IMG/VR virus record: IMGVR_UViG_3300000517_000182
Coordinates: 1-59,022 of that record
Length of the DNA: 59,022 nucleotides
Direction: 5' to 3' (one strand)
Source: a virus
Below the pieces are notes generated by a model, which was not told the origin of the DNA, ran no database searches, and saw nothing but the letters and a program-made list of their open reading frames with translations. Position numbers and translations under genes: made by a program. The number at the start of each line of letters is the position of its first letter. Within the stretch, counting starts at the first letter, position 1. Shown here one piece after another: positions 1 to 59,022 of the stretch.

Positions 1-1338
1 ATGATATTCGGTGCTGTCATGCCTGCATTTACAGGTTTGGCTAACTGGATGATACCTATGCAGGTGGGCGCTCCTGATATGGCACTGCCGAGAATGAACA
101 ACTGGAGTTTTTGGCTAATGCCGTTTGCGTTTGCGATACTGCTGTCTACTCTTTTCATGCCAGGCGGTGGTCCGGCAGGCGGCTGGACAATGTATCCTCC
201 TCTTATGCTGCAGACAGGCATGGCGTTTCCTTTCGTGATACTTGCAATACACATTCTTGGTATATCAAGCATAATGGGCTCTATCAATATTGTTGCCACC
301 ATTCTTAACATGAGAGCACCTGGCATGACACTGATGAAAATGCCTATCTTTACATGGACTTGGCTTGTCACAGCCTATCTCATGATTGCTGTCATGCCCG
401 TGCTTGCAGGTGCTATCACAATGCTGTTGACAGATCAATACTTTGGCACTTCTTTCTTCTCTGCGGCAGGCGGAGGTGACCCCGTGCTCTATCAACACAT
501 CTTTTGGTTTTTTGGACATCCTGAAGTGTATATAATGATACTGCCTGCGTTTGGTATTATATCCACCGTGATTCCTGCGTTTGCAAGAAAGCCTCTGTTT
601 GGATATAGTTCTATGGTGTATGCAACAGCATCTATTGCGTTTCTGTCTTTCATAGTATGGGCGCATCACATGTTTACTGTGGGAATGCCAGTCGCAGGTG
701 TTCTATTCTTCATGTATGCCACAATGCTTATCGCAGTGCCTACAGGCGTCAAAGTGTTTAACTGGGTGGCTACAATGTGGCGCGGTGCTATGACATTTGA
801 AACACCAATGCTGTTTGCACTTGCTTTTGTGTTCTTGTTTACAATAGGTGGATTTTCTGGATTGATGCTGGCAATCGCTCCTGCTGACTTTCAGTATCAT
901 GACACCTACTTTGTTGTAGCACACTTCCACTATGTTCTTGTAACAGGCGCAGTATTTGCTATTTTCGCAGGTGTATACTATTGGCTACCAAAATGGTGCG
1001 GCACGATGTATTCAGAACGACTAGGACAATGGCACTTTTGGTTGAGCACGATATTTGTAAATGTGCTGTTCTTCCCGCAACACTTCCTTGGGTTGGCAGG
1101 AATGCCACGAAGAATACCAGATTATGCCGTGCAGTTTGCAGACTGGAACATGGTAAGTTCCATAGGAGGTTTTGGATTTGGTTTAGCCCAACTGCTGTTC
1201 TTATACATCCTATGGCAGGCAGTTCGCAAGCCAAACGATGCTCCTAACAAGGCTTGGGAAGGCGCAGAAGGGTTGGAATGGACGGTGCCATCGCCTGCAC
1301 CCGCGCATACATTTTCAACGCCGCCCAAGGTTGAATAA
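1..1338 (+). CDS. ctaD: Cytochrome c oxidase subunit I, C-terminal part (5' end outside window)
   Basis: Catalytic heme-copper subunit of an aa3-type oxidase, which reduces O2 and pumps protons in the inner membrane. The visible 445 residues begin inside the protein: the first Met lies in the conserved block before GAPDM, so the true start and one heme a ligand are upstream of the window. Visible functional residues are the D-channel D26 and N33, the HPEVY block (CuB ligand H173, E175, cross-link Y177), CuB ligands H222-H223, K-channel K251 (PTGVK), H300-D301 of the Mg site, and H308/H310 for hemes a3 and a. About ten membrane segments follow the family order. The reading frame is intact and the stop overlaps the next start by one base, so it appears to be native to this phage operon. 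Family assignment is very secure; its presence in a phage is the surprise. Confidence 0.95.
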
Positions 1339-2096
1339 TGGCGCACTATAGATCAATCTTTGTATCAGACCTACACCTCGGCGCACGAGCAAGTGAAGCA
1401 GAACTATTCTGCGACTTCCTAAAAAACAATACCTGTGACAATCTATTTCTTGTAGGAGATATCATAGATGGCTGGCGTCTTAAACGCAAATGGTATTGGC
1501 CGCAAAGTCATACAAATGCTGTAAGAAGAATATTGACAGCAGCAAAGCGTGACACACGAGTGTATTATATTCCAGGCAACCACGACGAAGGCATAAGAAA
1601 GTTCTTGGCGTTTGATATTACCTTTGGAAGAATAAAGTTCTTTGACAGATACACTCATATTGGCGCTAATGGAAAACGCTATCTTGTTATACACGGTGAC
1701 CAGTTTGACGGTCTAATGATGCCTAATATGAAGTGGCTGATGCATGTAGGTGATGTAGCCTACAACATGCTGGTGTGGCTAAACACTCATCTAAACACCG
1801 TGCGCGGTTGGTTGGGCAGAGACTACTGGAGTTTATCACGCTTTCTTAAAAGTCGCACAAAAAGCGCTCTCAACTACATACATTCTTTCGAAGAACACCT
1901 CGCAGACTATTGTGTTGAACACGGCTATGACGGTGTAATCTGCGGGCACATACATACACCTACTGTAAAACAAATACGAGGTGTTACCTACTATAATGAC
2001 GGAGACTTCTGCGAAAGTTGCTCTGCTCTTGTAGAACACACAACAGGAGAGTTTGAACTCATCTACTGGCATGGCACGAATACTTCTAGTAACTGA
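1338..2096 (+). CDS. plcP: PlcP-like metallophosphoesterase (LpxH-related), lipid remodelling
   Basis: 252-residue calcineurin-like phosphoesterase. Metal-binding motifs are in order: SDLHLG (D11, H13), GDIID (D41), GNHDE (81-84), IHGDQFD (118-124) and CGHIH (H204, H206). The blocks YWPQSH, YWSLSRF and GDFCESC match the PlcP branch of the LpxH-like family better than true LpxH. PlcP proteins release the head group of phospholipids during phosphate starvation so that diacylglycerol can be turned into glycolipid. The gene is translationally coupled to ctaD and overlaps the following glycosyltransferase by 26 nt, the same pairing as the bacterial plcP-agt operon. That neighbour is the main reason to prefer PlcP over a lipid A hydrolase. 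Function is inferred from family and context. Confidence 0.82.
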   Translation: MAHYRSIFVSDLHLGARASEAELFCDFLKNNTCDNLFLVGDIIDGWRLKRKWYWPQSHTNAVRRILTAAKRDTRVYYIPGNHDEGIRKFLAFDITFGRIKFFDRYTHIGANGKRYLVIHGDQFDGLMMPNMKWLMHVGDVAYNMLVWLNTHLNTVRGWLGRDYWSLSRFLKSRTKSALNYIHSFEEHLADYCVEHGYDGVICGHIHTPTVKQIRGVTYYNDGDFCESCSALVEHTTGEFELIYWHGTNTSSN

Positions 2097-3081
2097 TGCT
2101 TGGAAACCGCAGACAAACGGTGTAGTCACTACTCTTGAGAATCTCGTTGATCAAGCAGAACTACACGGCGACGAGATTATGGTATATCATCCTGGCCGCT
2201 GCAAGTGTCGTTTCCCTCTTCCAGGTTATAAAGAAATAGATGTTGCGTTTCCTCAAAGACAGGAAGTTGAAAATCTTGTATGTAATTCTCAATGGGATCA
2301 CATACATATCGCAACCCCAGAAGGATTTGTAGGAAGAAGATTTGCGAGAGAATGCAGAAAGAGAAAGGTAAAGTTTTCCGCAAGTTGCCACACAAAGTTT
2401 CCAGAGTTTGTTAATTATCGTTTTCCCTTCGTGCCTGTAAAGTTAGGCTGGCGATGGATGAAGAGAAGGTATAGAGATGCTACAAAAATACTGGTACCTT
2501 CTCTCTCAATGAAACGGGAATTGGAAGACTGGGGCTTTGAACAGGAGATCGTAGTATGGAGTAGAGGCACAGACAGAACACTATTCCATCCTCCTTCTCG
2601 TTCTCCTGATAACTCAAAAAAAATCCTGCTTTGTGTGAGCAGAGTAAGTCACGAAAAAGGTCTTGATGATTTCTGTGGATTGACCGTTCCTAACACTCGA
2701 AAAATAGTAGTAGGAGATGGTCCCTATCTTGATACTCTCAAAAACAGATATCCTCAAGTAGAGTTTGTGGGCAAGAAAACAGGTGAAGAACTTGCGAGAT
2801 ACTATCAAACAGCAGATGTGTTTGTGTTTCCTTCTCGAGCAGATACATTTGGTGTTGTAATGCTTGAAGCGATTGCGTGTGGAACACCTGTTGCTGCCTA
2901 TCCTGTGACAGGGCCTAAAGATATCATTGTGGAGGGCAAGAACGGCAGCACCTACCCGCATCTTGCTCCTGCTATAGAACGAGCACTGGAGGTAAGTAGA
3001 TACGCCACCTACCTAACCAGTCTTGATTGGACTTGGGAAGAGTGCTACGATCAGTTTAAACAAAATCTACTTGACAGATAG
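2071..3081 (+). CDS. agt: GT4 glycosyltransferase, Agt-like (glycolipid synthesis)
   Basis: 336-residue GT-B fold glycosyltransferase of family 4. The N-terminal loop PQTNGVVTT and the C-terminal nucleotide-sugar block SRADTFGVVMLEA, with its glutamate pair, are both present, along with the VSRVSHEKGL linker motif. The start is the ATG encoding MARILLVTD, inside the end of plcP; an upstream in-frame ATG would add six residues that do not fit the family. Enzymes of this group paired with PlcP transfer a sugar to diacylglycerol and make glucosyl- or glucuronosyl-lipids in phosphate-starved marine bacteria. It ends 15 nt inside a convergent lipase gene. GT4 is secure; acceptor and sugar are inference from the pairing. 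Confidence 0.8.
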   Translation: MARILLVTDAWKPQTNGVVTTLENLVDQAELHGDEIMVYHPGRCKCRFPLPGYKEIDVAFPQRQEVENLVCNSQWDHIHIATPEGFVGRRFARECRKRKVKFSASCHTKFPEFVNYRFPFVPVKLGWRWMKRRYRDATKILVPSLSMKRELEDWGFEQEIVVWSRGTDRTLFHPPSRSPDNSKKILLCVSRVSHEKGLDDFCGLTVPNTRKIVVGDGPYLDTLKNRYPQVEFVGKKTGEELARYYQTADVFVFPSRADTFGVVMLEAIACGTPVAAYPVTGPKDIIVEGKNGSTYPHLAPAIERALEVSRYATYLTSLDWTWEECYDQFKQNLLDR

Positions 3082-3855
3082 GCCTTGAAGATTTTCCTGT
3101 CCGCGCTCGTAACTTTCGCAGTGGTAAATGTAAAGACCTATTGCGTGGTCAGAAAAGGAATCTATCTTGCCCTTCTTAATACCAAACCATAGTCCGCGCA
3201 TTCTGTCTTTAAATTTCTGCCAGCCTGTTGGCTTTCTTACATTGCCGTAAGCATTTATGTAATGTTCTACACCAGTATGACGATATCCCATTACGGTGAA
3301 AGGCACACGAGCAACTATGTCGTTGTTATTAACCCAGCGATGATGAACACAGGAGAAGGATTTTACATACTTGGGCCATCCTACTCTGGGAGAACCATAG
3401 GTATATAGTTCTTCTGGATCTCTCAACTGTTCGCAGTGTTCGCATCTGAAAGCCATAAGAGTTGCCATTGCTCCTCCCAGTGAATGACCTGTGAACCATA
3501 GTTTTTTGTCTGACTTTAAAACGTCTCTTTCTACCTGCATCCACAGATAATCAACGTAGCCTTTGAATCCTGCGTGAACTCTGCTGACAGTTTCTGAAGG
3601 CGCAGGCCAAGCATTTAGATCTGCACGGATGTCTTTGAACGCTGTTGGTTCTGTGCCTCTACAGGCAACGACAATATCTGTGTCTGATTCTAAGAGATAG
3701 GCCTGTGATTCGCCTAGATTGTAGAATCTTCTCACAGAAAAACCAAGTTGCTTTGCTTGTTTTCTTGTGGCTTTGTCTGTATAATATGCTAGTTGAGATA
3801 TTTTTGCAAAAAGCACAGAACGCTGTTTGAAATTGAGTTGGGAAATCGCCGTCAT
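3067..3855 (-). CDS. Class 3 lipase-like alpha/beta hydrolase
   Basis: 262-residue protein with the nucleophile elbow GHSLGGAM (S125), a probable acid D179 in NNNDIVARVP and a probable catalytic H237 in FSDHAIGLYIYH. The blocks CRGTE and YGSPRVG are typical of fungal-type class 3 lipases. No signal peptide is seen, so it would act in the cytoplasm or from the virion. I chose the internal ATG encoding MTAISQLNF because the longer frame runs through the divergent promoter region; a GAGGG-type Shine-Dalgarno and a late promoter precede it. Together with PlcP and Agt it makes a lipid-handling group. Substrate is unknown; phospholipid or acylglycerol are both possible. Confidence 0.82.
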   Translation of the reverse strand: MTAISQLNFKQRSVLFAKISQLAYYTDKATRKQAKQLGFSVRRFYNLGESQAYLLESDTDIVVACRGTEPTAFKDIRADLNAWPAPSETVSRVHAGFKGYVDYLWMQVERDVLKSDKKLWFTGHSLGGAMATLMAFRCEHCEQLRDPEELYTYGSPRVGWPKYVKSFSCVHHRWVNNNDIVARVPFTVMGYRHTGVEHYINAYGNVRKPTGWQKFKDRMRGLWFGIKKGKIDSFSDHAIGLYIYHCESYERGQENLQGLSVK

Positions 3856-3878
3856 TTTAAAGCCCTCGTTTGATAATA

Positions 3879-3886
3879 TATTTAAC
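3879..3886 (-). promoter_or_regulatory. T4-type late promoter (GTTAAATA)
   Basis: On the minus strand this reads GTTAAATA, 23 nt before the lipase start, with the ribosome binding site in between. It lies back to back with a plus-strand late motif eleven bases away, forming a divergent late promoter pair. Confidence 0.5.
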
Positions 3887-3896
3887 TGTTCTCTAC

Positions 3897-3904
3897 AATA
3901 AATA
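3897..3904 (+). promoter_or_regulatory. T4-type late promoter (AATAAATA)
   Basis: Match to the T4 late consensus TATAAATA, 18 nt before the start of the 83-residue gene that opens the leader-peptide block. GGAG lies between motif and start. Confidence 0.6.
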
Positions 3905-3922
3905 CTACATTGGAGTTGCCGT

Positions 3923-4174
3923 ATGAAAAAACGCACGAGAAGTATCCTACAAGAGCTAAACTCACTGGGCCAGCGCCAGGATACAGACCTACAGATAGAA
4001 GCAACCGCATCAAACATTATAGAAAGTGCTGCGAATCTACTGGAAAGAATTGGCACTGTTTACGATGAAGAAACCGCAGACGAACTAGAGCGCCGTTTTC
4101 TTAATTCAATCAAGAGCGGTGATCCTAAAAAGTTCAAGCGTGGTATTCAAAAAGTAATAGAGAACAAGGCATGA
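3923..4174 (+). CDS. Small conserved phage protein, possible leader SILQE
   Basis: 83-residue charged, probably helical protein, of a kind I recognise in T4-like marine phages but without known function. The C-terminal half holds a conserved-looking block (YDEETADELERR, then FKRGIQKV). Residues 8-11 read ILQE, an (I/L)-x-E signature like the T4 prohead protease site shared with the next genes. It sits first in the late block behind its own late promoter and overlaps the next start by 4 nt. Possibly a virion or core component; this is inference. Confidence 0.7.
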   Translation: MKKRTRSILQELNSLGQRQDTDLQIEATASNIIESAANLLERIGTVYDEETADELERRFLNSIKSGDPKKFKRGIQKVIENKA

Positions 4175-5016
4175 AACTGAAAGAAGGCGGCGCAATGCCA
4201 GGCGTAGGTGCTATACACATAGATGAAATAGAACCCACGCTGGACGCACTAGAAAGCAAACTTGGCATAGACCTTAAGAACAATACACTTGGCTCTGTAG
4301 GCAAGCGAGAGTTTTCTGGCGACATCGATGTAGCCCTCCAAATTGATCCAGAAGACATTCCAGACTTTGTAGAGAAATTGAAATCCATACCTGGCATTGA
4401 CGAAGTAGCAAAAAGTTCTGTGATAATGACCAAAGTGCCGATACAGAACTATGATGCGAATAAACAGCCGGAAGGCAGAGAACGCACAGGATTTGTGCAA
4501 GTAGATTTTATGCCAGGAGACCCGGGATGGTTGAAAACCTACTATCACTCTCCAAAAGAATCCGAATCCAAATACAAGGGTGTGTTGCGAAACATTCTTG
4601 TTTCTTCTATTGCGCTACACTATGAGAGAGAAGATTCTGAAGAAACCATAGAAGACGGCAGACCCCTTGAAACAGAACGCTGGCTGTTTTCTCCCACAGA
4701 AGGCCTAGTAAGAGTAAAGCGCACACCTGTCCCAAAAAAGTCAGGCGAAGGTTATACGAAAAAGAACAAAAACGAAATCATAGGCGAACCAAAAAAGACA
4801 GCAGACGAAATAGCAGACGCATTGGGATTAGACTCTGCTAGAGATCTAAACTCCTATGAAAGTCTCAAAGCCGCAATAGAAAAAAACTATCCTCAAGATT
4901 TAGTAGCGAAAATTCTAGATGATTTTAAAAACAACTCACAGGTTCAGGATGTAGGTGTGCCAGATGATTTGAAGAACGAACAGATAGAAAGAATTAGGGA
5001 GTTGGCAGGCTTATGA
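4171..5016 (+). CDS. Pol-beta-type nucleotidyltransferase-like protein
   Basis: 281 residues. The block LGSVGKREFSGDIDVALQI (about residues 40-60) has the GS...SGDID pattern of the polymerase-beta nucleotidyltransferase superfamily, with the two acidic metal ligands D-I-D; a third acidic residue is plausible in FVQVDFMPG. Similar proteins occur in T4-like cyanophages. The N-terminus begins MKLKE followed by GG, matching the (I/L)-x-E leader pattern of its neighbours. It forms a run with two further nucleotidyltransferase-like genes, each overlapping or abutting the next. Substrate is unknown: it could modify RNA, a protein or a small molecule. Confidence 0.72.
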   Translation: MKLKEGGAMPGVGAIHIDEIEPTLDALESKLGIDLKNNTLGSVGKREFSGDIDVALQIDPEDIPDFVEKLKSIPGIDEVAKSSVIMTKVPIQNYDANKQPEGRERTGFVQVDFMPGDPGWLKTYYHSPKESESKYKGVLRNILVSSIALHYEREDSEETIEDGRPLETERWLFSPTEGLVRVKRTPVPKKSGEGYTKKNKNEIIGEPKKTADEIADALGLDSARDLNSYESLKAAIEKNYPQDLVAKILDDFKNNSQVQDVGVPDDLKNEQIERIRELAGL

Positions 5017-6164
5017 GATTGAGAGAGATATTTCAGCCCCAAGACTTTGAGTTTGTTCTCACAGAAGCAGAAGCGCGAATACAACACGCTGAAGATATTG
5101 TGTTCTGGGAAGGCTCAAAAGGCGCTGTGCGTGCTCTAAATGCACTTCGCAGTTTAGAAGGCAAAGGACACGAAAAAGTCACAATCAAGTGGGACGGTTC
5201 GCCTGCAATAATATTTGGTAGAAACGAAGACGGTGAGTTTATTCTTACAGACAAGTCAGGATGGGGCGCCAAAGGCTATGACGGCAAGGTAAAGTCAGGA
5301 GAAGCACTGGAAGACATGCTGCTGTCACGAAGCGGAGGTAAGAACAGAGACAACCCCGATTATCAAGCCTTCGCTGCTAAAATGAAAAGTATATTTGACG
5401 AATACGAGCGTGCTGTGCCCGAAGACTTCAGAGGATTTTTCAAAGGCGATTTGTTATACTTCTCAACTCCGCCTGTAAAAAACAACAACTATGTATTCAA
5501 ACCAAATGTAGTAGAGTATGCTGTAGATGTAGATTCTGACCTCGGCAAGAGAATAGGCCAATCTAAAACAGGGGTTGTAATACATAGACAAATGGATCTA
5601 GAAGGCAACGAATCTGAAGTGCAAGATGCTGACGTATTCCAAGGTTCAGAAGTTCTAGTTGTTCCGCCTGTGTCAGTAGAAAAGCCTGCGGAAATAGATA
5701 ACGAGCAAACAGACCAACTCGCACAAGTAATTAAACAGAACGCAGCAGGCCTAGATGAACTGTTGAACAAAGACACGCTCACAGAAAACAAGATGAAAGA
5801 CTTTCCTAATATGCTGTATGCATACACAAACTCCAAGGTAGACACAGGTCTAGAAAACCTAGGAGAAGATTTTGTTGCGTGGCTAGAAAGACAGCCTAGA
5901 ATATCTGAACGCAAAAAAGAAAATGTCAAAAACTACATACAGGAACACGAAAAAGCATTTGCTGCACTATGGCGTGTTGTTAGTTCTATTATGACTGTAA
6001 AGAATCGAATAATAGATCAGTTCGATACACAAAGCACTTCCGTCAAACAGAGCATGGCAGGCGAAAAAGGTGGTGAAGGTTATGTGTTGGCACACCCAGA
6101 AGGCGATATTAAACTCGTGCCGAGACAGACATTTTCGAGAATAAATCGAGCAGTGGAGAGATAG
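5013..6164 (+). CDS. Nucleotidyltransferase/ligase-like protein with KWDG motif
   Basis: 383 residues, related to a conserved T4-like cyanophage family. The segment VTIKWDGSPAIIFGR carries a K-x-D-G signature as in motif I of ATP-dependent ligases and mRNA-capping enzymes; FKGDLLYF and KTGVVIH could be later motifs of that fold. The ligase relation is inference from short motifs. The leader MRLREIFQ...VLTE gives two (I/L)-x-E sites (LRE at 3-5, LTE at 16-18). It overlaps the preceding gene by 4 nt and abuts the following one, and is probably made late with them. Confidence 0.68.
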   Translation: MRLREIFQPQDFEFVLTEAEARIQHAEDIVFWEGSKGAVRALNALRSLEGKGHEKVTIKWDGSPAIIFGRNEDGEFILTDKSGWGAKGYDGKVKSGEALEDMLLSRSGGKNRDNPDYQAFAAKMKSIFDEYERAVPEDFRGFFKGDLLYFSTPPVKNNNYVFKPNVVEYAVDVDSDLGKRIGQSKTGVVIHRQMDLEGNESEVQDADVFQGSEVLVVPPVSVEKPAEIDNEQTDQLAQVIKQNAAGLDELLNKDTLTENKMKDFPNMLYAYTNSKVDTGLENLGEDFVAWLERQPRISERKKENVKNYIQEHEKAFAALWRVVSSIMTVKNRIIDQFDTQSTSVKQSMAGEKGGEGYVLAHPEGDIKLVPRQTFSRINRAVER

Positions 6165-7154
6165 GTGAGACTAAGAGAAATTACAGAAGCAAAACAAGAC
6201 ACTGCGGTAATGGCATTCGGCAGGATGAATCCGCCTACAATAGGTCATCAGAAACTGGTAGACAAGATAAAAAGTCTGCCAGGCGATCCCTATCTATTTC
6301 TTTCTCAAAGCCAAAAGCCAAAGACAGATCCACTAGACTTTCAGACCAAACTGAAGTTTGCGAAGTTTTTCTTTCCTGGTATCACAATAGGATCTCCCCA
6401 AGTAAAAACAATCATACAAGCACTTGACAAGATACACGACCTTGGTTATAAGAATCTTGTCTATGTAGCAGGGTCTGATCGGGTAGACGATTTTGAAGCA
6501 CTTATAAACAAATACAACGGCGGCGAAGGCTATGACTTTGATTCTATTCAAGTAGTTTCCGCCGGCGAAAGAGATCCTGATGCGAAAGGTGCAGAAGGCA
6601 TGAGCGCATCAAAAATGCGAGAACTTGCAAGATCAGAAGACTTTGAACAGTTCGCACAGGGCGTGCCTGATCAAAATCTAGCAGACGAATTATACACAGC
6701 CGTAAGAAAAGGCATGGGACTAACACAAGGAGATTTAGAAATGTCTGACAGCAGAGAATTTAGAGACTATATGGAACACATCGAGAGCATTGTGAAAGAA
6801 CATCTCAGAGAATTCGAAGACTATGAAATGGGTGATCCAGACGAGGACGACGAAGAACCAGAAGGTCAAGGTTTCAAGGGCACCCCTATGTATGATCAGT
6901 TAGGTAAATTGCTTGACTCTCAAGACTCACCTAAACCAATCAATACCGTTACCACAGATGATGGTGAAGAACACGAAGTATCAGCAGATCAAGCCAAGGC
7001 ACTTAGACTGCTTGCTACTACAGAAAAAGTAAAACCAGAAGTCAAGAAAGCATTTCTAAGAGATATTCAAGGTTCAGACGGTCTTGTAGATTTTCTTGAT
7101 CAAACTTCTTATCACGAAATGGCTCATCTATTTGTAAAAAGGTATCTACATTAA
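6165..7154 (+). CDS. NMNAT/cytidylyltransferase-like protein with capsid-type leader
   Basis: 329 residues with a GTG start behind a purine-rich site (GTGGAGAG). Residues about 17-32 read AFGRMNPPTIGHQKL, the T/HxGH-type nucleotide-binding loop of adenylyl/cytidylyltransferases, and SASKMREL near residue 147 matches the second motif of NMN adenylyltransferases. Beyond residue 185 there is an acidic tail of unknown function. The start MRLREITEA gives an ITE site followed by A, close to the leader of T4 internal proteins. Such proteins are known from T4-like cyanophages. A role in NAD metabolism or in modifying host components on entry is possible. Confidence 0.75.
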   Translation: MRLREITEAKQDTAVMAFGRMNPPTIGHQKLVDKIKSLPGDPYLFLSQSQKPKTDPLDFQTKLKFAKFFFPGITIGSPQVKTIIQALDKIHDLGYKNLVYVAGSDRVDDFEALINKYNGGEGYDFDSIQVVSAGERDPDAKGAEGMSASKMRELARSEDFEQFAQGVPDQNLADELYTAVRKGMGLTQGDLEMSDSREFRDYMEHIESIVKEHLREFEDYEMGDPDEDDEEPEGQGFKGTPMYDQLGKLLDSQDSPKPINTVTTDDGEEHEVSADQAKALRLLATTEKVKPEVKKAFLRDIQGSDGLVDFLDQTSYHEMAHLFVKRYLH

Positions 7155-7423
7155 TGGATCTGAGAAAACTTATTGACCTTGTAGAAGACGACAAAGAGGA
7201 CGAAGAAGGAAAACTAAAGGGCTTTGATAGCACAACAATGAAGGCGCTTGCTGCTATCAGAGGCCAATATCCTAATGCTCCGGATGACCTGTCTGCGTTG
7301 CTGCGTCATCTAACACACGTCGATAATGATAGTGATACCGCAGACGAGGATCACTCTGCAAGGATAGAAGATCTTGAAAAAAGAGTAGCAGAATTGGAAA
7401 GCATGATCAGAGACAGAAACTAA
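7154..7423 (+). CDS. Small acidic protein, leader-type N-terminus
   Basis: 89 residues, acidic, with a heptad-like C-terminus (IEDLEKRVAELESMI) that could form a short coiled coil. The start MDLRKLIDLVE contains LVE followed by D, again an (I/L)-x-E site. The start codon overlaps the stop of the preceding gene by one base. No known function. Confidence 0.65.
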   Translation: MDLRKLIDLVEDDKEDEEGKLKGFDSTTMKALAAIRGQYPNAPDDLSALLRHLTHVDNDSDTADEDHSARIEDLEKRVAELESMIRDRN

Positions 7424-8304
7424 TGGACTTTATTAGAGAAATTACAGAAGCAAGAATGACTAGAACTCAGTCACAGACTGAGAAGTTGAGTTATCTTGAC
7501 TGCTGCGAAAGAGCCTATCTCATTTTGCTCTCTCTAGAATTGATGAGGCAGTTTCCTGACTTTGAAAGAAAGACAATAGCCTACGCACGCAATACTGCAA
7601 GATACACAGGCTATGACTATTTTAGAATGAACGCAACAGATCTATATAACTTCCTCTATTTTGCTACAGGCAACGACAAAGCACTCGAACGTTTACGCGA
7701 CCCGGAAGATGCCAAACAGGCAAGGCAGAGAACTCACGTGCCTATTATGGCAATTAATAGATATCTTTCCAAATTAGGCGCAGGCCAAACTCCTAGCAAC
7801 GTATCTGCGTTTTTTATGGAAGCAGAAAAAAGCATGCGAGTGAATAATTCTTCCTATAAAAGCATAAGAAGAGTCGTTACAAACTTTCGCAAAGCGTCAA
7901 ACAAAGATATAAGAACTGCTACTACAAGACTGCTGTATGCTGCAAGAGCAAAACTAAGATCCAGCGACATAATAAATGATCTAGAAAATCTAGCAGACGA
8001 AAGAAATCTACAATCTGCGTCTGTTAAAGATCGAGAACCTTCTGTATCTAAACCAGACGAAATTGTCACAAACAAAGACCTTGTATTTTTACAAAAAATT
8101 GTAGGCAAAGACAAGTTGTTCCTTGCAATAAAGTATATAGAACTAGCACAGGAAGGAAAAACCATACCTTCAAATGTCGCTAGAGCGATGACTCCTGCGA
8201 TAGATCTTGTAGTTGATCTAGTAAAAGGCGGTCCCGAGTATGTAGAGCGTCTATTACAACTTCAAAAACGTGCAAAATCTCAAAGAAAACGCCGTAAAAG
8301 ATAA
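7423..8304 (+). CDS. Hypothetical phage protein with MDFIREITEA leader
   Basis: 293 residues, unknown family. Helical throughout, with a very basic C-terminus (RAKSQRKRRKR) suggesting nucleic-acid contact. The first nine residues end in ITE followed by A, the same leader as the NMNAT-like protein 1.2 kb upstream although the rest of the two proteins is unrelated. It overlaps the preceding stop by one base and closes this leader-protein operon, with a late promoter across its 3' end for the next gene. A virion-packaged DNA-binding protein is a reasonable guess. Confidence 0.68.
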   Translation: MDFIREITEARMTRTQSQTEKLSYLDCCERAYLILLSLELMRQFPDFERKTIAYARNTARYTGYDYFRMNATDLYNFLYFATGNDKALERLRDPEDAKQARQRTHVPIMAINRYLSKLGAGQTPSNVSAFFMEAEKSMRVNNSSYKSIRRVVTNFRKASNKDIRTATTRLLYAARAKLRSSDIINDLENLADERNLQSASVKDREPSVSKPDEIVTNKDLVFLQKIVGKDKLFLAIKYIELAQEGKTIPSNVARAMTPAIDLVVDLVKGGPEYVERLLQLQKRAKSQRKRRKR

Positions 8305-8307
8305 ATA
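8300..8307 (+). promoter_or_regulatory. T4-type late promoter (GATAAATA)
   Basis: Late consensus match overlapping the stop of the preceding gene, about 48 nt ahead of a small, strongly initiated gene that ends at a terminator. Confidence 0.6.
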
Positions 8308-8355
8308 ATTGCAAGTCATCCATAAAGGATAGACAAGATATCAAGGAGAAATAAA

Positions 8356-8748
8356 ATGCCTGAAGTAACAAAGGTAAACCCAATTCTAAGAAACGAAGCA
8401 CGTTCTTTCAACGGAAAGTCCGTATCACACTTCACACTAACAATCACACCAGACATCACTGATTCACTAGGACCAGACGGTGCTCTACAAGAAATCCTAC
8501 AGACTGTAACTGAAAATGCAACACTAGTTCTCGTAGGAGAAGCAACTTCTAGCGCACTAGATGTATTTGTTGAAGGCGAGTTCCCAAGCAGCGACTATGG
8601 TACTGGTAACGATCTAACCTTCGCAGAACACCTAGAAGACCAAATACAGGCTCTAGGCGAAGTTGATGGTAAAGATCTAAGTGGTACAACCGTTGCTCTA
8701 ACTGCAACTTTCTTCGCAGACGACGTAGTTGCTGACTACGCCGAGTAA
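8356..8748 (+). CDS. Probable abundant virion protein, unknown function
   Basis: 130 residues, beta-rich and acidic, with no recognisable domain. It has a strong AAGGAG site, is preceded by a late promoter and followed at once by a strong factor-independent terminator, so it forms a highly expressed single-gene late unit. Codon choice also looks optimised (repeated CTA, GCA, ACA). This pattern fits a small capsid-decoration or tail protein, but that is inference. Confidence 0.68.
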   Translation: MPEVTKVNPILRNEARSFNGKSVSHFTLTITPDITDSLGPDGALQEILQTVTENATLVLVGEATSSALDVFVEGEFPSSDYGTGNDLTFAEHLEDQIQALGEVDGKDLSGTTVALTATFFADDVVADYAE

Positions 8749-8772
8749 GATTCCTAACTACCTTAGGATCGA

Positions 8773-8800
8773 GGGCTCATATTATATGGGCCCTTTTTTT
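8773..8800 (+). terminator. Rho-independent terminator
   Basis: Stem GGGCTCAT/ATGGGCCC (8 bp with one G-T pair) with loop ATTAT, followed directly by seven T. It ends the single-gene unit in front of it. Confidence 0.9.
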
Positions 8801-8806
8801 ATGACT

Positions 8807-8814
8807 CGTAAATA
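8807..8814 (+). promoter_or_regulatory. Late promoter placed 5 nt before an ATG
   Basis: CGTAAATA followed by five bases and then ATG. With T4 spacing, transcription would start at or next to the start codon, giving a leaderless mRNA. One of six such arrangements in the window. Confidence 0.5.
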
Positions 8815-8819
8815 CGACA

Positions 8820-9209
8820 ATGATTTATGTTTTACGAACTTTGGTTGATATAACCGAAACAGGCGAACATCACGGACCTAGCAAACTAGAAGTCAATCAG
8901 CAGGCAAATTATAATACTGTGATACAATGTCTCGGTCTAAGGGCAAATCCTGCTCCTTTAAAAACTGTATCGCATGTAGATAGCATAAAAGACCTAGAGT
9001 TCGGAACAGCATTCAAAGGCAAGCAGAGATACTGGGAGTGTGAATTTGAAATAGAATACGGTGATCCTGGCATGGAAGCATTTCTAGAAGATTTTGATCT
9101 AGTGCCTGTGATTACCGATCTAGACGAAACTGCAGAGATCTACCCGCCTATTTTTTCCACAAAAGATCCAAAAACCAAAAACACAGTTATCTTACCATAT
9201 AAAGATTAG
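8820..9209 (+). CDS. Conserved T4-like marine phage protein
   Basis: 129 residues. The opening MIYVLRTLVDITETGEHHG, the NQQANYNTVIQCLGLRA block and the late FLEDFDLVPVI block match a conserved protein I know from T4-like cyanophages, function unknown. No Shine-Dalgarno can be seen, because a late promoter ends only five bases before the ATG. It lies in the virion-gene block, so a structural or assembly role is likely. Confidence 0.75.
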   Translation: MIYVLRTLVDITETGEHHGPSKLEVNQQANYNTVIQCLGLRANPAPLKTVSHVDSIKDLEFGTAFKGKQRYWECEFEIEYGDPGMEAFLEDFDLVPVITDLDETAEIYPPIFSTKDPKTKNTVILPYKD

Positions 9210-9282
9210 AACGATTCTTGATAAGTAACTGCGTAGAGGCAAACAAGGCACATTCGCAAGGCGGCAAGACAGAACGGAGTGA

Positions 9283-9531
9283 ATGATGTCTGATCCTATG
9301 GGTAATACCACAAAACTTGAAAAAGAAAGCCTCGAAGCCCACGTAGACCTCTGCGCTCTGCGTTATCAAAATCTTGACGACAGGCTTACTAAGATAGAAA
9401 GCAAAGTTGAAGTCATTCACGAAGACATCACAAACGGTAACAAGTCTATGATCAAAGTAATTGTAGGCGCTGTTGGCACTGTTGTAGCTGGCTTACTCTC
9501 CACAATTGTTGTTCTACTTGTAAATTTCTAG
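9283..9531 (+). CDS. Small coiled-coil membrane protein
   Basis: 82 residues: a heptad-like segment (about 28-52) and a C-terminal hydrophobic segment, IKVIVGAVGTVVAGLL and onwards. Either of two adjacent ATGs could be used. The layout (coiled coil plus one membrane anchor) resembles holin-like or spanin-like small proteins and the minus-strand trio near the end of the window in mirrored order. No known family. Confidence 0.65.
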   Translation: MMSDPMGNTTKLEKESLEAHVDLCALRYQNLDDRLTKIESKVEVIHEDITNGNKSMIKVIVGAVGTVVAGLLSTIVVLLVNF

Positions 9532-9539
9532 CATAAATA
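9532..9539 (+). promoter_or_regulatory. Late promoter placed 5 nt before an ATG
   Basis: CATAAATA, then GTTTT, then ATG of the first basic paralogue. Same promoter-to-start distance as at the 8.8 kb gene. Confidence 0.55.
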
Positions 9540-9544
9540 GTTTT

Positions 9545-9832
9545 ATGCGTATCAGCGAAATCACAGAAGGTTTGACTGAAAAACAGATCTGGGCACGTTC
9601 TGGTCACAAAGTCGTGCGAAAGTTTAGATGCACCTCCGGCCCTAGAAAAGGAAGAATTGTTCCTTCTATGAGCAAGTGTTACGGAGCACCAGATACTAAA
9701 GCACGAGCTCAACTAAAAAGAACAAAAGCAAGACTGGGCAAAAAAATGTCCAGGAAAGCTCGCAGAACAAAAAGAGTAAATCCAGCATCACGCAGAGTGC
9801 AAGCCCTAAACAAGGCAACTAGAAGACGATGA
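9545..9832 (+). CDS. Very basic protein with MRISEITE leader (paralogue 1)
   Basis: 95 residues. After a leader MRISEITE followed by G, the protein is strongly basic: VRKFRC, SGPRKGRI, then a Lys/Arg-rich tail. Two cysteines (RCTSGPRKGR and SKCYG) recur in the paralogue that follows. Related proteins occur in T4-like cyanophages next to the nucleotidyltransferase genes. Leader plus high positive charge suggests packaging with, and binding to, DNA, like T4 internal proteins. The start has no Shine-Dalgarno and lies 5 nt after a late promoter. Confidence 0.75.
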   Translation: MRISEITEGLTEKQIWARSGHKVVRKFRCTSGPRKGRIVPSMSKCYGAPDTKARAQLKRTKARLGKKMSRKARRTKRVNPASRRVQALNKATRRR

Positions 9833-10095
9833 AAGTAGAAGAAATTCTAGAAGTTGCAACGAACGCTTGGAAAAGAACGGGTAATAAAACCGTTCGCAAA
9901 TTTCGCTGTAAAAGCGGGCCAAGAAAAGGCAGAGTTATGGCTTCACCTGCTTCCTGCCATGCTCCTCTCAAAACCAAAAGCAGTGCTAGACTGAAAAGAA
10001 CAAAATCCAGAATGGCAGGACAGCGAGCTTATAAAAGCAATCTTACTCGCCGCCGCAATCCATATTCAAGAAGATTAAAGAATCTCAATAGGTAA
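9829..10095 (+). CDS. Very basic protein with MKVEEILE leader (paralogue 2)
   Basis: 88 residues, a tandem diverged copy of the preceding gene: both share KxVRKFRC, SGPRKGR, a second Cys about 15 residues on, ARLKRTK and RRxNPxSRR. The start MKVEEILE followed by V keeps the (I/L)-x-E site although the leader sequence differs. It overlaps paralogue 1 by 4 nt. Likely the same virion-internal nucleic-acid-binding role, by inference. Confidence 0.75.
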   Translation: MKVEEILEVATNAWKRTGNKTVRKFRCKSGPRKGRVMASPASCHAPLKTKSSARLKRTKSRMAGQRAYKSNLTRRRNPYSRRLKNLNR

Positions 10096-10100
10096 CACAG

Positions 10101-10376
10101 ATGAAAATATCAGAAATTTTAAATGAACAGGTGTCAGGAAAGGTCACAAGAGTTAGACCTAATGAGATAGTAGTGAGAGATCCAGAAAGCGGTATAGAAA
10201 CAAAAATCCCCAAGAAAGTCAATGAACCAGGAACTGTGACGAGAGACAAGGACGGAAAGTTAGTGCTTGATCCTGAAACGCCAGGCGGAGTCGCCGACGA
10301 CATAGAACCAGGTGAAGAAATTGATGTCGAACCAGAATCTGCTCAAGGAACAGTAGGCACTCAAGGAACAGTGTAA
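10101..10376 (+). CDS. Small acidic protein with MKISEILNE leader
   Basis: 91 residues, rich in Glu, Asp, Pro and Gly, with a repeat at the end (SAQGTVG and TQGTV). The leader MKISEILNE again offers an (I/L)-x-E site. Strong acidity contrasts with the two basic proteins just upstream, as if it balances or chaperones them; that is speculation. Start and stop are tightly packed with both neighbours. Confidence 0.65.
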   Translation: MKISEILNEQVSGKVTRVRPNEIVVRDPESGIETKIPKKVNEPGTVTRDKDGKLVLDPETPGGVADDIEPGEEIDVEPESAQGTVGTQGTV

Positions 10377-10570
10377 TGCTGTTAGACGAACTCAAAATCT
10401 ATACTTCAAACGAAGAAGATCGTGTTTTAGAAAAAATAGACCAAGCGCATTCTATTGAAACTTTTAACGCACGAGATCGTTTCGTAATTGAAAACCTCAT
10501 ACGCAAGAGTTTGGTAATTAAAATACCCTATCAAAATTCTTATCTTGTGGTAAAAAATGAATTTAATTAA
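10376..10570 (+). CDS. Hypothetical small protein
   Basis: 64 residues with no known domain. It starts on the last base of the preceding stop codon and overlaps the next gene by 14 nt, so it is part of the same operon. More AT-rich than its neighbours. Confidence 0.5.
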   Translation: MLLDELKIYTSNEEDRVLEKIDQAHSIETFNARDRFVIENLIRKSLVIKIPYQNSYLVVKNEFN

Positions 10571-10967
10571 AGAAATTGAAAATCTAATTGACTCACCTGT
10601 TGATCCTTCTCTGTTTCCTGTCAAGAAAGGAAATAGAATTTTCTTACTAGACTGCGTGATAAAAAAACAAAACGGCGTATATCAAGTCTTTAAAAACAAA
10701 ACACTTCAAAAACAGTTCTACACTAAAATTGCTGCTGTTGCCTACGCTAAAAACAGCCATCGAAAAAATACTAACGATTTAGAAATTCAAAGACTAGACC
10801 GCTTGCTGGAGAAGAATCTCATAGATTGTGTTTTTTATAGAAATCAAATAGAAAACACAGAAAAAGAAGAAACACGTCAATGTACGAAAATTAGATTCGA
10901 AGACTCCCGCGCTCATATCAAGGATATACGTGACAAGTTGCGGTCATTTATATTCCCTCAAAGCTAA
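10557..10967 (+). CDS. Hypothetical protein, basic
   Basis: 136 residues, Lys-rich, no recognised motif. The N-terminus (MNLIKEIENLID) has IKE at residues 4-6, a weak version of the leader seen in this block. It overlaps the gene before it and its 3' end contains the late promoter for the large gene that follows. Confidence 0.55.
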   Translation: MNLIKEIENLIDSPVDPSLFPVKKGNRIFLLDCVIKKQNGVYQVFKNKTLQKQFYTKIAAVAYAKNSHRKNTNDLEIQRLDRLLEKNLIDCVFYRNQIENTEKEETRQCTKIRFEDSRAHIKDIRDKLRSFIFPQS

Positions 10968-10970
10968 ATA
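10963..10970 (+). promoter_or_regulatory. T4-type late promoter (GCTAAATA)
   Basis: GCTAAATA overlapping the preceding stop codon, 27 nt ahead of the 515-residue gene; AGGAAGAG ribosome binding site lies between. Confidence 0.6.
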
Positions 10971-10997
10971 CACTTAACAAATACTAGGAAGAGTATA

Positions 10998-12545
10998 ATG
11001 AACATCAGTGACATTTCAAAACCTGTGACAGCAAAAGCACTTAATGAAAGTTTAGAAAAACGTTTTGGTAAGAGAATTAGACTAGAAGATTTTTCTCTTG
11101 ACCAACTTTACAATGCTCGTAATAAACTAAGAACAACCCTTAGTCAAATTGAAACAAATGAATCATTCGGCGCTGTTCATCATTCAGACAGCTATCAGAA
11201 AAACAGACTCTTCCTAGATGTTTTAAATGCTGAAATCAATGAACGTGAAGCAGTTCAAGTCACAGAGAAAGCAGAATCAGAAGCACAGCAGAAAGCAGCA
11301 GGCGCAGCATTAGCAGCGAAGCGCGGTGAGATTCCTGTATCTGAGCTGGTAGGTGCTTCGAAAGAAATGTATGACAGCATGAGCGAAAAGGACCTAGAAG
11401 ACTTCGCGGGCACAAAACACAAAGGCATTCCTGCCAAGAAAGGAGAATCTGTCGAAGAAGGCGCTACTGATACAAAGGCCAAAATGAAGCAAATTCTATC
11501 TGGCTTTAAGCCTATATCAAAGTCAGAAAAAGTCGTCAAAGCATTCAGTTACAAGCCTGGCAAAGAGTTCGAATCGATTCCAGTCGTCATCACAAAAGAT
11601 CCAAAGGTCGATGAAGAAACAGATTATCCCTTTGCTTTGTATATCAAGAGCGACGATTCGAGCGAAATGCTTCATCATGAATACTACGACAATATGGAAA
11701 CTGCTATTTCAGATGCCAAGCATGAAATAAAAGACAAGATTGACCGTCCAAGAGACGACAACTACATTCCGGGACAACAGAGACTGCCTTTTGAAGGAGC
11801 ATTTGACGACGATGTTCCGCCAGAAGATCACAACGACCTAGACTATGAGGGTGGCATGGCACACAAACAACTTTCTACAATCGAAGATGCTGCCGACGAA
11901 CTCGGTGAAATTATTCAAACAGACGAAAATCTACCAGAGTGGGTTCAAAAGAAAATTGTTCTTGCAATGAGCTATATCGACACAGCAAGAGATTATATGA
12001 AATCTGCAAACGAAGTAGATCAAGAAAGAGGAATGCCAATGGAGTCTGCTCTGAGAGAAGGCGCAGAAGAACAAGCAGAACTTGTTATGGCTGCCAAGAA
12101 CATGGTAGATAAAATCACAGGCTGGATGGAAGACACAGCAGAAATGCAGACAGAATCCATGCTTGAGCTGGGTGATTCGATTCGCGACGAACTTGGTGAA
12201 AACGAGTCAGAACAATTTACTTCTACCGTGAAGCCTGCGCTCGAAAGCCTTTATCAATCACTAGAACAGACACGTGAGACTCTTGTATCAGGTGTAAGAC
12301 TTGTCGCAGGCGAAGAAGTTCAAGACATGCCTGGTGACGACCTTGACACAGAAATGGAACCAACCGTTGATCAAGAAGAAGGAGATCTTGACCTTGACCT
12401 AGACACTGAAGGCGGTGAAGAGGAAGATGAATTCGCTGCTGCAGAACCAGCTGCAGGCGGCGAGGAAGAAGCAGGACGTGAAAAACGTGAATCTGTAGAG
12501 CGTTCAAGACGCCTTGCATCGCTGCTAACTTCAAAAAAAAAGTAA
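10998..12545 (+). CDS. T4-like virion/prohead core-type structural protein
   Basis: 515 residues. Two parts match a protein conserved in T4-like cyanophages and pelagiphages: the N-terminal block (LNESLEKRFGKRIRLEDF..., then NARNKLRTTLSQIETNES) and the middle/C-terminal helices (LPEWVQKKIVLAMSYIDTARDY; GWMEDTAEMQTESMLELG). The last 120 residues are extremely acidic and then turn basic (SRRLASLLTSKKK), typical of scaffold or core proteins. The start MNISDIS resembles the neighbouring leaders, but I see no clear cleavage site. Annotated relatives are called virion structural protein; an exact role in prohead assembly is inference. Confidence 0.75.
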   Translation: MNISDISKPVTAKALNESLEKRFGKRIRLEDFSLDQLYNARNKLRTTLSQIETNESFGAVHHSDSYQKNRLFLDVLNAEINEREAVQVTEKAESEAQQKAAGAALAAKRGEIPVSELVGASKEMYDSMSEKDLEDFAGTKHKGIPAKKGESVEEGATDTKAKMKQILSGFKPISKSEKVVKAFSYKPGKEFESIPVVITKDPKVDEETDYPFALYIKSDDSSEMLHHEYYDNMETAISDAKHEIKDKIDRPRDDNYIPGQQRLPFEGAFDDDVPPEDHNDLDYEGGMAHKQLSTIEDAADELGEIIQTDENLPEWVQKKIVLAMSYIDTARDYMKSANEVDQERGMPMESALREGAEEQAELVMAAKNMVDKITGWMEDTAEMQTESMLELGDSIRDELGENESEQFTSTVKPALESLYQSLEQTRETLVSGVRLVAGEEVQDMPGDDLDTEMEPTVDQEEGDLDLDLDTEGGEEEDEFAAAEPAAGGEEEAGREKRESVERSRRLASLLTSKKK

Positions 12546-12577
12546 ATGAAAGCGATCCGCAAACACAGAAAATAGTT

Positions 12578-12919
12578 ATGGCTTTAAGAACCATTAAAGG
12601 TTCTGCAGAGTCTAAAAAACAGCCTGTTTTTGCACATTTCGATAAACCTACCCCAGAAACCAAAAAGCCCGATTCTATCAATGTCAATATTAACGACATT
12701 ATGGAAAAGATGGGTCTTCCTCAATTTACCTACGATTCATTCAAAGCAGCCTACGATGCTGATCCACAAATACAAGAAATTGTAGATAACTTTAGTTCTG
12801 AAGGCATTGAAATAAATGCTGAAGAAAAGGATGACGGTGTTGTAGATAAAGACACAGACAGTAACGCTGTTAGCAAGATGGCCAAGGCAGCTACTGATCT
12901 TTCCGACAATATAGGTTGA
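12578..12919 (+). CDS. Hypothetical protein
   Basis: 113 residues, acidic, no recognised domain; NVNINDIMEKMGLPQF is its most structured-looking part. No good ribosome binding site is visible. It is the last gene before an early-type promoter whose -35 box overlaps its stop codon. Confidence 0.55.
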   Translation: MALRTIKGSAESKKQPVFAHFDKPTPETKKPDSINVNINDIMEKMGLPQFTYDSFKAAYDADPQIQEIVDNFSSEGIEINAEEKDDGVVDKDTDSNAVSKMAKAATDLSDNIG

Positions 12920-12943
12920 CACAAATTCTTAATCTCGTATAAT
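12916..12943 (+). promoter_or_regulatory. Early (sigma70-like) promoter TTGACA-16-TATAAT
   Basis: Perfect -35 and -10 boxes with a 16-nt spacer, about 25 nt ahead of the GTG start of the exonuclease gene. Marks a switch from the late block to early/middle expression. Confidence 0.8.
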
Positions 12944-12968
12944 TGTATGATTACAAAAAGGATTTTCT

Positions 12969-13673
12969 GTGACTTTAATTGTTGAAAAATTTAACTATCC
13001 CGAAATAAAACGCAAGAATGTAGACGGCAAAAGAAAATATCTAACCCCCGACGGCAACGCAGTTGCTAGTGTAACTACTATACTAGATGCCACGGCAGAT
13101 AAAACCGGCCTGCTAGAATGGCGCAAGAGAGTAGGCGAACACAAAGCAAACGAAATTACCAAAGAAGCTGCTGCTATTGGTACACGTTTGCACAAGTATC
13201 TAGAAGACTATGTTGAAAAAGGGGAGTGGCCAGAACCCGGTTCCAATCCTTATTCTAAAAAAGCACACTGCATGGCATCTAAAATCAAACAGGAAGCCTT
13301 TCCTAAAATAACAGAAGTATGGGGTTCTGAAGTTAATCTCTATATGCCAAATATGTATGCGGGAACCACCGACTTGGTAGGAACATACAACGGCAAACCT
13401 GCAATTATGGACTTCAAGCAGGCGAATAAAAAGAAAAAAATAGAATGGATCGAAAACTATTTCTTACAGCTAGTGGCCTATGCAGAGTGCCATAATGAAC
13501 TCTACGGCACAAATATACAGGAAGGACATATCTTTATGTGTACTCGCGGCACAAACAACCTAGAACTGGGCGGAGAAGAATACCAGCAGTTTGATATATG
13601 GCCTGCAGACTATGCAGAATGGCGTCACGAATGGTATAACCGGGTATATGCCTACTATGAACAATCTGTTTGA
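12969..13673 (+). CDS. PD-(D/E)XK nuclease, RecB-like exonuclease
   Basis: 234 residues, GTG start. The nuclease core is visible as GTRLHKYLEDYVE (helix with the conserved H), then YAGTTDLVGTYNGKPAIMDFKQANK, in which D and the D-x-K pair fit the PD-(D/E)XK signature, and FLQLVAYAECHNELYG, the Q-x-x-x-Y helix of RecB-family nucleases. This is a conserved T4-like cyanophage gene, thought to act in DNA processing or degradation of host DNA. It is served by its own early promoter although it sits between virion genes. Confidence 0.85.
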   Translation: MTLIVEKFNYPEIKRKNVDGKRKYLTPDGNAVASVTTILDATADKTGLLEWRKRVGEHKANEITKEAAAIGTRLHKYLEDYVEKGEWPEPGSNPYSKKAHCMASKIKQEAFPKITEVWGSEVNLYMPNMYAGTTDLVGTYNGKPAIMDFKQANKKKKIEWIENYFLQLVAYAECHNELYGTNIQEGHIFMCTRGTNNLELGGEEYQQFDIWPADYAEWRHEWYNRVYAYYEQSV

Positions 13674-13675
13674 GC

Positions 13676-13683
13676 GATAAATA
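13676..13683 (+). promoter_or_regulatory. T4-type late promoter (GATAAATA)
   Basis: GATAAATA just after the exonuclease stop, 19 nt before the GTG chosen for the tail fibre gene, with AGGAG between. Confidence 0.65.
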
Positions 13684-13702
13684 CTTTAAACAGGAGAATA
13701 GA

Positions 13703-15361
13703 GTGGCGGTTGTACAAATCTCGAGGATACAGCATAGAAGAGGTCAAAAAAACACAGGTTCTGGATTGCCACAACTTGCATCAGGCGAACTAGGCTGGGC
13801 AATAGACACAAGAGAACTTTACATAGGAAACGGCTCTGTTTCCGAAGGAGCTCCTGCCGTAGGTAACACAAAGATACTTACGGAATTTGACAATATCTTT
13901 GCAGTCGCCAGCACCTATACCTATAGACAAGATGACGGATCTCTACTTACCGGACCAAACTCTTCTTCTCCTGTAGAAAGAAATCTTCAACAACGATTAG
14001 ACGACAGAGTTTCTGTAAGAGCATTCGGAGCAAGAGGCGACGGTTCCGGAGATGACACAGCAGCACTTCAGAGAGCAATTGACCAACTCTACCTCAACAC
14101 TGACAAAGCGACACCTAAAAGTAGAGTTGTATTGCACGTCGAAGCGGGCACTTACAATCTATCAGACACACTATATATTCCGCCTTATGCAACTATAAAA
14201 GGCGCCGGCTCTGGCAAAACTGTGTTCAAACAGGTTTCTTCTGTTCCTGTTGCTATCCAAACCGTAAATGCTTTCAGCACACCTGGAAACTACTTTAATT
14301 TTGCCGACGATGATGCATACGGCGACAACACTTCTCTACAGAATCAAACACAAAATATTTTGTTCGAAGGCTTAACAATAGAACTGTTTGATAATTCAAA
14401 AGCCATGGTTTTAGAAAATTGTGTTCATAGTGTCTTTCGAGACATTGCAGTAAAAGGAACATGGGAAGTTTCAGATTCTGTTGTAAACGATAACATTGGT
14501 TTAGAAATTACTTCTCTTAGTTCTGTAGTAGAGTCAAAAAACAACGCCTTTGAAGATTGTGCTTTCACTGGATTTTCATATGCTGTGAAATCAGATTATG
14601 ATATAGACAATCATGTTTTTGATAATTGCCTGTTTAATCTTTGTGGTTTTGGAATAGTGTTTGGGCAGGGCACGATCATTGGAAATCCGGGACAGGCGAC
14701 AGGACCTGTCAATAACACCATTAAAAATACGACTTTTAGAGACATTAATCAACAGGCTATTTGGGTTATACAAGGCAAATATAACGTCAGTGAGAACAAT
14801 GTTTTTGAACTTGTAGGCAATATGGCAGGTAGTGATTTAACGCCTTCTACTCACATTGTTCAATTTGATACAAAAACGAACAAGAGCATAGGCGATTATT
14901 TTTCACGCACGGCAGTTTTAATTTCTGGTGCAGCATCCTCTACTGTTCCTTATATTTCGGAAATCGGAGGCGCAGCGGATTACGAATTACACTTTGAAAA
15001 CGAAGTAGATTTTGGTAGGCAAACTGTTGCACAGAGAATATTTAGGCTGCCGGGTATCATAAACCAATCCTATGAAATTGACTATATGATGGTAACAGAC
15101 AGTAAGTTTACTCGAAAAGGAACACTTTCTCTTGTAACCTACGAGCCTGATAATTCTGTGCAAATATACGATGAATATTTTTATGTAGGTGAAGAAGATA
15201 ACAACAATCTTGAAGCAGTAGAATTTGAAGCGCAGCTAAGAGATCATAGTTCGAGCGGCGGTTTCGATACTATTGATGTCAAGGCTACGTCCGACCTACA
15301 AGTTAATGATAGAACTTACATGACATTTATGATAAAAGCACATCGATCAGATATTATTTGA
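13703..15361 (+). CDS. Tail fibre/tailspike with beta-helix (pectate-lyase-like) domain
   Basis: 552 residues from a GTG with an AGGAG site; an upstream TTG in the same frame would lie over the late promoter and is rejected. Residues about 8-45 (IQHRRGQKNTGSGLPQLASGELGW) match the short phage tail-fibre N-terminal module found in many T4-like marine phages. From about residue 105 the block VSVRAFGARGDGSGDDTAALQRA is the usual start of a pectate-lyase-type right-handed beta-helix, followed by repeats rich in N, F and G. The C-terminal 100 residues are a separate beta domain. Probable receptor-binding or capsule-degrading fibre. Confidence 0.88.
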   Translation: MAVVQISRIQHRRGQKNTGSGLPQLASGELGWAIDTRELYIGNGSVSEGAPAVGNTKILTEFDNIFAVASTYTYRQDDGSLLTGPNSSSPVERNLQQRLDDRVSVRAFGARGDGSGDDTAALQRAIDQLYLNTDKATPKSRVVLHVEAGTYNLSDTLYIPPYATIKGAGSGKTVFKQVSSVPVAIQTVNAFSTPGNYFNFADDDAYGDNTSLQNQTQNILFEGLTIELFDNSKAMVLENCVHSVFRDIAVKGTWEVSDSVVNDNIGLEITSLSSVVESKNNAFEDCAFTGFSYAVKSDYDIDNHVFDNCLFNLCGFGIVFGQGTIIGNPGQATGPVNNTIKNTTFRDINQQAIWVIQGKYNVSENNVFELVGNMAGSDLTPSTHIVQFDTKTNKSIGDYFSRTAVLISGAASSTVPYISEIGGAADYELHFENEVDFGRQTVAQRIFRLPGIINQSYEIDYMMVTDSKFTRKGTLSLVTYEPDNSVQIYDEYFYVGEEDNNNLEAVEFEAQLRDHSSSGGFDTIDVKATSDLQVNDRTYMTFMIKAHRSDII

Positions 15362-15786
15362 TGTTTTCAAACATTCAATCATTCGAACAACGTCTTGCCT
15401 CCTGGGCAAAATACAGAGAAGAGATACCTGAACAAGCAGATCCAATCCAAGCCACGATCGACTTGTATGAGCAAGCACCTTGGGTAAGTATTCACACAGA
15501 TCCATATGATCGTTCTACTTGGCCAAACCCCTGGGAATTGATCAAAGAAAATCAGTACTGTGAGTTTTGTAAACTGCTAGGAATATGTTATACTTTACAA
15601 TTAACTGACTGCTTTTCGGAGGAGGAGTTCGAGATACATATACGACGCAGCGACGGAACAGGAGAGCTTTATTACTTGCTCTTTGTAGGTGAAAGAGTCG
15701 TTGGCTATAATGGAGAGACACATGTTGCAAATTCTGAACTCCCTTCTGATCTTAAACTGCAACACCGATATACAGTGTCTCTCTAA
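15361..15786 (+). CDS. Conserved T4-like phage protein next to tail fibre
   Basis: 141 residues. The block DPYDRSTWPNPWELIKENQYCEFCKLLGICYTLQLT is the hallmark of a conserved T4-like cyanophage protein of unknown function, normally located beside fibre genes. Its ATG overlaps the fibre stop codon by one base, so the two are coupled. A fibre chaperone is conceivable but unproven. Confidence 0.75.
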   Translation: MFSNIQSFEQRLASWAKYREEIPEQADPIQATIDLYEQAPWVSIHTDPYDRSTWPNPWELIKENQYCEFCKLLGICYTLQLTDCFSEEEFEIHIRRSDGTGELYYLLFVGERVVGYNGETHVANSELPSDLKLQHRYTVSL

Positions 15787-15868
15787 CACACGAAGTAGAT
15801 AAGAACACAGGTGCCTCGTCTGAAGGACGACGAAGTCATCACCATCTAAAAAATAAGGAGAAAAAGAA

Positions 15869-16840
15869 ATGCTATTCGAACCACAGATATCAAGAAAGCC
15901 AGATTTGTATCCTTGGACCAAAAAGTTCATTGATGCTATATGGGCAGGCTTTTGGACCCCAGACGAGTTTAACTTTCGTTCAGACTATTCGCAGTTTAAA
16001 CAGGAACTTACACAGGAAGAGCAGGAAGTTATTGTAAGAGCTCTATCAGCAATTGGGCAAATAGAAGTTGCTGTTAAAAGTTTCTGGGCAAATGTAGGCA
16101 CGCATCTACCGCATCCTTCTATAAATGATCTTGGATACGCAATGGCCAACTCTGAAGTCATTCACAATATGGCCTATGAGAAGTTGCTTGATGTTCTGCA
16201 TCTTACTCACGTGTTCGAAGAAAACCTAAATGAAGAGGTTATTCGCGGCAGAGTAAATTACCTACGCAAATACAACGAAAAAGTTTATGAAGATGATAAA
16301 AAGCAGTTCATTTATTCAATTATTCTCTTTACATTGTTCGTAGAAAATGTTAGTCTATTTTCACAGTTTTACATAATTCTGCACTTCAACAGAAACAAAG
16401 CTGTGCTAAAAGATTGTGCCCAACAGGTACAATACACAAGAAACGAAGAAATGTTACACGCTCAGGTAGGAATACAGTTAATTAACACTTTGAGAGAAGA
16501 GTATCCAGAGATGTTTGATGCGGAGCTCGAAAGCCGTATCCAAGAAGAAATCCAAGACAGCCTCGCAGCTGAAAGTCGTGTCATTGACTGGATGGTAGGC
16601 GATTACGCTGTAGAAGGTCTTAATGCAGAAATTCTAAAAGCATTTGTTGCAAAGAGAATGAAAGAATCAATGGAACAGATCGGCTTTGATCATTCCATGA
16701 TCGAAATCAACAAAGAACTTGCTGATGAGACTTTTTGGTTCGACGAAGCTCTTCTTGGTGCTACTATGACTGATTTCTTCCAGAAGCGTCCGGTAGAATA
16801 CTCCAAGGGACAAGGAATTGCAGCAGACGAACTATTTTAA
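15869..16840 (+). CDS. nrdB: Ribonucleotide reductase class I, beta subunit
   Basis: 323 residues. The di-metal ligands are visible: E66 (GQIEVAV), E96 and H99 in EVIHNMAY, E159 (FVENVSLF) and E194/H197 in EEMLHAQ. Y103, four residues after H99, sits where the radical tyrosine is in class Ia enzymes, so a tyrosyl radical is plausible. NrdB makes or holds the radical used by NrdA to convert ribonucleotides to deoxyribonucleotides for phage DNA synthesis. Strong AAGGAG ribosome binding site; followed by nrdA and glutaredoxin in one operon. Confidence 0.95.
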   Translation: MLFEPQISRKPDLYPWTKKFIDAIWAGFWTPDEFNFRSDYSQFKQELTQEEQEVIVRALSAIGQIEVAVKSFWANVGTHLPHPSINDLGYAMANSEVIHNMAYEKLLDVLHLTHVFEENLNEEVIRGRVNYLRKYNEKVYEDDKKQFIYSIILFTLFVENVSLFSQFYIILHFNRNKAVLKDCAQQVQYTRNEEMLHAQVGIQLINTLREEYPEMFDAELESRIQEEIQDSLAAESRVIDWMVGDYAVEGLNAEILKAFVAKRMKESMEQIGFDHSMIEINKELADETFWFDEALLGATMTDFFQKRPVEYSKGQGIAADELF

Positions 16841-16862
16841 AACAGAAACAAAGGGGATAAGA

Positions 16863-18542
16863 ATGAGTTTTGATTGGTTGAACCAAGACTCTCGTACTTT
16901 TTTGTCGAGAGGCTACCTAGATGAAGGTCAGAGTGCAGAAGACAGAATTAGAGAAATCGCAGACACTGCTGAACGATTTTTAGATGTAGAAGGATTTGCA
17001 GACAAGTTCTATGATTATATGGGGAGAGGATTCTATTCGCTTTCTTCTCCTGTATGGTCAAACTTTGGCAACAACAAAGGCCTGCCAATCTCCTGTAACG
17101 GTGTTTATGTAGGAGATGAGATTTCCAAGATCATGGGCAAGGCATCTGAAGTTGCAATGCAGACCAAGCACGGTGCTGGCACTTCTGGTTACTTTGGTAA
17201 CATTCGTCCTCGTGGTTCTGAAATCAAAACAGGTGGTGTAGCAGACGGTCCTGTGCATTTTATGAACATCTTTGAAAGTGTCACAGATGTAATTTCACAG
17301 GGCTCTGTTCGCCGCGGCTCTTTTGCTGCATACACAGACATTGAACATCCTGATGTAGAAGAATTCCTTGAGATTAGAGAAGTTGGTCATTCTATTCAAA
17401 ATATGAGCCTTGGTCTTTGCATCTCTGACGCCTGGATGGAGGCAATGATTGAAGAAGGTGAGCGTGTCAAGGCAGGCGAGCTGGCTTCTACTGATGCTAA
17501 AAAACTCCAGCTTTGGGCCAGAGTAATGCGCAAACGCAAGGAAAGCGGTTATCCCTATCTATTCTTTACTGACAATGTCAATAACGGGAAGCCCAGAGTC
17601 TTAAAAGACAAGAACAGAAAAGTTTATGCATCAAACCTCTGCTCTGAGATTTGCTTGCCATCCGCAGACGACGAAAGTTTTGTTTGTAATTTGGCATCAA
17701 TGAATGTTCTTACCTACGACGAGTGGAAGAACACAGACGCAGTTGAAACACTGACATACTTTCTCGATGCTGTTATGACAGATTATATCAACAAGACAGC
17801 AGAGATTCCTTTCATGGAAAGTTCATACAACTTTGCCAAGCGTTGGAGAGCTCTTGGAATCGGACAGTTAGGCTGGCATTCCTATCTGCAATCCAAAATG
17901 ATTCCTTTTGAATCATTCCAAGCAGCAAGTCTCGCAGCAGAGATTTCCAAGTTTATGGACGAACGTTCTCACAAGGCAAGTGTAGATATGGCAGCTCGCT
18001 ATGGAGAGCCAGACGGAATGATTGGTTATGGTGAGAGAAACCTTACTCGTCTTGCTATCGCACCAACAACTTCAAGTTCTTTCATTCTTGGACAGGTATC
18101 ACCTTCCATTGAACCTCTGCGTTCTAACTACTTCACAAAGGATCTAGCAAAGGGTTCTTTTACCTATAAGAATCCTTACCTCGAAAAGGTATTAGAATCC
18201 TATGGCAAGAACGATGAAGAAACCTGGATGAGCATCCTTACTAATAATGGTTCTGTTCAGCATTTAGATTTCTTAGGTGAGACAGAGAAAGCAGTGTTCG
18301 CTACTTTTGACGAGATTACACCTATCACAATTGTTCAGCAGGCAGCGGCAAGGCAGCGTCACATAGATCAAAGTCAAAGTCTTAATCTTATGATTCCGCC
18401 TGACGCTCCTGTTAAGGATGTGAATGCTCTTATTATTGAGGGATGGAGACTGGGAATAAAAACATTCTATTATCAACGTTCTTCCAATCCTGCTCAGGAA
18501 CTTGTGAGAGATATTATGAGTTGTGAGGCTTGTGAAGCATGA
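16863..18542 (+). CDS. nrdA: Ribonucleotide reductase class I, alpha subunit (no ATP cone)
   Basis: 559 residues, much shorter than cellular NrdA because the N-terminal ATP-cone regulatory domain is missing, as in several marine phages; it should therefore escape dATP shut-off. Catalytic features: the Cys in PISCNGVY, the N-x-C-x-E site in NLCSEICLP, the tyrosine pair in KTFYYQRSS, and a C-terminal CEAC redox pair for reduction by glutaredoxin. The ATG encoding MSFDWLNQD has GGGG/AAGG in front; a longer frame from inside nrdB is rejected. The stop overlaps the glutaredoxin start. Confidence 0.95.
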   Translation: MSFDWLNQDSRTFLSRGYLDEGQSAEDRIREIADTAERFLDVEGFADKFYDYMGRGFYSLSSPVWSNFGNNKGLPISCNGVYVGDEISKIMGKASEVAMQTKHGAGTSGYFGNIRPRGSEIKTGGVADGPVHFMNIFESVTDVISQGSVRRGSFAAYTDIEHPDVEEFLEIREVGHSIQNMSLGLCISDAWMEAMIEEGERVKAGELASTDAKKLQLWARVMRKRKESGYPYLFFTDNVNNGKPRVLKDKNRKVYASNLCSEICLPSADDESFVCNLASMNVLTYDEWKNTDAVETLTYFLDAVMTDYINKTAEIPFMESSYNFAKRWRALGIGQLGWHSYLQSKMIPFESFQAASLAAEISKFMDERSHKASVDMAARYGEPDGMIGYGERNLTRLAIAPTTSSSFILGQVSPSIEPLRSNYFTKDLAKGSFTYKNPYLEKVLESYGKNDEETWMSILTNNGSVQHLDFLGETEKAVFATFDEITPITIVQQAAARQRHIDQSQSLNLMIPPDAPVKDVNALIIEGWRLGIKTFYYQRSSNPAQELVRDIMSCEACEA

Positions 18543-18778
18543 GTGCTATAGTATGGAGTAAGAATGGTTGTATGTTCTGCGAGTGGGCCAAAGAGCTGCT
18601 CGCAGACTATAACATTTCGTATGAAGAAAGAAATATCTCTCGAGGCAATTGGACACGAGAGCAGTTACAGGAAGCAGCACCAGGAACCAAGACCGTACCA
18701 CAGATATTTATAGACGGTAAGTATATTGGAGGCTTTACAGAACTTAAAGCACACATGAAAAAGCAGGAGGCTGAATGA
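18539..18778 (+). CDS. grx: Glutaredoxin
   Basis: 79-residue thioredoxin-fold protein with active site C11-M-F-C14, the cis-proline segment TVPQIFID and the glutathione-binding GGFTEL block. It overlaps the end of nrdA by 4 nt and is the expected electron donor for the CEAC tail of that enzyme. Confidence 0.93.
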   Translation: MSAIVWSKNGCMFCEWAKELLADYNISYEERNISRGNWTREQLQEAAPGTKTVPQIFIDGKYIGGFTELKAHMKKQEAE

Positions 18779-19062
18779 TTATTGAAACCCCATACAAGCA
18801 GGGAGATGCTATTACGGTAAAACTGACTTCTGGAGAAGAACTTGTGACTCGTTTCGAAGAAGACAAGCCAGAAGGTATCAAAGTGTCCAAGCCGATGAGT
18901 TTGACAGCAACGCAGGAAGGTATAGGACTTGCACCGTTTGTTTTTACTATTGACCCTGAAACACCTTTTGTAATTAACAACTCTGCGATTGTTTGTGTAG
19001 CTAAGACAGAAGAACAGATGGCAACACAATACATTCAAAATACGACAGGACTTAGCGTATGA
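18775..19062 (+). CDS. Conserved T4-like phage protein, Sm-like fold possible
   Basis: 95 residues. The first 45 (YKQGDAITVKLTSGEELVTRFEED) look like a bent beta-barrel of the Sm/LSm type, but this is only a resemblance. The blocks GLAPFVFTIDP and CVAKTEEQMATQYI match a small protein conserved in T4-like marine phages. It overlaps glutaredoxin and the next gene by 4 nt each. Confidence 0.6.
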   Translation: MIIETPYKQGDAITVKLTSGEELVTRFEEDKPEGIKVSKPMSLTATQEGIGLAPFVFTIDPETPFVINNSAIVCVAKTEEQMATQYIQNTTGLSV

Positions 19063-19760
19063 GTTTAGCTGCTTTACAGGCAGCAGCAGATTCTGCTAGC
19101 GCAGCCGCCGAAACAGCTATTGCTGACACTTGCACCTTTGCCGGCGGCTCTTGCGATGTAATGGGAACACTAGGAAGCCTATCTCCAGAAATAGGTGACG
19201 TTGCTTCTTCCGCTCAGGAATCTATATCTAAAATGGTAGAGCCTCTCGCTGGAGTATCACAAATGCTCACAGGAGCAGTTGACAATCTGAAATCAGAAAT
19301 TGCCGCTGCTATTCCTAATATAGATCCTTCATTGCCGTTAGATAGTTTACCTATAGACGATTTAAGTTCGCTTGGAGGTGATCTTCAAGGAAAAATAGCA
19401 GGATTAACTTCTTCGTTTGGAGAAATAAGCGGATCGATCGCGTCTTCTGTATCAGGATCACTAGGGTCACTCGAAGGTGCTCTAGCAGAAGTGAGAGAGT
19501 CTATTAGTTTTTCACTAGACGTTCAAGGAGGAGCAACCTGTCCTGCATTAAACGGTGTTTTAGAAGGCCTGCCTGCAGGTATATCGCCTAGTATAGATAG
19601 CATTACTGGCGCAGCAGCAGGCGGAGGCCTAGGCGAATCTGCGAATGCCACCGCCGCAGCCGCTGCCAATAACATGAAATCTCTAGCAGAACAATCTCTA
19701 GCAAATACCAATGCTCTTATGTCTAATATAAGTGGTAGTTTAGGAGGATTTGGAGTTTGA
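19059..19760 (+). CDS. Ala/Ser/Gly-rich phage protein before PAAR tip
   Basis: 233 residues of low-complexity, helical, Ala/Ser/Gly-rich sequence with only a few cysteines. I know similar proteins immediately upstream of the PAAR gene in T4-like marine phages, but not their role. Coupled to the PAAR gene by a 4-nt overlap, so a baseplate or spike-associated function is likely. Confidence 0.65.
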   Translation: MSLAALQAAADSASAAAETAIADTCTFAGGSCDVMGTLGSLSPEIGDVASSAQESISKMVEPLAGVSQMLTGAVDNLKSEIAAAIPNIDPSLPLDSLPIDDLSSLGGDLQGKIAGLTSSFGEISGSIASSVSGSLGSLEGALAEVRESISFSLDVQGGATCPALNGVLEGLPAGISPSIDSITGAAAGGGLGESANATAAAAANNMKSLAEQSLANTNALMSNISGSLGGFGV

Positions 19761-20062
19761 ATAGAGGATCAGCAAGGCTAAATGATCAAACTCTTGGCAA
19801 TTGTTCTGTCCACGGCAGCAATATAAAAGGCAAGATTATCTCTGCTTCTCCTAACATCGAAGTAAATGGAAGAGGACTTGCAAGACTAGGCGATAAAGTT
19901 TTAGCAGATTGCGGACACGAAGCAGAAATAATCACAGCATCGTCTACCGAAGATCCTAACAATAAAAGTGGCACTGCTAGATTAAACGACAAGGTAGGTA
20001 ATTCTCCTTATGAAGCAAAAATTATCACTGCTTCTAATGACACATTTCCTAATCCTGATTGA
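19757..20062 (+). CDS. PAAR-motif tail spike tip protein (gp5.4-like)
   Basis: 101 residues, probable TTG start overlapping the preceding stop, with GGAGG upstream. Three repeats are visible: SARLNDQTLGNCSVHG, LARLGDKVLADCGHEA and TARLNDKVGNSPYEA, each followed by AxIITAS-type strands. This is the repeat architecture of PAAR proteins, which sharpen the membrane-piercing spike of contractile tails; Cys and His residues could bind the metal. Confidence 0.82.
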   Translation: MNRGSARLNDQTLGNCSVHGSNIKGKIISASPNIEVNGRGLARLGDKVLADCGHEAEIITASSTEDPNNKSGTARLNDKVGNSPYEAKIITASNDTFPNPD

Positions 20063-20087
20063 CAACCTTTCTCTTTGATAATAAAAT
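20059..20087 (+). promoter_or_regulatory. Early promoter TTGACA-17-TAAAAT
   Basis: Perfect -35 overlapping the PAAR stop codon, 17-nt spacer and a good -10, six nt before the start of the HAD phosphatase. Transcription would start at or just after the ATG, so a very short leader or a second promoter is possible. Confidence 0.6.
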
Positions 20088-20093
20088 TAAACA

Positions 20094-20690
20094 ATGGAAC
20101 GGACTATACTAACGGACGCGGATGGTGTGTTATTCAACTGGGACTATGCTTTCGGCGTATGGATGGAGCAGCATGGTCATACTCCGGTAGAGAAGGGAAA
20201 CAGATATTATTCTCTAGCAGATAGATATGCACTAGATCCTAAACAGATACCCCCACTTGTAAAGCAGTTTAACGAAAGTGCTGCAATGGGATTTCTTCCT
20301 GCTCTAAGAGATGCTGTGTATTATGTAAAACGACTTCACGAAGAACACGGCTACGATTTTCATTGTATCACATCTATGAGCAAAGATCCCAATGCTGTTA
20401 AACTGCGAGAAATGAACATTCGCAAACTTTTTGGCGATACAGCATTTTCAAAAATCATCTCTTTAGACACGCAAGCACCTAAATACGATGTATTAAAGCA
20501 ATACAAAGATACAGGATTATATTGGATTGAAGACAACTATAAAAATTGTGTTGCTGGATTAGAATTTGGATTAAAACCCGTGTTAATGGAACACGGATTT
20601 AATATGAGAGAAGACATTCCGCAAGGAGTAACTAAAGTCACTAGTTGGCGCGAAATCTACGAATTAATACAAGGAGAAAACAATGAGTAG
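20094..20690 (+). CDS. HAD-superfamily phosphatase / 5'-nucleotidase-like
   Basis: 198 residues. Motif I is LTDADGVLFNW (two Asp of the DxD pair), motif II ITSMS and motif III around KYDVL, with the acidic IEDNYKN block. The order matches a well-conserved T4-like cyanophage protein annotated as 5'-nucleotidase-like phosphatase. A role in nucleotide recycling is plausible. It overlaps the next gene by 8 nt. Confidence 0.8.
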   Translation: MERTILTDADGVLFNWDYAFGVWMEQHGHTPVEKGNRYYSLADRYALDPKQIPPLVKQFNESAAMGFLPALRDAVYYVKRLHEEHGYDFHCITSMSKDPNAVKLREMNIRKLFGDTAFSKIISLDTQAPKYDVLKQYKDTGLYWIEDNYKNCVAGLEFGLKPVLMEHGFNMREDIPQGVTKVTSWREIYELIQGENNE

Positions 20691-20865
20691 TGAATTACAC
20701 GAACAGATTGTTCAGGCATTTAATAACTATCTAGCAGAAGCAGAAACCTTTGACGATAAGGGTGTTAAGGCTGCTGCTGCCCGTGCTAGAAAGGCACTCG
20801 GCGATCTCGGCAAGCTTACAAAGGAACGCCGCAAGGAAATCCAAGACAAAAAGAACGAGATGTAA
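20683..20865 (+). CDS. Small Ala/Lys-rich helical protein
   Basis: 60 residues; the block AAARARKALGDLGKLTKERRKEI gives a basic amphipathic helix. Conserved small protein in T4-like marine phages, position next to the HAD phosphatase conserved too in my memory. Nucleic-acid binding is likely from charge alone. Confidence 0.7.
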   Translation: MSSELHEQIVQAFNNYLAEAETFDDKGVKAAAARARKALGDLGKLTKERRKEIQDKKNEM

Positions 20866-20866
20866 T

Positions 20867-22036
20867 ATGAAAGCAAGAGTCATTGGCGGAGGAATATCAG
20901 GCGTAACAACTGCCTACTACCTTGCCCGCAAGGGCTACGATGTCACCGTGGTAGAACGTGAAAGATATACCGGTATGATGACATCATACGCTAATGGCTC
21001 TCAGCTTTCTGCTTCTAACGCAGAAACTTGGAACAGTTGGTCTAATGTTAAAAAAGGCCTCAAGTGGATGTTTCAAGAAGATGCACCCTTTAAAATCAAT
21101 CTAAAGCCAGAAGCTGCTAAAATAGGCTGGATGGCTCGTTTCCTTGCAAACATTCCTAACCGAGACAAGAATACTCTAGAAACCTGCCGTCTAGCTCTAC
21201 AAGCACATGATTGTTATCGTGCTATAGCAGACGAAGAAGGCATTGAGTTTGATAGAGTGGAAAAAGGTATATTACACATCTATCGCAATGAACGAGATCT
21301 ACAGCACGCTCGCCGGGTAAACGAACTGTATAAAAAAGCAGGTCTCGATCGAAGAGAAGTCACAGCACAAGAATTGCTATCAATAGAGCCTGCTCTACAA
21401 CAGAGTGAAACTGCTTTTGTAGGTGGGTTTTATAATGAGCAAGATTTTACAGGTGACATACATCTCTTCTGCAGAAATCTGTCTCGTGCATTAAAACACA
21501 AATATAACGTAAAATTTTTAAAACTTCCTGCTACTATATATGACATAGACCTATGGTGCGACCAAGGCATTGTAGTGATATGCGCGGGAGTTGATTCTCC
21601 TGTGTTAGCAAAAGCAGTTGGAGATAAACTGCCTATCTATCCTGTTAAAGGGTATTCTATTACAATTAACGATCCTGTCAAAGCACCTTGGGTTTCTCTG
21701 TTAGACGATGAGACAAAGATAGTTTCGGCCAGACTCGGCGAACAGCGTTTTAGAGCCGCAGGCACAGCAGAGTTTGCCGGCAAAAACTATGACATCAAAC
21801 AGGCTCGGATCCAACCTCTAACAGACTGGATCAGAAGTTTATTCCCCGAAATGAATACCGAATACGTTACACCGTGGGCAGGTCTGCGTCCTATGACACC
21901 TTCTATGATGCCTATTGTCAAACAGAGCAACAAGAACAGTCGAGTGTATTATAATACGGGTCACGGCCACCTTGGCTGGACCTTAAGTGCTGCCACTGCT
22001 GTTCAAATAGCAGATATCATAGAGCAAACACAATGA
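20867..22036 (+). CDS. dadA: FAD-dependent D-amino-acid dehydrogenase-like (DadA)
   Basis: 389-residue DAO-family flavoprotein. The N-terminal dinucleotide fold is clear (VIGGGISGV, then VVERE at the end of the second strand), followed by TSYANGSQLS, a DadA-type block; the region SVEP-like SIEPAL and the C-terminal FAD contact YYNTGHGHLGWT also fit. DadA oxidises D-amino acids and passes electrons to the quinone pool. The ATG encoding MKARVIGGG was chosen; an earlier in-frame ATG inside the preceding gene would only add a non-family basic tail. Glycine oxidase or another DAO member cannot be excluded. Confidence 0.78.
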   Translation: MKARVIGGGISGVTTAYYLARKGYDVTVVERERYTGMMTSYANGSQLSASNAETWNSWSNVKKGLKWMFQEDAPFKINLKPEAAKIGWMARFLANIPNRDKNTLETCRLALQAHDCYRAIADEEGIEFDRVEKGILHIYRNERDLQHARRVNELYKKAGLDRREVTAQELLSIEPALQQSETAFVGGFYNEQDFTGDIHLFCRNLSRALKHKYNVKFLKLPATIYDIDLWCDQGIVVICAGVDSPVLAKAVGDKLPIYPVKGYSITINDPVKAPWVSLLDDETKIVSARLGEQRFRAAGTAEFAGKNYDIKQARIQPLTDWIRSLFPEMNTEYVTPWAGLRPMTPSMMPIVKQSNKNSRVYYNTGHGHLGWTLSAATAVQIADIIEQTQ

Positions 22037-22263
22037 AATACTATAGATATATAGAACCACGCGATCCTACTAACGATGATTTCTCGCCAGAAATAATCAC
22101 TCTGTCTGAGCAGGAAATACTTGACTCATATTGGGATTACTGGTATACTAACATGTGTGAAAAGTTTGGCAAGGCAGAGTATAGCAAAGAAAGTTGTTTA
22201 AAAGATTGGTGTGCTATACACTGGGCTTGGCAAGTAGAAGATTGCCAAGGAGAAATGGAATGA
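22033..22263 (+). CDS. Conserved small phage protein
   Basis: 76 residues, Trp- and Tyr-rich (DSYWDYWYTNMCEKFG, CAIHWAWQVEDC). I recognise it from T4-like marine phages; no function known. It overlaps dadA and the following membrane peptide by 4 nt. Confidence 0.65.
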   Translation: MKYYRYIEPRDPTNDDFSPEIITLSEQEILDSYWDYWYTNMCEKFGKAEYSKESCLKDWCAIHWAWQVEDCQGEME

Positions 22264-22370
22264 CTTGGTTTGTTTGGATTTTATTAGGTATGGTAATTGG
22301 TATAGTCGCTTCGGTGTTTTTTGGTTATTGGTTCCTGATCAAGAATCCCTCGAATTTTCTACCATGGTGA
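22260..22370 (+). CDS. 36-residue single-span membrane protein
   Basis: Short gene whose ATG overlaps the preceding stop (ATGA). The product is almost entirely one hydrophobic segment (WFVWILLGMVIGIVASVFF) with a short polar tail. Overlap with the upstream gene and clean membrane character support it as a real gene; function unknown. Confidence 0.6.
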   Translation: MTWFVWILLGMVIGIVASVFFGYWFLIKNPSNFLPW

Positions 22371-22387
22371 CGTAGAAGGAGAAATAA

Positions 22388-22576
22388 ATGAGTGAGAATG
22401 TAGAGTTTGTTTTAGTAAGACGCGATTCCGACGACAAAGTAGAAATTGTCAAAAAGGAGTCATTTGATTTAACTGGTTATAGTTTTTTTCGTTACTATGA
22501 AACAGGTAACAACACGCTTGAAGAATGGGTAGAAACTGATCGGTTAGAATTTTACAAGAATAAAGTAGAGAAATAA
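22388..22576 (+). CDS. Hypothetical small protein
   Basis: 62 residues, charged, strong AGGAG site 8 nt before the ATG. No known domain. Its stop codon overlaps the late-type motif in front of the tmRNA. Confidence 0.6.
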   Translation: MSENVEFVLVRRDSDDKVEIVKKESFDLTGYSFFRYYETGNNTLEEWVETDRLEFYKNKVEK

Positions 22577-22579
22577 ATA
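22572..22579 (+). promoter_or_regulatory. Possible late promoter (AATAAATA) for tmRNA
   Basis: Late-type motif that would start transcription near the 5' end of the tmRNA acceptor piece. Only the motif and position support it. Confidence 0.45.
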
Positions 22580-22856
22580 GAAAGAATTCAATGAAGCGAT
22601 GGTAAGATGTTTCGGACGCGGGTTCGACTCCCGCCGCCTACACCACTTATTTCTATGTGGGCGTCATGGTTTCGACGGGGCAGACGAGTTATCGTGGAGA
22701 ATCGGCAATGTGGAAGCCGTTAGGATTGGGAGTTCCCGATCTAAGAAGCAAACTAAAATAAATGCAACAGAAGAAGCATTTGCTCTAGCCGCTTGAGGCT
22801 AGATGGGGTTTTGCTAGTCCTTCCTTATTACCCAAAGGACTGGCACCTTCCAAAAA
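22580..22856 (+). ncRNA. ssrA: Circularly permuted two-piece tmRNA, tag ATEEAFALAA
   Basis: The acceptor piece comes first: T arm GCGGG-TTCGACT-CCCGC, then CGCCTAC, A and an encoded CCA ending at 22645. An 11-nt spacer follows, then the coding piece starting GTGGGCG at 22657, which pairs with all seven bases of CGCCTAC and includes the G-U third pair that alanyl-tRNA synthetase needs. Next is the tmRNA signature GGTTTCGACGGGG. The tag frame is 22764-22796: Ala, then TEEAFALAA, stop. A 7-bp hairpin (AGTCCTT/AAGGACT) closes the 3' part. This gene order is the permuted form of alphaproteobacteria and some cyanobacteria. tmRNA frees stalled ribosomes and marks their products for ClpXP/ClpAP. The outer ends are approximate. 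Confidence 0.92.
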
Positions 22857-22859
22857 AGA

Positions 22860-22888
22860 TTGACACGCCTGTCACTCATAATTATACT
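22860..22888 (+). promoter_or_regulatory. Early promoter TTGACA-17-TATACT
   Basis: Near-perfect sigma70-type promoter immediately downstream of the tmRNA, reading into the 146-residue gene and the cell-wall hydrolase. Confidence 0.82.
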
Positions 22889-22918
22889 ATACGTTAATTT
22901 GTAGCAAAAGGCTCTATT

Positions 22919-23359
22919 ATGACAATGCATCTTGACAAGACACTGTCTTCTATCCGCACTTCTAACCCGAGAACACGTAAGATGACTGTGCGCGAATACA
23001 ATGCCAAAGTCGAAGAACATCGTTTGTATAATAAGCGAATGAAACAGAGCAACAATAGACATCTTATGATGTCATTTGACGAGTATCTTGACTTCTGCAA
23101 GCCAAAGACTACTGCCCGGGCAGTAGCCACTTCCAAGAAGAAAGATTATGTGCCACCGCAGAATACCGTGAGAGAAGGTGCGAGAACAACTGCGTCTGTA
23201 AAAAGTCACGGCCTAGGTGTAGGCACAGGCAGCAAGAAAGAATCGGTTAAATACACAGGCGACTATGTTATAGGCATCGCTCAGACACACAAGAGCAATG
23301 CTGTTCCTGTCACTAACGGCGATCACGCAAAAGACATCGCCCGTATGCGTAGAGGGTAA
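22919..23359 (+). CDS. Hypothetical basic protein
   Basis: 146 residues, basic. N-terminal half helical and charged (MTVREYNAKVEEHRLYNKR), C-terminal half Gly/Ser-rich with SHGLGVGTGSKKESVKYTGDYVIGIAQTHKS split by short turns. Not recognised. It has its own early promoter and is followed three bases later by the hydrolase gene. Confidence 0.65.
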   Translation: MTMHLDKTLSSIRTSNPRTRKMTVREYNAKVEEHRLYNKRMKQSNNRHLMMSFDEYLDFCKPKTTARAVATSKKKDYVPPQNTVREGARTTASVKSHGLGVGTGSKKESVKYTGDYVIGIAQTHKSNAVPVTNGDHAKDIARMRRG

Positions 23360-23362
23360 AAA

Positions 23363-23860
23363 ATGCGAACTTTAATGGTTGTAGTCAGCATATTCTATGC
23401 TGTTGCTGTATGGGCTACTTCACAGCCCACTCCTTATACCAAGGAAGATTATCCTGAAGCACATTGCCTTGCTCTAAATATTTACTTTGAAGCAAGAGGA
23501 TCCAGTTTCGCAGACAAGGTTGCTGTAACAGATGTAGTTTTAAACAGGACCAAAGATAGTCGCTATCCCGATGATATCTGTTCAGTGGTATATGAAGCAA
23601 AGACAGATTCTACCGGTTTTCCTCTGCGTAATCAGTGTCAGTTCTCCTGGTTCTGTGATGGCAAGAGTGACACTCCTCGTGAAGTAGATGCTTGGTATGA
23701 AGCACAGGTAATTGCATATCAAATGCTTTACAACGGTCGTTTTAAAGGCATCACAGAAGGCGCAACTCATTATCATTCCACAAAAGTTGATCCTTATTGG
23801 GCTGACAGTTTTCAATACATTGGCCAAATAGGCGATCATATCTTCTATCGTTGGAATTAA
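23363..23860 (+). CDS. SleB/CwlJ-type cell wall hydrolase with signal peptide
   Basis: 165 residues. A signal peptide (hydrophobic residues 4-17, cut near WATS) leads into the hydrolase_2 domain: CLALNIYFEARG with the catalytic-type Glu, VVLNRTKDSRYPDDICSVVYE, CQFSWFCDG and GATHYHSTKVDPYWADS. Enzymes of this family split peptidoglycan glycan strands; T4-like marine phages often carry one, so this is the best lysin candidate in the window. Export by a signal peptide would allow lysis without a classical holin. Confidence 0.85.
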   Translation: MRTLMVVVSIFYAVAVWATSQPTPYTKEDYPEAHCLALNIYFEARGSSFADKVAVTDVVLNRTKDSRYPDDICSVVYEAKTDSTGFPLRNQCQFSWFCDGKSDTPREVDAWYEAQVIAYQMLYNGRFKGITEGATHYHSTKVDPYWADSFQYIGQIGDHIFYRWN

Positions 23861-23870
23861 CCAAAAACAC

Positions 23871-23898
23871 TTGACAAATTTGTCCTCTAAAGTATAAT
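23871..23898 (+). promoter_or_regulatory. Early promoter TTGACA-16-TATAAT
   Basis: Perfect boxes, 16-nt spacer, about 30 nt ahead of the lipoprotein cluster; a GGAGG site follows. Confidence 0.82.
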
Positions 23899-23928
23899 TA
23901 ACTTGTCATTCAATAATGGAGGCATGAC

Positions 23929-24429
23929 ATGAAAGGCATTTCAAAGGCAATTTTAGCAACATCTGCTGCGGCTATTCTAGCAGGCTGTTCATCTATGGTT
24001 GAGATTCCCGAAGCTGATGTGTATGCACAGCCTAAATGGTATAACGACTGCAAGCAATCAGGCACCGAAGGCATGTTTTGGTGGGCTAATGATTACGCCT
24101 ATGCTTGTGGTGCAGGTGTTAGTCGGTTTGAACAAGCAGCAGAATCGGAAGCATATGCCTTTGCTGTAAAGAGTTTTGCAGAGCGTATTAACGGAACTCT
24201 TGATAGCTCTACTAGAGTTTCGATCGAAGACAACTCAAAAACTTCCAAAGTCGAAGTCAATCATTCTGTGTCAGACACGGAAATTCGCGAGCATCTTGAA
24301 GTTAAGCGCGATGTATATCGTTATCAGGGCCAGCACTACGTGTTTGTGCGCCTCAAGATGGAAAAAGAAACTTTTGACCGTTTGATGAACGAGGCAGGCA
24401 ATGCGACTAACACTGCTACTACTGACTAG
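23929..24429 (+). CDS. Lipoprotein 1 (LPP20-like)
   Basis: 166 residues. Signal peptide and lipobox LAGC (Cys at 20) predict a lipid-anchored protein. The mature part has a W-rich start (KWYNDCKQSG, MFWWANDYAYACGAG) and an ASA-repeat helix followed by a beta domain, reminiscent of LPP20-type lipoproteins, but the match is loose. First of three overlapping lipoprotein genes behind an early promoter; a role in changing the infected cell surface, for example superinfection exclusion, is inference. Confidence 0.78.
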   Translation: MKGISKAILATSAAAILAGCSSMVEIPEADVYAQPKWYNDCKQSGTEGMFWWANDYAYACGAGVSRFEQAAESEAYAFAVKSFAERINGTLDSSTRVSIEDNSKTSKVEVNHSVSDTEIREHLEVKRDVYRYQGQHYVFVRLKMEKETFDRLMNEAGNATNTATTD

Positions 24430-24724
24430 TTTGGTAATTGCTGGGTGCGCGAGTAATAGCGAACCTGTTCGTCAGGATCAATACTGCTATACCGACGAAG
24501 AGATTGTTCTTCAAAATGGCGAAACCACGAGCACTCAAACCAAAGTTTCCTGCTCCGACAAACCCAATGTGAATCACATCACACGGTCTGCTGGCGTAGC
24601 AGGTGAATGCAGGTCTTATATTCACAAAATTCGCAGAAATGGTGTTACAAAAAATGTTAAAGGATTTCTCTGTAGGTTCCCCGATGGTACTTGGGAGCCT
24701 GTTAATGGTGTGTATTCTTATTAG
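24401..24724 (+). CDS. Lipoprotein 2
   Basis: 107 residues with signal peptide and lipobox IAGC (Cys at 16). The mature part has four further cysteines (YCY, VSC, GEC, FLC) that could pair in disulphides. The signal peptide is encoded inside the out-of-frame end of lipoprotein 1, 29 nt overlap. Unknown function. Confidence 0.75.
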   Translation: MRLTLLLLTSLVIAGCASNSEPVRQDQYCYTDEEIVLQNGETTSTQTKVSCSDKPNVNHITRSAGVAGECRSYIHKIRRNGVTKNVKGFLCRFPDGTWEPVNGVYSY

Positions 24725-25100
24725 TGGTTGCGCTTCTAACAACTCCTATTATGGAAAGATAAGCACGGCTAACAACTATACCGACTCTCCGTCTATGGTA
24801 GGAGTTCTAGGTAACTTGTTAATTTATAATGCATATTCAGTGCCACGCAAAGACAGAGACAAACATGAGCAGTGTGTATATTTTGCGCTCGACAATCTTT
24901 TTCTTGGCGAAAAATGTGATTGGTATTCTGAAAACGGTTCTACGCACGGTCAGGTAAAAGTTGTAGCACATCGAAATATGTCGCCGGGTTCTTGCTCTAC
25001 TTTATACAACGCCGTGTATCACAAAGGAAATTGGAAAACCTGGCAAGATACAGCGTGCAGGCACGGTGTGAATGATCAATGGAGGTTTGTCGAACGATAA
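24684..25100 (+). CDS. Lipoprotein 3
   Basis: 138 residues. I chose the ATG encoding MVLGSLLMVCILISGC, which yields a normal signal peptide with lipobox ISGC; longer in-frame starts would put charged residues in front. The signal peptide is again encoded in the end of the preceding gene. The mature part has several Cys and Trp residues (CDWYSENG, GNWKTWQDTAC). No known domain. Confidence 0.7.
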   Translation: MVLGSLLMVCILISGCASNNSYYGKISTANNYTDSPSMVGVLGNLLIYNAYSVPRKDRDKHEQCVYFALDNLFLGEKCDWYSENGSTHGQVKVVAHRNMSPGSCSTLYNAVYHKGNWKTWQDTACRHGVNDQWRFVER

Positions 25101-25102
25101 GA

Positions 25103-25135
25103 CCCTCCTAGCAGCTAAATACTGCTTTAGGAGGG
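25103..25135 (+). promoter_or_regulatory. RBS-sequestering hairpin with late promoter in its loop
   Basis: CCCTCCTA pairs with TAGGAGGG (8 bp), and GCAG with CTGC (4 bp) inside it, so the ribosome binding site AGGAGG is buried in read-through RNA. The loop and inner stem hold GCTAAATA, a late promoter. A transcript starting there lacks the 5' strand of the stem and leaves the site free. T4 genes such as e use this arrangement to restrict translation to late transcripts. Confidence 0.75.
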
Positions 25136-25139
25136 CATC

Positions 25140-25586
25140 ATGTGGGAATACAGATGTAAAATACGCAGTGTCGTTGATGGCGACACCGTAGATGTAGACA
25201 TAGACCTAGGATTTGGTTTAGAATTGAAAGACGAAAGGGTAAGAATCAAAGGCATAGATACACCAGAATCTCGAACATCAGACGAAGTAGAAGACATTTT
25301 TGGTGAAGCAGCTAAAGCAAGAACAAAAGAAATACTGCCAGAAGGTTCTACCCAAATTCTAATAACAGAATTAAACAAAGAAGGCGAGGACATGAAAGGC
25401 AAGTTCGGAAGAATCCTCGGCGACTTTGTTGTAGGAAATACAACGTTCACTGAAACAATGATACAGGAAAATCACGCGGTGAGATATGAAGGACAATCAA
25501 AAGATGACATCCAAGCAGAGCATCTTCGAAACAGACGCCTTCTTGTTGAAGCCGGAGTTGTCTCCATTCCTGATCATCTAAAATAA
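25140..25586 (+). CDS. Staphylococcal-nuclease-like thermonuclease
   Basis: 148 residues of the SNase fold: VVDGDTVDVDIDLGFG (first Asp/metal segment), RVRIKGIDTPE (catalytic Arg and Glu region) and KGKFGRILGDF (second catalytic Arg). The usual active-site set R..D..E..R is present. It would cleave DNA or RNA, for example degrading host nucleic acid or virion-delivered. Translation is probably late only, because of the hairpin described for the upstream site. Lacks a signal peptide. Confidence 0.88.
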   Translation: MWEYRCKIRSVVDGDTVDVDIDLGFGLELKDERVRIKGIDTPESRTSDEVEDIFGEAAKARTKEILPEGSTQILITELNKEGEDMKGKFGRILGDFVVGNTTFTETMIQENHAVRYEGQSKDDIQAEHLRNRRLLVEAGVVSIPDHLK

Positions 25587-25594
25587 ATTAAACT

Positions 25595-27232
25595 ATGTTC
25601 TTTGGAATTTTAACACTTGTAACCGCGTTGGCAATCAGCGCGGTTGCTATCTACTACTCCGTGGCAGGCCTCGCAGCGATATTTGCTGCTGCTGTAATAC
25701 CTATTATTATAATGGGGGGTGTGCTGGAAGTATCCAAACTTGTCACAGCAGTATGGCTACATCGCTATTGGCATCAAGCGACTTGGTGGCTAAAGACCTA
25801 TCTTACCACAGCAGTGGTTGTGTTAATGTTTATTACTTCGATGGGTATATTTGGCTTCTTGTCCAATGCTCACGTTCAACAGACTGCGCTAGGCGACAAC
25901 ACCGTTGCTCAATTAGAAAGAATAGAATCAGAGATTGCGAGACAAGAAGCAATCATTTCAAGAGCAGAAGACAAGATAGAAACCGCTACTACAGAAGGTG
26001 TTGGCGCAGATTCTAATATCCAAAGCCAAATCGACAGAGAACAGGCGAGAATTGACAGAGCCTATGAAAGAGCAGAGCCTGCTATTCAAGCACAGCGCGA
26101 CATCATAGAGCGACAAGAAGGTAGAATTCTAGATCAGATAGAAGCAGTTGACTCCGACATAGAAAGACTTGATACAGCACTTGCTCAAGGCGAAGTTGCT
26201 CTGGCACAGAGCATAATTGGTGTCGAATCAGACGGAATTCTTGGTCCTAATACTCGCGAAGCTATCCAAGATTTCAGAGATAGGAAGGCAGAAGAAAAAG
26301 CAGTTCTTGAACAGAGACTGGCTGCTGTTGGCAATGATCCTAGGGTGCAAGCGGCTAGGCAGGAAATTGAAAGAATAAGAAACAGAGTAGAACAGGAAGT
26401 TGCTCAGTCAAATGAACTCATCAACAGGCTTAGAGCGCAACTAGGCACTTCTATAGGGGAAGACATTGATGCTGTTATAGACGAACAGAACACTCGTATT
26501 ACAGAAGCGTCACAGGAAATAGACACCCTTACCCAAGAAAAGTTTGAAATAGAATCCAAGGTAAGGCAACTTGAAGCAGAAGTTGGTCCTATCAAGTATA
26601 TCGCGGAATTTGTTTATGGCGAAGACGCTGATAAAAATCTTCTTGAAGAAGCAGTGCGTTGGGTGATCGTAATTATCATCTTTGTGTTTGATCCACTTGC
26701 GGTTCTTCTGCTAATTGCAAGCCAATACACATTCCGTTGGCACGGTAGAGAATTGTTCGGCGGCGACGGAGATAATCCGCCGGAACCAACACCGCCGCCA
26801 AAACCTATTTCACCTGCTCCTGCTGCCAACGAAGAATTTGGCTTAACCGTAGAAGAAGCCGCAGAACCCTACACAGAAACAGATCCACACGATGTGTATA
26901 ACGATGACAGACTGGCAACTGCCTATGATCTAGAAAATCCTGTCGCGGCCGAAAAAAAAGATACCGAATCGTTGGAAGAATCAAACGAAAAGACTAGACA
27001 GGCTGTAATAGACGAACAAGATCAATCCATACACTGGCACGAAGCAAAGAAATTATGGAAAGAAGACCATCCTGACGAGACACTAAAAGAACAAAAGCAA
27101 AGGTATCTCGCAGGAGAAATTGATCGTCTGCCCTGGGAAGACTATCTCACCGAAGATTCGGAAGCAGACCAAAAAAAAAGATCCTACATAATGAAGAAAG
27201 ACAATCAGCAGATTCGTCGGGATCGAGAATAA
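25595..27232 (+). CDS. T4-like phage membrane coiled-coil protein, probable -1 frameshift extension to 27329
   Basis: 545 residues in the zero frame. Three N-terminal membrane segments (about 5-25, 28-45, 65-90), a long coiled coil (about 105-345) interrupted by a peptidoglycan-binding-like motif (VESDGILGPNTREAIQDF), a fourth segment (about 352-375; VFDPLAVLLLIAS) and a Pro/acidic tail. The membrane and coiled-coil parts match a conserved T4-like cyanophage protein. Nine A at 27171-27179 lie near the 3' end; in the -1 frame the protein continues to 27329 (ending IWKRIYDRG) and its stop overlaps the next gene's start. Either programmed slippage or a homopolymer sequence error. Confidence 0.8.
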   Translation: MFFGILTLVTALAISAVAIYYSVAGLAAIFAAAVIPIIIMGGVLEVSKLVTAVWLHRYWHQATWWLKTYLTTAVVVLMFITSMGIFGFLSNAHVQQTALGDNTVAQLERIESEIARQEAIISRAEDKIETATTEGVGADSNIQSQIDREQARIDRAYERAEPAIQAQRDIIERQEGRILDQIEAVDSDIERLDTALAQGEVALAQSIIGVESDGILGPNTREAIQDFRDRKAEEKAVLEQRLAAVGNDPRVQAARQEIERIRNRVEQEVAQSNELINRLRAQLGTSIGEDIDAVIDEQNTRITEASQEIDTLTQEKFEIESKVRQLEAEVGPIKYIAEFVYGEDADKNLLEEAVRWVIVIIIFVFDPLAVLLLIASQYTFRWHGRELFGGDGDNPPEPTPPPKPISPAPAANEEFGLTVEEAAEPYTETDPHDVYNDDRLATAYDLENPVAAEKKDTESLEESNEKTRQAVIDEQDQSIHWHEAKKLWKEDHPDETLKEQKQRYLAGEIDRLPWEDYLTEDSEADQKKRSYIMKKDNQQIRRDRE

Positions 27233-27322
27233 AACCAAACTTTACAGAAGTAATCGAACCACAGGGTTACATACAAAACGGAGAGCAGTCTGACAACTCA
27301 ATATGGAAGAGAATATACGACC

Positions 27323-27721
27323 GTGGATAACAATATACTACTAATAACCCCGCCCGACAAAATACACAATCAAAACAAAAACATCCTACTCATACACCCC
27401 AGCCCTTATGTTAAGAACTCTACACAGGAGTTTTTAGCAGAATCTCAAGAAGGATTTAATGTGTATATCTATGAGCCTCAAGACGAATCAGAAAACAATT
27501 TAGATTGGCTGCTAGATGTAGCACGCTTCGCTGAAATGACTGTAATAGATCTTGATAAATCTGACAGTGAAACAAGAAAAATAGCAGCATATCTTGTTTC
27601 GCTACCTACGGTATATTGGTTGACTTCTGGCGAAGATTCCTGTTACTATAAGTTAAGCGTGAATAGAATTTATGACCTAGAAATTCTCAATCGACTAAAA
27701 GGAGGCAATTTTGAGAAATAA
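27323..27721 (+). CDS. Conserved T4-like phage protein
   Basis: 132 residues, GTG start. The opening (LLITPPDKIHNQNKNILLIHPS) and the WLLDVARFAEMTVIDLD block are recognisable from T4-like cyanophages; alternating beta strands and helices suggest a small Rossmann-like domain. Function unknown. It overlaps the bS21 gene by 11 nt. Confidence 0.72.
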   Translation: MDNNILLITPPDKIHNQNKNILLIHPSPYVKNSTQEFLAESQEGFNVYIYEPQDESENNLDWLLDVARFAEMTVIDLDKSDSETRKIAAYLVSLPTVYWLTSGEDSCYYKLSVNRIYDLEILNRLKGGNFEK

Positions 27722-27962
27722 CAAAAAGAATCAACAGCCTGTGACAATTCCAGGCTGTAAGGTTGAAGTGCGTGATGGCAGATTTAATGACGCAATGCGT
27801 AAGTTTAAAAAGCGAGTTCAAGAAGACGGTAGAATCCAAACCGTAAAAGAAAGACAAGAATACACAAAGCCTTCTGTTAAACGTGCAAGAGCAAGAGCAG
27901 CAGCAAGAGCTCGGTGGCTAAAAAAACAAGCAAAAGATTCATTTGATGCCAAGAACTATTGA
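27711..27962 (+). CDS. rpsU: Ribosomal protein bS21
   Basis: 83 residues, TTG start with GGAGG. After a short extension the core KVEVRDGRFNDAMRKFKKRV, then YTKPSVKRARARAAARARW, follows bacterial S21 closely. bS21 sits near the anti-Shine-Dalgarno end of 16S rRNA and promotes initiation; a phage copy could bias host ribosomes toward phage mRNAs. Phage S21 homologues are known from some pelagiphages and large phages. It is cotranscribed with the preceding gene. Confidence 0.88.
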   Translation: MRNNKKNQQPVTIPGCKVEVRDGRFNDAMRKFKKRVQEDGRIQTVKERQEYTKPSVKRARARAAARARWLKKQAKDSFDAKNY

Positions 27963-27971
27963 GGAATTAAC

Positions 27972-28544
27972 ATGAGTATGCATGCCGAATTATGGTTTCC
28001 TTCGGTAATATGGAGTAAAATGACTCACTATGGAGATAATTCTAAAATAAAAGAATTCTCTTATAAGAAAAAAGCCGACGATAAAGGCAGAATTATCAGC
28101 AATTACGGGGGATGGCAGAGTTCAGATCTCAAGGCAGGAGAATGTAACGCCTTGGATGAGTTATTAGCTAATATTTCTAATGAAGTAGCATTTTGCGCGG
28201 ATCAAGTAGGAATAGGCAATCTCAAATTGTACAACGTGTGGATTAATATAAATCCTCCAAACAGCTATAATCATTTGCATAACCATATTAATTCAGTTCT
28301 CAGCGGAGTTTACTATGTAGATGCAGATCCTTCACAAGGTAATTTGCAATTTGAACGAAGCGACAACGGTGACTATCATATTCCCGCTGAAGTAAAAAAA
28401 GAAACTTATTACACATCAACTAGAGCAACTTATGCTGCTAAAACCGGAGGATTATACATATTCCCAGGCTGGTTGAAACATTCGGTACAAGGCAATGCAT
28501 CAGACAGAGATAGAATTTCGATTGCCTTTAATTACGGGGAATAA
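27972..28544 (+). CDS. 2OG-Fe(II) oxygenase
   Basis: 190 residues of the double-stranded beta-helix oxygenase fold. Iron ligands are visible in HLHNHINS (a His and a following His/Asn) and in FPGWLKHSVQGN (distal His), with the 2-oxoglutarate Arg in DRDRISIAFN. T4-like cyanophages carry many such enzymes; substrates are mostly unknown. Strong GAGGAA site before the ATG; the next gene starts four bases after its stop. Confidence 0.85.
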   Translation: MSMHAELWFPSVIWSKMTHYGDNSKIKEFSYKKKADDKGRIISNYGGWQSSDLKAGECNALDELLANISNEVAFCADQVGIGNLKLYNVWININPPNSYNHLHNHINSVLSGVYYVDADPSQGNLQFERSDNGDYHIPAEVKKETYYTSTRATYAAKTGGLYIFPGWLKHSVQGNASDRDRISIAFNYGE

Positions 28545-28547
28545 AAT

Positions 28548-29678
28548 ATGAGAATCGAACAGGAATCAAAGTTAGATTATGCCAATGTGCTTATCCGTCC
28601 CAAGAGATCTACTCTCGGGTCACGCAAAGAAGTTGATCTAGAAAGACAGTTCTCATTTAATAACTATGAACCAGCGTTTGAACATAAAAACTGGGAAAAC
28701 TATCACTATCGTGGGATTCCTATTGTAGCATCCAATATGGACGGTGTAGGCACAATGGCAGTTGCAGACAAACTTGCCAGTCAAGGCCTTTTTACCTGTC
28801 TTGTTAAAACTTATTCAGAAGATGCTCTTGTAGAGTTTTTTGACAGCCGTCCTGATCTAAGTGACAATGTCGCAGTGTCCATTGGTATTTCTGATAGTGA
28901 CCTTGCGCATTTTGATAGTGTGTATGACAGGCTTCACACTGATATCAAATATGTATGTATTGATGTAGCAAATGGTTATTCAGAACGCTTTGTAGATTTT
29001 GTAGGTGAATTCCGAATCCGCTATCCGTCTGTCGTTATTATTGCAGGCAATGTAGTCACCGGAGAGATGACAGAAGAACTTATTCTCAACGGTGCTGACA
29101 TTGTAAAAGTGGGAATTGGTCCAGGATCTGTATGCACTACAAGAATCCAAACAGGTGTAGGCTATCCACAATTAAGTGCTGTAATTGAATGTGCAGACGC
29201 AGCACACGGCCTTGGTGGTCATATTATGGCAGACGGTGGTTGCACTTCTCCTGGCGATGTTGCAAAGGCATTTGCTGCAGGTGCAGACTTTGTAATGCTA
29301 GGAGGTATGCTTGCCGGCACCACAGAAGGTGGAGGCGAAATCACGACTCGATACTTCAAAACAGGAGAAGTTGCTGCAGACGGCACAGACATCCTCGAAA
29401 CGAAAAAGCAGGTAGAGTTTTATGGTATGAGTTCACGCACTGCTAACGACAAGCACTTTGGTGGTTTGAAAGACTATCGTTCTTCCGAAGGTAGAACAGT
29501 TCTTGTAGATTACAAGGGAGACCTAGGACCTGTAGCACAGGAAATCCTAGGAGGATTAAGAAGTGCTTGTACATATGCAGGTGCAGAAAAACTCAAACAT
29601 CTGCCAAAGTGTGCCACATTCGTAAGATGCTCAGATACTCATACAAGAGTGTTTGAGTCGAAAACTATTGGCAAATGA
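28548..29678 (+). CDS. guaC: GMP reductase
   Basis: 376-residue IMPDH/GMPR-family barrel. The N-terminus (MRIEQESKLDYANVLIRPKRS) is typical of GMP reductase rather than IMP dehydrogenase, and no CBS domains are present. The catalytic loop GIGPGSVCTTR supplies the active Cys, followed by MADGGC, MLGGMLAGT and FYGMSS. It converts GMP to IMP with NADPH, so it would rebalance purines from degraded host RNA/DNA toward adenine nucleotides. Its N-terminal third is slightly longer than the E. coli enzyme. Confidence 0.9.
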   Translation: MRIEQESKLDYANVLIRPKRSTLGSRKEVDLERQFSFNNYEPAFEHKNWENYHYRGIPIVASNMDGVGTMAVADKLASQGLFTCLVKTYSEDALVEFFDSRPDLSDNVAVSIGISDSDLAHFDSVYDRLHTDIKYVCIDVANGYSERFVDFVGEFRIRYPSVVIIAGNVVTGEMTEELILNGADIVKVGIGPGSVCTTRIQTGVGYPQLSAVIECADAAHGLGGHIMADGGCTSPGDVAKAFAAGADFVMLGGMLAGTTEGGGEITTRYFKTGEVAADGTDILETKKQVEFYGMSSRTANDKHFGGLKDYRSSEGRTVLVDYKGDLGPVAQEILGGLRSACTYAGAEKLKHLPKCATFVRCSDTHTRVFESKTIGK

Positions 29679-29688
29679 TGTTGTCAAT

Positions 29689-29696
29689 GATAAATA
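29689..29696 (+). promoter_or_regulatory. T4-type late promoter (GATAAATA)
   Basis: Late motif about 61 nt before dnaK. Between motif and gene lies a short hairpin (GAGC/GCTC) and a strong AAGGAGG site. Confidence 0.55.
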
Positions 29697-29757
29697 TCAG
29701 GGAGCGCCGGAAGGGCTCACTTAATAAAAATCTTGCTTATAACTAAGGAGGTTTACA

Positions 29758-31656
29758 ATGAGCAAAGTAATCGGTATTGACTTAGGTACCACAAATTCCT
29801 GTCTCTCAATCGTAGAGAACAAAGATCCCCGCATAATTGAAAACGCAGAAGGTGGTAGAACCACACCATCCGTTGTTGCGTACACAGACGACGACATTCT
29901 TATAGGAAATAGTGCAAAGCGTCAGAGTGTGACAAATCCAGAAAACACTGTGTTCGCAGTCAAGCGACTGATTGGACGCAAGTTCAAGGAAGATGCTGTT
30001 CAGAAGGATATTGAACAGATGCCCTATAAGATTGTTGAAGCAGACAACGGAGATGCCTGGGTAGAAGCTAACGGTGAGAAGAAAGCACCTCAACAGGTAT
30101 CTGCGGAAATACTACGCAAAATAAAGTCGTATGCGGAGGACTTCTTGGGAGAGTCAGTCTCACAGGCAGTTATTACCGTGCCCGCTTACTTCAACGATTC
30201 ACAGCGTCAGGCAACCAAAGATGCCGGCAAAATTGCTGGCCTAGAGGTCCTCCGCATCATAAACGAACCCACTGCTGCTGCCCTTGCTTACGGTGTTGAT
30301 CAAGATGACAAAGCAGACAAGAAGGTTGCTGTTTATGATTTGGGCGGCGGCACTTTTGACATCTCAATCATTGAGATTGCGGATGTAGACGGAGAGAAGC
30401 AGATTGAAGTGCTTTCCACAAACGGTGATACATTCCTCGGCGGTGAAGACTTTGACAATGCTCTTATCTCTGAAATGATCTCAGAGTTCAAGAAAGAGCA
30501 AGGTGTTGATCTGTCAGGAGATAAACTCGCACTTCAGCGTCTTAAGGAGGCGGCAGAGAAGGCCAAGATTGAATTGAGTTCTAATTCTCAGACAGATATC
30601 AATCTTCCTTACATCACTGCTGACGCCACAGGGCCTAAACATCTTAATCTTAAGATGACTCGTGCGAAGTTTGAAAGCCTTGTAGAGGACTTAATTACAC
30701 GTTCAATTGAACCTTGCAAGATCGCAGTCAAGGACGCAGGTCTCAAGCCCACAGAAGTTGATGAAGTCATTCTCGTAGGTGGCCAGACTCGTATGCCTAA
30801 AGTTCAGGAAGCAGTAGAAAAATTCTTTGGTAAAGCACCTCGAAAGAATGTGAATCCTGACGAGGCAGTTGCCGCAGGTGCTGCGCTGCAGGGTTCCGTT
30901 CTCGCAGGTGATAACTCAGACATCCTATTGCTTGATGTTACACCTCTTTCGCTTGGTATTGAAACCATGGGCGGTGTAATGACAAAACTGGTAGAAAAGA
31001 ACACTACTATTCCTACCAAGGCATCGCAGGTGTTCTCAACCGCAGAAGACAACCAAAGTGCTGTAACAATTCAAGTAGCACAGGGCGAAAGAGAGTTTGT
31101 GCGTGACAACAAGGTGCTTGGCACATTCAATCTCGAAGGCATTGAGCCTGCTCCTAGAGGTGTTCCGCAGATTGAAGTCACCTTTGACATTGACGCAAAC
31201 GGTATTCTCAATGTGTCTGCAAAAGACAAAAATACTGGCAAGGAACACTCAATTAAAATCGAAGCAGGCGGCGGCTTGAGTGACGAAGAGATTGAGCGCA
31301 TGGTCCAAGACGCTGAAACAAACGCAGAGGAAGACAAGAAGAAGCGTGAACTTGTTGATGCTCGCAACTCTGCCGAAGCGCAGATTGCTTCCGCAGACAG
31401 AGAGTTTGAAGAAGCCAAAGACTCCTTGACAGACGAGCAGACGGAAAGCTATACTACTGCTAAGAGCGAACTTGAAGAAGCCTGTAAGGGCGAAGACAAG
31501 GACGCTATACAGGAGAAAACTACTGCGTTTATGACGGCTGCATCTGTGATTTATCAAGCCAAGCAGCAACAGAATTCGGCAGATGCTGGTTCTTCGGAAG
31601 AGCAATCAGCCGATGACTCAGTTGTTGATGCAGACTTCGAAGAAGTCGATCAATAA
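29758..31656 (+). CDS. dnaK: Chaperone DnaK (Hsp70)
   Basis: 632 residues, full length and close to bacterial DnaK. ATPase motifs: [42 protein letters not shown]; linker [14 protein letters not shown]; substrate-binding domain to about 605; an acidic C-terminal tail. No DnaJ or GrpE is visible here, so host co-chaperones are presumably used. Followed by Hsp20 and ClpS, it heads a protein-quality-control cluster. It may help fold the many virion and membrane proteins. Strong AAGGAGG ribosome binding site. Confidence 0.97.
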
Positions 31657-31663
31657 CTTGTAT

Positions 31664-31688
31664 GGGCAGATGCCAGGTGGGTCTGCCC
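31664..31688 (+). terminator. Hairpin after dnaK, weak terminator or mRNA stabiliser
   Basis: GGGCAGA/TCTGCCC 7-bp stem right after the stop codon, but only scattered T follow, so termination is likely partial. Confidence 0.5.
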
Positions 31689-31720
31689 TATCATATCTTG
31701 CTTAGAAAAGGAGATAAAAA

Positions 31721-32182
31721 ATGACAAGACATATGACTACACTAGAACTACCCGCTCTGCAGAGCGCAACTATAGGATTTGATCGTTTGTTTAACGAATT
31801 AGACCGACAGTTTGCTAACTCTAAATCAAACGGTTATCCTCCTTACAATCTCGCTGAGATTAACGAAAACGAATGGATGATTTCTCTTGCAGTAGCAGGA
31901 TTCGGAATGGATAATTTGGAAATTACCAAGGACGGCAACCTGCTGCGTGTTGAAGGAACTTCTCCAAAAGGCGGCGAAGATGTAAATTATATCTACAAGG
32001 GAATTGCAGAACGCAACTTCCGCAGAGAATTTACTCTTGCTGACCACGTTGAGGTAGAGAATGCTCACCTAGAATTGGGCATGCTCAACATTCACCTCAA
32101 GCGCGAAGTTCCAGAAGAACTTCAACCCAAGCGCATCAAGATAAACACTACACACACAGGCTCAATCGAAGACAAGAGCTAA
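31721..32182 (+). CDS. Small heat-shock protein Hsp20 (IbpA-like)
   Basis: 153 residues with an alpha-crystallin domain: FDRLFNELDRQF at the start as in IbpA, PPYNLAEINENEWMISLAVAGF, GIAERNFRREFTLADHVEV, and a C-terminal tail with an I-K-I motif (KRIKINT). A holdase that keeps unfolding proteins soluble for DnaK. Phage Hsp20 genes are known in T4-like cyanophages. AAGGAG site before the ATG. Confidence 0.93.
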   Translation: MTRHMTTLELPALQSATIGFDRLFNELDRQFANSKSNGYPPYNLAEINENEWMISLAVAGFGMDNLEITKDGNLLRVEGTSPKGGEDVNYIYKGIAERNFRREFTLADHVEVENAHLELGMLNIHLKREVPEELQPKRIKINTTHTGSIEDKS

Positions 32183-32188
32183 ACCACA

Positions 32189-32210
32189 AAAGGGGACTTC
32201 GGTCCCCTTT
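32189..32210 (+). terminator. UUCG-capped hairpin between hsp20 and clpS
   Basis: AAAGGGGAC-TTCG-GTCCCCTTT: 9-bp stem with the very stable UUCG loop. T residues are within the 3' arm and only a short pyrimidine run follows; probably a moderate terminator. Confidence 0.65.
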
Positions 32211-32227
32211 CTATCCAGGAGGACACA

Positions 32228-32533
32228 ATGGGCACTGATATTGATGTTGTAATTGACACTAAAACCGTAAAGAAAACCAAAGAACCTTCCAAATACAAAG
32301 TCGTAATGCTAAATGACGATCATACACCTATGGATTGGGTTATTGATCTTCTCAAGACTATTTTCAAGCATTCTGAAACCACTGCGAAAGAGCTGACAAT
32401 GAAGATTCACAACGAAGGCTCCGCAGTTGTAGGGATATATACATATGAGATTGCTGAGCAGAAAATGGTAGAAGCCGTTAATGCCAGTAGGGATAGAGGA
32501 TTCCCCCTACAACTTACACTGGAAGAGGAATGA
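32228..32533 (+). CDS. clpS: ATP-dependent Clp protease adaptor ClpS
   Basis: 101 residues: KYKVVMLNDDHTPMDWVIDLL and MKIHNEGSAVVGIYTYEIAE are ClpS signatures, including the N-D-D and M residues that hold N-degron side chains. ClpS brings N-end-rule substrates to ClpAP. A ClpP gene is encoded 15 kb downstream; no ClpA is seen. GGAGG site. It overlaps heme oxygenase by 4 nt, which ties protein turnover and bilin genes into one transcript. Confidence 0.93.
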   Translation: MGTDIDVVIDTKTVKKTKEPSKYKVVMLNDDHTPMDWVIDLLKTIFKHSETTAKELTMKIHNEGSAVVGIYTYEIAEQKMVEAVNASRDRGFPLQLTLEEE

Positions 32534-33096
32534 GTCGACTTAAAGAATTAACATGGGAACATCATAAAGAAGCAGAAAGGCAGGGGTTTGTAAAAGTAAT
32601 ACTAAGCGGCAAAATACACCCAGACTTCTACGCAACCTATCTTTGGAATCAACACAAAAAATATGACCTATTAGAAGCACTTGCTGCCTCTCACGGTATA
32701 TTGGACGATTTGCCAGACATAAGACGAAAAAACAAAATAGAACAAGACTACTTAGAACTTTGGAAGCATGACTCTCCGCCTCCGGTTGTGCCTGCTGTTA
32801 ATGATTACATAGCGCATATGAAATCACTAATAGATGATCCGCACAGACTAACTGCTCATCTCTACGTTATGCATATGGGAGACCTATCAGGAGGGCAGAT
32901 GATTGTTAAAAGAATACCAGGTTCAGGCACAATGTATCAGTTCGACACCGACCACACAGAACTGAAGGAAGCAATAAGGGCGAAAACAGACGATTCAATG
33001 GCAGACGAAGCACAAACCTGTTTTACATTTGCTACGAGACTATTTCAAGACCTAATGGAGTTAAATTGTGAGCGTTATTTGGAACACGCTAATTGA
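32530..33096 (+). CDS. ho1: Heme oxygenase
   Basis: 188 residues. The proximal heme ligand is probably H12 in LTWEHHKEAE (H-x-x-A-E), and the distal helix glycines are in MGDLSGGQM near residue 118. The enzyme opens heme to biliverdin IXalpha, CO and iron with ferredoxin electrons. T4-like cyanophages carry it for bilin pigment synthesis. Here it overlaps a bilin reductase by 29 nt, so biliverdin is passed on. Release of iron from host heme is an alternative benefit. Confidence 0.92.
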   Translation: MSRLKELTWEHHKEAERQGFVKVILSGKIHPDFYATYLWNQHKKYDLLEALAASHGILDDLPDIRRKNKIEQDYLELWKHDSPPPVVPAVNDYIAHMKSLIDDPHRLTAHLYVMHMGDLSGGQMIVKRIPGSGTMYQFDTDHTELKEAIRAKTDDSMADEAQTCFTFATRLFQDLMELNCERYLEHAN

Positions 33097-33763
33097 TTGC
33101 CAAAACCAAATCATAGATATCTTTAACAGCGAAGCCCAGGAAATCGAAGAAGAAGGCCTAGATTACTTTAATCAGCCCGAAAATGGTTGGATCAACAGAG
33201 TTTGGGCTAACAATTATGTACGTCGCGCTCACATTGACGTAGTGGATGCAAGGGACACTAAAGGCCTTTGGATGATGCATGTGTGTGTTTTTCCTACTTT
33301 GGATAATAACGGTCCAATATACGGCTTTGATGTAATAGCAGGTAAAAACAAAATGACCGGTGCCTTCCATGACTTCTCTGCTTCAAGCGGCGGAGCAGAT
33401 CACCCTATGATAGAAGCCTACAGAGAATCTGTAGAAGACTTCGTTCCTTCTAAAAAAAGAGAACTGCCAGAGTGGGCACAGAATATTTTCACAGATTCGA
33501 TGCTTGCCGCGGGTAATGTAAAGACAGAAGAAGAAGCAGTGGCTATTGTAGAAATAGCTCTCAATAACCTTAGGGCATACTTTGACGAAATAAAAGATTT
33601 CCAAAACACTGCAGATCCTGAAAAAACAAAAAAAGCTCAAAACTGGTATTGTTATAACCAAACTCAAAATCCTCACACACCAAGAACCATGAAAAGTCTA
33701 GGACTTCCGGAAGAAGATGTAGAACGCTTCTGCACAGATATGCTGTTTCCTAGCATAGGATAA
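33068..33763 (+). CDS. pcyX: Ferredoxin-dependent bilin reductase (PcyX-like)
   Basis: 231 residues, GTG start. Family blocks: WANNYVRRAHIDVVDAR, LWMMHVCVFP with the conserved His, IYGFDVIAGKNKMTGAFHDF with the catalytic Asp, RELPEWAQNIF and NPHTPRTMKSLGL. This is a full-length FDBR. Because the genome lacks photosynthesis genes in this window and the host looks alphaproteobacterial, I favour the phage PcyX group, which reduces biliverdin to phycoerythrobilin in two two-electron steps. PebS or PcyA cannot be excluded by eye. The role of a bilin in such a host is unknown. Confidence 0.85.
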   Translation: MSVIWNTLIDCQNQIIDIFNSEAQEIEEEGLDYFNQPENGWINRVWANNYVRRAHIDVVDARDTKGLWMMHVCVFPTLDNNGPIYGFDVIAGKNKMTGAFHDFSASSGGADHPMIEAYRESVEDFVPSKKRELPEWAQNIFTDSMLAAGNVKTEEEAVAIVEIALNNLRAYFDEIKDFQNTADPEKTKKAQNWYCYNQTQNPHTPRTMKSLGLPEEDVERFCTDMLFPSIG

Positions 33764-33766
33764 ATA
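33759..33766 (+). promoter_or_regulatory. T4-type late promoter (GATAAATA)
   Basis: Overlaps the stop of the bilin reductase gene, 18 nt ahead of a gene with a capsid-type leader. Confidence 0.65.
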
Positions 33767-33784
33767 CTACTATTAGGAACAATC

Positions 33785-35314
33785 ATGCGTTTTCACGAGT
33801 TTAGGATATTAGAAAGCAAACTTTTTGAATCTAACAGAGGTATTCTTGGCACTGTAATAGATACTCAATCTGGTAGAGGCGATAGTTTTACCAAAGAAGA
33901 CGGAACCGAAGTTAGAGCAACAAACGCCTGGAAATTCCCGCAAGAAGAAACAGATCTTCGCTATGAAAACAAACAACCTGATAGCGAAGACGAAGAACCA
34001 ATACCCGCAGAAGATCAATTTGCGGAAGAATTAAAAAATGCAACTGGTCTTGACATAAACAATGTGAATTGGACAGGAGGGCAAAAGCCTGCTACTGGAT
34101 TTGCTGCTCTTGTAGTCGAATTACAAAGCGACAAAGGCAAGGAATATGTAGGGAAATATTTCCGTGCAAAAAGATCCGACGGTCATATATTTTGGCAGGT
34201 AAGTCACTTTATCAAAGATCTTAATACTATAGGAATCAAACTTCAAAGCAAAAAGGCTGCTACTAGTAAAGGCACCAGCGGCGCAATCAACTTAGGGCCA
34301 AAAGAAGTCGGAGTTACAGATAGAGTTATAAATCTTGCAAATTTAGTTTCTGAAGTTCGAAAAGGTGTACAAGCCAACGATAAGATACCTCCACAAGAAA
34401 AAGTAGCGGTAGCAGAATTGATTGAAAATCTTGGAGGAGATCCTGTAACAATCAATCCAGAATACCGAGCCAATTATGAAGTGCAATTAGGAGAAGTTGC
34501 TGCACCATTGGCGATTACAAGGGGAATAAATGTATCAGGATCAATACAGGAAGCAGAAAATCAGCTACTGGATCTTATAGACCCCGGAACTAAATTTACC
34601 AGCATTCAACAGGTAGAATATCCTGATAACATAGCAGAAAAACTAGTTGATAGCTATCTTATTACACCTAATGGTAGTAGAATAGGCGTAAGTTCAAAAG
34701 ACAAAAAAGGTGGTGCAGCAGCTAGTATATCATCTATAATCGAAACCATTGAAAACAAAATAGACACCATAGAAGAACGTGTTCCTGATTTTAAATCGCG
34801 TTATTCACAATACCTTGATTGGTTAGATACTATAAAAAAATCAACAGGAAAAAGCGTTGCTTACAGCTTAGCCGCGAAAATGGGCATAATATCGGCTGAC
34901 ACTGCTAGAGAAGCCTTTGAAGCAATGAAAGAAACTCCTGGAGACGCGGAGAAACTGCGCGAGATAGACAACGGAAGATTTTATGATTTAACTATAGGAT
35001 TCGAAGGCTATGATCCTAAAACATCCCACCCTATGTATAAAATACACTATCACGCAGCCGCGAGTCTTGCTCGAATAGTTGCTAACAAATTCAACGAAGA
35101 TCAAGAAAATGTGAGAAGATTCTTTTCAACCGTATTAGAAAGTTCAAACATGATTCAGGTTCTTACTTCGTTAAAATCAAAAGGCGACCAAGGTCAATTT
35201 AGTGATTTTAAAGTTATCTATCCGCCTGTTTTTGAAGGAAGTATTAAGTTAGAAGCAGGAAGTTACTTCTTTGCTCAAAAACCGCCACAAGGTTTTACCT
35301 TTAAGATAAAGTAA
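33785..35314 (+). CDS. Large hypothetical protein with leader MRFHEFRILE
   Basis: 509 residues. The first ten end in ILE followed by S, matching the (I/L)-x-E leader of the 4-13 kb block 20 kb away. Residues about 295-312 (SYLITPNGSRIGVSSKDKKGG) resemble a nuclease-type strand pair ending in S-x-K, which could be a PD-(D/E)XK core, but that is weak. The C-terminal 100 residues form a beta-rich domain ending in FFAQKPPQGF. Late promoter; likely a virion-packaged enzyme. Conserved hypothetical proteins of this kind occur in marine T4-like phages. Confidence 0.7.
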   Translation: MRFHEFRILESKLFESNRGILGTVIDTQSGRGDSFTKEDGTEVRATNAWKFPQEETDLRYENKQPDSEDEEPIPAEDQFAEELKNATGLDINNVNWTGGQKPATGFAALVVELQSDKGKEYVGKYFRAKRSDGHIFWQVSHFIKDLNTIGIKLQSKKAATSKGTSGAINLGPKEVGVTDRVINLANLVSEVRKGVQANDKIPPQEKVAVAELIENLGGDPVTINPEYRANYEVQLGEVAAPLAITRGINVSGSIQEAENQLLDLIDPGTKFTSIQQVEYPDNIAEKLVDSYLITPNGSRIGVSSKDKKGGAAASISSIIETIENKIDTIEERVPDFKSRYSQYLDWLDTIKKSTGKSVAYSLAAKMGIISADTAREAFEAMKETPGDAEKLREIDNGRFYDLTIGFEGYDPKTSHPMYKIHYHAAASLARIVANKFNEDQENVRRFFSTVLESSNMIQVLTSLKSKGDQGQFSDFKVIYPPVFEGSIKLEAGSYFFAQKPPQGFTFKIK

Positions 35315-35317
35315 TCC

Positions 35318-35722
35318 CTAATAGTTAGTTTCAAACGCAACCTCAATGAACTCGCTTAAAAAGTTGAAGTGTCGTGCTAAACTGCCGAATAATTCAGGAT
35401 TCCAAAAATCGCTTACAATCTCGTACGAAGTTATTCCCATATCACTATAATATGAGCGATTTATACCACGCCGTTCGCCTATATAAGGAAAGACGCCTGA
35501 CACAAAAAGACAGGTATCGCCTAGCTCTTTTCTCTGCTTTGGCGTCGAAGCAGTTAAAAACATTTCAGCAAATGAAGTTTCTGGTAGGAAGTTTGGTCGA
35601 TCAGTTTGATAAGACAGAAGCATTACAAGGTAAGATTTAATATGATCAGGCAGTTCATATCCGGTCCTAGCCTCGGTGCTTTCTACAATCTCATAAAAGG
35701 CGCTGCGATATGCGTCTTCCAT
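35318..35722 (-). CDS. Hypothetical protein on minus strand
   Basis: 134 residues, not recognised; helical N-terminal half, then a conserved-looking FVSGVFPYIGERRGINRSYY block. I chose the ATG encoding MEDAYRSAF because a minus-strand late promoter ends exactly five bases before it; the ATG six bases earlier overlaps that promoter. Convergent with the preceding gene and divergent from the next one. Confidence 0.65.
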   Translation of the reverse strand: MEDAYRSAFYEIVESTEARTGYELPDHIKSYLVMLLSYQTDRPNFLPETSFAEMFLTASTPKQRKELGDTCLFVSGVFPYIGERRGINRSYYSDMGITSYEIVSDFWNPELFGSLARHFNFLSEFIEVAFETNY

Positions 35723-35727
35723 ATACA

Positions 35728-35735
35728 TATTTATC
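35728..35735 (-). promoter_or_regulatory. Late promoter placed 5 nt before an ATG (minus strand)
   Basis: Reads GATAAATA, TGTAT, ATG on the minus strand: same promoter-to-start distance as five plus-strand genes. Confidence 0.6.
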
Positions 35736-35747
35736 AGAGGTGATAGA

Positions 35748-36293
35748 ATGATTGAATACGAGATGTATGACTGGAACAGACTTGTTACAGACAGGGATCG
35801 AGAACAAATGATCGTAGACATAAGATCTCTAATCGAACAAGGTAGGTATTGGACGAACTGCCCAAGATACCAGACTACGGACAATGTGTTTGGACTAGAA
35901 GGCGAGCACTGGACAAACATAAAGATGAGTTTTATTTGGAGTGTGTTTGCATATCTCAAAAGAGACGTTCCTATAAAAAGTGTGAAAAGTTGGAGTTATA
36001 TGACTTCTCTTAAATACACAGCAGAAAATCGTGATACACTATGGCATACTCATGAAAGACAAGGATCGAAAGTAGTAAGCGGCGTATATTACCTACATGT
36101 ACCTCAAGATGTTGATACAGTCACAGCCGGCACAGAGTTTTCACCAAGAGGTCCAGAAAACACGCAAGATAGATTTTTTGCAGAGGCAAAGCAGGGATGT
36201 TGGGCAATCTGGCCAGGCAGTTCTTGGCATCGACCTGGCGTCTTGCAAAGTGAAGAAGATCGTTTTATAATAGCAGCAGATTTGGAGTTTTAG
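35748..36293 (+). CDS. 2OG-Fe(II) oxygenase-like / cupin-fold protein
   Basis: 181 residues. The C-terminal half has LWHTHERQGSKVVSGVYYLHVP (probable H-x-H iron ligands) and CWAIWPGSSWHRPGVLQ (distal His), followed by a final strand with an Arg that could hold 2-oxoglutarate. Overall plan resembles the oxygenase at 28 kb but similarity is low. Substrate unknown. Followed within two bases by the AbrB-like gene. Confidence 0.7.
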   Translation: MIEYEMYDWNRLVTDRDREQMIVDIRSLIEQGRYWTNCPRYQTTDNVFGLEGEHWTNIKMSFIWSVFAYLKRDVPIKSVKSWSYMTSLKYTAENRDTLWHTHERQGSKVVSGVYYLHVPQDVDTVTAGTEFSPRGPENTQDRFFAEAKQGCWAIWPGSSWHRPGVLQSEEDRFIIAADLEF

Positions 36294-36294
36294 A

Positions 36295-36498
36295 ATGACT
36301 AAATGGACCTATAAAGCAGAAGAGATATTTTCAGAAATACCAGACGATCCAAAAAATGTAAATATGTGTATACCTGACGAAATCGCAGAGCAAGCAGGTC
36401 TACAGCCCGGAGACAATATTAAAATATCCTGGGGAGACCAAGGTACAATTATTATAGAAAAACAGGGAGACCAAGAAGACTCACATGGCGAAGGATAA
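36295..36498 (+). CDS. AbrB/MazE-like small protein
   Basis: 67 residues. [34 protein letters not shown] matches the SpoVT/AbrB swapped-hairpin fold (IP-x-x-x-x-x-x-G-L-x-x-G-D). Small proteins of this type in T4-like phages could bind DNA or act as an antitoxin; no toxin partner is evident. It overlaps the IF-1 gene by 14 nt. Confidence 0.7.
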
Positions 36499-36706
36499 AG
36501 ATTTATTAGAAATGGAGGGCACTATTGTAGATGTGCTTCCTAACCAAATGTTCAAAGTTGAACTTGAAGAGTTTGACAGAACAATCACAGCATACACCGG
36601 CGGCAAGATGCGCCAATTTAAAATACGTCTTGTTCAAGGAGACAGAGTTAAGGTAGAAATGTCTCCATATGACCTCGAACGTGGCAGAATAACTTTCCGA
36701 CTTTAA
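36485..36706 (+). CDS. infA: Translation initiation factor IF-1
   Basis: 73 residues, the normal length for bacterial IF-1, with the OB-fold sequence in full: [40 protein letters not shown] and [14 protein letters not shown]. These match the family block by block. IF-1 binds the ribosomal A site during initiation together with IF-2 and IF-3. A phage copy, with bS21 and tmRNA elsewhere in the window, suggests steering of host initiation. Overlapping start within the AbrB-like gene implies coupled translation. Confidence 0.93.
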
Positions 36707-36716
36707 CCAAAACCGT

Positions 36717-36745
36717 TTGACTATTGCAGCAACCTTGTATATACT
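36717..36745 (+). promoter_or_regulatory. Early promoter TTGACT-17-TATACT
   Basis: Good boxes with 17-nt spacer, six nt before the ATG of the SprT-like gene; a very short or absent 5' leader would follow. Confidence 0.7.
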
Positions 36746-36751
36746 GCTATT

Positions 36752-37198
36752 ATGTTTATTACATATCATAGAGGCAGTAGATACAAGCGTGAGATAGCCG
36801 GCGAACTATCTCAGTTTGTTGCTAACAAACTTATGCCACGCATGTCACCTAAACTTAGTATAGAACTTTGTTTTGTTACAAATCTTTTCAAGCGCGAAGG
36901 CGTGTTCGGAGACTGCGGTTATTACGAAGGAGACGACGTTCCGAGAGACTTTGTTATTCGCTTAGATGCAGGCATCGATGAAGTTGACTTGTTAAAAACT
37001 GTTGCGCATGAAATGGTGCATGTAAAACAGATTGCAAGAAACGAACTAAAAGAACTTGTCCGATCACCCTACTTCCGTTTTCACAAAGAGTATTATCACA
37101 AAGGCATAGACTATTTTGACAAGCCGTGGGAGATCGAAGCGCACGGTCGAGAAGAAGGTTTGGTAATTCGTTGGTTAGAACAGAGGGCTGAAAAATGA
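36752..37198 (+). CDS. SprT-like zinc metalloprotease
   Basis: 148 residues with H-E-x-x-H in VAHEMVHVKQ and a downstream third ligand candidate in PWEIEAHGRE. The order fits SprT-like peptidases, some of which degrade DNA-crosslinked proteins. Similar genes occur in large marine phages. It overlaps the helicase gene by 4 nt, suggesting a shared role in DNA transactions. Confidence 0.78.
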   Translation: MFITYHRGSRYKREIAGELSQFVANKLMPRMSPKLSIELCFVTNLFKREGVFGDCGYYEGDDVPRDFVIRLDAGIDEVDLLKTVAHEMVHVKQIARNELKELVRSPYFRFHKEYYHKGIDYFDKPWEIEAHGREEGLVIRWLEQRAEK

Positions 37199-38019
37199 TT
37201 AACCTATATGCATTTACCTATCCTAGCGCAGTAAAAAAGTTTGACGACTTTGTTCTTGTCAAGCTAGGAGACTCTACTCGCGATGTAGACGTTCGAATCG
37301 ACGAACAAGGTGGCTCTGCAGAATACGAAGAAAAGATTTCGGTAGGAGCATGGAACAACCTTCAAGTAATTAAACGTGATTTTGATGTGCATAAAGTTTT
37401 AACAGAACTAGGTTTACATCACATAGAAGGTAAGGGCACCGAGTGGTTTAAAATCCCTGCCGGGTCAATTCAAGAAGCCTATGATTATCTAGATGATCTT
37501 GTTCAAAAGTTTGAAGGTAAAAGAATTCGCGACCGTGTTGTATTGCGTGATTTACAGAAAAAGGCACTAGAAGAAGCTCTTGACATTATAGAGTCAGGAG
37601 AAGCGTCTGCAACTGTAATTGCTAATCTCTGTCCACGCTTTGGTAAAACAATTTGGGCTCTAATGCTGTTTAATGAAGTTTCGGAAAAATATGGAAACAG
37701 AGTGATGCTGTTGCCTGCATACTGGCTCAGTGTGCATTCTAGTTTCTTGGACGAGCTTGACAAATTTGACGATTTCCTAGACATTGCTTTGACCGATCCT
37801 AACAAAGAGAGTGCAGAAACGCAAGCAGCAAACGCACTTGCAAACGGTCAGAGAATTGTTATCCCCGTTTCTCTGCACGGTGACTTAGAAGAGTGGCAAG
37901 AAAAAAATGCGTGGATTGCTCAAATCGATAACGACGATATCTTTATGTTCGCTGACGAAGGAGACTTCGGCACTCATGCAGAAAATCAAGTAAGAAAACT
38001 TGACTACCTCATTGGTTGA
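37195..38019 (+). CDS. Superfamily 2 helicase, N-terminal half
   Basis: 274 residues. After about 100 residues of an accessory domain comes an SF2 motor start: Q-like LRDLQKKALEEAL, Walker A in LCPRFGKTIW and a DEGD motif II in MFADEGDFGTH. The frame stops in ...KLDYLIG, exactly before motif III, which opens the next gene. The stop lies 35 nt ahead of the continuation. So this is either half of a split helicase or the 5' part of one gene joined by ribosome hopping; see the separate entry. Upstream SprT and downstream methyltransferases suggest DNA processing or an R-M-like system. Confidence 0.82.
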   Translation: MINLYAFTYPSAVKKFDDFVLVKLGDSTRDVDVRIDEQGGSAEYEEKISVGAWNNLQVIKRDFDVHKVLTELGLHHIEGKGTEWFKIPAGSIQEAYDYLDDLVQKFEGKRIRDRVVLRDLQKKALEEALDIIESGEASATVIANLCPRFGKTIWALMLFNEVSEKYGNRVMLLPAYWLSVHSSFLDELDKFDDFLDIALTDPNKESAETQAANALANGQRIVIPVSLHGDLEEWQEKNAWIAQIDNDDIFMFADEGDFGTHAENQVRKLDYLIG

Positions 38020-38054
38020 TAGTAAACTATAATAGTTAGGCAAGGTCATTAGGC
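38014..38054 (+). other. Candidate translational bypass (ribosome hop) site
   Basis: Take-off candidate GGT (38014-38016) is directly followed by TGA; landing candidate GGC (38052-38054) is directly followed by the ATG of the second half, and both Gly codons can be read by one tRNA. The joined product runs KLDYLIG then MLVKVFASGTN with no missing or extra residues judged by helicase motif spacing. The gap contains the inverted repeat AACTA-TAA-TAGTT. This mirrors T4 gene 60 (Gly codon plus stop, Gly landing site). A separately initiated second protein (AAGG 9 nt before ATG) is the alternative. Confidence 0.5.
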
Positions 38055-39395
38055 ATGTTAGTTAAGGTTTTCGCATCAGGCACAAATGTTCAGCGGCTGG
38101 CAAAAGGATCAGGTCGCGCAGACGGTGTAATCTACACTGCATACAGTCAGCTAGAAAATTCTCAAGACGAAATTGTTAAGCGTCGCTTCTACATGCTAGA
38201 AGTAGACAGCCTCAAAAAAGACGTAGAAGAATTGGACGAAACTGTTCAGCCTTCTTGGGCAAAGATTTGGGGTAAGCCTAATGCTAACAAGAGTTTTATT
38301 TCCAAACTTTTTCTGTCTCTCGTAGGCGAAGAACCTTTACGGCAGGAAATCAATCTTTCCAATCTCGCCGGCGAATCTATCGACTGCTTTATGATGCTTG
38401 TGAGTGCAAACAAGCGTGAGATGAAGCAGATCAAAGATATCGCAGACCGCGCTGTTCCTAATTATCATATAAAAATTCTAAACGGTGATTACACCAACAA
38501 CAAACAGGCGGAATTTGAAACCAAAAAAGAAATTAATGAAGCAAGAATTGCAGGCAAAGACGGTGTAATTGTCATTGCTAACCAAATGGGGTCGCGTTCT
38601 TACAGCGTGCCTGAGATACAGGCAACTGTGATTGCATATGATCGTGGTTCTGTTGATGCTACTATGCAGAAAGTAAGCCGATGCCTTACACCAGGAACGA
38701 CCTATGCAGGAGATCAGAAAGAATACGGTCATATTTTAGATTTAAGCTTTGACCCTAACAGATCGGAAAATATCGAACGCCTTCTAGTAGATGAAATCGT
38801 GCAGGTTGGAAAAAGCGAAGACCAAGATTTTCCTGCCGCAACTACCTATGTGCTTTCCACTATTGATTGCTTTAGAGTTAAGTATGGCACCGCGGTAGAA
38901 GTAGACGAACAGTCTATGTTCGAATTGCTAGGCGACAACGAAAGCCTTCTTAGAATTGCAGATGTTACTGTAGATGTTAATGCTGCGTTAGACATAATCG
39001 ACAATCTTGCAAATGTCACAGCGTCGGGCAAAAAGGACAAAAAAACACGAGAGGCAATCGACAAAGCAAAGAATACCATACGCGAAGGAGGCAAAGGCAG
39101 TAAAAACCAAACAGACTCTGAGAAAAAACAGCTAGAAAAAATTATTAACGATGCAATTAGATCACTGAATATGAGTGCAACTAGCGTGTTTAATCTAGCA
39201 GGCGAAGGCTCTACCTATCGTGAGTGTATTGAAATAATCGCAGACGACAAAGAAGATGCAGAAGAGTTTGAAGATCTGTTTGGAGTAACTCCGGAACTTG
39301 TAACTACTATCTTAGATAGAGAGCTCCTTAACGAAGCAATCCTCGACGTGATTGTGCAAAACTCTCGAAATACCATTGACAGTCCTTTTGATTGA
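38055..39395 (+). CDS. Superfamily 2 helicase, C-terminal half
   Basis: 446 residues starting with FASGTNVQRLAKGSG, the motif III region of the helicase begun upstream. VIVIANQMGSRSYSVPEIQATVIAYD and DATMQKVSRCLTPG represent motifs V and VI with the arginine finger. Beyond residue 260 lies a helical C-terminal domain (VTASGKKDKKTREAIDKA) of unknown role. It could be translated on its own or joined to the N-terminal half by bypass. Its end overlaps the early promoter of the methyltransferase gene. Confidence 0.8.
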   Translation: MLVKVFASGTNVQRLAKGSGRADGVIYTAYSQLENSQDEIVKRRFYMLEVDSLKKDVEELDETVQPSWAKIWGKPNANKSFISKLFLSLVGEEPLRQEINLSNLAGESIDCFMMLVSANKREMKQIKDIADRAVPNYHIKILNGDYTNNKQAEFETKKEINEARIAGKDGVIVIANQMGSRSYSVPEIQATVIAYDRGSVDATMQKVSRCLTPGTTYAGDQKEYGHILDLSFDPNRSENIERLLVDEIVQVGKSEDQDFPAATTYVLSTIDCFRVKYGTAVEVDEQSMFELLGDNESLLRIADVTVDVNAALDIIDNLANVTASGKKDKKTREAIDKAKNTIREGGKGSKNQTDSEKKQLEKIINDAIRSLNMSATSVFNLAGEGSTYRECIEIIADDKEDAEEFEDLFGVTPELVTTILDRELLNEAILDVIVQNSRNTIDSPFD

Positions 39396-39404
39396 TCTTA
39401 TACT
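39376..39404 (+). promoter_or_regulatory. Early promoter TTGACA-17-TATACT
   Basis: Near-perfect boxes and spacer located at the very end of the helicase gene, 23 nt before the methyltransferase ATG. Confidence 0.8.
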
Positions 39405-39427
39405 AAAGAAAGAATTAGAGGGCTGAG

Positions 39428-40636
39428 ATGCGATTTGTAACAGATTTAAGTAAAGGTATTCTAGGAAAACCAGATCCTGTAGAACTATGGGAGGAGATTA
39501 TCAGTGGTATTCCTGATGAGGTTTTTCTTAGAGAAAACGTAAAGATCCTAAGTCCGGCATGCGGCCATGCTACAGAAGCTGATGTTGTAGTAAACCGCAT
39601 GAAGCAGCTTGGCGTTTCGGCGCAAAAAATCAAAGACAGTATCTACCTAGTAGATAAGTATAAGGTCTTTACCAACGATGCTCGTCGAAGAGGATATAAA
39701 AATATCTTTAAAATCGATTTTCTAGAATGGGATCCGGATATGAAATTTGATGTGATAGTAGGCAATCCACCTTACCAAAAAGAAAATAATCAAAATGGCA
39801 AGCTATACCCGAGTTTTTATCTTAAGTCTTATGACTTATTAAAAGATAATGGAACAATTGCATTTGTCACTCCTAGTGCGTGGCTGAAAAGATCTGCACT
39901 GATATTTGGAAAAATGAGAAGAAATATTCTTAATAACGATATCAGTTATATCAGTATGGATGCCAATCGATTTTTTGATGTAGGAGAAAATATTTGTTAT
40001 TTTGTTTTAAAAAAATCATTTAATGAAATCAATACTTCAGTCGTCCAAGATGATATCACCTATAAAGTAAATCTTAATGATACAATAGAATTAGTTCTTA
40101 CTAAAGAAGACAAGTTATGGAAATCCATTAACAGTAAAATTATTAACTCTCCTTTACCTAAAATTGACTGGAGAGAAGACGTGCATGATCATCAAAAGAA
40201 ATTGATAGACGAAGGCATTATTAGCAAAGAAAAAACAAAAGATCATGTCTATCCTATTTACTATACTGCATCTCAAAAACAGTATGCAAATCACCTATTC
40301 GGCGATAAAGATAAATTACGTGTTATGGTTAACCTTAGCGGCCATTGGTATTCTAAAAAAACCCCATGGAAGTATATTCGAGTTACAAGAGCAATGAGTG
40401 GTCAAGGCACTTTACACATTAATTGCGATAATAAATTTGAAGCAAAGTCAATTAAATCATTTTTGAGCTCTAAACTTTATAATTTTTGGGTAAACAAAAC
40501 AAAGACAAGCGGATTTAATACAGGTCTTGGTAATCTTCCCATGTTAGAGACTGATAAAATATGGTCAGATAACGAAATTTATAACAAATTTAATCTAACG
40601 CAAGACGAGATAGATTACATTGAAGAACATAGTTGA
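39428..40636 (+). CDS. N6-adenine DNA methyltransferase (type II/III-like)
   Basis: 402 residues. SAM-binding motif I appears as ILSPACGHATEAD and the catalytic motif as VIVGNPPYQK (NPPY), the gamma/beta type N6-adenine enzyme. The central and C-terminal part, likely the target-recognition domain, is clearly more AT-rich and Lys/Asn/Ile-rich than the flanking genes, hinting at recent exchange of that domain. With the helicase upstream it resembles the Mod/Res pairing of type III restriction systems, but no nuclease domain is seen. Protection of phage DNA is the simplest role. Confidence 0.85.
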   Translation: MRFVTDLSKGILGKPDPVELWEEIISGIPDEVFLRENVKILSPACGHATEADVVVNRMKQLGVSAQKIKDSIYLVDKYKVFTNDARRRGYKNIFKIDFLEWDPDMKFDVIVGNPPYQKENNQNGKLYPSFYLKSYDLLKDNGTIAFVTPSAWLKRSALIFGKMRRNILNNDISYISMDANRFFDVGENICYFVLKKSFNEINTSVVQDDITYKVNLNDTIELVLTKEDKLWKSINSKIINSPLPKIDWREDVHDHQKKLIDEGIISKEKTKDHVYPIYYTASQKQYANHLFGDKDKLRVMVNLSGHWYSKKTPWKYIRVTRAMSGQGTLHINCDNKFEAKSIKSFLSSKLYNFWVNKTKTSGFNTGLGNLPMLETDKIWSDNEIYNKFNLTQDEIDYIEEHS

Positions 40637-41093
40637 TCATATTCGAAATCTCTCTTATATGAGCGGTGTGGAAAGAGAGAAGGTTAGAGTAAAGGCAACA
40701 GGCGAAGTCTTTACTCCGACTCCTCTCGTGCAAGAAATACTAGATCGATTACCCCAAGACCAATTTACAGATCCAACAAAAACTTTTTTAGATCCTTCAT
40801 GCGGAGATGGCCAATTCCTAGGAGAAGTGCTTATTCGAAAAATGGAAAACGGTAGCACGTTTGAACAGGCACTCGGTACGGTTTACGGTGTTGATCTAAT
40901 GGAAGACAATGTAGAACTGTGTCGAGAACGTCTCCTGTGCGGGCGAGAAGATCTTAGACACATTGTAGAAAATAATATTGTATGTGCAGACGGCTTGCGA
41001 TATCACTATCGATTTGACGGCAGTTATCCTTATGATGACGAAATACAGGAAATAGAATTTGAAGAAAGATGGAACGATTTATTTGAGGAATAA
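40620..41093 (+). CDS. Truncated SAM-dependent methyltransferase-like protein
   Basis: 157 residues, TTG start within the preceding gene (an ATG 39 nt later is possible). GEVFTPTPLVQEILDRLP followed by FLDPSCGDGQFLGEVLIRKM is the N-terminal part of N6-adenine methyltransferases, with motif I intact, but there is no NPPY and the protein stops after YGVDLMEDNVELCRERL and a short tail. Either a remnant or a partner subunit for the full methyltransferase next door. Conserved short versions exist in T4-like marine phages as far as I recall. Confidence 0.72.
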   Translation: MKNIVDHIRNLSYMSGVEREKVRVKATGEVFTPTPLVQEILDRLPQDQFTDPTKTFLDPSCGDGQFLGEVLIRKMENGSTFEQALGTVYGVDLMEDNVELCRERLLCGREDLRHIVENNIVCADGLRYHYRFDGSYPYDDEIQEIEFEERWNDLFEE

Positions 41094-41095
41094 AA

Positions 41096-41548
41096 ATGAA
41101 TAAAAATCTAAAAGTAAAACTCCTAGACACCGCAATGTATGAGTATCCTTTGAGATACGCGACAGAAGGATCTGCCGGACTAGATCTAAGAGCAAGTCTA
41201 GCCCAACCATTTAAACTTTTTCCAAAACAACGCAAGTTGATTAAGACAGGCATCGCTGTTCACATAAATGATCCTGGCATTGTAGGATTTATTACCAGCC
41301 GTTCAGGACTAAATCTAAAACACGGCGTAAGAGTATCTCAAGGCGTAGGCACGATTGATTCCGACTACCAGGACGAGTTAGGCGTTATTCTCTACAACGA
41401 CGGAGATGAAATCTACACCGTAGAACCCTATGAAAGAATCGCTCAGATTGTGTTTATGCCAGTCTATCAGATGAGTATTGACCTTGTAGAAGAATTTGAT
41501 TCCGATAATAATCGCGGCGGCGGTTTCGGCAGCACAGGAAAAACCTAA
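41096..41548 (+). CDS. dut: dUTPase
   Basis: 150-residue trimeric dUTPase with all five motifs: SAGLDLRA, TSRSGL, GVGTIDSDYQDELGVIL, YERIAQIVF and RGGGFGSTG. It hydrolyses dUTP to dUMP, limiting uracil in phage DNA and feeding dTMP synthesis. The stop overlaps the start of the transporter gene by one base. Confidence 0.96.
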   Translation: MNKNLKVKLLDTAMYEYPLRYATEGSAGLDLRASLAQPFKLFPKQRKLIKTGIAVHINDPGIVGFITSRSGLNLKHGVRVSQGVGTIDSDYQDELGVILYNDGDEIYTVEPYERIAQIVFMPVYQMSIDLVEEFDSDNNRGGGFGSTGKT

Positions 41549-42489
41549 TGCTAGAAACTGTTCTTAATGTTCCCATTCTGTTTTTTGTTTTTGGGATAGT
41601 TGCAGTATTCCTAGGTAGCAATCTAGAATTGCCAAAAGGAATGACGGATGCTATTACGCTATACCTTATGCTTGCAATCGGCATCAAAGGCGGTATCAGT
41701 CTAGCAGAAGAGCCTGTAAGTTGGGCTACATTTGAACCTACACTGATTGTGGTTTTAGGATCTATCATAGTTGCTACCTATGTGTTTTGGTTGGCAAAAC
41801 GTTTTTGTAGCACAGAAACAGCAGCAGGCATAGCAGCAACCTACGGTTCTAATTCTACAATGACATTTGTTACCGCAGCAGGGTTTCTCACAGCAATGGA
41901 CATTGCCTACGGCGGTTATATGACCGTTGCTCTTGTACTTATGGAAACTCCTGCTATTATCTACGGAATCTACCTTGCTAACAGAGACAACAAAAGTTCT
42001 GTTTGGAACAACGCTCGAACAGCAGTCACAGACGGTGTTCAACTGCTGCTAATTGCCAGTCTGGTTATAGGCTTTGTAACCGTAAGCCTAACAAACAAGA
42101 CTGACATGCTATACGGATTTATCGGCGGTGACATCTTTACAGGTGCTCTCTGCTTCTTCCTACTTGCTATGGGCTTGAAGGTAGGTGACGCTCTTCGAAA
42201 CAATCTCCGCGACAATCTTGATGTTCGTCTTGTGTCACTTGCTCTCCTACTACCTTGGATTAATGGTGGATTAGGATATGCCGCAGGTGTTGCTCTTGGT
42301 CTTACTACAGGCGATCTTTATCTTACTACACTGTTAATGGCAAGTGCTAGTTATATCGTTGCTCCTGCAATCCTAAGCAAAGCAGTGCCTGCCGCAGAGA
42401 TAGGAAAATATTTGACTATGAGCATTGCTGTTACATTCCCTGTAAATATTGTAGTGGGCTTGCCTGTGTGGTGGTATATTATAGGTTGA
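41548..42489 (+). CDS. sbtA: SbtA-like sodium-dependent bicarbonate transporter
   Basis: 313 residues, about ten membrane segments in two inverted halves. Blocks such as LELPKGMTDAITLYLMLAIGIKGG, YGSNSTMTFVTAAGFL, VALVLMETPAIIYGIYLAN and ASASYIVAPAILSKAVP match the DUF897/SbtA family. SbtA imports bicarbonate with sodium in cyanobacteria; homologues in heterotrophs are less well studied. The long cytoplasmic loop of cyanobacterial SbtA, contacted by SbtB, is shortened here, so regulation may be absent. Translationally coupled to dut. Specificity for bicarbonate is inferred from family only. Confidence 0.8.
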   Translation: MLETVLNVPILFFVFGIVAVFLGSNLELPKGMTDAITLYLMLAIGIKGGISLAEEPVSWATFEPTLIVVLGSIIVATYVFWLAKRFCSTETAAGIAATYGSNSTMTFVTAAGFLTAMDIAYGGYMTVALVLMETPAIIYGIYLANRDNKSSVWNNARTAVTDGVQLLLIASLVIGFVTVSLTNKTDMLYGFIGGDIFTGALCFFLLAMGLKVGDALRNNLRDNLDVRLVSLALLLPWINGGLGYAAGVALGLTTGDLYLTTLLMASASYIVAPAILSKAVPAAEIGKYLTMSIAVTFPVNIVVGLPVWWYIIG

Positions 42490-42514
42490 CTTCCTGCCGC
42501 AGTTCGCATATACT
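42486..42514 (+). promoter_or_regulatory. Early promoter TTGACT-17-TATACT
   Basis: -35 overlaps the transporter stop codon; six nt separate the -10 from the ATG of the TilS-like gene, so the transcript would have an extremely short leader. Confidence 0.7.
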
Positions 42515-42520
42515 AATAAT

Positions 42521-43147
42521 ATGATCAAACTGCAAGGCAAACTTCCTCGAAAAATAATCGTAGCCTGCTCAGGCGGTGTAGATTCAATGGCGGTGCTTGA
42601 TTTTCTATCGCGTCGCCATAATGTAGAGGCCGTTTATTTTGATCACGGCACCAAGCATGGTCGTCGTGCTGGAATTTTTCTAACGGAGTATTGTCGACAG
42701 AGAGACATTGTTTTGTGGTACGGAGTGCTCAAGGAAGCAAAACCACAGGGTGTTAGTCAAGAAGAACACTGGCGCAACGAGCGCTACAAAAAACTTGATG
42801 AAATTGCAGATCAGCGCGGCGCCCCTGTTGTAACCTGTCATCACCTCAACGACTGCGTAGAAACTTGGCTTTGGAGCTCACTACACGGCGAAGGCAAGAT
42901 CATCCCCTATCGCAGGCGAGATGTTATTAGACCCTTTCGTCTTGTAGAAAAACGCAATCTTAGACTTTGGGCAGAAATGAATTCTGTGCCCTGGGTAGAG
43001 GATGATAGCAACCAAGATACCTGCTATACTAGAAACTATATTAGACATGAATTGATGCCTCATGCTCTACGAGTAAATCCAGGGCTGAAAAAGGTCATTA
43101 AGAAAAAGGTGCTTAACGATGACTATCAAGCATTCTCCTGTGTTTGA
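42521..43147 (+). CDS. tilS: TilS-like PP-loop ATPase (tRNA-Ile lysidine synthase domain)
   Basis: 208 residues with the PP-loop VACSGGVDSMA, then YFDHGTKHG, HHLNDCVETWLW, and RNYIRHELMP, the set found in the N-terminal catalytic domain of TilS. The C-terminal tRNA-binding domains of bacterial TilS are missing. TilS changes C34 of tRNA with a CAU anticodon to lysidine so that it reads AUA. A CAU tRNA is encoded at 51.1 kb and could be the partner. The shortened form and substrate remain to be shown. Confidence 0.82.
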   Translation: MIKLQGKLPRKIIVACSGGVDSMAVLDFLSRRHNVEAVYFDHGTKHGRRAGIFLTEYCRQRDIVLWYGVLKEAKPQGVSQEEHWRNERYKKLDEIADQRGAPVVTCHHLNDCVETWLWSSLHGEGKIIPYRRRDVIRPFRLVEKRNLRLWAEMNSVPWVEDDSNQDTCYTRNYIRHELMPHALRVNPGLKKVIKKKVLNDDYQAFSCV

Positions 43148-43532
43148 CACAGAAAGAGTAATTGAACACTACAGCGAAAAGGACGGAGTATCAGTTAAGT
43201 ATGTCTGCACTACAGACATTAATAATGTTGACATGCCTGTTGATGTATTCTATAGAGAAACGGCTCATCCGGAGTTCGGCAATAGATACTTTGGTTTGTT
43301 TGTAGATAGATCTAACAGAATTATGATCACGAATGCAGATCGAGTAGAAGAATTAGAGTTTGGTTTGGTAGTAAATGACGACGGTGACTGGGAGTATAGT
43401 CGTAGTAGACACGATTATAAGCAATTTGAAAACGGAAGCATGATAGACGGCGGTAGATCTTATATTCGCTCGTCTGGTTATCATGTCGTTCATCGGGTAA
43501 AAGACGGAGAGTTTGTTAAAGATGAAGATTAA
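43119..43532 (+). CDS. Hypothetical protein
   Basis: 137 residues, beta-rich, no known domain. It starts 29 nt inside the TilS-like gene and overlaps the next one, so belongs to the same early operon. Confidence 0.6.
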   Translation: MTIKHSPVFDTERVIEHYSEKDGVSVKYVCTTDINNVDMPVDVFYRETAHPEFGNRYFGLFVDRSNRIMITNADRVEELEFGLVVNDDGDWEYSRSRHDYKQFENGSMIDGGRSYIRSSGYHVVHRVKDGEFVKDED

Positions 43533-43710
43533 AACTGAAATCGAAATGACGCCGGAAGAGGCAAAAGAACTGATTACACCTGATGAGAAGGATATTGACA
43601 GAGGCACAGAGTTATATTATCATTGGCTTGAAACTGTGCAGAAAAGTGCGCAACAGTTTTGGACAGGTGCCCTAAATTCAGAGGCGAAACAAAATGACGG
43701 ACAAGGATAA
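43522..43710 (+). CDS. Small acidic hypothetical protein
   Basis: 62 residues from the ATG encoding MKIKTEIEM; a TTG nine bases earlier is less likely. Acidic N-terminal half, Trp/Gln-rich second half. Overlaps both neighbours by 11-17 nt. No known function. Confidence 0.55.
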   Translation: MKIKTEIEMTPEEAKELITPDEKDIDRGTELYYHWLETVQKSAQQFWTGALNSEAKQNDGQG

Positions 43711-44143
43711 ACTGCTTGATACTATCTCAAAAATAGGTGAGACAATGCGTGAAGCAATGGAAGAACACGAAAAGAAGAATGATGAGTGGTGGAACAATCT
43801 CACGGAGCAAGAGCGAGAAGATGCTTTCTATGCTGTGTGTAAGCGTATCTGGCAGGCAGACGGCAAAGACGGCGGAAGCTATCGCTACGCGCTCTACGAT
43901 GTGTTTGGATTTGACCCTGGCATGTATGCGTTAGGTATGGAATGCGGTTATATGTCAATACATAACGCAATCTATGACGGAGAAGAGTTGAACAAGATGA
44001 AAGGTGTCAATCGCGTTGAAGTCGTAGATAGACACGGTAGGTCTTACACAAATCGTTTAGAAAAAGGAGAAACTGTGAAATTTTCTCTGCAGGACGATGA
44101 CGAAACACTGAAAGTTTTTATCGACAATAACATCACTGGATAA
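43694..44143 (+). CDS. Hypothetical phage protein
   Basis: 149 residues; helical, charged N-terminus (EEHEKKNDEWWNNLTEQERE) and a small beta C-terminus (VNRVEVVDRHGRSYTNRL). Not recognised. Part of an operon of small early proteins. Confidence 0.62.
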   Translation: MTDKDKLLDTISKIGETMREAMEEHEKKNDEWWNNLTEQEREDAFYAVCKRIWQADGKDGGSYRYALYDVFGFDPGMYALGMECGYMSIHNAIYDGEELNKMKGVNRVEVVDRHGRSYTNRLEKGETVKFSLQDDDETLKVFIDNNITG

Positions 44144-44148
44144 CAACA

Positions 44149-44448
44149 ATGCCATATATTAAGCAGGAAGATAGGAAACGATTTACATATGCTCCTCAGA
44201 AACTTGGTCCTGAATGTGGTATAAGTTTACTAGAGGAAACTGGTAAACGATGCGGAAACGCAGGCGACTTAAATTATGCATTTACAGTGATAGCACAGGC
44301 TTATTTGAAAGAGCAAGGATTAAACTATCAACACATTAACGACTGCATTGGTGCTCTTGAAGGCTGTAAGCAGGAACTCTATCGCAGAATAGCAGAACCT
44401 TATGAAGATGATAAAATTGCACAGAATGGTGATGTAAAAGGAATTTGA
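44149..44448 (+). CDS. Conserved small phage protein (MPYIKQEDR family)
   Basis: 99 residues beginning MPYIKQEDRKRF, a signature shared by a family found in many phages (DUF6899 as I recall), with the helical block ELNYAFT-like LNYAFTVIAQAYLKEQGLNYQ and a conserved CIGALEGCKQELYRR. Function unknown. Confidence 0.72.
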   Translation: MPYIKQEDRKRFTYAPQKLGPECGISLLEETGKRCGNAGDLNYAFTVIAQAYLKEQGLNYQHINDCIGALEGCKQELYRRIAEPYEDDKIAQNGDVKGI

Positions 44449-44449
44449 A

Positions 44450-44860
44450 ATGAAAGCAGAACAACCAGCGGAAGGAATTAGCAAAAAGGCATCATACTCA
44501 GATGCTGTGTGGTATGAAGTAGATTGTCAATGCGGCAGTCCTGATCACTATCATTCTATTTGGATTGAAAGAGATTCAGAAACAAAACTGGTAACGGTAG
44601 AAATCACAACAGAGGCAACTACTGACTTTTGGACGCAGGATGTTCCAGAAAGAGTGAATAATCTTGATTCACCTTTTTTAAATTCGATTTGGCAAACCGT
44701 GGCATACACTGTGAATGAAACAGTTCGCAGAGCACGTCTTATTTTTCGAATTCTGTTTAAAGGTTATGCGAAATACGAATCAACTGTCATACTGACAAAG
44801 CAGCAGGCTTACAATTACAGCAAAGCGATTGAAAAGGCTGCGAAAGAACTAGACTCATAA
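44450..44860 (+). CDS. Conserved phage protein
   Basis: 136 residues. First half has VDCQCGSPDHYHSIWIERD, a possible metal-binding Cys/His turn; the second half is helical with an amphipathic segment (TVRRARLIFRILFKGYAKYES). Starts one base after the preceding stop. A late promoter overlaps its stop codon and would drive the noncoding region that follows. Confidence 0.65.
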   Translation: MKAEQPAEGISKKASYSDAVWYEVDCQCGSPDHYHSIWIERDSETKLVTVEITTEATTDFWTQDVPERVNNLDSPFLNSIWQTVAYTVNETVRRARLIFRILFKGYAKYESTVILTKQQAYNYSKAIEKAAKELDS

Positions 44861-44863
44861 ATA
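44856..44863 (+). promoter_or_regulatory. T4-type late promoter (CATAAATA)
   Basis: Sits immediately in front of a 420-nt stretch without a gene, so its likely product is a noncoding RNA starting near 44869. Confidence 0.55.
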
Positions 44864-44868
44864 GGCAC

Positions 44869-45240
44869 TTTTAGGCTACACAAGGACTCTGTTGGTCGAG
44901 AAGTCGATCCGCTACGATTCAGCCGAGGTACGGCCCGTTGCTGAAGGATGTAGTGCGTCCACTCCGCGCGATATCTCCTAAAAACCATGCAAGTGGAACG
45001 AGTGCATGGATAGCGTGAAAACGCGATGTCAACGCAGGTACGGGAAAGGTTAGAGCCCATGGAGATGCGTTAAAAATACCTGCTTCCAAAGTCTCGGCTG
45101 GATGCAACTCACATGAAGCCGTTTTGGTGGAACCTGCACAAGGTTCCGTCTGACCTAATACAATCTACATGAAACTTGGATATATACATCAAATAAAAAA
45201 CGAGTCTGCAAAGACGAGTGGTTTCGTGTCAACGAAACTG
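44869..45240 (+). ncRNA. Candidate structured noncoding RNA of unknown class
   Basis: No convincing gene is found between the upstream stop and 45283. The stretch has a series of perfect hairpins: CCATGCA/TGCATGG (44985-45009), GCGT-GAAA-ACGC with a GNRA loop (45013-45024), mutually exclusive AACGCA/TGCGTT (45031-45071) and GCAGGTA/TACCTGC (45034-45083), CGGCT/AGCCG (45095-45121), GGAACCT/AGGTTCC (45129-45147), GTCT-GCAA-AGAC (45204-45215) and GTTTCGT/ACGAAAC (45221-45238). GC is higher than in flanking genes and AGGTACGG occurs twice. It begins at a late promoter. I do not recognise RNase P, 6S, a group I intron or a known riboswitch. Ends are approximate. Confidence 0.55.
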
Positions 45241-45247
45241 AAACTGT

Positions 45248-45276
45248 TTGACTTATATCACAAACTGTATTAAAAT
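45248..45276 (+). promoter_or_regulatory. Early promoter TTGACT-17-TAAAAT
   Basis: Follows the structured RNA and precedes a 48-residue gene by six nt. Ends the noncoding stretch. Confidence 0.65.
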
Positions 45277-45282
45277 AAGCAA

Positions 45283-45429
45283 ATGAATATACCAAATTAC
45301 ATTAGGCTATCTCGAAATCACATTGGCATTGATTGGAAATTGTTTACAAAATCTCCGGAATACATGCGAGAACAAGCAAAGACAAAACAACTAGTAAGGT
45401 ATTTGAAGAATGAAAGCAACAATAGGTAA
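45283..45429 (+). CDS. Small 48-residue protein
   Basis: ATG just downstream of an early promoter; basic, Tyr/Asn/Lys-rich product that overlaps the next gene by 20 nt. The overlap and promoter support a real gene; no family known. Confidence 0.5.
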   Translation: MNIPNYIRLSRNHIGIDWKLFTKSPEYMREQAKTKQLVRYLKNESNNR

Positions 45430-46108
45430 GTATCCTCATTGGTTTACAACACAAAGGGTAGAGCACGCCTATCTTGAATGGCGTCACAAAAAGCCTGCCT
45501 GGGATGTTGACGACAGAGAACATACTACGCTTGACAAGATTGTCATCAAACTTTTAGACGGTTGGCAGACAGTATTATATTATACCGTCAACCAGATACA
45601 AAGTCGCAGGCAGCAGAAAGTACGTGTGCATGTAGACAATTGGGATGTGTGGAATGCCTACCATAGTCTTTCTTATGTTATTCTACCTGTTCTTGAAAGG
45701 CTGCGAGACGAAAAACAGGGCGCCCCTTTTATTGACGACGAAGATGTGCCTGATACACTTCGACCTACAAAGACACAAAAGAAAGAACTTGAAAAAACAG
45801 GCGAAGTTGATGACAAACACTTTGAACGCTGGGATTACGTTCTCGATTCTATGATCTGGAGTTTTCAAGAGATTGCGGAAGGCAAGCCTGGCGAGGAGCA
45901 GTTCTATACAGGCGAGATGGACATTGTATGGACTCCGGTTGACGCAAAAGGCAACGAAGTTTCTGAAGAAGATAGAAAGTATTACAGAATGGACAGAGGT
46001 GAAAACGATACACACGAAGTTGATTGGGAAGGCTTGCAGGCCTACGAAGATAGAATTGATTACGGTTTAAGAATGTTCGGAAAATACTTCAGAGCACTTT
46101 GGGATTAG
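45410..46108 (+). CDS. Conserved phage protein
   Basis: 232 residues, acidic, Trp/Tyr-rich; conserved-looking blocks FERWDYVLDSMIWSFQEIA and YEDRIDYGLRMFGKYFRALW. I recall similar proteins in T4-like and other marine phages, function unknown. Starts inside the preceding small gene and is followed one base later by the next. Confidence 0.65.
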   Translation: MKATIGKYPHWFTTQRVEHAYLEWRHKKPAWDVDDREHTTLDKIVIKLLDGWQTVLYYTVNQIQSRRQQKVRVHVDNWDVWNAYHSLSYVILPVLERLRDEKQGAPFIDDEDVPDTLRPTKTQKKELEKTGEVDDKHFERWDYVLDSMIWSFQEIAEGKPGEEQFYTGEMDIVWTPVDAKGNEVSEEDRKYYRMDRGENDTHEVDWEGLQAYEDRIDYGLRMFGKYFRALWD

Positions 46109-46109
46109 A

Positions 46110-46346
46110 ATGAACACAGAAGATGATGTAAAACTAGTCGCCGCTCTTGCGAGAGAAGTTGAAGTCACAGATCCTATCAACTGGGATAATCTCAACCTTT
46201 CCCCAGAGCAAGCCTACTCAATGATGGCTGCTCATGTAGTAGATTTCTATGACGAAAATGACGCATTGACAAACAAGGCTATTCTTGCTAAACTGTTGGT
46301 TGAAAATTTTACACTTAACCTGAGGCTTGAAAGTGGAAGACGCTGA
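46110..46346 (+). CDS. Hypothetical acidic protein
   Basis: 78 residues, helical, PDEQ-rich. The end overlaps the start of the following membrane protein. Not recognised. Confidence 0.58.
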   Translation: MNTEDDVKLVAALAREVEVTDPINWDNLNLSPEQAYSMMAAHVVDFYDENDALTNKAILAKLLVENFTLNLRLESGRR

Positions 46347-46743
46347 ACGAGAAAAACTAGAATCTGACGTAAAGGCAGAGACAAAAGACAAATACGAAAA
46401 AAGCACCATGAGCAAGGCTGGGAAACTTGCTATGGAACTTGCTGAAGAAAAGCGTCGTCTGCGGCAGGAATTGGATGAACTTCAAACAGAATATGAAGGT
46501 GTCAAGCCTACTACCCCTACAGGCACACCTGATTGGTATATCAAATGGAGTGCTGTTATTCTTGCCGTAGTTGGTATCTTCCTAATCTCTGCAGGCTTGT
46601 CAATACCAGGACAGATAGCTTATATCGCATCTGGTGTGGGTTGGATTTATGTAGGCATGCAGTGGAGCGACAGAGCAATTATGATCGGTAGTGCTATTAC
46701 TTCTACTGCTGTGGCAATGAACCTAATGGAAGCACTGCTATGA
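46333..46743 (+). CDS. Coiled-coil membrane protein
   Basis: 136 residues from a GTG with GAGG seven bases before it (a TTG two codons earlier is possible). A charged coiled coil (about 1-60) precedes two hydrophobic segments (about 74-95 and 98-130). Unknown function; could be holin-like or a small inner-membrane scaffold. Confidence 0.6.
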   Translation: MEDAEREKLESDVKAETKDKYEKSTMSKAGKLAMELAEEKRRLRQELDELQTEYEGVKPTTPTGTPDWYIKWSAVILAVVGIFLISAGLSIPGQIAYIASGVGWIYVGMQWSDRAIMIGSAITSTAVAMNLMEALL

Positions 46744-47132
46744 AAGTAGGACTTTCTCTTTCACGTTGTGTGAGAGATATTTTTGAAAAAAGAGTTGGCT
46801 ACGAAAATATCTTGGTCATAGTGTCAAGAACTGATTTCGACCCCAACAATGACGAACACTGGCGACAGATTTGGCACGGATACTTATATGGCGGAGTAAG
46901 CGAACCTGTTTGGCATGGATTAGAAGATCATGAAACTGATATCAGAAACATCTGTATCGATTTGTACGAGAGCGGCAGATTACATCAACCTCGTCAGTTC
47001 GGATCTGCCAGCCGTTTCAGAGCAGATTATGTATGGCTAGATACCATTGTGTCAGAACCAGATCTAGAAGACAAGCCCGCGGTAAAGAAAGCGTGGGACC
47101 AGTACAAAATCATCGCAGGACTATCTAACTAG
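46740..47132 (+). CDS. Conserved T4-like phage protein
   Basis: 130 residues beginning LSLSRCVRDI; the block FDPNNDEHWRQIWHGYLYGG... and FGSASRFRADYVWLDTIV is recognisable from marine T4-like phages. Function unknown. Overlaps the membrane protein by 4 nt. Confidence 0.7.
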   Translation: MKVGLSLSRCVRDIFEKRVGYENILVIVSRTDFDPNNDEHWRQIWHGYLYGGVSEPVWHGLEDHETDIRNICIDLYESGRLHQPRQFGSASRFRADYVWLDTIVSEPDLEDKPAVKKAWDQYKIIAGLSN

Positions 47133-47140
47133 GAGACAAA

Positions 47141-47374
47141 ATGAAAACAACCTATGATGACAAGTGCAAAGTGCATAACACAGATCACGACAAGACAGTA
47201 GAAGCAGAGATTTTAGAATTCGCTCCGCAGCGTCGTCTCGTCATAAGCCTAGAACGTTCTGTTAAAGTTTCTCTCGCATATGACGACAAGCATCACATCT
47301 ATGTAGGTTCTATGGGTGGACTAGAATTTACATCAGAAGGCCCAACAGCATATCATGTAAAGGAAGGAAGGTAA
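47141..47374 (+). CDS. Hypothetical small beta protein
   Basis: 77 residues, predicted beta-rich (VEAEILEFAPQRRLVISLERS), AGGAG site before the ATG. Conserved-looking but not recognised. Confidence 0.6.
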   Translation: MKTTYDDKCKVHNTDHDKTVEAEILEFAPQRRLVISLERSVKVSLAYDDKHHIYVGSMGGLEFTSEGPTAYHVKEGR

Positions 47375-47375
47375 A

Positions 47376-47570
47376 ATGCAGGAAGAACTCCAAGCAGTGC
47401 TAGAAAGAATCGCACAGGGTTTGGATGATGTAGATGTTGACTATTTTCAATCAAACATCTATAATCAAATAAAAGACATTGACGCAGAGCCTGAACTAAA
47501 ACAGGCAGTTGTAGATTTACACAGAGCAGCACGACATGCTGTTATCGCACTTGACGAACAAGACTACTAA
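47376..47570 (+). CDS. Hypothetical small helical protein
   Basis: 64 residues, acidic and helical, starting one base after the preceding stop. AAGGAAGG site. No known domain. Confidence 0.6.
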   Translation: MQEELQAVLERIAQGLDDVDVDYFQSNIYNQIKDIDAEPELKQAVVDLHRAARHAVIALDEQDY

Positions 47571-47579
47571 GAGGTTATA

Positions 47580-48179
47580 ATGGATATGAATTTGGTTCCA
47601 ATGGTTGTTGAGCAGACTTCAAAGGGTGAACGTTCTTACGATATATTTTCTAGATTGTTGAAAGAACGTATCGTTATGCTTAACGGGCCTGTAGAGGATG
47701 CGGGTGCTAATCTTATTGTAGCACAGATGTTGTATCTAGAATCTGAAAACTCCGACAAAGATATTACATTTATGATTAATTCGCCTGGTGGCGTAATTAC
47801 TGCAGGCATGGCGATTTATGACACTATGCGATTTATCAAGCCAGATGTTGCTACGATTGTGACAGGTCAGGCTTGTTCGATGGGATCGTTTCTTGCTCAG
47901 GCAGGTGCACCTGGCAAGCGGAAGATGCTGCCAAACGCTCGTCACATGATTCACCAGCCGTCGGGCGGCGCACGTGGAATGGCAAGTGACATTGAGATCT
48001 CTTATAGAGAGATTCAGTATTGGAAGAAGCGTCTTACGGAACTGTATGTGGAGCATAACACTGCTGGCAAGACCTACAATGAGTTCGAGCGTGATATGGA
48101 TCGTGACTATTTTATGAGTGCAGAAGAAGCACTTGAATATGGTCTTGTTGATCGTATTGTGTCACACCGAGGTGAGTAA
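47580..48179 (+). CDS. clpP: ClpP serine protease
   Basis: 199 residues. Catalytic triad: Ser in [14 protein letters not shown], His in [11 protein letters not shown] and Asp in [33 protein letters not shown] and the handle helix [12 protein letters not shown] are standard. The N-terminal axial loop region is intact. With ClpS at 32 kb and a tmRNA tag ending in ALAA, the phage encodes parts of a Clp degradation route; ClpA/ClpX must come from the host or another genome region. Translationally coupled with the 41-residue gene that follows. Confidence 0.95.
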
Positions 48180-48304
48180 TGGGCGGTAAATGGCACGGTG
48201 GAAAGGGCGACGGTCGTCGTAAGAAAGCAGACGACAAAAAGTACCGCGAAGGCTGGGACAGGATCTACAGCCAGAAGGGTGAGAAAGATAATAGCAAAAA
48301 GTAA
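48179..48304 (+). CDS. 41-residue basic protein after clpP
   Basis: Start overlaps the clpP stop by one base. Sequence GGKWHGGKGDGRRKKADD and YREGWDRIYSQK; small proteins with GGKGxxRR and WDxIF-type ends are conserved in T4-like phages. Role unknown. A late promoter lies over its stop. Confidence 0.65.
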   Translation: MGGKWHGGKGDGRRKKADDKKYREGWDRIYSQKGEKDNSKK

Positions 48305-48307
48305 ATA
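48300..48307 (+). promoter_or_regulatory. Possible late promoter (AGTAAATA) for tRNA pair
   Basis: With T4 spacing transcription would begin about two bases before tRNA-Ser(GCU). Confidence 0.45.
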
Positions 48308-48314
48308 ACAACCA

Positions 48315-48406
48315 GGAGGCATGCCAGAGCGGTCGATTGGGGCTCACTGCTAATGAGTTGGTTTCGGAAACGCGACCCGAAGGTTCGAATCCTTCTGCCT
48401 CCGCCA
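48315..48406 (+). tRNA. tRNA-Ser (anticodon GCT)
   Basis: Class II tRNA with long variable arm. Acceptor GGAGGCA/TGCCTCC, discriminator G, encoded CCA; anticodon loop CTGCTAA; T arm GAAGG-TTCGAAT-CCTTC. Reads AGC/AGU. Confidence 0.93.
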
Positions 48407-48410
48407 GTTT

Positions 48411-48497
48411 AGTGGGTTGCCGGAGAGGCTAAACGGCACTGATTGGAAATCAGTTGGTCCCGAAAGGGGCACGAGGGTTCGAATCCCTCACCCACTG
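48411..48497 (+). tRNA. tRNA-Ser (anticodon GGA)
   Basis: Class II tRNA, acceptor AGTGGGT/ACCCACT, discriminator G, no encoded CCA; anticodon loop TTGGAAA flanked by GA/TC pairs; T arm GAGGG-TTCGAAT-CCCTC. Reads UCC/UCU. Confidence 0.92.
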
Positions 48498-48501
48498 TGA
48501 C

Positions 48502-48529
48502 TTGACAGGAAAAGAAAAGGCTGTACAAT
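48502..48529 (+). promoter_or_regulatory. Early promoter TTGACA-16-TACAAT
   Basis: Good boxes, 27 nt before the coiled-coil gene; starts four bases after the tRNA-Ser end. AGAGG site in between. Confidence 0.7.
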
Positions 48530-48556
48530 ATACAACATATTTAGAGGAAAAAGGCT

Positions 48557-49138
48557 ATGAAAATCAATCTTAGAAAGGCACATGCTATCCAAACGCAGAT
48601 TCGAGAAGAGCTTCGTCGTCTCGATCTTGTAACCAGTGTAACTCTTAACGAGTTTGAAAATACCAAGAGTCAGATTGACACTGCTCGTTCAGAGTTCAAA
48701 GGCGCTCTTAAAACACACGAAAAGTTGTCAGGCATCCTGTTAGATATTCGCAAAAAGGTTGCTAGAGCAAACGCAGATGAAGACATTTCTGATCTTCTCG
48801 CAGACGCTGCTGCATTAGACTCGCAGATTGCTCTGTATAAAGACCTAGCAGATGCTAAGTCGCAGCAGCCAATTGAAGTTCTGGAAGGTCGTTTAGAAAA
48901 GCGTCGCAATGCTCAAGAAGACTCTCTTTATCGCAGCATGAGCGGAGATATCTTTACTGGTATCTTTACTCAAGAAGAGATTGACGGATATCGCAGAGAA
49001 CTTGCGAATTTGAAGCGCACCAAGCAGGGTGTGCAAGAGATGATTCTTGCTGCTAACATTGATACAGAAATCGAACTGGACGAGCATGAAGAAAAACTGC
49101 TTGCTCGACTGGGGATTATTTCCGATTTTGATGGTTAA
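48557..49138 (+). CDS. Coiled-coil hypothetical protein
   Basis: 193 residues, almost all helical with heptad patterns (residues about 1-110 and 140-185), no membrane segment. Not recognised; codon use is like the chaperone genes (more GTT/CGT), suggesting high expression. Followed by a noncoding stretch. Confidence 0.65.
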   Translation: MKINLRKAHAIQTQIREELRRLDLVTSVTLNEFENTKSQIDTARSEFKGALKTHEKLSGILLDIRKKVARANADEDISDLLADAAALDSQIALYKDLADAKSQQPIEVLEGRLEKRRNAQEDSLYRSMSGDIFTGIFTQEEIDGYRRELANLKRTKQGVQEMILAANIDTEIELDEHEEKLLARLGIISDFDG

Positions 49139-49160
49139 GCCTGTTCGCAGGTAAACCATC

Positions 49161-49406
49161 CAGAAGCGGTTGAAAGATGAGGATGACACTGCAACATTTT
49201 TAGTTGCTCCAAATTGATACAGCGTGTGAAAAGCGTGGACCACCTGCAGTGTTCCGAAGTTGATGTAGTTTTGTTGTGGATTGTTCTTCGGAAGTCGGCA
49301 GATTGTGCATTGTGGGTTGCAGTTTGTTTGTGCAAGGTCACTGATTCGTTATATCAGCACATGTCTTTTGTTTACGTCATTACTTGTTCACCGCTTCTGT
49401 CTTTTT
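49161..49406 (+). ncRNA. Candidate structured noncoding RNA closed by a 10-bp stem
   Basis: The 280-nt space between two genes contains nested perfect complementarity: CAGAAGCGGT (49161-49170) with ACCGCTTCTG (49390-49399), ACTGCAAC (49188-49195) with GTTGCAGT (49316-49323), TTCCGAAG (49252-49259) with CTTCGGAA (49286-49293). A T run (49401-49406) follows the outer stem, as in an intrinsic terminator. Alternative local stems compete (GCAAC/GTTGC, CACTGCA/TGCAGTG), suggesting a switch. A CCTG-TTCG-CAGG hairpin lies just before it. Long rod-like shape recalls 6S RNA, but I see no clear match. No gene of useful length is present. Confidence 0.55.
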
Positions 49407-49421
49407 TATAAGTAATAAGCT

Positions 49422-49622
49422 ATGGCAGAAAAAGAATTTCAAGTTAAACCAGTATTACTAAGATATTTCTGCGACAGGGCAGGCTGCGACGGCGAAGTTT
49501 TGTATGATCAAAACGCTGCTGTACTTGCAACACAGCCTCCTAAATATGTACATAAATGTGAAAAGTGTGGACATGAGTATCAGTTGACAAAAGCTTATCC
49601 TGCAGTCGACTATAAGTCATAA
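49422..49622 (+). CDS. Small zinc-ribbon protein
   Basis: 66 residues with two Cys pairs: CDRAGC and CEKCG, spaced about 30 residues apart, typical of a zinc ribbon. Possible role in nucleic-acid binding or transcription. No recognised family. Confidence 0.65.
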   Translation: MAEKEFQVKPVLLRYFCDRAGCDGEVLYDQNAAVLATQPPKYVHKCEKCGHEYQLTKAYPAVDYKS

Positions 49623-49629
49623 ATAATAC

Positions 49630-49657
49630 TTGACACAATAATAAAACAATGTATAAT
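49630..49657 (+). promoter_or_regulatory. Early promoter TTGACA-16-TATAAT
   Basis: Perfect boxes, head of the unit that contains the 27-residue peptide, a strong terminator and then the tRNA cluster. A late-like CATAAATA overlaps the preceding stop at 49618-49625. Confidence 0.8.
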
Positions 49658-49663
49658 AACACT

Positions 49664-49747
49664 ATGATGGTTAAAAACAGCACACATTCGAATTTTTCAT
49701 ATCGCCAGATTATTTGGCGTGATATGCGTGTGCGTGGGGCCACGTAG
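49664..49747 (+). CDS. Possible 27-residue leader peptide
   Basis: ATGATG seven bases after a perfect promoter, stop just before a strong terminator. The product is basic with two Trp-poor segments (SYRQIIWRDMRVRGAT). No good ribosome binding site is visible. It could be a leader peptide for attenuation or chance; low confidence. Confidence 0.3.
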   Translation: MMVKNSTHSNFSYRQIIWRDMRVRGAT

Positions 49748-49777
49748 TGTAGAGTTTATACACAACGATTAACACGG

Positions 49778-49809
49778 CCCCTGTCAGTTTAACTGCTCAG
49801 GGGTTTTTT
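49778..49809 (+). terminator. Rho-independent terminator before tRNA cluster
   Basis: CCCCTG/CAGGGG stem with an inner CAGTT/AACTG stem, followed by six T. Located between the early promoter and the first tRNA, it may act as an attenuator. Confidence 0.85.
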
Positions 49810-49841
49810 ATTTGTTCTTTAAAAAATTAGAATAATGATAT

Positions 49842-49918
49842 TGCGCCATAGCTCAGTTGGTAAGAGCGCAGAGCTGATAACTCTGAGGTCGTTAGTTCAA
49901 ATCTAACTGGCGCAACCA
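49842..49918 (+). tRNA. tRNA-Ile (anticodon GAT)
   Basis: Acceptor TGCGCCA/TGGCGCA, discriminator A, encoded CCA; D arm GCTC...GAGC; anticodon loop CTGATAA; T arm GTTAG-TTCAAAT-CTAAC. Confidence 0.94.
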
Positions 49919-49924
49919 AATATT

Positions 49925-50000
49925 TACCCTGTGGTGTAATTCGGTAACATTGCTGTCTCCAAAACAGCCGCTCGCGGTTCAAGTCCGTGCGGGGTAGCCA
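49925..50000 (+). tRNA. tRNA-Trp (anticodon CCA)
   Basis: Acceptor TACCCTG/CGGGGTA with one wobble, discriminator G, encoded CCA; anticodon stem GCTGT/ACAGC with loop CTCCAAA. Confidence 0.9.
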
Positions 50001-50005
50001 AACAA

Positions 50006-50082
50006 CCGCTTGTAGCTCAACTGGATAGAGCACTTGGCTTCGAACCAAGGGGTTAGGGGTTCAAATCCTCTCAAGCGGGCCA
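50006..50082 (+). tRNA. tRNA-Arg (anticodon TCG)
   Basis: Acceptor CCGCTTG/CAAGCGG, discriminator G, encoded CCA; anticodon stem CTTGG/CCAAG with loop CTTCGAA. Reads CGA and related codons. Confidence 0.93.
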
Positions 50083-50088
50083 CTCATT

Positions 50089-50164
50089 GGCTCCGTAGCT
50101 CAATCGGGAGAGCGTCGCCCTGTCACGGCGAAGGTAGCGAGATCGAAACTCGTCGGAGCCGCCA
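50089..50164 (+). tRNA. tRNA-Asp (anticodon GTC)
   Basis: Acceptor GGCTCCG/CGGAGCC, discriminator G, encoded CCA; anticodon stem CGCC/GGCG, loop CTGTCAC; T arm with GAAACTC-type loop slightly unusual (GATCGAAA). Confidence 0.92.
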
Positions 50165-50177
50165 AATAAAAGATCTA

Positions 50178-50258
50178 GCTGTTGTAGCTTAACGGTAGAG
50201 CCCTGCATTGTAGCACATAGTGAGCAGGATGGTCTTGGTTCGAATCCAAGCGGCAGCA
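50178..50258 (+). tRNA. Atypical tRNA with 17-nt anticodon loop
   Basis: Acceptor GCTGTTG/CGGCAGC with two wobbles, D arm GCTT/GAGC, T arm CTTGG-TTCGAAT-CCAAG and discriminator A are all normal. The anticodon stem CCTGC/GCAGG is perfect, but it encloses 17 nt instead of 7 (50207-50223, starting ATTGTAGC). No conventional anticodon can be assigned; TGT (Thr) is the nearest reading if 10 nt are extra. No CCA is encoded. It may be a non-decoding or decoy tRNA, or carry an insertion. Confidence 0.6.
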
Positions 50259-50279
50259 TTTTTAACCGAGGAGGCCGAT

Positions 50280-50699
50280 ATGCCAAAAATAGAAAATTGT
50301 TCCTGGGCAGACTTTCAAAAAGGTAATCACAGGCTGTCGCCTCTTGGCGCAGTTGCCATTCAAATAACAGATCCAGGTGACACACCTCCAGAGCCTAAAG
50401 AAGATGTGTTCGTGTCTCGGCATTCGTTTCAGTTTCTTGATGCAGAAGCGCCTACTCAGTTTTTTCCAGAGGAGAAGTTGATATCAGATAGACAGGCACA
50501 AGAAATCGCAGACATATTGAAAACAGCATTAGCAAATGACACTGATGTTTTAGTGCATTGTGTAGTGGGTGCGTGTCGCTCAGGTGCTGTGGTAGAAGTA
50601 GCAGAAATGCTAGGGTTTGACGAATGCTTTCGTTATCGTCTGCCTAACATCAGAGTAAAACAAAAACTAATGCAAGCATGCGGCTTGCACATTGTATAA
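50280..50699 (+). CDS. Protein tyrosine/dual-specificity phosphatase-like protein
   Basis: 139 residues with the C-x5-R signature in VLVHCVVGACRSGAVV, flanked by a hydrophobic strand and a helix as in PTP-family enzymes. The ATG encoding MPKIENCSW has GAGGAGG upstream; a longer frame through the tRNA is rejected. A general acid Asp is not obvious. It is inserted within the tRNA cluster. Substrate could be protein phosphotyrosine or a phospho-RNA end. Confidence 0.78.
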   Translation: MPKIENCSWADFQKGNHRLSPLGAVAIQITDPGDTPPEPKEDVFVSRHSFQFLDAEAPTQFFPEEKLISDRQAQEIADILKTALANDTDVLVHCVVGACRSGAVVEVAEMLGFDECFRYRLPNIRVKQKLMQACGLHIV

Positions 50700-50700
50700 G

Positions 50701-50858
50701 CGTGGATTATCCGCGCACCAGTATACCCTGAGCAAGGGTGGTCGACCGGCTGTGTGAAAAAATGACCGGACTAGCTATCCTGTCAAGTATCACTCAGTCA
50801 AATGCTCCATGGAGGTTCGTCTGTGCCATGTAAAAAAACAACGCAGACGCCAAACACA
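50701..50858 (+). other. Noncoding stretch with hairpins between phosphatase and tRNA-Ser
   Basis: No gene or complete tRNA fits. Visible structure: GCG/CGC around GGATTATCC at its start, ACCCT-GAGCA-AGGGT (50725-50739), the palindromes GGTCGACC and CTCCATGGAG, and CGTCTGTG/CGCAGACG (50818-50849, 8 bp). May be a small structured RNA or tRNA remnants. Confidence 0.4.
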
Positions 50859-50957
50859 GGAAGGATAAGCCGAAAGAGTCTGGGTAGCGGCAGCGGTCTT
50901 GAAAACCGAGGGTTCACGAAAGTGGACGTCAGAGTTCGAATCTCTGTCCTTCCGCCA
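50859..50957 (+). tRNA. tRNA-Ser (anticodon TGA)
   Basis: Class II tRNA, acceptor GGAAGGA/TCCTTCC, discriminator G, encoded CCA; anticodon stem CGGT/ACCG with loop CTTGAAA; long variable arm with GTTCACGAAAGTGGAC hairpin; T arm CAGAG-TTCGAAT-CTCTG. Third serine tRNA in the window. Confidence 0.93.
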
Positions 50958-50964
50958 TTCAATG

Positions 50965-51040
50965 GTGACATTAGTGTTAGCGGTAAGCACTCAAGTTTGT
51001 GGCACTTGCAGGACCAGTTCAAATCTGGTATGTCACTCCA
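50965..51040 (+). tRNA. tRNA-His (anticodon GTG)
   Basis: Acceptor GTGACAT/ATGTCAC, discriminator T, encoded CCA; anticodon stem CAAGT/ACTTG with loop TTGTGGC. The usual His identity pair G-1:C73 is absent (G-1 opposite T73), fitting the atypical His system of many alphaproteobacteria. Confidence 0.85.
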
Positions 51041-51044
51041 AACT

Positions 51045-51116
51045 GCCTAGATGGCGGAATGTCTACGCAAACGACTTTAAATTGTTTATATGCAGGTTCG
51101 AATCCTGTCCTAGGCT
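51045..51116 (+). tRNA. tRNA with anticodon TTA by geometry (Leu-like; possible ochre suppressor)
   Basis: Starts like a leucine tRNA (GCCTAGATGGCGGAA) but lacks a long variable arm. The only good anticodon stem is AACGA/TTGTT, leaving the 7-nt loop CTTTAAA and anticodon TTA, which would read UAA. Acceptor GCCTAG/CTAGGC is followed by an A-C mismatch at the seventh pair; discriminator T; no encoded CCA. Either a degenerate Leu(UAA) tRNA or an unusual suppressor. Confidence 0.6.
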
Positions 51117-51120
51117 CAAA

Positions 51121-51195
51121 GGTGATGTAGTTCAGCGGTAGAACAGCAGATTCATGATCTGCGAGTCGCAGGTTCGAATCCTGCCATCACCTCCA
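51121..51195 (+). tRNA. tRNA with CAT anticodon (elongator Met or Ile2)
   Basis: Acceptor GGTGATG/CATCACC fully paired, so not an initiator; discriminator T, encoded CCA; anticodon stem CAGAT/ATCTG with loop TCATG. Because a TilS-like enzyme is encoded at 42.5 kb, decoding of AUA as tRNA-Ile2 is possible. Confidence 0.9.
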
Positions 51196-51203
51196 ACTAA
51201 ATA
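51196..51203 (+). promoter_or_regulatory. Late promoter placed 5 nt before an ATG
   Basis: ACTAAATA, CTTGT, ATG. It abuts the CCA end of the last tRNA. Confidence 0.6.
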
Positions 51204-51208
51204 CTTGT

Positions 51209-51343
51209 ATGAAAGCACGAGAATTCGCAGGCTCTTATCCTACAGGCTCTAAAGGTCAAGCAAAGGGTGTAGAAAAAATGCCCAAGGCTAAAAAAGGTCG
51301 CAAGCGTCATCCCTTACAAGGAAAACTTGTAGGTGGTAGCTAA
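51209..51343 (+). CDS. Small basic protein (44 residues)
   Basis: Lys/Gly-rich: MKAREFAGSYPTGSKG and then PKAKKGRKRHPLQGK. Its start follows a late promoter by five bases and its stop overlaps the next start by one base. Strongly basic, so perhaps a packaged or DNA-binding peptide; the N-terminus vaguely resembles the capsid-type leaders but has no (I/L)-x-E site. Confidence 0.6.
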   Translation: MKAREFAGSYPTGSKGQAKGVEKMPKAKKGRKRHPLQGKLVGGS

Positions 51344-52308
51344 TGCAACCACTTAATGGTTCTTATATAAATCGATGGATTGTGAATAATTTTCCTAATA
51401 TTTGCCTCGTCGATACCCACCTAGATAAACTATTTATAGAAGGCGACATAAAAAAACAAAAAATAGTCATAGTCGATAATGAAGTTCTATTAAACATAGA
51501 TGATTTACTACCTGAATACCTTATAGAGTCTGACAACATCTATATTACCAAAGTTAATTTTTTTAAAAAACAAAAAGGTAATGAAATAAGATTTCCTTTT
51601 TTTGATATATTAGAAGATATTTTTGCGCTTAATTATATAACAAATAAGGATGCTATTCAGCTCATCATGCCTGATAATTTAACTTATAATTTTCTATCTT
51701 TAAATAGGACGGCCAAGGAGCATAGACAAATTCTAATTGATCATTTATCTGATTACGATCTTTTGCAATCGTCTTTTGTAACTTATCATAGGACAAATCG
51801 ACAAATTCCTGGTTTAAAATATATAGATTTCGAATGGTATAAAAAGGATAGTATTCCTCCTGACAGAGTTTATAATAATTTTCACAATGTTCCCTGCACT
51901 ACTAATTTTTTAAATTATTTTTTAATTAAAAAACAAATTCAAACTTCTATATGTTTGATGGCTGAGACAACAATGGGAGCATTTTATCCGTGTGAAAAAT
52001 CTTTTTTACCTTTATTTACAGCTCGAATCCCTATAATTTTGTCATCTAAAAGGCATATTAAAATTATGAGAAACGAAGGTTTTGATTTTTTTGACGACCT
52101 AGTAGATCATAGCTACGACCAAAAAACAAAACCAGTAGATAGAATTAAAACAGCAATTGACCTAAATTATAATTTATTAAGAAACGGAATAAAACTTGAA
52201 GGTAATATTTATAAACGATGTAAGAGAAATTTTATGCACCTTAAATATGATTTTTTTCGAAGCCAATTAGATCACCTTAAAAGAAAATTAGAGGAAAAAA
52301 TATTATGA
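51343..52308 (+). CDS. AT-rich hypothetical protein, possibly glycan-related
   Basis: 321 residues, visibly more AT-rich and Ile/Asn/Lys/Phe-rich than the rest of the window. The C-terminal third, AETTMGAFYPCEKSFLPLF... IPIILSSKRHIKIMRNEGFDFF and DDLVDHSYDQKTKPVDRI, matches a pattern (SEK...P-I/F...L...GF..F...D-S-Y-D) that I know from marine phage and algal-virus proteins near glycosyltransferases. Function not established. Forms an overlapping pair with the next gene and was probably acquired recently. Confidence 0.65.
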   Translation: MQPLNGSYINRWIVNNFPNICLVDTHLDKLFIEGDIKKQKIVIVDNEVLLNIDDLLPEYLIESDNIYITKVNFFKKQKGNEIRFPFFDILEDIFALNYITNKDAIQLIMPDNLTYNFLSLNRTAKEHRQILIDHLSDYDLLQSSFVTYHRTNRQIPGLKYIDFEWYKKDSIPPDRVYNNFHNVPCTTNFLNYFLIKKQIQTSICLMAETTMGAFYPCEKSFLPLFTARIPIILSSKRHIKIMRNEGFDFFDDLVDHSYDQKTKPVDRIKTAIDLNYNLLRNGIKLEGNIYKRCKRNFMHLKYDFFRSQLDHLKRKLEEKIL

Positions 52309-52772
52309 ACCTTATTTTTCTTGTTGACCCTTATGAAAAATATACAACTGAGGAAAAAAACATTTTCCTAAGAATCGAAGAAGAAAATAAAAGCTTTGGA
52401 AATTTTTTAGGGTATGTGTTAGAACAAGAACATGCAAAAGGTAATCGGATTCTAATTTGGACTAATGATTCACATCTGGGAGTAATGAAACAAATTCCCA
52501 AAAAAATATATAAACAATTTAACAAAAAATTTCCTAAATATGAAATGATTTATGTTTGTGGCTTCCATTACGGTATATGTGTAGAAGAATGTGCTAGATT
52601 GCTTAATGAACGCTATAAAATTCCTAAAGAAAAAATTGGTATAGTTTTAAATCTGTCAATTCCTGCACCAGAACAAAAAGTCCATAAAATAGAAAACTTT
52701 TTTCAGTCGGATTTCCAGCTATATTATTGGACAAATCAAGCTTTTGTGCCGATTGATCTTAAACAGGTTTAA
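52305..52772 (+). CDS. AT-rich hypothetical protein
   Basis: 155 residues, same low-GC character as the preceding gene with a 4-nt overlap. The FLVDPYEKYT start and YVCGFHYGICVEECARLLNERYK block look like an alpha/beta domain; no family recognised. About 60 nt without features follow before the curli operon. Confidence 0.62.
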   Translation: MNLIFLVDPYEKYTTEEKNIFLRIEEENKSFGNFLGYVLEQEHAKGNRILIWTNDSHLGVMKQIPKKIYKQFNKKFPKYEMIYVCGFHYGICVEECARLLNERYKIPKEKIGIVLNLSIPAPEQKVHKIENFFQSDFQLYYWTNQAFVPIDLKQV

Positions 52773-52815
52773 CATCTGTTAATTATCTCTCCACTTAACT
52801 TTTTGCCCCTATCAC

Positions 52816-52823
52816 CTTAAATA
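52816..52823 (+). promoter_or_regulatory. T4-type late promoter for the curli-like operon (CTTAAATA)
   Basis: Nine bases before the csgF-like ATG. The six genes that follow overlap or nearly touch each other, so this could serve the whole operon. Confidence 0.55.
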
Positions 52824-52832
52824 CGTAGTAAA

Positions 52833-53312
52833 ATGATGAGGTGCAACGTGAGGAGACTCTGTCTTTTTTTAATGCTGTTTGTGTCAACTGCGTCAGCAGG
52901 AGAGTTAGTGTGGGAATTCAAAAGTCCAGCCTTTTCAGGGCAAGGTTGGAGCAACCATGTTCTTGCGAATGAGCAGTTGAGATACAACAGAGAACAGGAG
53001 ATTCGTGAACGGCGTGAAGCAGAACAGCGAAGAATAGAAAGAGAACTGGAAGATAGTATTCTCAACAAGTTTGTGACGAACCTAGAATCTAGGATCTATG
53101 CCACGCTATCCAAGCAGATGGTTGACAATATGTTCACAGAATGCGAAGAGGGTAATGAAACCTGTTCTCAACCAGACGGCGGATCAACAGAAATCGAAGG
53201 ATCCACCATTACTTGGAGTAGATCAGAAGCAGGAGCAATTACGCTTACAGTAGACGGTCCTGACGGATTTACAGAGATAGAAATACCAGGACCAGGAGAA
53301 CTATACTTTTGA
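52833..53312 (+). CDS. csgF: Curli assembly protein CsgF-like
   Basis: 159 residues: signal peptide (hydrophobic 8-20, cleaved after ASA), then GELVWEFKSPAFSGQGWSNHVL, the CsgF N-terminal segment that plugs the CsgG pore, followed by an Arg/Glu-rich helix (about 52-75) and a small beta C-terminus. CsgF works at the outer membrane to couple CsgG export to surface nucleation of curlin. The next gene is CsgG, starting on the overlapping TTGA, which supports the assignment. Confidence 0.85.
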   Translation: MMRCNVRRLCLFLMLFVSTASAGELVWEFKSPAFSGQGWSNHVLANEQLRYNREQEIRERREAEQRRIERELEDSILNKFVTNLESRIYATLSKQMVDNMFTECEEGNETCSQPDGGSTEIEGSTITWSRSEAGAITLTVDGPDGFTEIEIPGPGELYF

Positions 53313-54145
53313 AAGGATCATTCGCTTGTATTGCATTTTGTTTGGCGTTTCTAATAGGATGTGCTGCAACTGGAGAAGAAAGGTTTCAGTCATCCCCTGC
53401 AGAAACACAACCTGCACCTATGCGAGAACAACTGGCAGATGTGCCCGAACTGGACGGTCCTAAAATAACAATAGCAGTTTATGACTTTGCAGACAAAACA
53501 GGTCAGAGACAGCCTAATCAGCGAGTAGCAAGTCTATCAACTGCTGTAACACAGGGAAGTGAAGTATGGGTCATTAAAAGTTTACAAGATATAGGCAATG
53601 GTTCCTGGTTTGATGTAGTCGAAAGAGTAGGCCTAGACAATCTTGTAAAAGAACGTCAGTTAATAAGGAATACGAGAGAGAACTACGGAGAAGATGATAC
53701 TGAACTACAACCTATGCGTTTTGCTGGTTTGATACTGGAAGGCGGTATAGTAGGCTATGATGCAAATGTAGTCACAGGCGGTGCAGGAGCAAGATATCTA
53801 GGCATTGGCGTAGACACAGAATATAGAGTTGACACGGTCACTGTGGTAATGCGAATAGTAAGTGTCAACACTGGGAGAGTATTGATTTCTGTAGCAACAG
53901 AAAAAACAATACTTTCGACGAAAACAGGCGCTAATCTGTTTCGTTTTTTTGATATGGGCACAGAACTCGTTGAAACTGAAATGGGCATGACAGCAAACGA
54001 ACCTGTGAACTATGCTGTGAGGGCAGCAATAGAAGCCGGAGTGATAGAACTCGTCTATCAGGGTGAAGAAAAAGATCTCTGGCAATTCAAAGAGGGCAAG
54101 GAAAATGAAAAGAACACTGACACTATCACTGATACTTCTCGCTAG
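53309..54145 (+). CDS. csgG: Curli secretion channel CsgG-like lipoprotein
   Basis: 278 residues, TTG start overlapping the csgF stop. Signal peptide with lipobox IGC (Cys at 18), then the CsgG core: ITIAVYDFADKTGQ, VTQGSEVWVIKSLQD, WFDVVERVGLDNLVKERQLIR, ILEGGIVGYD, GIGVDTEYRVDTVTVVMRIVSV and a long transmembrane-hairpin region. CsgG forms a nonameric outer-membrane pore that exports unfolded amyloid subunits. The length matches bacterial CsgG. Curlin-like genes follow at once. Confidence 0.92.
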   Translation: MKGSFACIAFCLAFLIGCAATGEERFQSSPAETQPAPMREQLADVPELDGPKITIAVYDFADKTGQRQPNQRVASLSTAVTQGSEVWVIKSLQDIGNGSWFDVVERVGLDNLVKERQLIRNTRENYGEDDTELQPMRFAGLILEGGIVGYDANVVTGGAGARYLGIGVDTEYRVDTVTVVMRIVSVNTGRVLISVATEKTILSTKTGANLFRFFDMGTELVETEMGMTANEPVNYAVRAAIEAGVIELVYQGEEKDLWQFKEGKENEKNTDTITDTSR

Positions 54146-54791
54146 TGCGGTATTCGCAAACGAAATATATGTTCAGCAGATAGGTGATAACCTAGATCTT
54201 GACATTACGCAAGACGGCACTGATAACGTTGCTGGAACTGCAGAGCAGGCTATGATACTCACTGGTGACGACATGACCTTTGACATAGATCAAGTCGGTG
54301 ATAATAATGTCATTGCTGCACAGATAAACGGTAATACCTATACAGGCACTATCAACCTAACAGGAAACAACAACTCCGTAGATTTGATGTGTGACAGTGG
54401 TAATGCTGCTACCTGTGAAACTGTTACTGCTGATGTTACTGTAAATGGCAACGGAGCAGACATTGACATTAGAATAGGCGAAACTGCAGACGCTTCCAAT
54501 CTTGTAGCATCACTTGCTGTAGATGGAGATTCTAATGTTGTTGATGTAGAAGTAGACGGTGTAAATGCCGATGCTACTGTTGTGATTGATAACTCTGCCA
54601 GTCTCGCTGGAGGCAATACTGTTAACATAGACATCGACGGTGATGGAGATGTTAATGGGCATAGTCTAAATCTTGATGTAACTGGCGGCGGCGGTGTATA
54701 CAATATTACACAGAGTGGAATAAATGATAACACAGTTGATGCAACATTTGAAGGCGATAACGCTGCTGTTGATATTATTCAGTCTGATTAA
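54105..54791 (+). CDS. Curlin-like amyloid repeat protein 1
   Basis: 228 residues. Signal peptide (MKRTLTLSLILLASAVFA) encoded in the end of csgG, with an alternative start earlier in frame rejected. The mature part is made of short Asn/Asp/Gly-rich repeats: QQIGDNLDLDITQDGTDN, IDQVGDNNVIAAQINGN, LTGNNNSVDL, ITQSGINDNTVDATFEGDN; the Q-x-G-x-x-N pattern is that of CsgA/CsgB. Contains one Cys pair (MCDSGNAATCE). Likely exported through CsgG and able to form fibres; amyloid behaviour is inference. Confidence 0.82.
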   Translation: MKRTLTLSLILLASAVFANEIYVQQIGDNLDLDITQDGTDNVAGTAEQAMILTGDDMTFDIDQVGDNNVIAAQINGNTYTGTINLTGNNNSVDLMCDSGNAATCETVTADVTVNGNGADIDIRIGETADASNLVASLAVDGDSNVVDVEVDGVNADATVVIDNSASLAGGNTVNIDIDGDGDVNGHSLNLDVTGGGGVYNITQSGINDNTVDATFEGDNAAVDIIQSD

Positions 54792-55863
54792 TACTAGTTG
54801 GGCTGCCATAGGCGCAATATCAGAAATTTCAGGCTCTGCTGCTATTGAACGAGATTCAGAAACCATAGAAGGTTCACTTGGTGTGTCTATAGAATCATAT
54901 GATGTTGCTGTAACTGCCAAAGGCAGAATGCGTATTGATTTTCGCGATGACACTAGAGTAGATGTTACAGAACATTCTCGACTTGTAATAGACGAGTTTG
55001 TTTTTGATCCTGCACAAGATAAAGGATCTATCAGCCTAAAAGCAAGTCTTGGCACGGTAAAGTATGCAAGCGGCCAAATAGCAAAAAAGTATAGACAAAA
55101 TGTTAATATAGAAACACCGTCGGCTACTATTGGTGTGCGCGGCACAGATTTCGCAATGATTGTTAATGAAATAGGCGGTTCAACTATAACGCTTTTACCC
55201 TCCTGCAGACAGAGTCATCCTCGTGCTGCGCTTGAATGCTTTGTAGGAGAAATATCTGTAGAAACAGACGCAGGCGTAGTCATAATGAATCAGGCATTTG
55301 AAACAACCACCGTTTCTACTTCTAGCCAAGCGCCTAGCAAGCCTGTCGTGTTAGATATAGCTCCCGATCAGTTAGGCAATATGCTTATTGTAAGAAATGA
55401 ATCTGAATACGATGCCACACGAAGAGAAATGCAAGAGCAGGCCGCAGAACTGGATGTGGATTATCTAGAGTTTGACGAACTTGATGCAGATAAACTGTCA
55501 GAAAGCATAGAAGGTATTTGGGACACTGAGTTAGGCGAAACAGGCAATATACTTGAAGTAGACATTTTTGAACTTATGGAGCGATTACAAAACCAGGCCG
55601 CTAATGCGCTTGGAGATGAATTTGCTTCGCAGAATGTGTTCGGGGATAGACCCGAAGGTTTAGACGAAGAAACAGGTATTTACTACGAAGCGCCTCCACC
55701 AGAGTTTGTTGTAAGGCGACAGGATGCAGCAGGCAATATATTTGAGTTTCGTTTAAGTGAATCTCACGGTTATTCTATAGATATTCTTCAAGGCAGTTTT
55801 GTTAAATACGGTTATGAAACTGGTATTGGCACTAACGATATTAGGGTTGATCAAAGTCGCTAA
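54724..55863 (+). CDS. FecR-domain secreted protein
   Basis: 379 residues with a signal peptide (LKAITLLLILFSLINTSWA) encoded in a 68-nt overlap with the curlin gene. Residues about 30-165 are a FecR domain: GSAAIERDSETIEG, GRMRIDFRDDTRVDVTEHSRLVID, SLGTVKYASGQ and TPSATIGVRGTDFAMIV. The rest is acidic and unassigned. FecR-domain proteins often stand beside CHASE2 cyclases in bacteria, where they are thought to sense periplasmic signals or bind polymers. Here they flank each other with one small gene between. Confidence 0.82.
   Translation: MITQLMQHLKAITLLLILFSLINTSWAAIGAISEISGSAAIERDSETIEGSLGVSIESYDVAVTAKGRMRIDFRDDTRVDVTEHSRLVIDEFVFDPAQDKGSISLKASLGTVKYASGQIAKKYRQNVNIETPSATIGVRGTDFAMIVNEIGGSTITLLPSCRQSHPRAALECFVGEISVETDAGVVIMNQAFETTTVSTSSQAPSKPVVLDIAPDQLGNMLIVRNESEYDATRREMQEQAAELDVDYLEFDELDADKLSESIEGIWDTELGETGNILEVDIFELMERLQNQAANALGDEFASQNVFGDRPEGLDEETGIYYEAPPPEFVVRRQDAAGNIFEFRLSESHGYSIDILQGSFVKYGYETGIGTNDIRVDQSR
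55801..55808 (+). promoter_or_regulatory. Late promoter placed 5 nt before an ATG
   Basis: GTTAAATA, CGGTT, ATG, located inside the end of the FecR gene. Confidence 0.5.
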
Positions 55864-56143
55864 TGCAAGCGATGTCGATGTAACTGTGCAGGGCAACGAC
55901 TTTGAAATGAGTGTGTTGCAGTCAAGTGGCGATAACTATCTGCAAGGTTCTGTGATAGGCAATGGTCACTCTGTTAATAGCACACAATCAAACGGTGCAA
56001 GTGCTGTGTTTTCTCTGCAGAATCTTACAGGTGGCGGTGGCATTGCGTTAGATATAAAGCAGAACTCCCCATCAAACTCTATTTCCATACAGGAATTCTG
56101 CACTAATCCTGCGGGCTGCGATCTAAGCATAGATCAACGCTAA
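55814..56143 (+). CDS. Curlin-like small secreted protein 2
   Basis: 109 residues. Signal peptide MKLVLALTILGLIKVANA encoded out of frame within the FecR gene. Mature repeats: VTVQGNDFEMSVLQSSGDN, SVIGNGHSVNSTQSNGAS, LDIKQNSPSNSISIQ, LSIDQ, a curlin-type Q/N/S pattern. Shorter than protein 1; by analogy with CsgB it could be a nucleator. Its stop lies across the late promoter of the cyclase gene. Confidence 0.72.
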   Translation: MKLVLALTILGLIKVANASDVDVTVQGNDFEMSVLQSSGDNYLQGSVIGNGHSVNSTQSNGASAVFSLQNLTGGGGIALDIKQNSPSNSISIQEFCTNPAGCDLSIDQR

Positions 56144-56146
56144 ATA
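56139..56146 (+). promoter_or_regulatory. Late promoter placed 5 nt before an ATG
   Basis: GCTAAATA, TCATT, ATG of the cyclase gene; overlaps the stop codon upstream. Confidence 0.6.
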
Positions 56147-56151
56147 TCATT

Positions 56152-58206
56152 ATGAAATGGCTAACACATTGGACTACTGCGTTTCTTACCCTTGCAGTGG
56201 TTTTATTTGTTCACTACTCAGATGGCTTTGTAGTTGAAACTCTTCGACTAAAGCAGTTTGATTTACTGCAACAGACAGATACTGTTCAACAGTCTCAAGA
56301 CATAGGCGTTGTCGCAATAGACGAAGCTGCAATAGAACGCTATGGTCAGTGGCCCTGGAGCAGAGAAACAATAGCAGACATTGTATGGCAATTGCGTAGT
56401 GACGGTGCGGGAGTAATTGTCATACCTGTGCTTTTTTCAGAAACAGATAGACTGGGCGGTGATGACTATCTCGCAGAAACACTAGAAAACAATGGTGTAG
56501 TAATAGCACAGACAGGCATTGCAGGTGAATCTCAGAATGCAGTGCCTAGAGGCATTGCGAAAATAGGCGATCCTGTTCCTTACCTCTATCAATGGCAGGG
56601 CGTGCTAGGACCTATACCCGAACTGGCCGAATCAGCAGATGGTGTAGGTGTTATTAACACCGTGCCTGAACGAGACGGTGTAGTAAGAAGAGTGCCTCTG
56701 CTCATGCGAGTAGACAATGAAGTGTTTCCATCACTGGGCATAGAAGTTATTCGAGTAGCAACTCAACAGCCTTCCTACCAGGTAAAAGAACAGGGCGCAG
56801 GCATAGAAGCTGTCAGAGTGCCTGGCTTCCCCGTCATAAACACAGATCCCAACGGAAGGATATGGCTGCGCTGGAACAAAGAGTTTCCTACGATATCCGC
56901 AGCAGAACAGGACTTTTCTCGTTTTCAAGGCAAGACTGTTATAATAGGCGCACAGGCTGCGGGAATAGGTGGTGTAATAGCATCACCTACAGGTCCACGA
57001 TACAACTATGAACCTGCTGCTGTTACACTGCAGACTCTCATAGACGGAGAACAGATAGAAAGACCATACTGGGCATTTCAAGCAGAACTTGCCGGCACAC
57101 TGGTTCTAGGATTAGCAGTAGTTCTTCTAGGTAGGTTTACACCATACTGGACGGTAGGCTTGGGAATGATTATGTTAGGTGCTGGCGCGGCTTATGGCGT
57201 GCATTGGGCTTGGACAAATCACCTTTATCTGCTTGACGGCACTATGGCTGTTATTGCTCTAGTGTTAGTTGGCTTGCACTCTGTATTCCTTCGCTTTGTG
57301 AAAGAGTTTAGAGAGAAACAGGCAATCAAGAAACAGTTTGCAGGCTATGCATCACCTGCGGTTGTCAAACTGCTACAGGAAAATCCCGCGCTTGTCAAGG
57401 AAGGCACAAAACAAGATATTTCTATTGTGTTCTCAGACTTGCGAGGATTCACGCCTCTGGGTGAATCGTTTGGCGACGATGTAAAAGGATTGACTGCGCT
57501 AATGAATGGCTATATGGATGCCATAACAGAGCCTGTGATTGAAAGAAACGGTATGATAATAAAATACATAGGTGATGCAAGTATGCACATACACGGTGCT
57601 CCGCTTGAAGATGACGATCATCCGCACACCGCAGTAGAAACAGGTTTGGCAATGATACGAGCCGTGGAGAAATTCAATGACAAAATTACTCAAGAAGGAC
57701 GCCCTCCTGTTGGTATGGGCGCTGGCATTAACAGTGGTGTTGGCTATCTCGGAGAAATGGGTTCTACAAAACGACACTCATATGATGTTTTGGGGGACGC
57801 AGTCTCTACTGCCGCAAGAATTGAATCAAAGTGTAAGGAATACGGATGTCTACTTCTTGTCGGAGAAGACACAGTAAAACAGTGTGCGGAAGACTTTTTC
57901 TTCCTTAAGGTAGATGATCTTGCTGTAAAAGGCAAGAGTTATGGCATTGGCATTTACACAGTGTTAGATACAGAAGGTGTTGATATAGGCGCCTATTTGC
58001 TTGCACAGGAAGAACACAATCGTATGCACAAATTGTATCAGGCACAGAAGTTCGACAGAGCAAGGGCATTATGCGAAGATCTAAAAACAGAATTTGACGA
58101 CAGAATGACTGCTTACTATGAAATGTGGCAGGCTCGCTGTGACTTTATGGCAAAGCAGGATTTACCTCGAGACTGGAACGGCGTGTTTATAGCAGATTCT
58201 AAATAA
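56152..58206 (+). CDS. CHASE2-domain adenylate/guanylate cyclase
   Basis: 684 residues. One membrane segment (about 8-24), a periplasmic CHASE2 domain (about 30-300; IGVVAIDEAAIERYGQWPWSRE near its start), three membrane segments (about 310-380), then a class III cyclase domain (about 420-600). Metal ligands lie in IVFSDLRGFTPLG and KYIGDASMHIHGAP; the catalytic block reads VLGDAVSTAARIES, with the Arg present but Ser where most cyclases have the transition-state Asn. Such a change may reduce activity. It probably turns an extracytoplasmic signal into cAMP or cGMP. No Shine-Dalgarno; starts five bases after a late promoter. Confidence 0.9.
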   Translation: MKWLTHWTTAFLTLAVVLFVHYSDGFVVETLRLKQFDLLQQTDTVQQSQDIGVVAIDEAAIERYGQWPWSRETIADIVWQLRSDGAGVIVIPVLFSETDRLGGDDYLAETLENNGVVIAQTGIAGESQNAVPRGIAKIGDPVPYLYQWQGVLGPIPELAESADGVGVINTVPERDGVVRRVPLLMRVDNEVFPSLGIEVIRVATQQPSYQVKEQGAGIEAVRVPGFPVINTDPNGRIWLRWNKEFPTISAAEQDFSRFQGKTVIIGAQAAGIGGVIASPTGPRYNYEPAAVTLQTLIDGEQIERPYWAFQAELAGTLVLGLAVVLLGRFTPYWTVGLGMIMLGAGAAYGVHWAWTNHLYLLDGTMAVIALVLVGLHSVFLRFVKEFREKQAIKKQFAGYASPAVVKLLQENPALVKEGTKQDISIVFSDLRGFTPLGESFGDDVKGLTALMNGYMDAITEPVIERNGMIIKYIGDASMHIHGAPLEDDDHPHTAVETGLAMIRAVEKFNDKITQEGRPPVGMGAGINSGVGYLGEMGSTKRHSYDVLGDAVSTAARIESKCKEYGCLLLVGEDTVKQCAEDFFFLKVDDLAVKGKSYGIGIYTVLDTEGVDIGAYLLAQEEHNRMHKLYQAQKFDRARALCEDLKTEFDDRMTAYYEMWQARCDFMAKQDLPRDWNGVFIADSK

Positions 58207-58321
58207 CAATAAGAACGATTACAGCCATAACAAGCGAGCCTACGGCTGCTCCTACTCCTAGAGTACAAACAAGACTAGACTCGTCCCATATCTTTTCGCA
58301 CACTTTGTCTCTAATTTCCAT
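58199..58321 (-). CDS. 40-residue membrane protein (minus strand)
   Basis: Short charged N-terminus (MEIRDKVCEKIWDESS) and one hydrophobic segment (LVCTLGVGAAVGSLVMAVIV). An ATG one codon earlier is equally possible; AAGG lies in front. Start overlaps the end of the next minus-strand gene; converges with the cyclase gene by 8 nt. Confidence 0.6.
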   Translation of the reverse strand: MEIRDKVCEKIWDESSLVCTLGVGAAVGSLVMAVIVLIVI

Positions 58322-58658
58322 CATCCTTCTCACCTGTAGAGTTGAAAGTCTCTGACACTGATTTGTTTCTGTTGATTATCTCTTCTAATTCTTCATCGAT
58401 CGACTCGCCTCGTGCTTGTTCTATTTGATTTCTATATTCTAGAACCATTGCGAGTTTGGTGTTGAGGCGTATCATGTCGTTATCAAGCATTCGTATTCTA
58501 TCTACGAGCTTGATAAGAGTGGTATTTGCGTCATTGAGCACAGGCTTGACTTCTTCTGTAACCCATTTCCATACAAAAAACACAAAATAGCCAAGTCCCA
58601 TGGCGGCTATGATAGGAAAACCATATTCTGATATTGCAGCTACTAAATCATCAGTCAC
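58311..58658 (-). CDS. Membrane plus coiled-coil protein (minus strand)
   Basis: 115 residues from a GTG with AGGAGG nine bases before it; a nearby ATG has no such site. Hydrophobic segment YGFPIIAAMGLGYFVFFVW (about 11-30), then a coiled coil (35-95) and an acidic tail. GFPIxAA and the layout are shared with the gene upstream on this strand, suggesting paralogues. Holin- or spanin-like role possible. Confidence 0.65.
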   Translation of the reverse strand: MTDDLVAAISEYGFPIIAAMGLGYFVFFVWKWVTEEVKPVLNDANTTLIKLVDRIRMLDNDMIRLNTKLAMVLEYRNQIEQARGESIDEELEEIINRNKSVSETFNSTGEKDDGN

Positions 58659-58929
58659 GGCGAGCATCCTCCTTGCCTTCGTTTGCAGCAAGACGATCTA
58701 TGTTGGGTTTTACATTGAGTGTGTATGAAAGCAGAGAATCTATTTTAACAAGATCGTTGTTCATAGTCTGTACTCTGTTGTCCAGAGCGTGGATGATGTT
58801 TTTCAACCCTACTACACTGCCTGTCACCGAAGCAAGTATAAACTTGAGAGTGATAAACACGAATATGCCTGCTGCTATTGCACCTGCTATTGGAAAACCC
58901 AGTTCGCCTACCAGTTTGAGAAAATCCAT
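58651..58929 (-). CDS. Membrane plus coiled-coil protein, paralogue (minus strand)
   Basis: 92 residues: LGFPIAGAIAAGIFVFITL segment near the N-terminus, then a heptad-like helix (LKNIIHALDNRVQTMNNDL). First gene of a three-gene minus-strand operon behind a late promoter; overlaps the next gene by 8 nt. Same general plan as its neighbour. Function unknown. Confidence 0.65.
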   Translation of the reverse strand: MDFLKLVGELGFPIAGAIAAGIFVFITLKFILASVTGSVVGLKNIIHALDNRVQTMNNDLVKIDSLLSYTLNVKPNIDRLAANEGKEDARRD

Positions 58930-58950
58930 TGTGATCCCTCGTTATGTGAG

Positions 58951-58958
58951 TATTTATT
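58951..58958 (-). promoter_or_regulatory. T4-type late promoter (AATAAATA, minus strand)
   Basis: 21 nt before the first minus-strand gene, back to back with a plus-strand consensus late promoter. Confidence 0.6.
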
Positions 58959-58968
58959 AGATTAACGC

Positions 58969-58976
58969 TATAAATA
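58969..58976 (+). promoter_or_regulatory. T4-type late promoter, exact consensus TATAAATA
   Basis: Exact T4 late consensus, six nt before an ATG that opens a gene running off the window. Confidence 0.7.
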
Positions 58977-58982
58977 TTTTCT

Positions 58983-59022
58983 ATGTATTACAGCAGAACA
59001 GGAAAATCACATGGGAGGTTTT
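58983..59022 (+). CDS. Start of a gene truncated by window end
   Basis: ATG six bases after an exact late consensus, open to the last base: MYYSRTGKSHGRF. Too short to assign. The lack of a Shine-Dalgarno and the spacing fit the near-leaderless late genes elsewhere in the window. Confidence 0.4.
   Translation, partial: MYYSRTGKSHGRF

Follow-up and report, generated by a model that had tools for sequence, protein, structure and literature searches.

Short N-terminal leaders ending in (I/L)-x-E suggest a T4-type capsid-targeting system in a large marine phage

Introduction

The set of proteins that large phages inject into their hosts is, to our knowledge, mostly unknown. A stretch of 59,022 nt (IMGVR_UViG_3300000517_000182; here called the window), which is a piece of a large marine T4-related myovirus, raises the question of whether such proteins can be recognized from their N-termini. 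After the replication block and before the exonuclease/nrdAB genes lies an island in which short N-terminal leaders ending in (I/L)-x-E stand on several otherwise unrelated proteins, as in a T4-type system. All N-termini quoted by the initial annotation are present at their positions. Its central proposal of a set of virion-packaged proteins with T4-like leaders, three of them nucleotidyltransferase-like, is supported at its core by domain boundaries in relatives, AF2 models, gp21-type proteases and published mass spectrometry.

Taken together, it is very likely that the island represents a T4-type capsid-targeting system with leaders on mostly unrelated cargo, a gp21-type cut and delivery with the DNA. 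The leader would be a short, disordered capsid-targeting sequence at the N-terminus of each cargo gene product and would dock the freshly made protein onto the prohead core. A gp21-type prohead protease would then cut after the glutamate of (I/L)-x-E and free the cargo inside the head, from where it may enter the host along with the DNA. Docking, cleavage in the phage of the window and injection are all steps that we infer.

Results

Leaders and cargo in the window

In the cargo set, six proteins are well supported and four others are probable or possible members; it includes a ligase-like protein (DUF6267), a Polbeta-like nucleotidyltransferase (NTase) and a HIGH-type NTase. The proteins at 4171 (MKLKE/GG) and 10998 (ALNE/S) were added to the leader-bearing proteins and probably belong there. 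The leader usually reads M-(K/R)-hydrophobic-x-(E/D)-(I/L)-x-E or is a longer variant of this form. The features are as follows:

3923..4174, + strand: conserved small virion protein (PHROG 11854, virion structural protein); SILQE not counted as leader
4171..4185, + strand: probable minimal leader MKLKE before GGAMPGVG; hydrophobic-x-E directly before G/S-G in 28/28 anchored homologs
4186..5016, + strand: Polbeta-like nucleotidyltransferase (GS..SGDID) with the conserved G-S/T..G..SGD-D motif
5013..5066, + strand: leader of the DUF6267/ligase-like protein, MRLREIFQPQDFEFVLTE; cut predicted between E18 and AEARIQHAED
5067..6164, + strand: DUF6267 body, putative RNA ligase-like nucleotidyltransferase (PF19782, 6e-37)
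6165..6188, + strand: leader VRLREITE; predicted cut before A9
6189..7154, + strand: HIGH-superfamily cytidylyl/adenylyltransferase-like cargo (PHROG 3041, 2e-53)
7154..7186, + strand: possible leader MDLRKLIDLVE (weak), from sequence only
7423..7449, + strand: leader MDFIREITE; predicted cut before ARMTRT
7450..8304, + strand: all-helical cargo protein (AF2 pLDDT 83.7)
9545..9568, + strand: leader MRISEITE, carried by a small, basic protein; site in 14/14 anchored homologs
9829..9852, + strand: leader MKVEEILE of a paralog of 9545, from the comparison of related loci
10101..10127, + strand: leader MKISEILNE; strict pattern match, remote homolog with MRMYELLE/N
10998..11048, + strand: probable longer leader ending in ALNE/S, on a DUF3008-containing protein; homologs with ALNE/S, VFE/S and VME/S
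33785..33814, + strand: probable leader MRFHEFRILE outside the cluster; strict pattern match, one weak homolog only

An (I/L)-x-E ending at residues 7-12 was found in 7 of the 16 proteins at 3923-12919, compared to 1.6 in shuffled sequences, and none of 5,000 shuffles reached 7; the leaders are thus enriched in the cluster against a shuffled background. Outside the cluster the motif is present in 3 of 66 window proteins, and its rate in internal 12-mers is about 6%. A stricter leader pattern (5/16 in the cluster versus 1/56 in the rest of the phage-like part, Fisher p = 0.0016) and the generic motif with protein 3923 and the paralog 9829 left out (5/14 versus 3/56, p = 0.006) gave p-values that are post hoc, because the cluster had been picked by the initial annotation. 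The independent tests are the related loci and the cyanophage S-CREM2.

Some parts of the initial annotation had to be revised. SILQE of protein 3923, proposed as a leader, is in fact part of the body motif RSILxEL, in which conservation extends to either side of the E, and does not precede a domain as a leader would; it was rejected. The carriers are otherwise unrelated in most cases, but not all of them, since 9545 and 9829 are paralogs. The idea that all leaders lie near late promoters did not hold: neither TATAAATA (4 versus 2.6 expected) nor ATAAATA (15 versus 12.9 expected) is enriched in the window. ATAAATA occurs 8-75 nt upstream of the starts in question only at 3898, 8301 and 33760 (starts 3923, 8356 and 33785), and a copy at 9533 lies just upstream of 9545. 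In the Cox1-side flank, the metallophosphoesterase-like protein at 1338-2096 had no relative in a scan of viral contigs.

Enzyme-like and helical cargo

In the 5013 family, E18 is invariant among 42 homologs and is the first invariant residue; the cut site is present in 36 of 37 anchored homologs. The AF2 model has pLDDT values below 50 for residues 1-19 and above 90 for the body, which suggests that the protein is disordered as far as the predicted cut at E18. The body contains the invariant motifs KxDG, EGxV and KxV and thereby the ligase motifs I (KxDG), IV (EGxV) and V (K), with K59, D61, G62, E355, G356 and K367 invariant in the 42 homologs. Foldseek returned weak matches to tRNA/RNA ligases; the best PDB entry, a fungal tRNA ligase, reached a non-significant E = 0.06, and therefore we claim no more than 'ligase-like'. 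PDB sequence profiles of the ligase-like, Polbeta and Atu_ph07 array families gave no significant match.

The first residue of the 6165 leader is written M by convention because the frame starts with GTG. Its orthologs carry the leaders MKKFSEIIE/A, MIKNFSQYLLE/E and MKNFSSFLTE/A, the last one in S-CREM2, and the family of the 6189..7154 protein comprises 529 phage records, mainly marine T4-likes. In the 7423 protein, E9 is the first invariant residue (28 homologs), the site is found in 16/16 anchored homologs, and leader residues 1-10 have a mean pLDDT of 48 in the AF2 model; the fold had no PDB match at E <= 0.001. No homologs of the 7154 protein were found in the 80 related loci. The position of 10998 is syntenic with PA5oct gp247, a virion structural protein by mass spectrometry.

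The leader follows the domain boundary in related loci

The comparison sample consisted of 80 related viral loci, and the boundary was analyzed in anchored homologs of four families. Hydrophobic-x-E stands directly before the conserved domain in 94 of 95 anchored homologs, and the +1 residue is A, G or S in 83, counts that are not independent events because homologs share ancestry. While the leader sequence itself is variable, conservation is concentrated in the boundary E and the small +1 residue. The strict leader was found in 23 of 289 non-redundant ORFs, belonging to 22 families, whereas shuffles gave 0.41 and an expectation with the first three residues held fixed was 2.7. This conservation of the boundary, together with the disordered leader in the AF2 model, supports the T4-type reading.

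Leaders are also present at the syntenic locus of isolated phages. Atu_ph07 has 20 leaders genome-wide versus 0.91 expected; C48C1 has none of the strict MRLREITE type and carries FKxF-type leaders instead. A hydrophobic-x-E/(A/S) site is retained in four fusion proteins, where the Polbeta and ligase parts meet.

A gp21-type protease in the relatives

The gp21-like protease searched for at the suggestion of the initial annotation is absent from the 59-kb window, but a gp21-type protease (PF03420, Peptidase_S77) was detected in 8/8 complete relatives as well as in one relative of 372 kb. It is missing from 13 of the 14 tested IMG/VR contigs, most of them fragments. The window is without a capsid gene of its own; in relatives, all four major capsid proteins examined (C48C1, PA5oct, Atu_ph07 and one IMG/VR relative) have L-x-E at the site that corresponds to the gp23 cut of T4. 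The syntenic leaders of isolated phages together with the protease of the complete relatives are a further support for the T4-type reading.

In an alternative that we regard as improbable, the leaders would remain uncut on the protein and serve as packaging or docking tails, binding to the interior of the head or to the scaffold. In T4, docking can be separated from cutting: with an aspartate at position 10, processing is blocked while targeting persists (PMC9026906); moreover, the 10376 family retains the leader pattern while the E is often missing. Uncut tails are at odds with the conservation of the E and the small +1 residue next to a varying docking part, with the L-x-E kept in the capsid protein and with the sites kept at the junctions of fused proteins.

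Virion proteomics of relatives

Published virion mass spectrometry also supports the T4-type reading. In S-CREM2, 6 of 13 detected proteins carry a leader compared to 10 of 122 other tested proteins (p = 0.001), the data giving the presence of proteins and not new N-termini; 7 of the 13 are thus without the motif, and 10 undetected proteins have it. The leader-bearing virion proteins include an NTase, a SAM lyase and a kinase. The cytidylyltransferase, the ortholog with MKNFSSFLTE/A, was found in purified S-CREM2 virions (PMC10665884), a paper in which 'N-terminal' and 'targeting' have 0 occurrences and the leader is not mentioned. The authors of the published virion data pointed out that highly expressed proteins might co-purify. 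The 'Cas9' label of S-CREM2 gp12 was rejected, being without Pfam support.

The Polbeta NTase orthologs of PA5oct, Phosso and Atu_ph07 are leaderless. The PA5oct ortholog, gp253, was nevertheless detected in virions by ESI-MS/MS, and therefore the leader is not the sole route into the particle.

A role of the proteins in the tail, the neck or the decoration, with a leader that targets a virion substructure other than the head interior, is very unlikely. The cluster does contain leaderless proteins with PA5oct syntenic counterparts called structural, but the cargo is in several cases enzyme-like, the head core is where T4 leaders of the same type act, the motif matches the gp21 site and the S-CREM2 virion holds enzymes with such leaders. 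Chance combined with a composition bias of N-termini (translation favouring M-(K/R)-(I/L) starts, and E being common in charged helices) is hardly credible: (I/L)-x-E is short and not significant when all 82 window proteins are pooled (10 versus 6.4 expected, p = 0.1), but this explanation is already contradicted by the excess of the strict pattern even with three residues fixed, by a motif that follows the domain boundary at varying distance from M1 and by the genome-wide count in Atu_ph07.

Discussion

Comparison with known systems

The statement that T4 internal proteins carry such leaders was confirmed by the T4 record, with MKTYQEFIAE/A for ipIII and ipII and MELITE/L for Alt; targeting and prohead processing in T4 are described in PMC9026906. 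As in the window, the short N-terminal peptide of IPII, IPIII and Alt ends in (I/L)-x-E and stands on otherwise unrelated carriers, and, as in the relatives of the window, a gp21-type protease is present in the same phage. In contrast to T4, the typical leader of the window is MRLREITE-like or longer, the cargo is largely enzyme-like and arranged in one syntenic block, fused cargo of relatives keeps sites between domains, and cleavage is predicted from sequence.

PhiKZ and SPN3US are giant phages in which a gp21 relative cleaves head proteins after x-x-E prior to their ejection (PMC5694885, PMC9026906). These phages cut at S/A-x-E or A-x-E, and the propeptides of SPN3US are mostly longer than 100 residues, whereas the window uses (I/L)-x-E and leaders of mostly 5-20 residues. 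S-CREM2 shares with the window a cytidylyltransferase of the same kind, and its virion also holds a SAM hydrolase and a kinase (PMC10665884). PA5oct (Arenbergviridae) has the same gene order in gp259-gp243, with many structural annotations supported by ESI-MS/MS, but differs from the window in having few leaders.

Implications

With a leader that is readable in the genome, follows domain boundaries and shows a correlation with the published proteomics of virions, the question of injected proteins becomes a genome search. The leaders of S-CREM2 mark proteins found in particles, and therefore the tag may serve to predict the proteins injected by such phages. It also offers a reason for the repeated finds of cytidylyltransferase in cyanophage virions, for which co-purification had been an alternative.

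More tentatively, and with more doubt than confidence, marine T4-related and jumbo phages may have heads that contain a ready-made kit for RNA repair and nucleotide transfer. It would be made up of a ligase-like enzyme, an adjacent RlaP-like Polbeta NTase and an NTase of the HIGH type (NMNAT-like), each either tagged for packaging or fused with a cut site between the domains. If so, host tRNA cleavage or NAD depletion would be reversible from the first moment of infection.

Leader peptides in the gene cluster

All N-termini that the initial annotation had quoted as capsid-targeting leaders are present in the window. The (I/L)-x-E motif ends at residues 7-12 in 7 of 16 cluster proteins (3923-12919) versus 1.6 after shuffling, and in 3/66 proteins elsewhere; a stricter leader pattern gave 5/16 versus 1/56 (p = 0.0016), statistics that are not decisive alone because the region had been picked beforehand. 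SILQE of 3923, also listed as a leader, is instead a conserved body motif, and the late promoters proposed at the leader genes were not borne out, with motifs not enriched and a few standing before operon heads.

In isolated phages (PA5oct L003, Phosso L002, Melnitz L004, HTVC008M L005, S-SSM7 L006, C48C1 L007), the site equivalent to the 3923-12919 block lies between the DnaB/gp41 helicase and an exonuclease or primase plus nrdA/nrdB. In PA5oct, most proteins encoded there carry structural annotations backed by ESI-MS/MS.

The description of three cargo proteins as nucleotidyltransferase-like is fair, since a PHROG profile identifies 6165 as a HIGH-type cytidylyl/adenylyltransferase and 4171 and 5013 qualify by motif. 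By motif reading, 4171 carries the conserved Polbeta-type NTase signature G-S/T...SGD(I/L)D, and a search for a solved relative gave none. 5013 is a DUF6267 protein with invariant KxDG, EGxV and KxV, the covalent nucleotidyltransferase signature; we infer that it is ligase-like, as its best PDB matches in Foldseek, fungal tRNA ligases, reached only E = 0.06. The adjoining Polbeta NTase and ligase-like protein bring to mind the RlaP association known from RNA repair in jumbo phages (PMC7824862). 9545 and 9829 are small, basic and paralogous to each other; 7423 is all-helical, and its fold search gave no match.

The motif marks a domain boundary in related loci

IMG/VR was scanned with a DUF6267 alignment, resulting in 80 loci with 289 non-redundant ORFs (ATG plus Shine-Dalgarno). 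The motif ended at position 5 in 39, position 8 in 13 and position 9 in 14 of them (background 2.7 per position). A strict leader, defined as M(K/R)hx(1-2)(E/D/Q/K/N)h...E, occurred in 23 ORFs of 22 families, compared to 0.41 in shuffles, or 2.7 with the first three residues kept.

If E marks the cut, it is expected immediately before the conserved domain at any leader length, and the boundary counts agree. Using regular expressions as anchors, with only anchor-matching homologs scored and homologs not independent, we found the site right before the domain in 36/37 DUF6267 homologs (MRFNEIINE/AEARIQHAED, MKFVEIQYPYMPRVLTE/GARIQHAED, MRHSDIIIPQGWFITE/AKARIDHPED), 16/16 of the 7423 family (MELEFLTELHE/ARMTRN, MPTNNNNLSFIQSLGE/ARMFKT), 14/14 of the 9545 family and 28/28 of the 4171 family (MILNE/GGNVFK, MKTLRTLLE/GGNVFK). 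Of the 94 site-carrying homologs in these four families, 83 continue with A, G or S. The first invariant columns in full alignments are E18 (5013) and E9 (7423). In the AF2 model of 5013 (42 sequences, pLDDT 91.7), residues 1-19 score below 50, against more than 90 for the body; residues 1-10 of 7423 average 48.

In four Polbeta plus ligase-like fusions (loci L046, L055, L057, L083), the joining stretch retains a hydrophobic-x-E/(A/S) site, as if these polyproteins were separated by the prohead protease. Some DUF6267 homologs (L045, L047, L049, L050, L054) have long basic leaders of ~35-45 residues, e.g. MKVEDILGKGRQRRFRGPRKPR..., ending in hydrophobic-x-E, possibly DNA-binding propeptides.

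Leaders are not universal: some orthologs in PA5oct, Phosso and Atu_ph07 lack them, and the tags have therefore been gained and lost. Gene callers may also lose them, as the C48C1 cytidyltransferase (L007:11947-13353) is annotated from an internal Met and an upstream GTG restores MIKNFSQYLLE.

Prohead protease and virion proteomes

The search for gp21 found no gene within the 59-kb window, a fragment, so that absence is expected though not proven. PF03420 (gp21) was detected in 8/8 complete relatives searched and in one 372-kb IMG/VR relative. T4 gp23 is cut at FLTE/A, and capsid proteins carry FLTE/T (C48C1), FLVE/N (PA5oct), PLME/N (Atu_ph07) and YLME/S (372-kb relative) at the equivalent position. 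The T4 record gives the leaders MKTYQEFIAE/A (ipII, ipIII) and MELITE/L (Alt); PMC9026906 reviews how these dock and how gp21 cuts them at L/I-x-E.

The virion proteome of Synechococcus phage S-CREM2 contains a cytidylyltransferase, SAM hydrolase, APH-like kinase, Cas9-labelled protein and several unknowns, with no statement on their N-termini (PMC10665884). The genome gives MKNFSSFLTE/A for the NTase and the following locus:

L153:3837-13331, minus strand, S-CREM2 gp6 and gp12-gp15: MKDFDSFLEE/F on the SAM lyase, MKDLHSFLTE/Q on a small protein (gp13), MKRFDAFLTE/E on the kinase; all MS-detected

Counted over two genome segments, with annotated head and tail genes excluded, (I/L)-x-E at 7-13 is found on 6/13 virion-detected versus 10/122 undetected proteins (Fisher p = 0.001). 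An internal FASFMAE/A occurs in gp12, whose Cas9 label lacks Pfam support.

Agrobacterium phage Atu_ph07 strongly displays the same leader principle, with 20 strict leaders genome-wide versus 0.91 in shuffles:

L008:14661-22324, Atu_ph07 CDS 54-62 by order: nine diverged tandem paralogs, each with the common leader M(R/K)WxQLxE; bodies 21-38% identical to the first

By record order, the array lies inside CDS 31-76, a stretch of which 29 proteins, counted as a whole, are present in the virion (PMC6102473). The bodies belong to PHROGs 11975/12810 (function unknown), and Pfam and PDB searches gave no match. By motif reading, their YRG, SxFCT and NE(I/V)-type motifs recall R-S-E mono-ADP-ribosyltransferases like T4 Alt; the array would make up a multi-copy set of injected Alt-like proteins.

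Taken together, the leaders are very probably capsid-targeting propeptides, and the system is a T4-type capsid-targeting variant with broad enzyme-like cargo. Packaging is supported by the orthologs; leader cutting in the window's phage and cargo injection are inferred. In literature covering few subscription journals, no paper was found that connects leaders of this kind with marine T4-like phages.

Contig setting

The 59-kb virus contig has the gene content of a large T4-related myovirus at ~3.9-51 kb. A second contig from a different IMG data set (L001, 15.9 kb) is 99.98% identical across 2981-17151 and starts at window 2981. Both ends of the window's contig carry cell-like genes:

1-3081: cox1 fragment (PF00115), metallophosphoesterase-like protein, glycosyltransferase
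52833-58206: CsgG, curlin-like repeats, FecR, CHASE2-cyclase

These genes are either host flanks, a chimera or unusual phage cargo. Within the phage-like part, ARAGORN predicted a tmRNA (22553-22887, tag ATEEAFALAA), and 48315-51195 holds ~10 predicted tRNA genes, among them one whose anticodon is tta and another of undetermined type.
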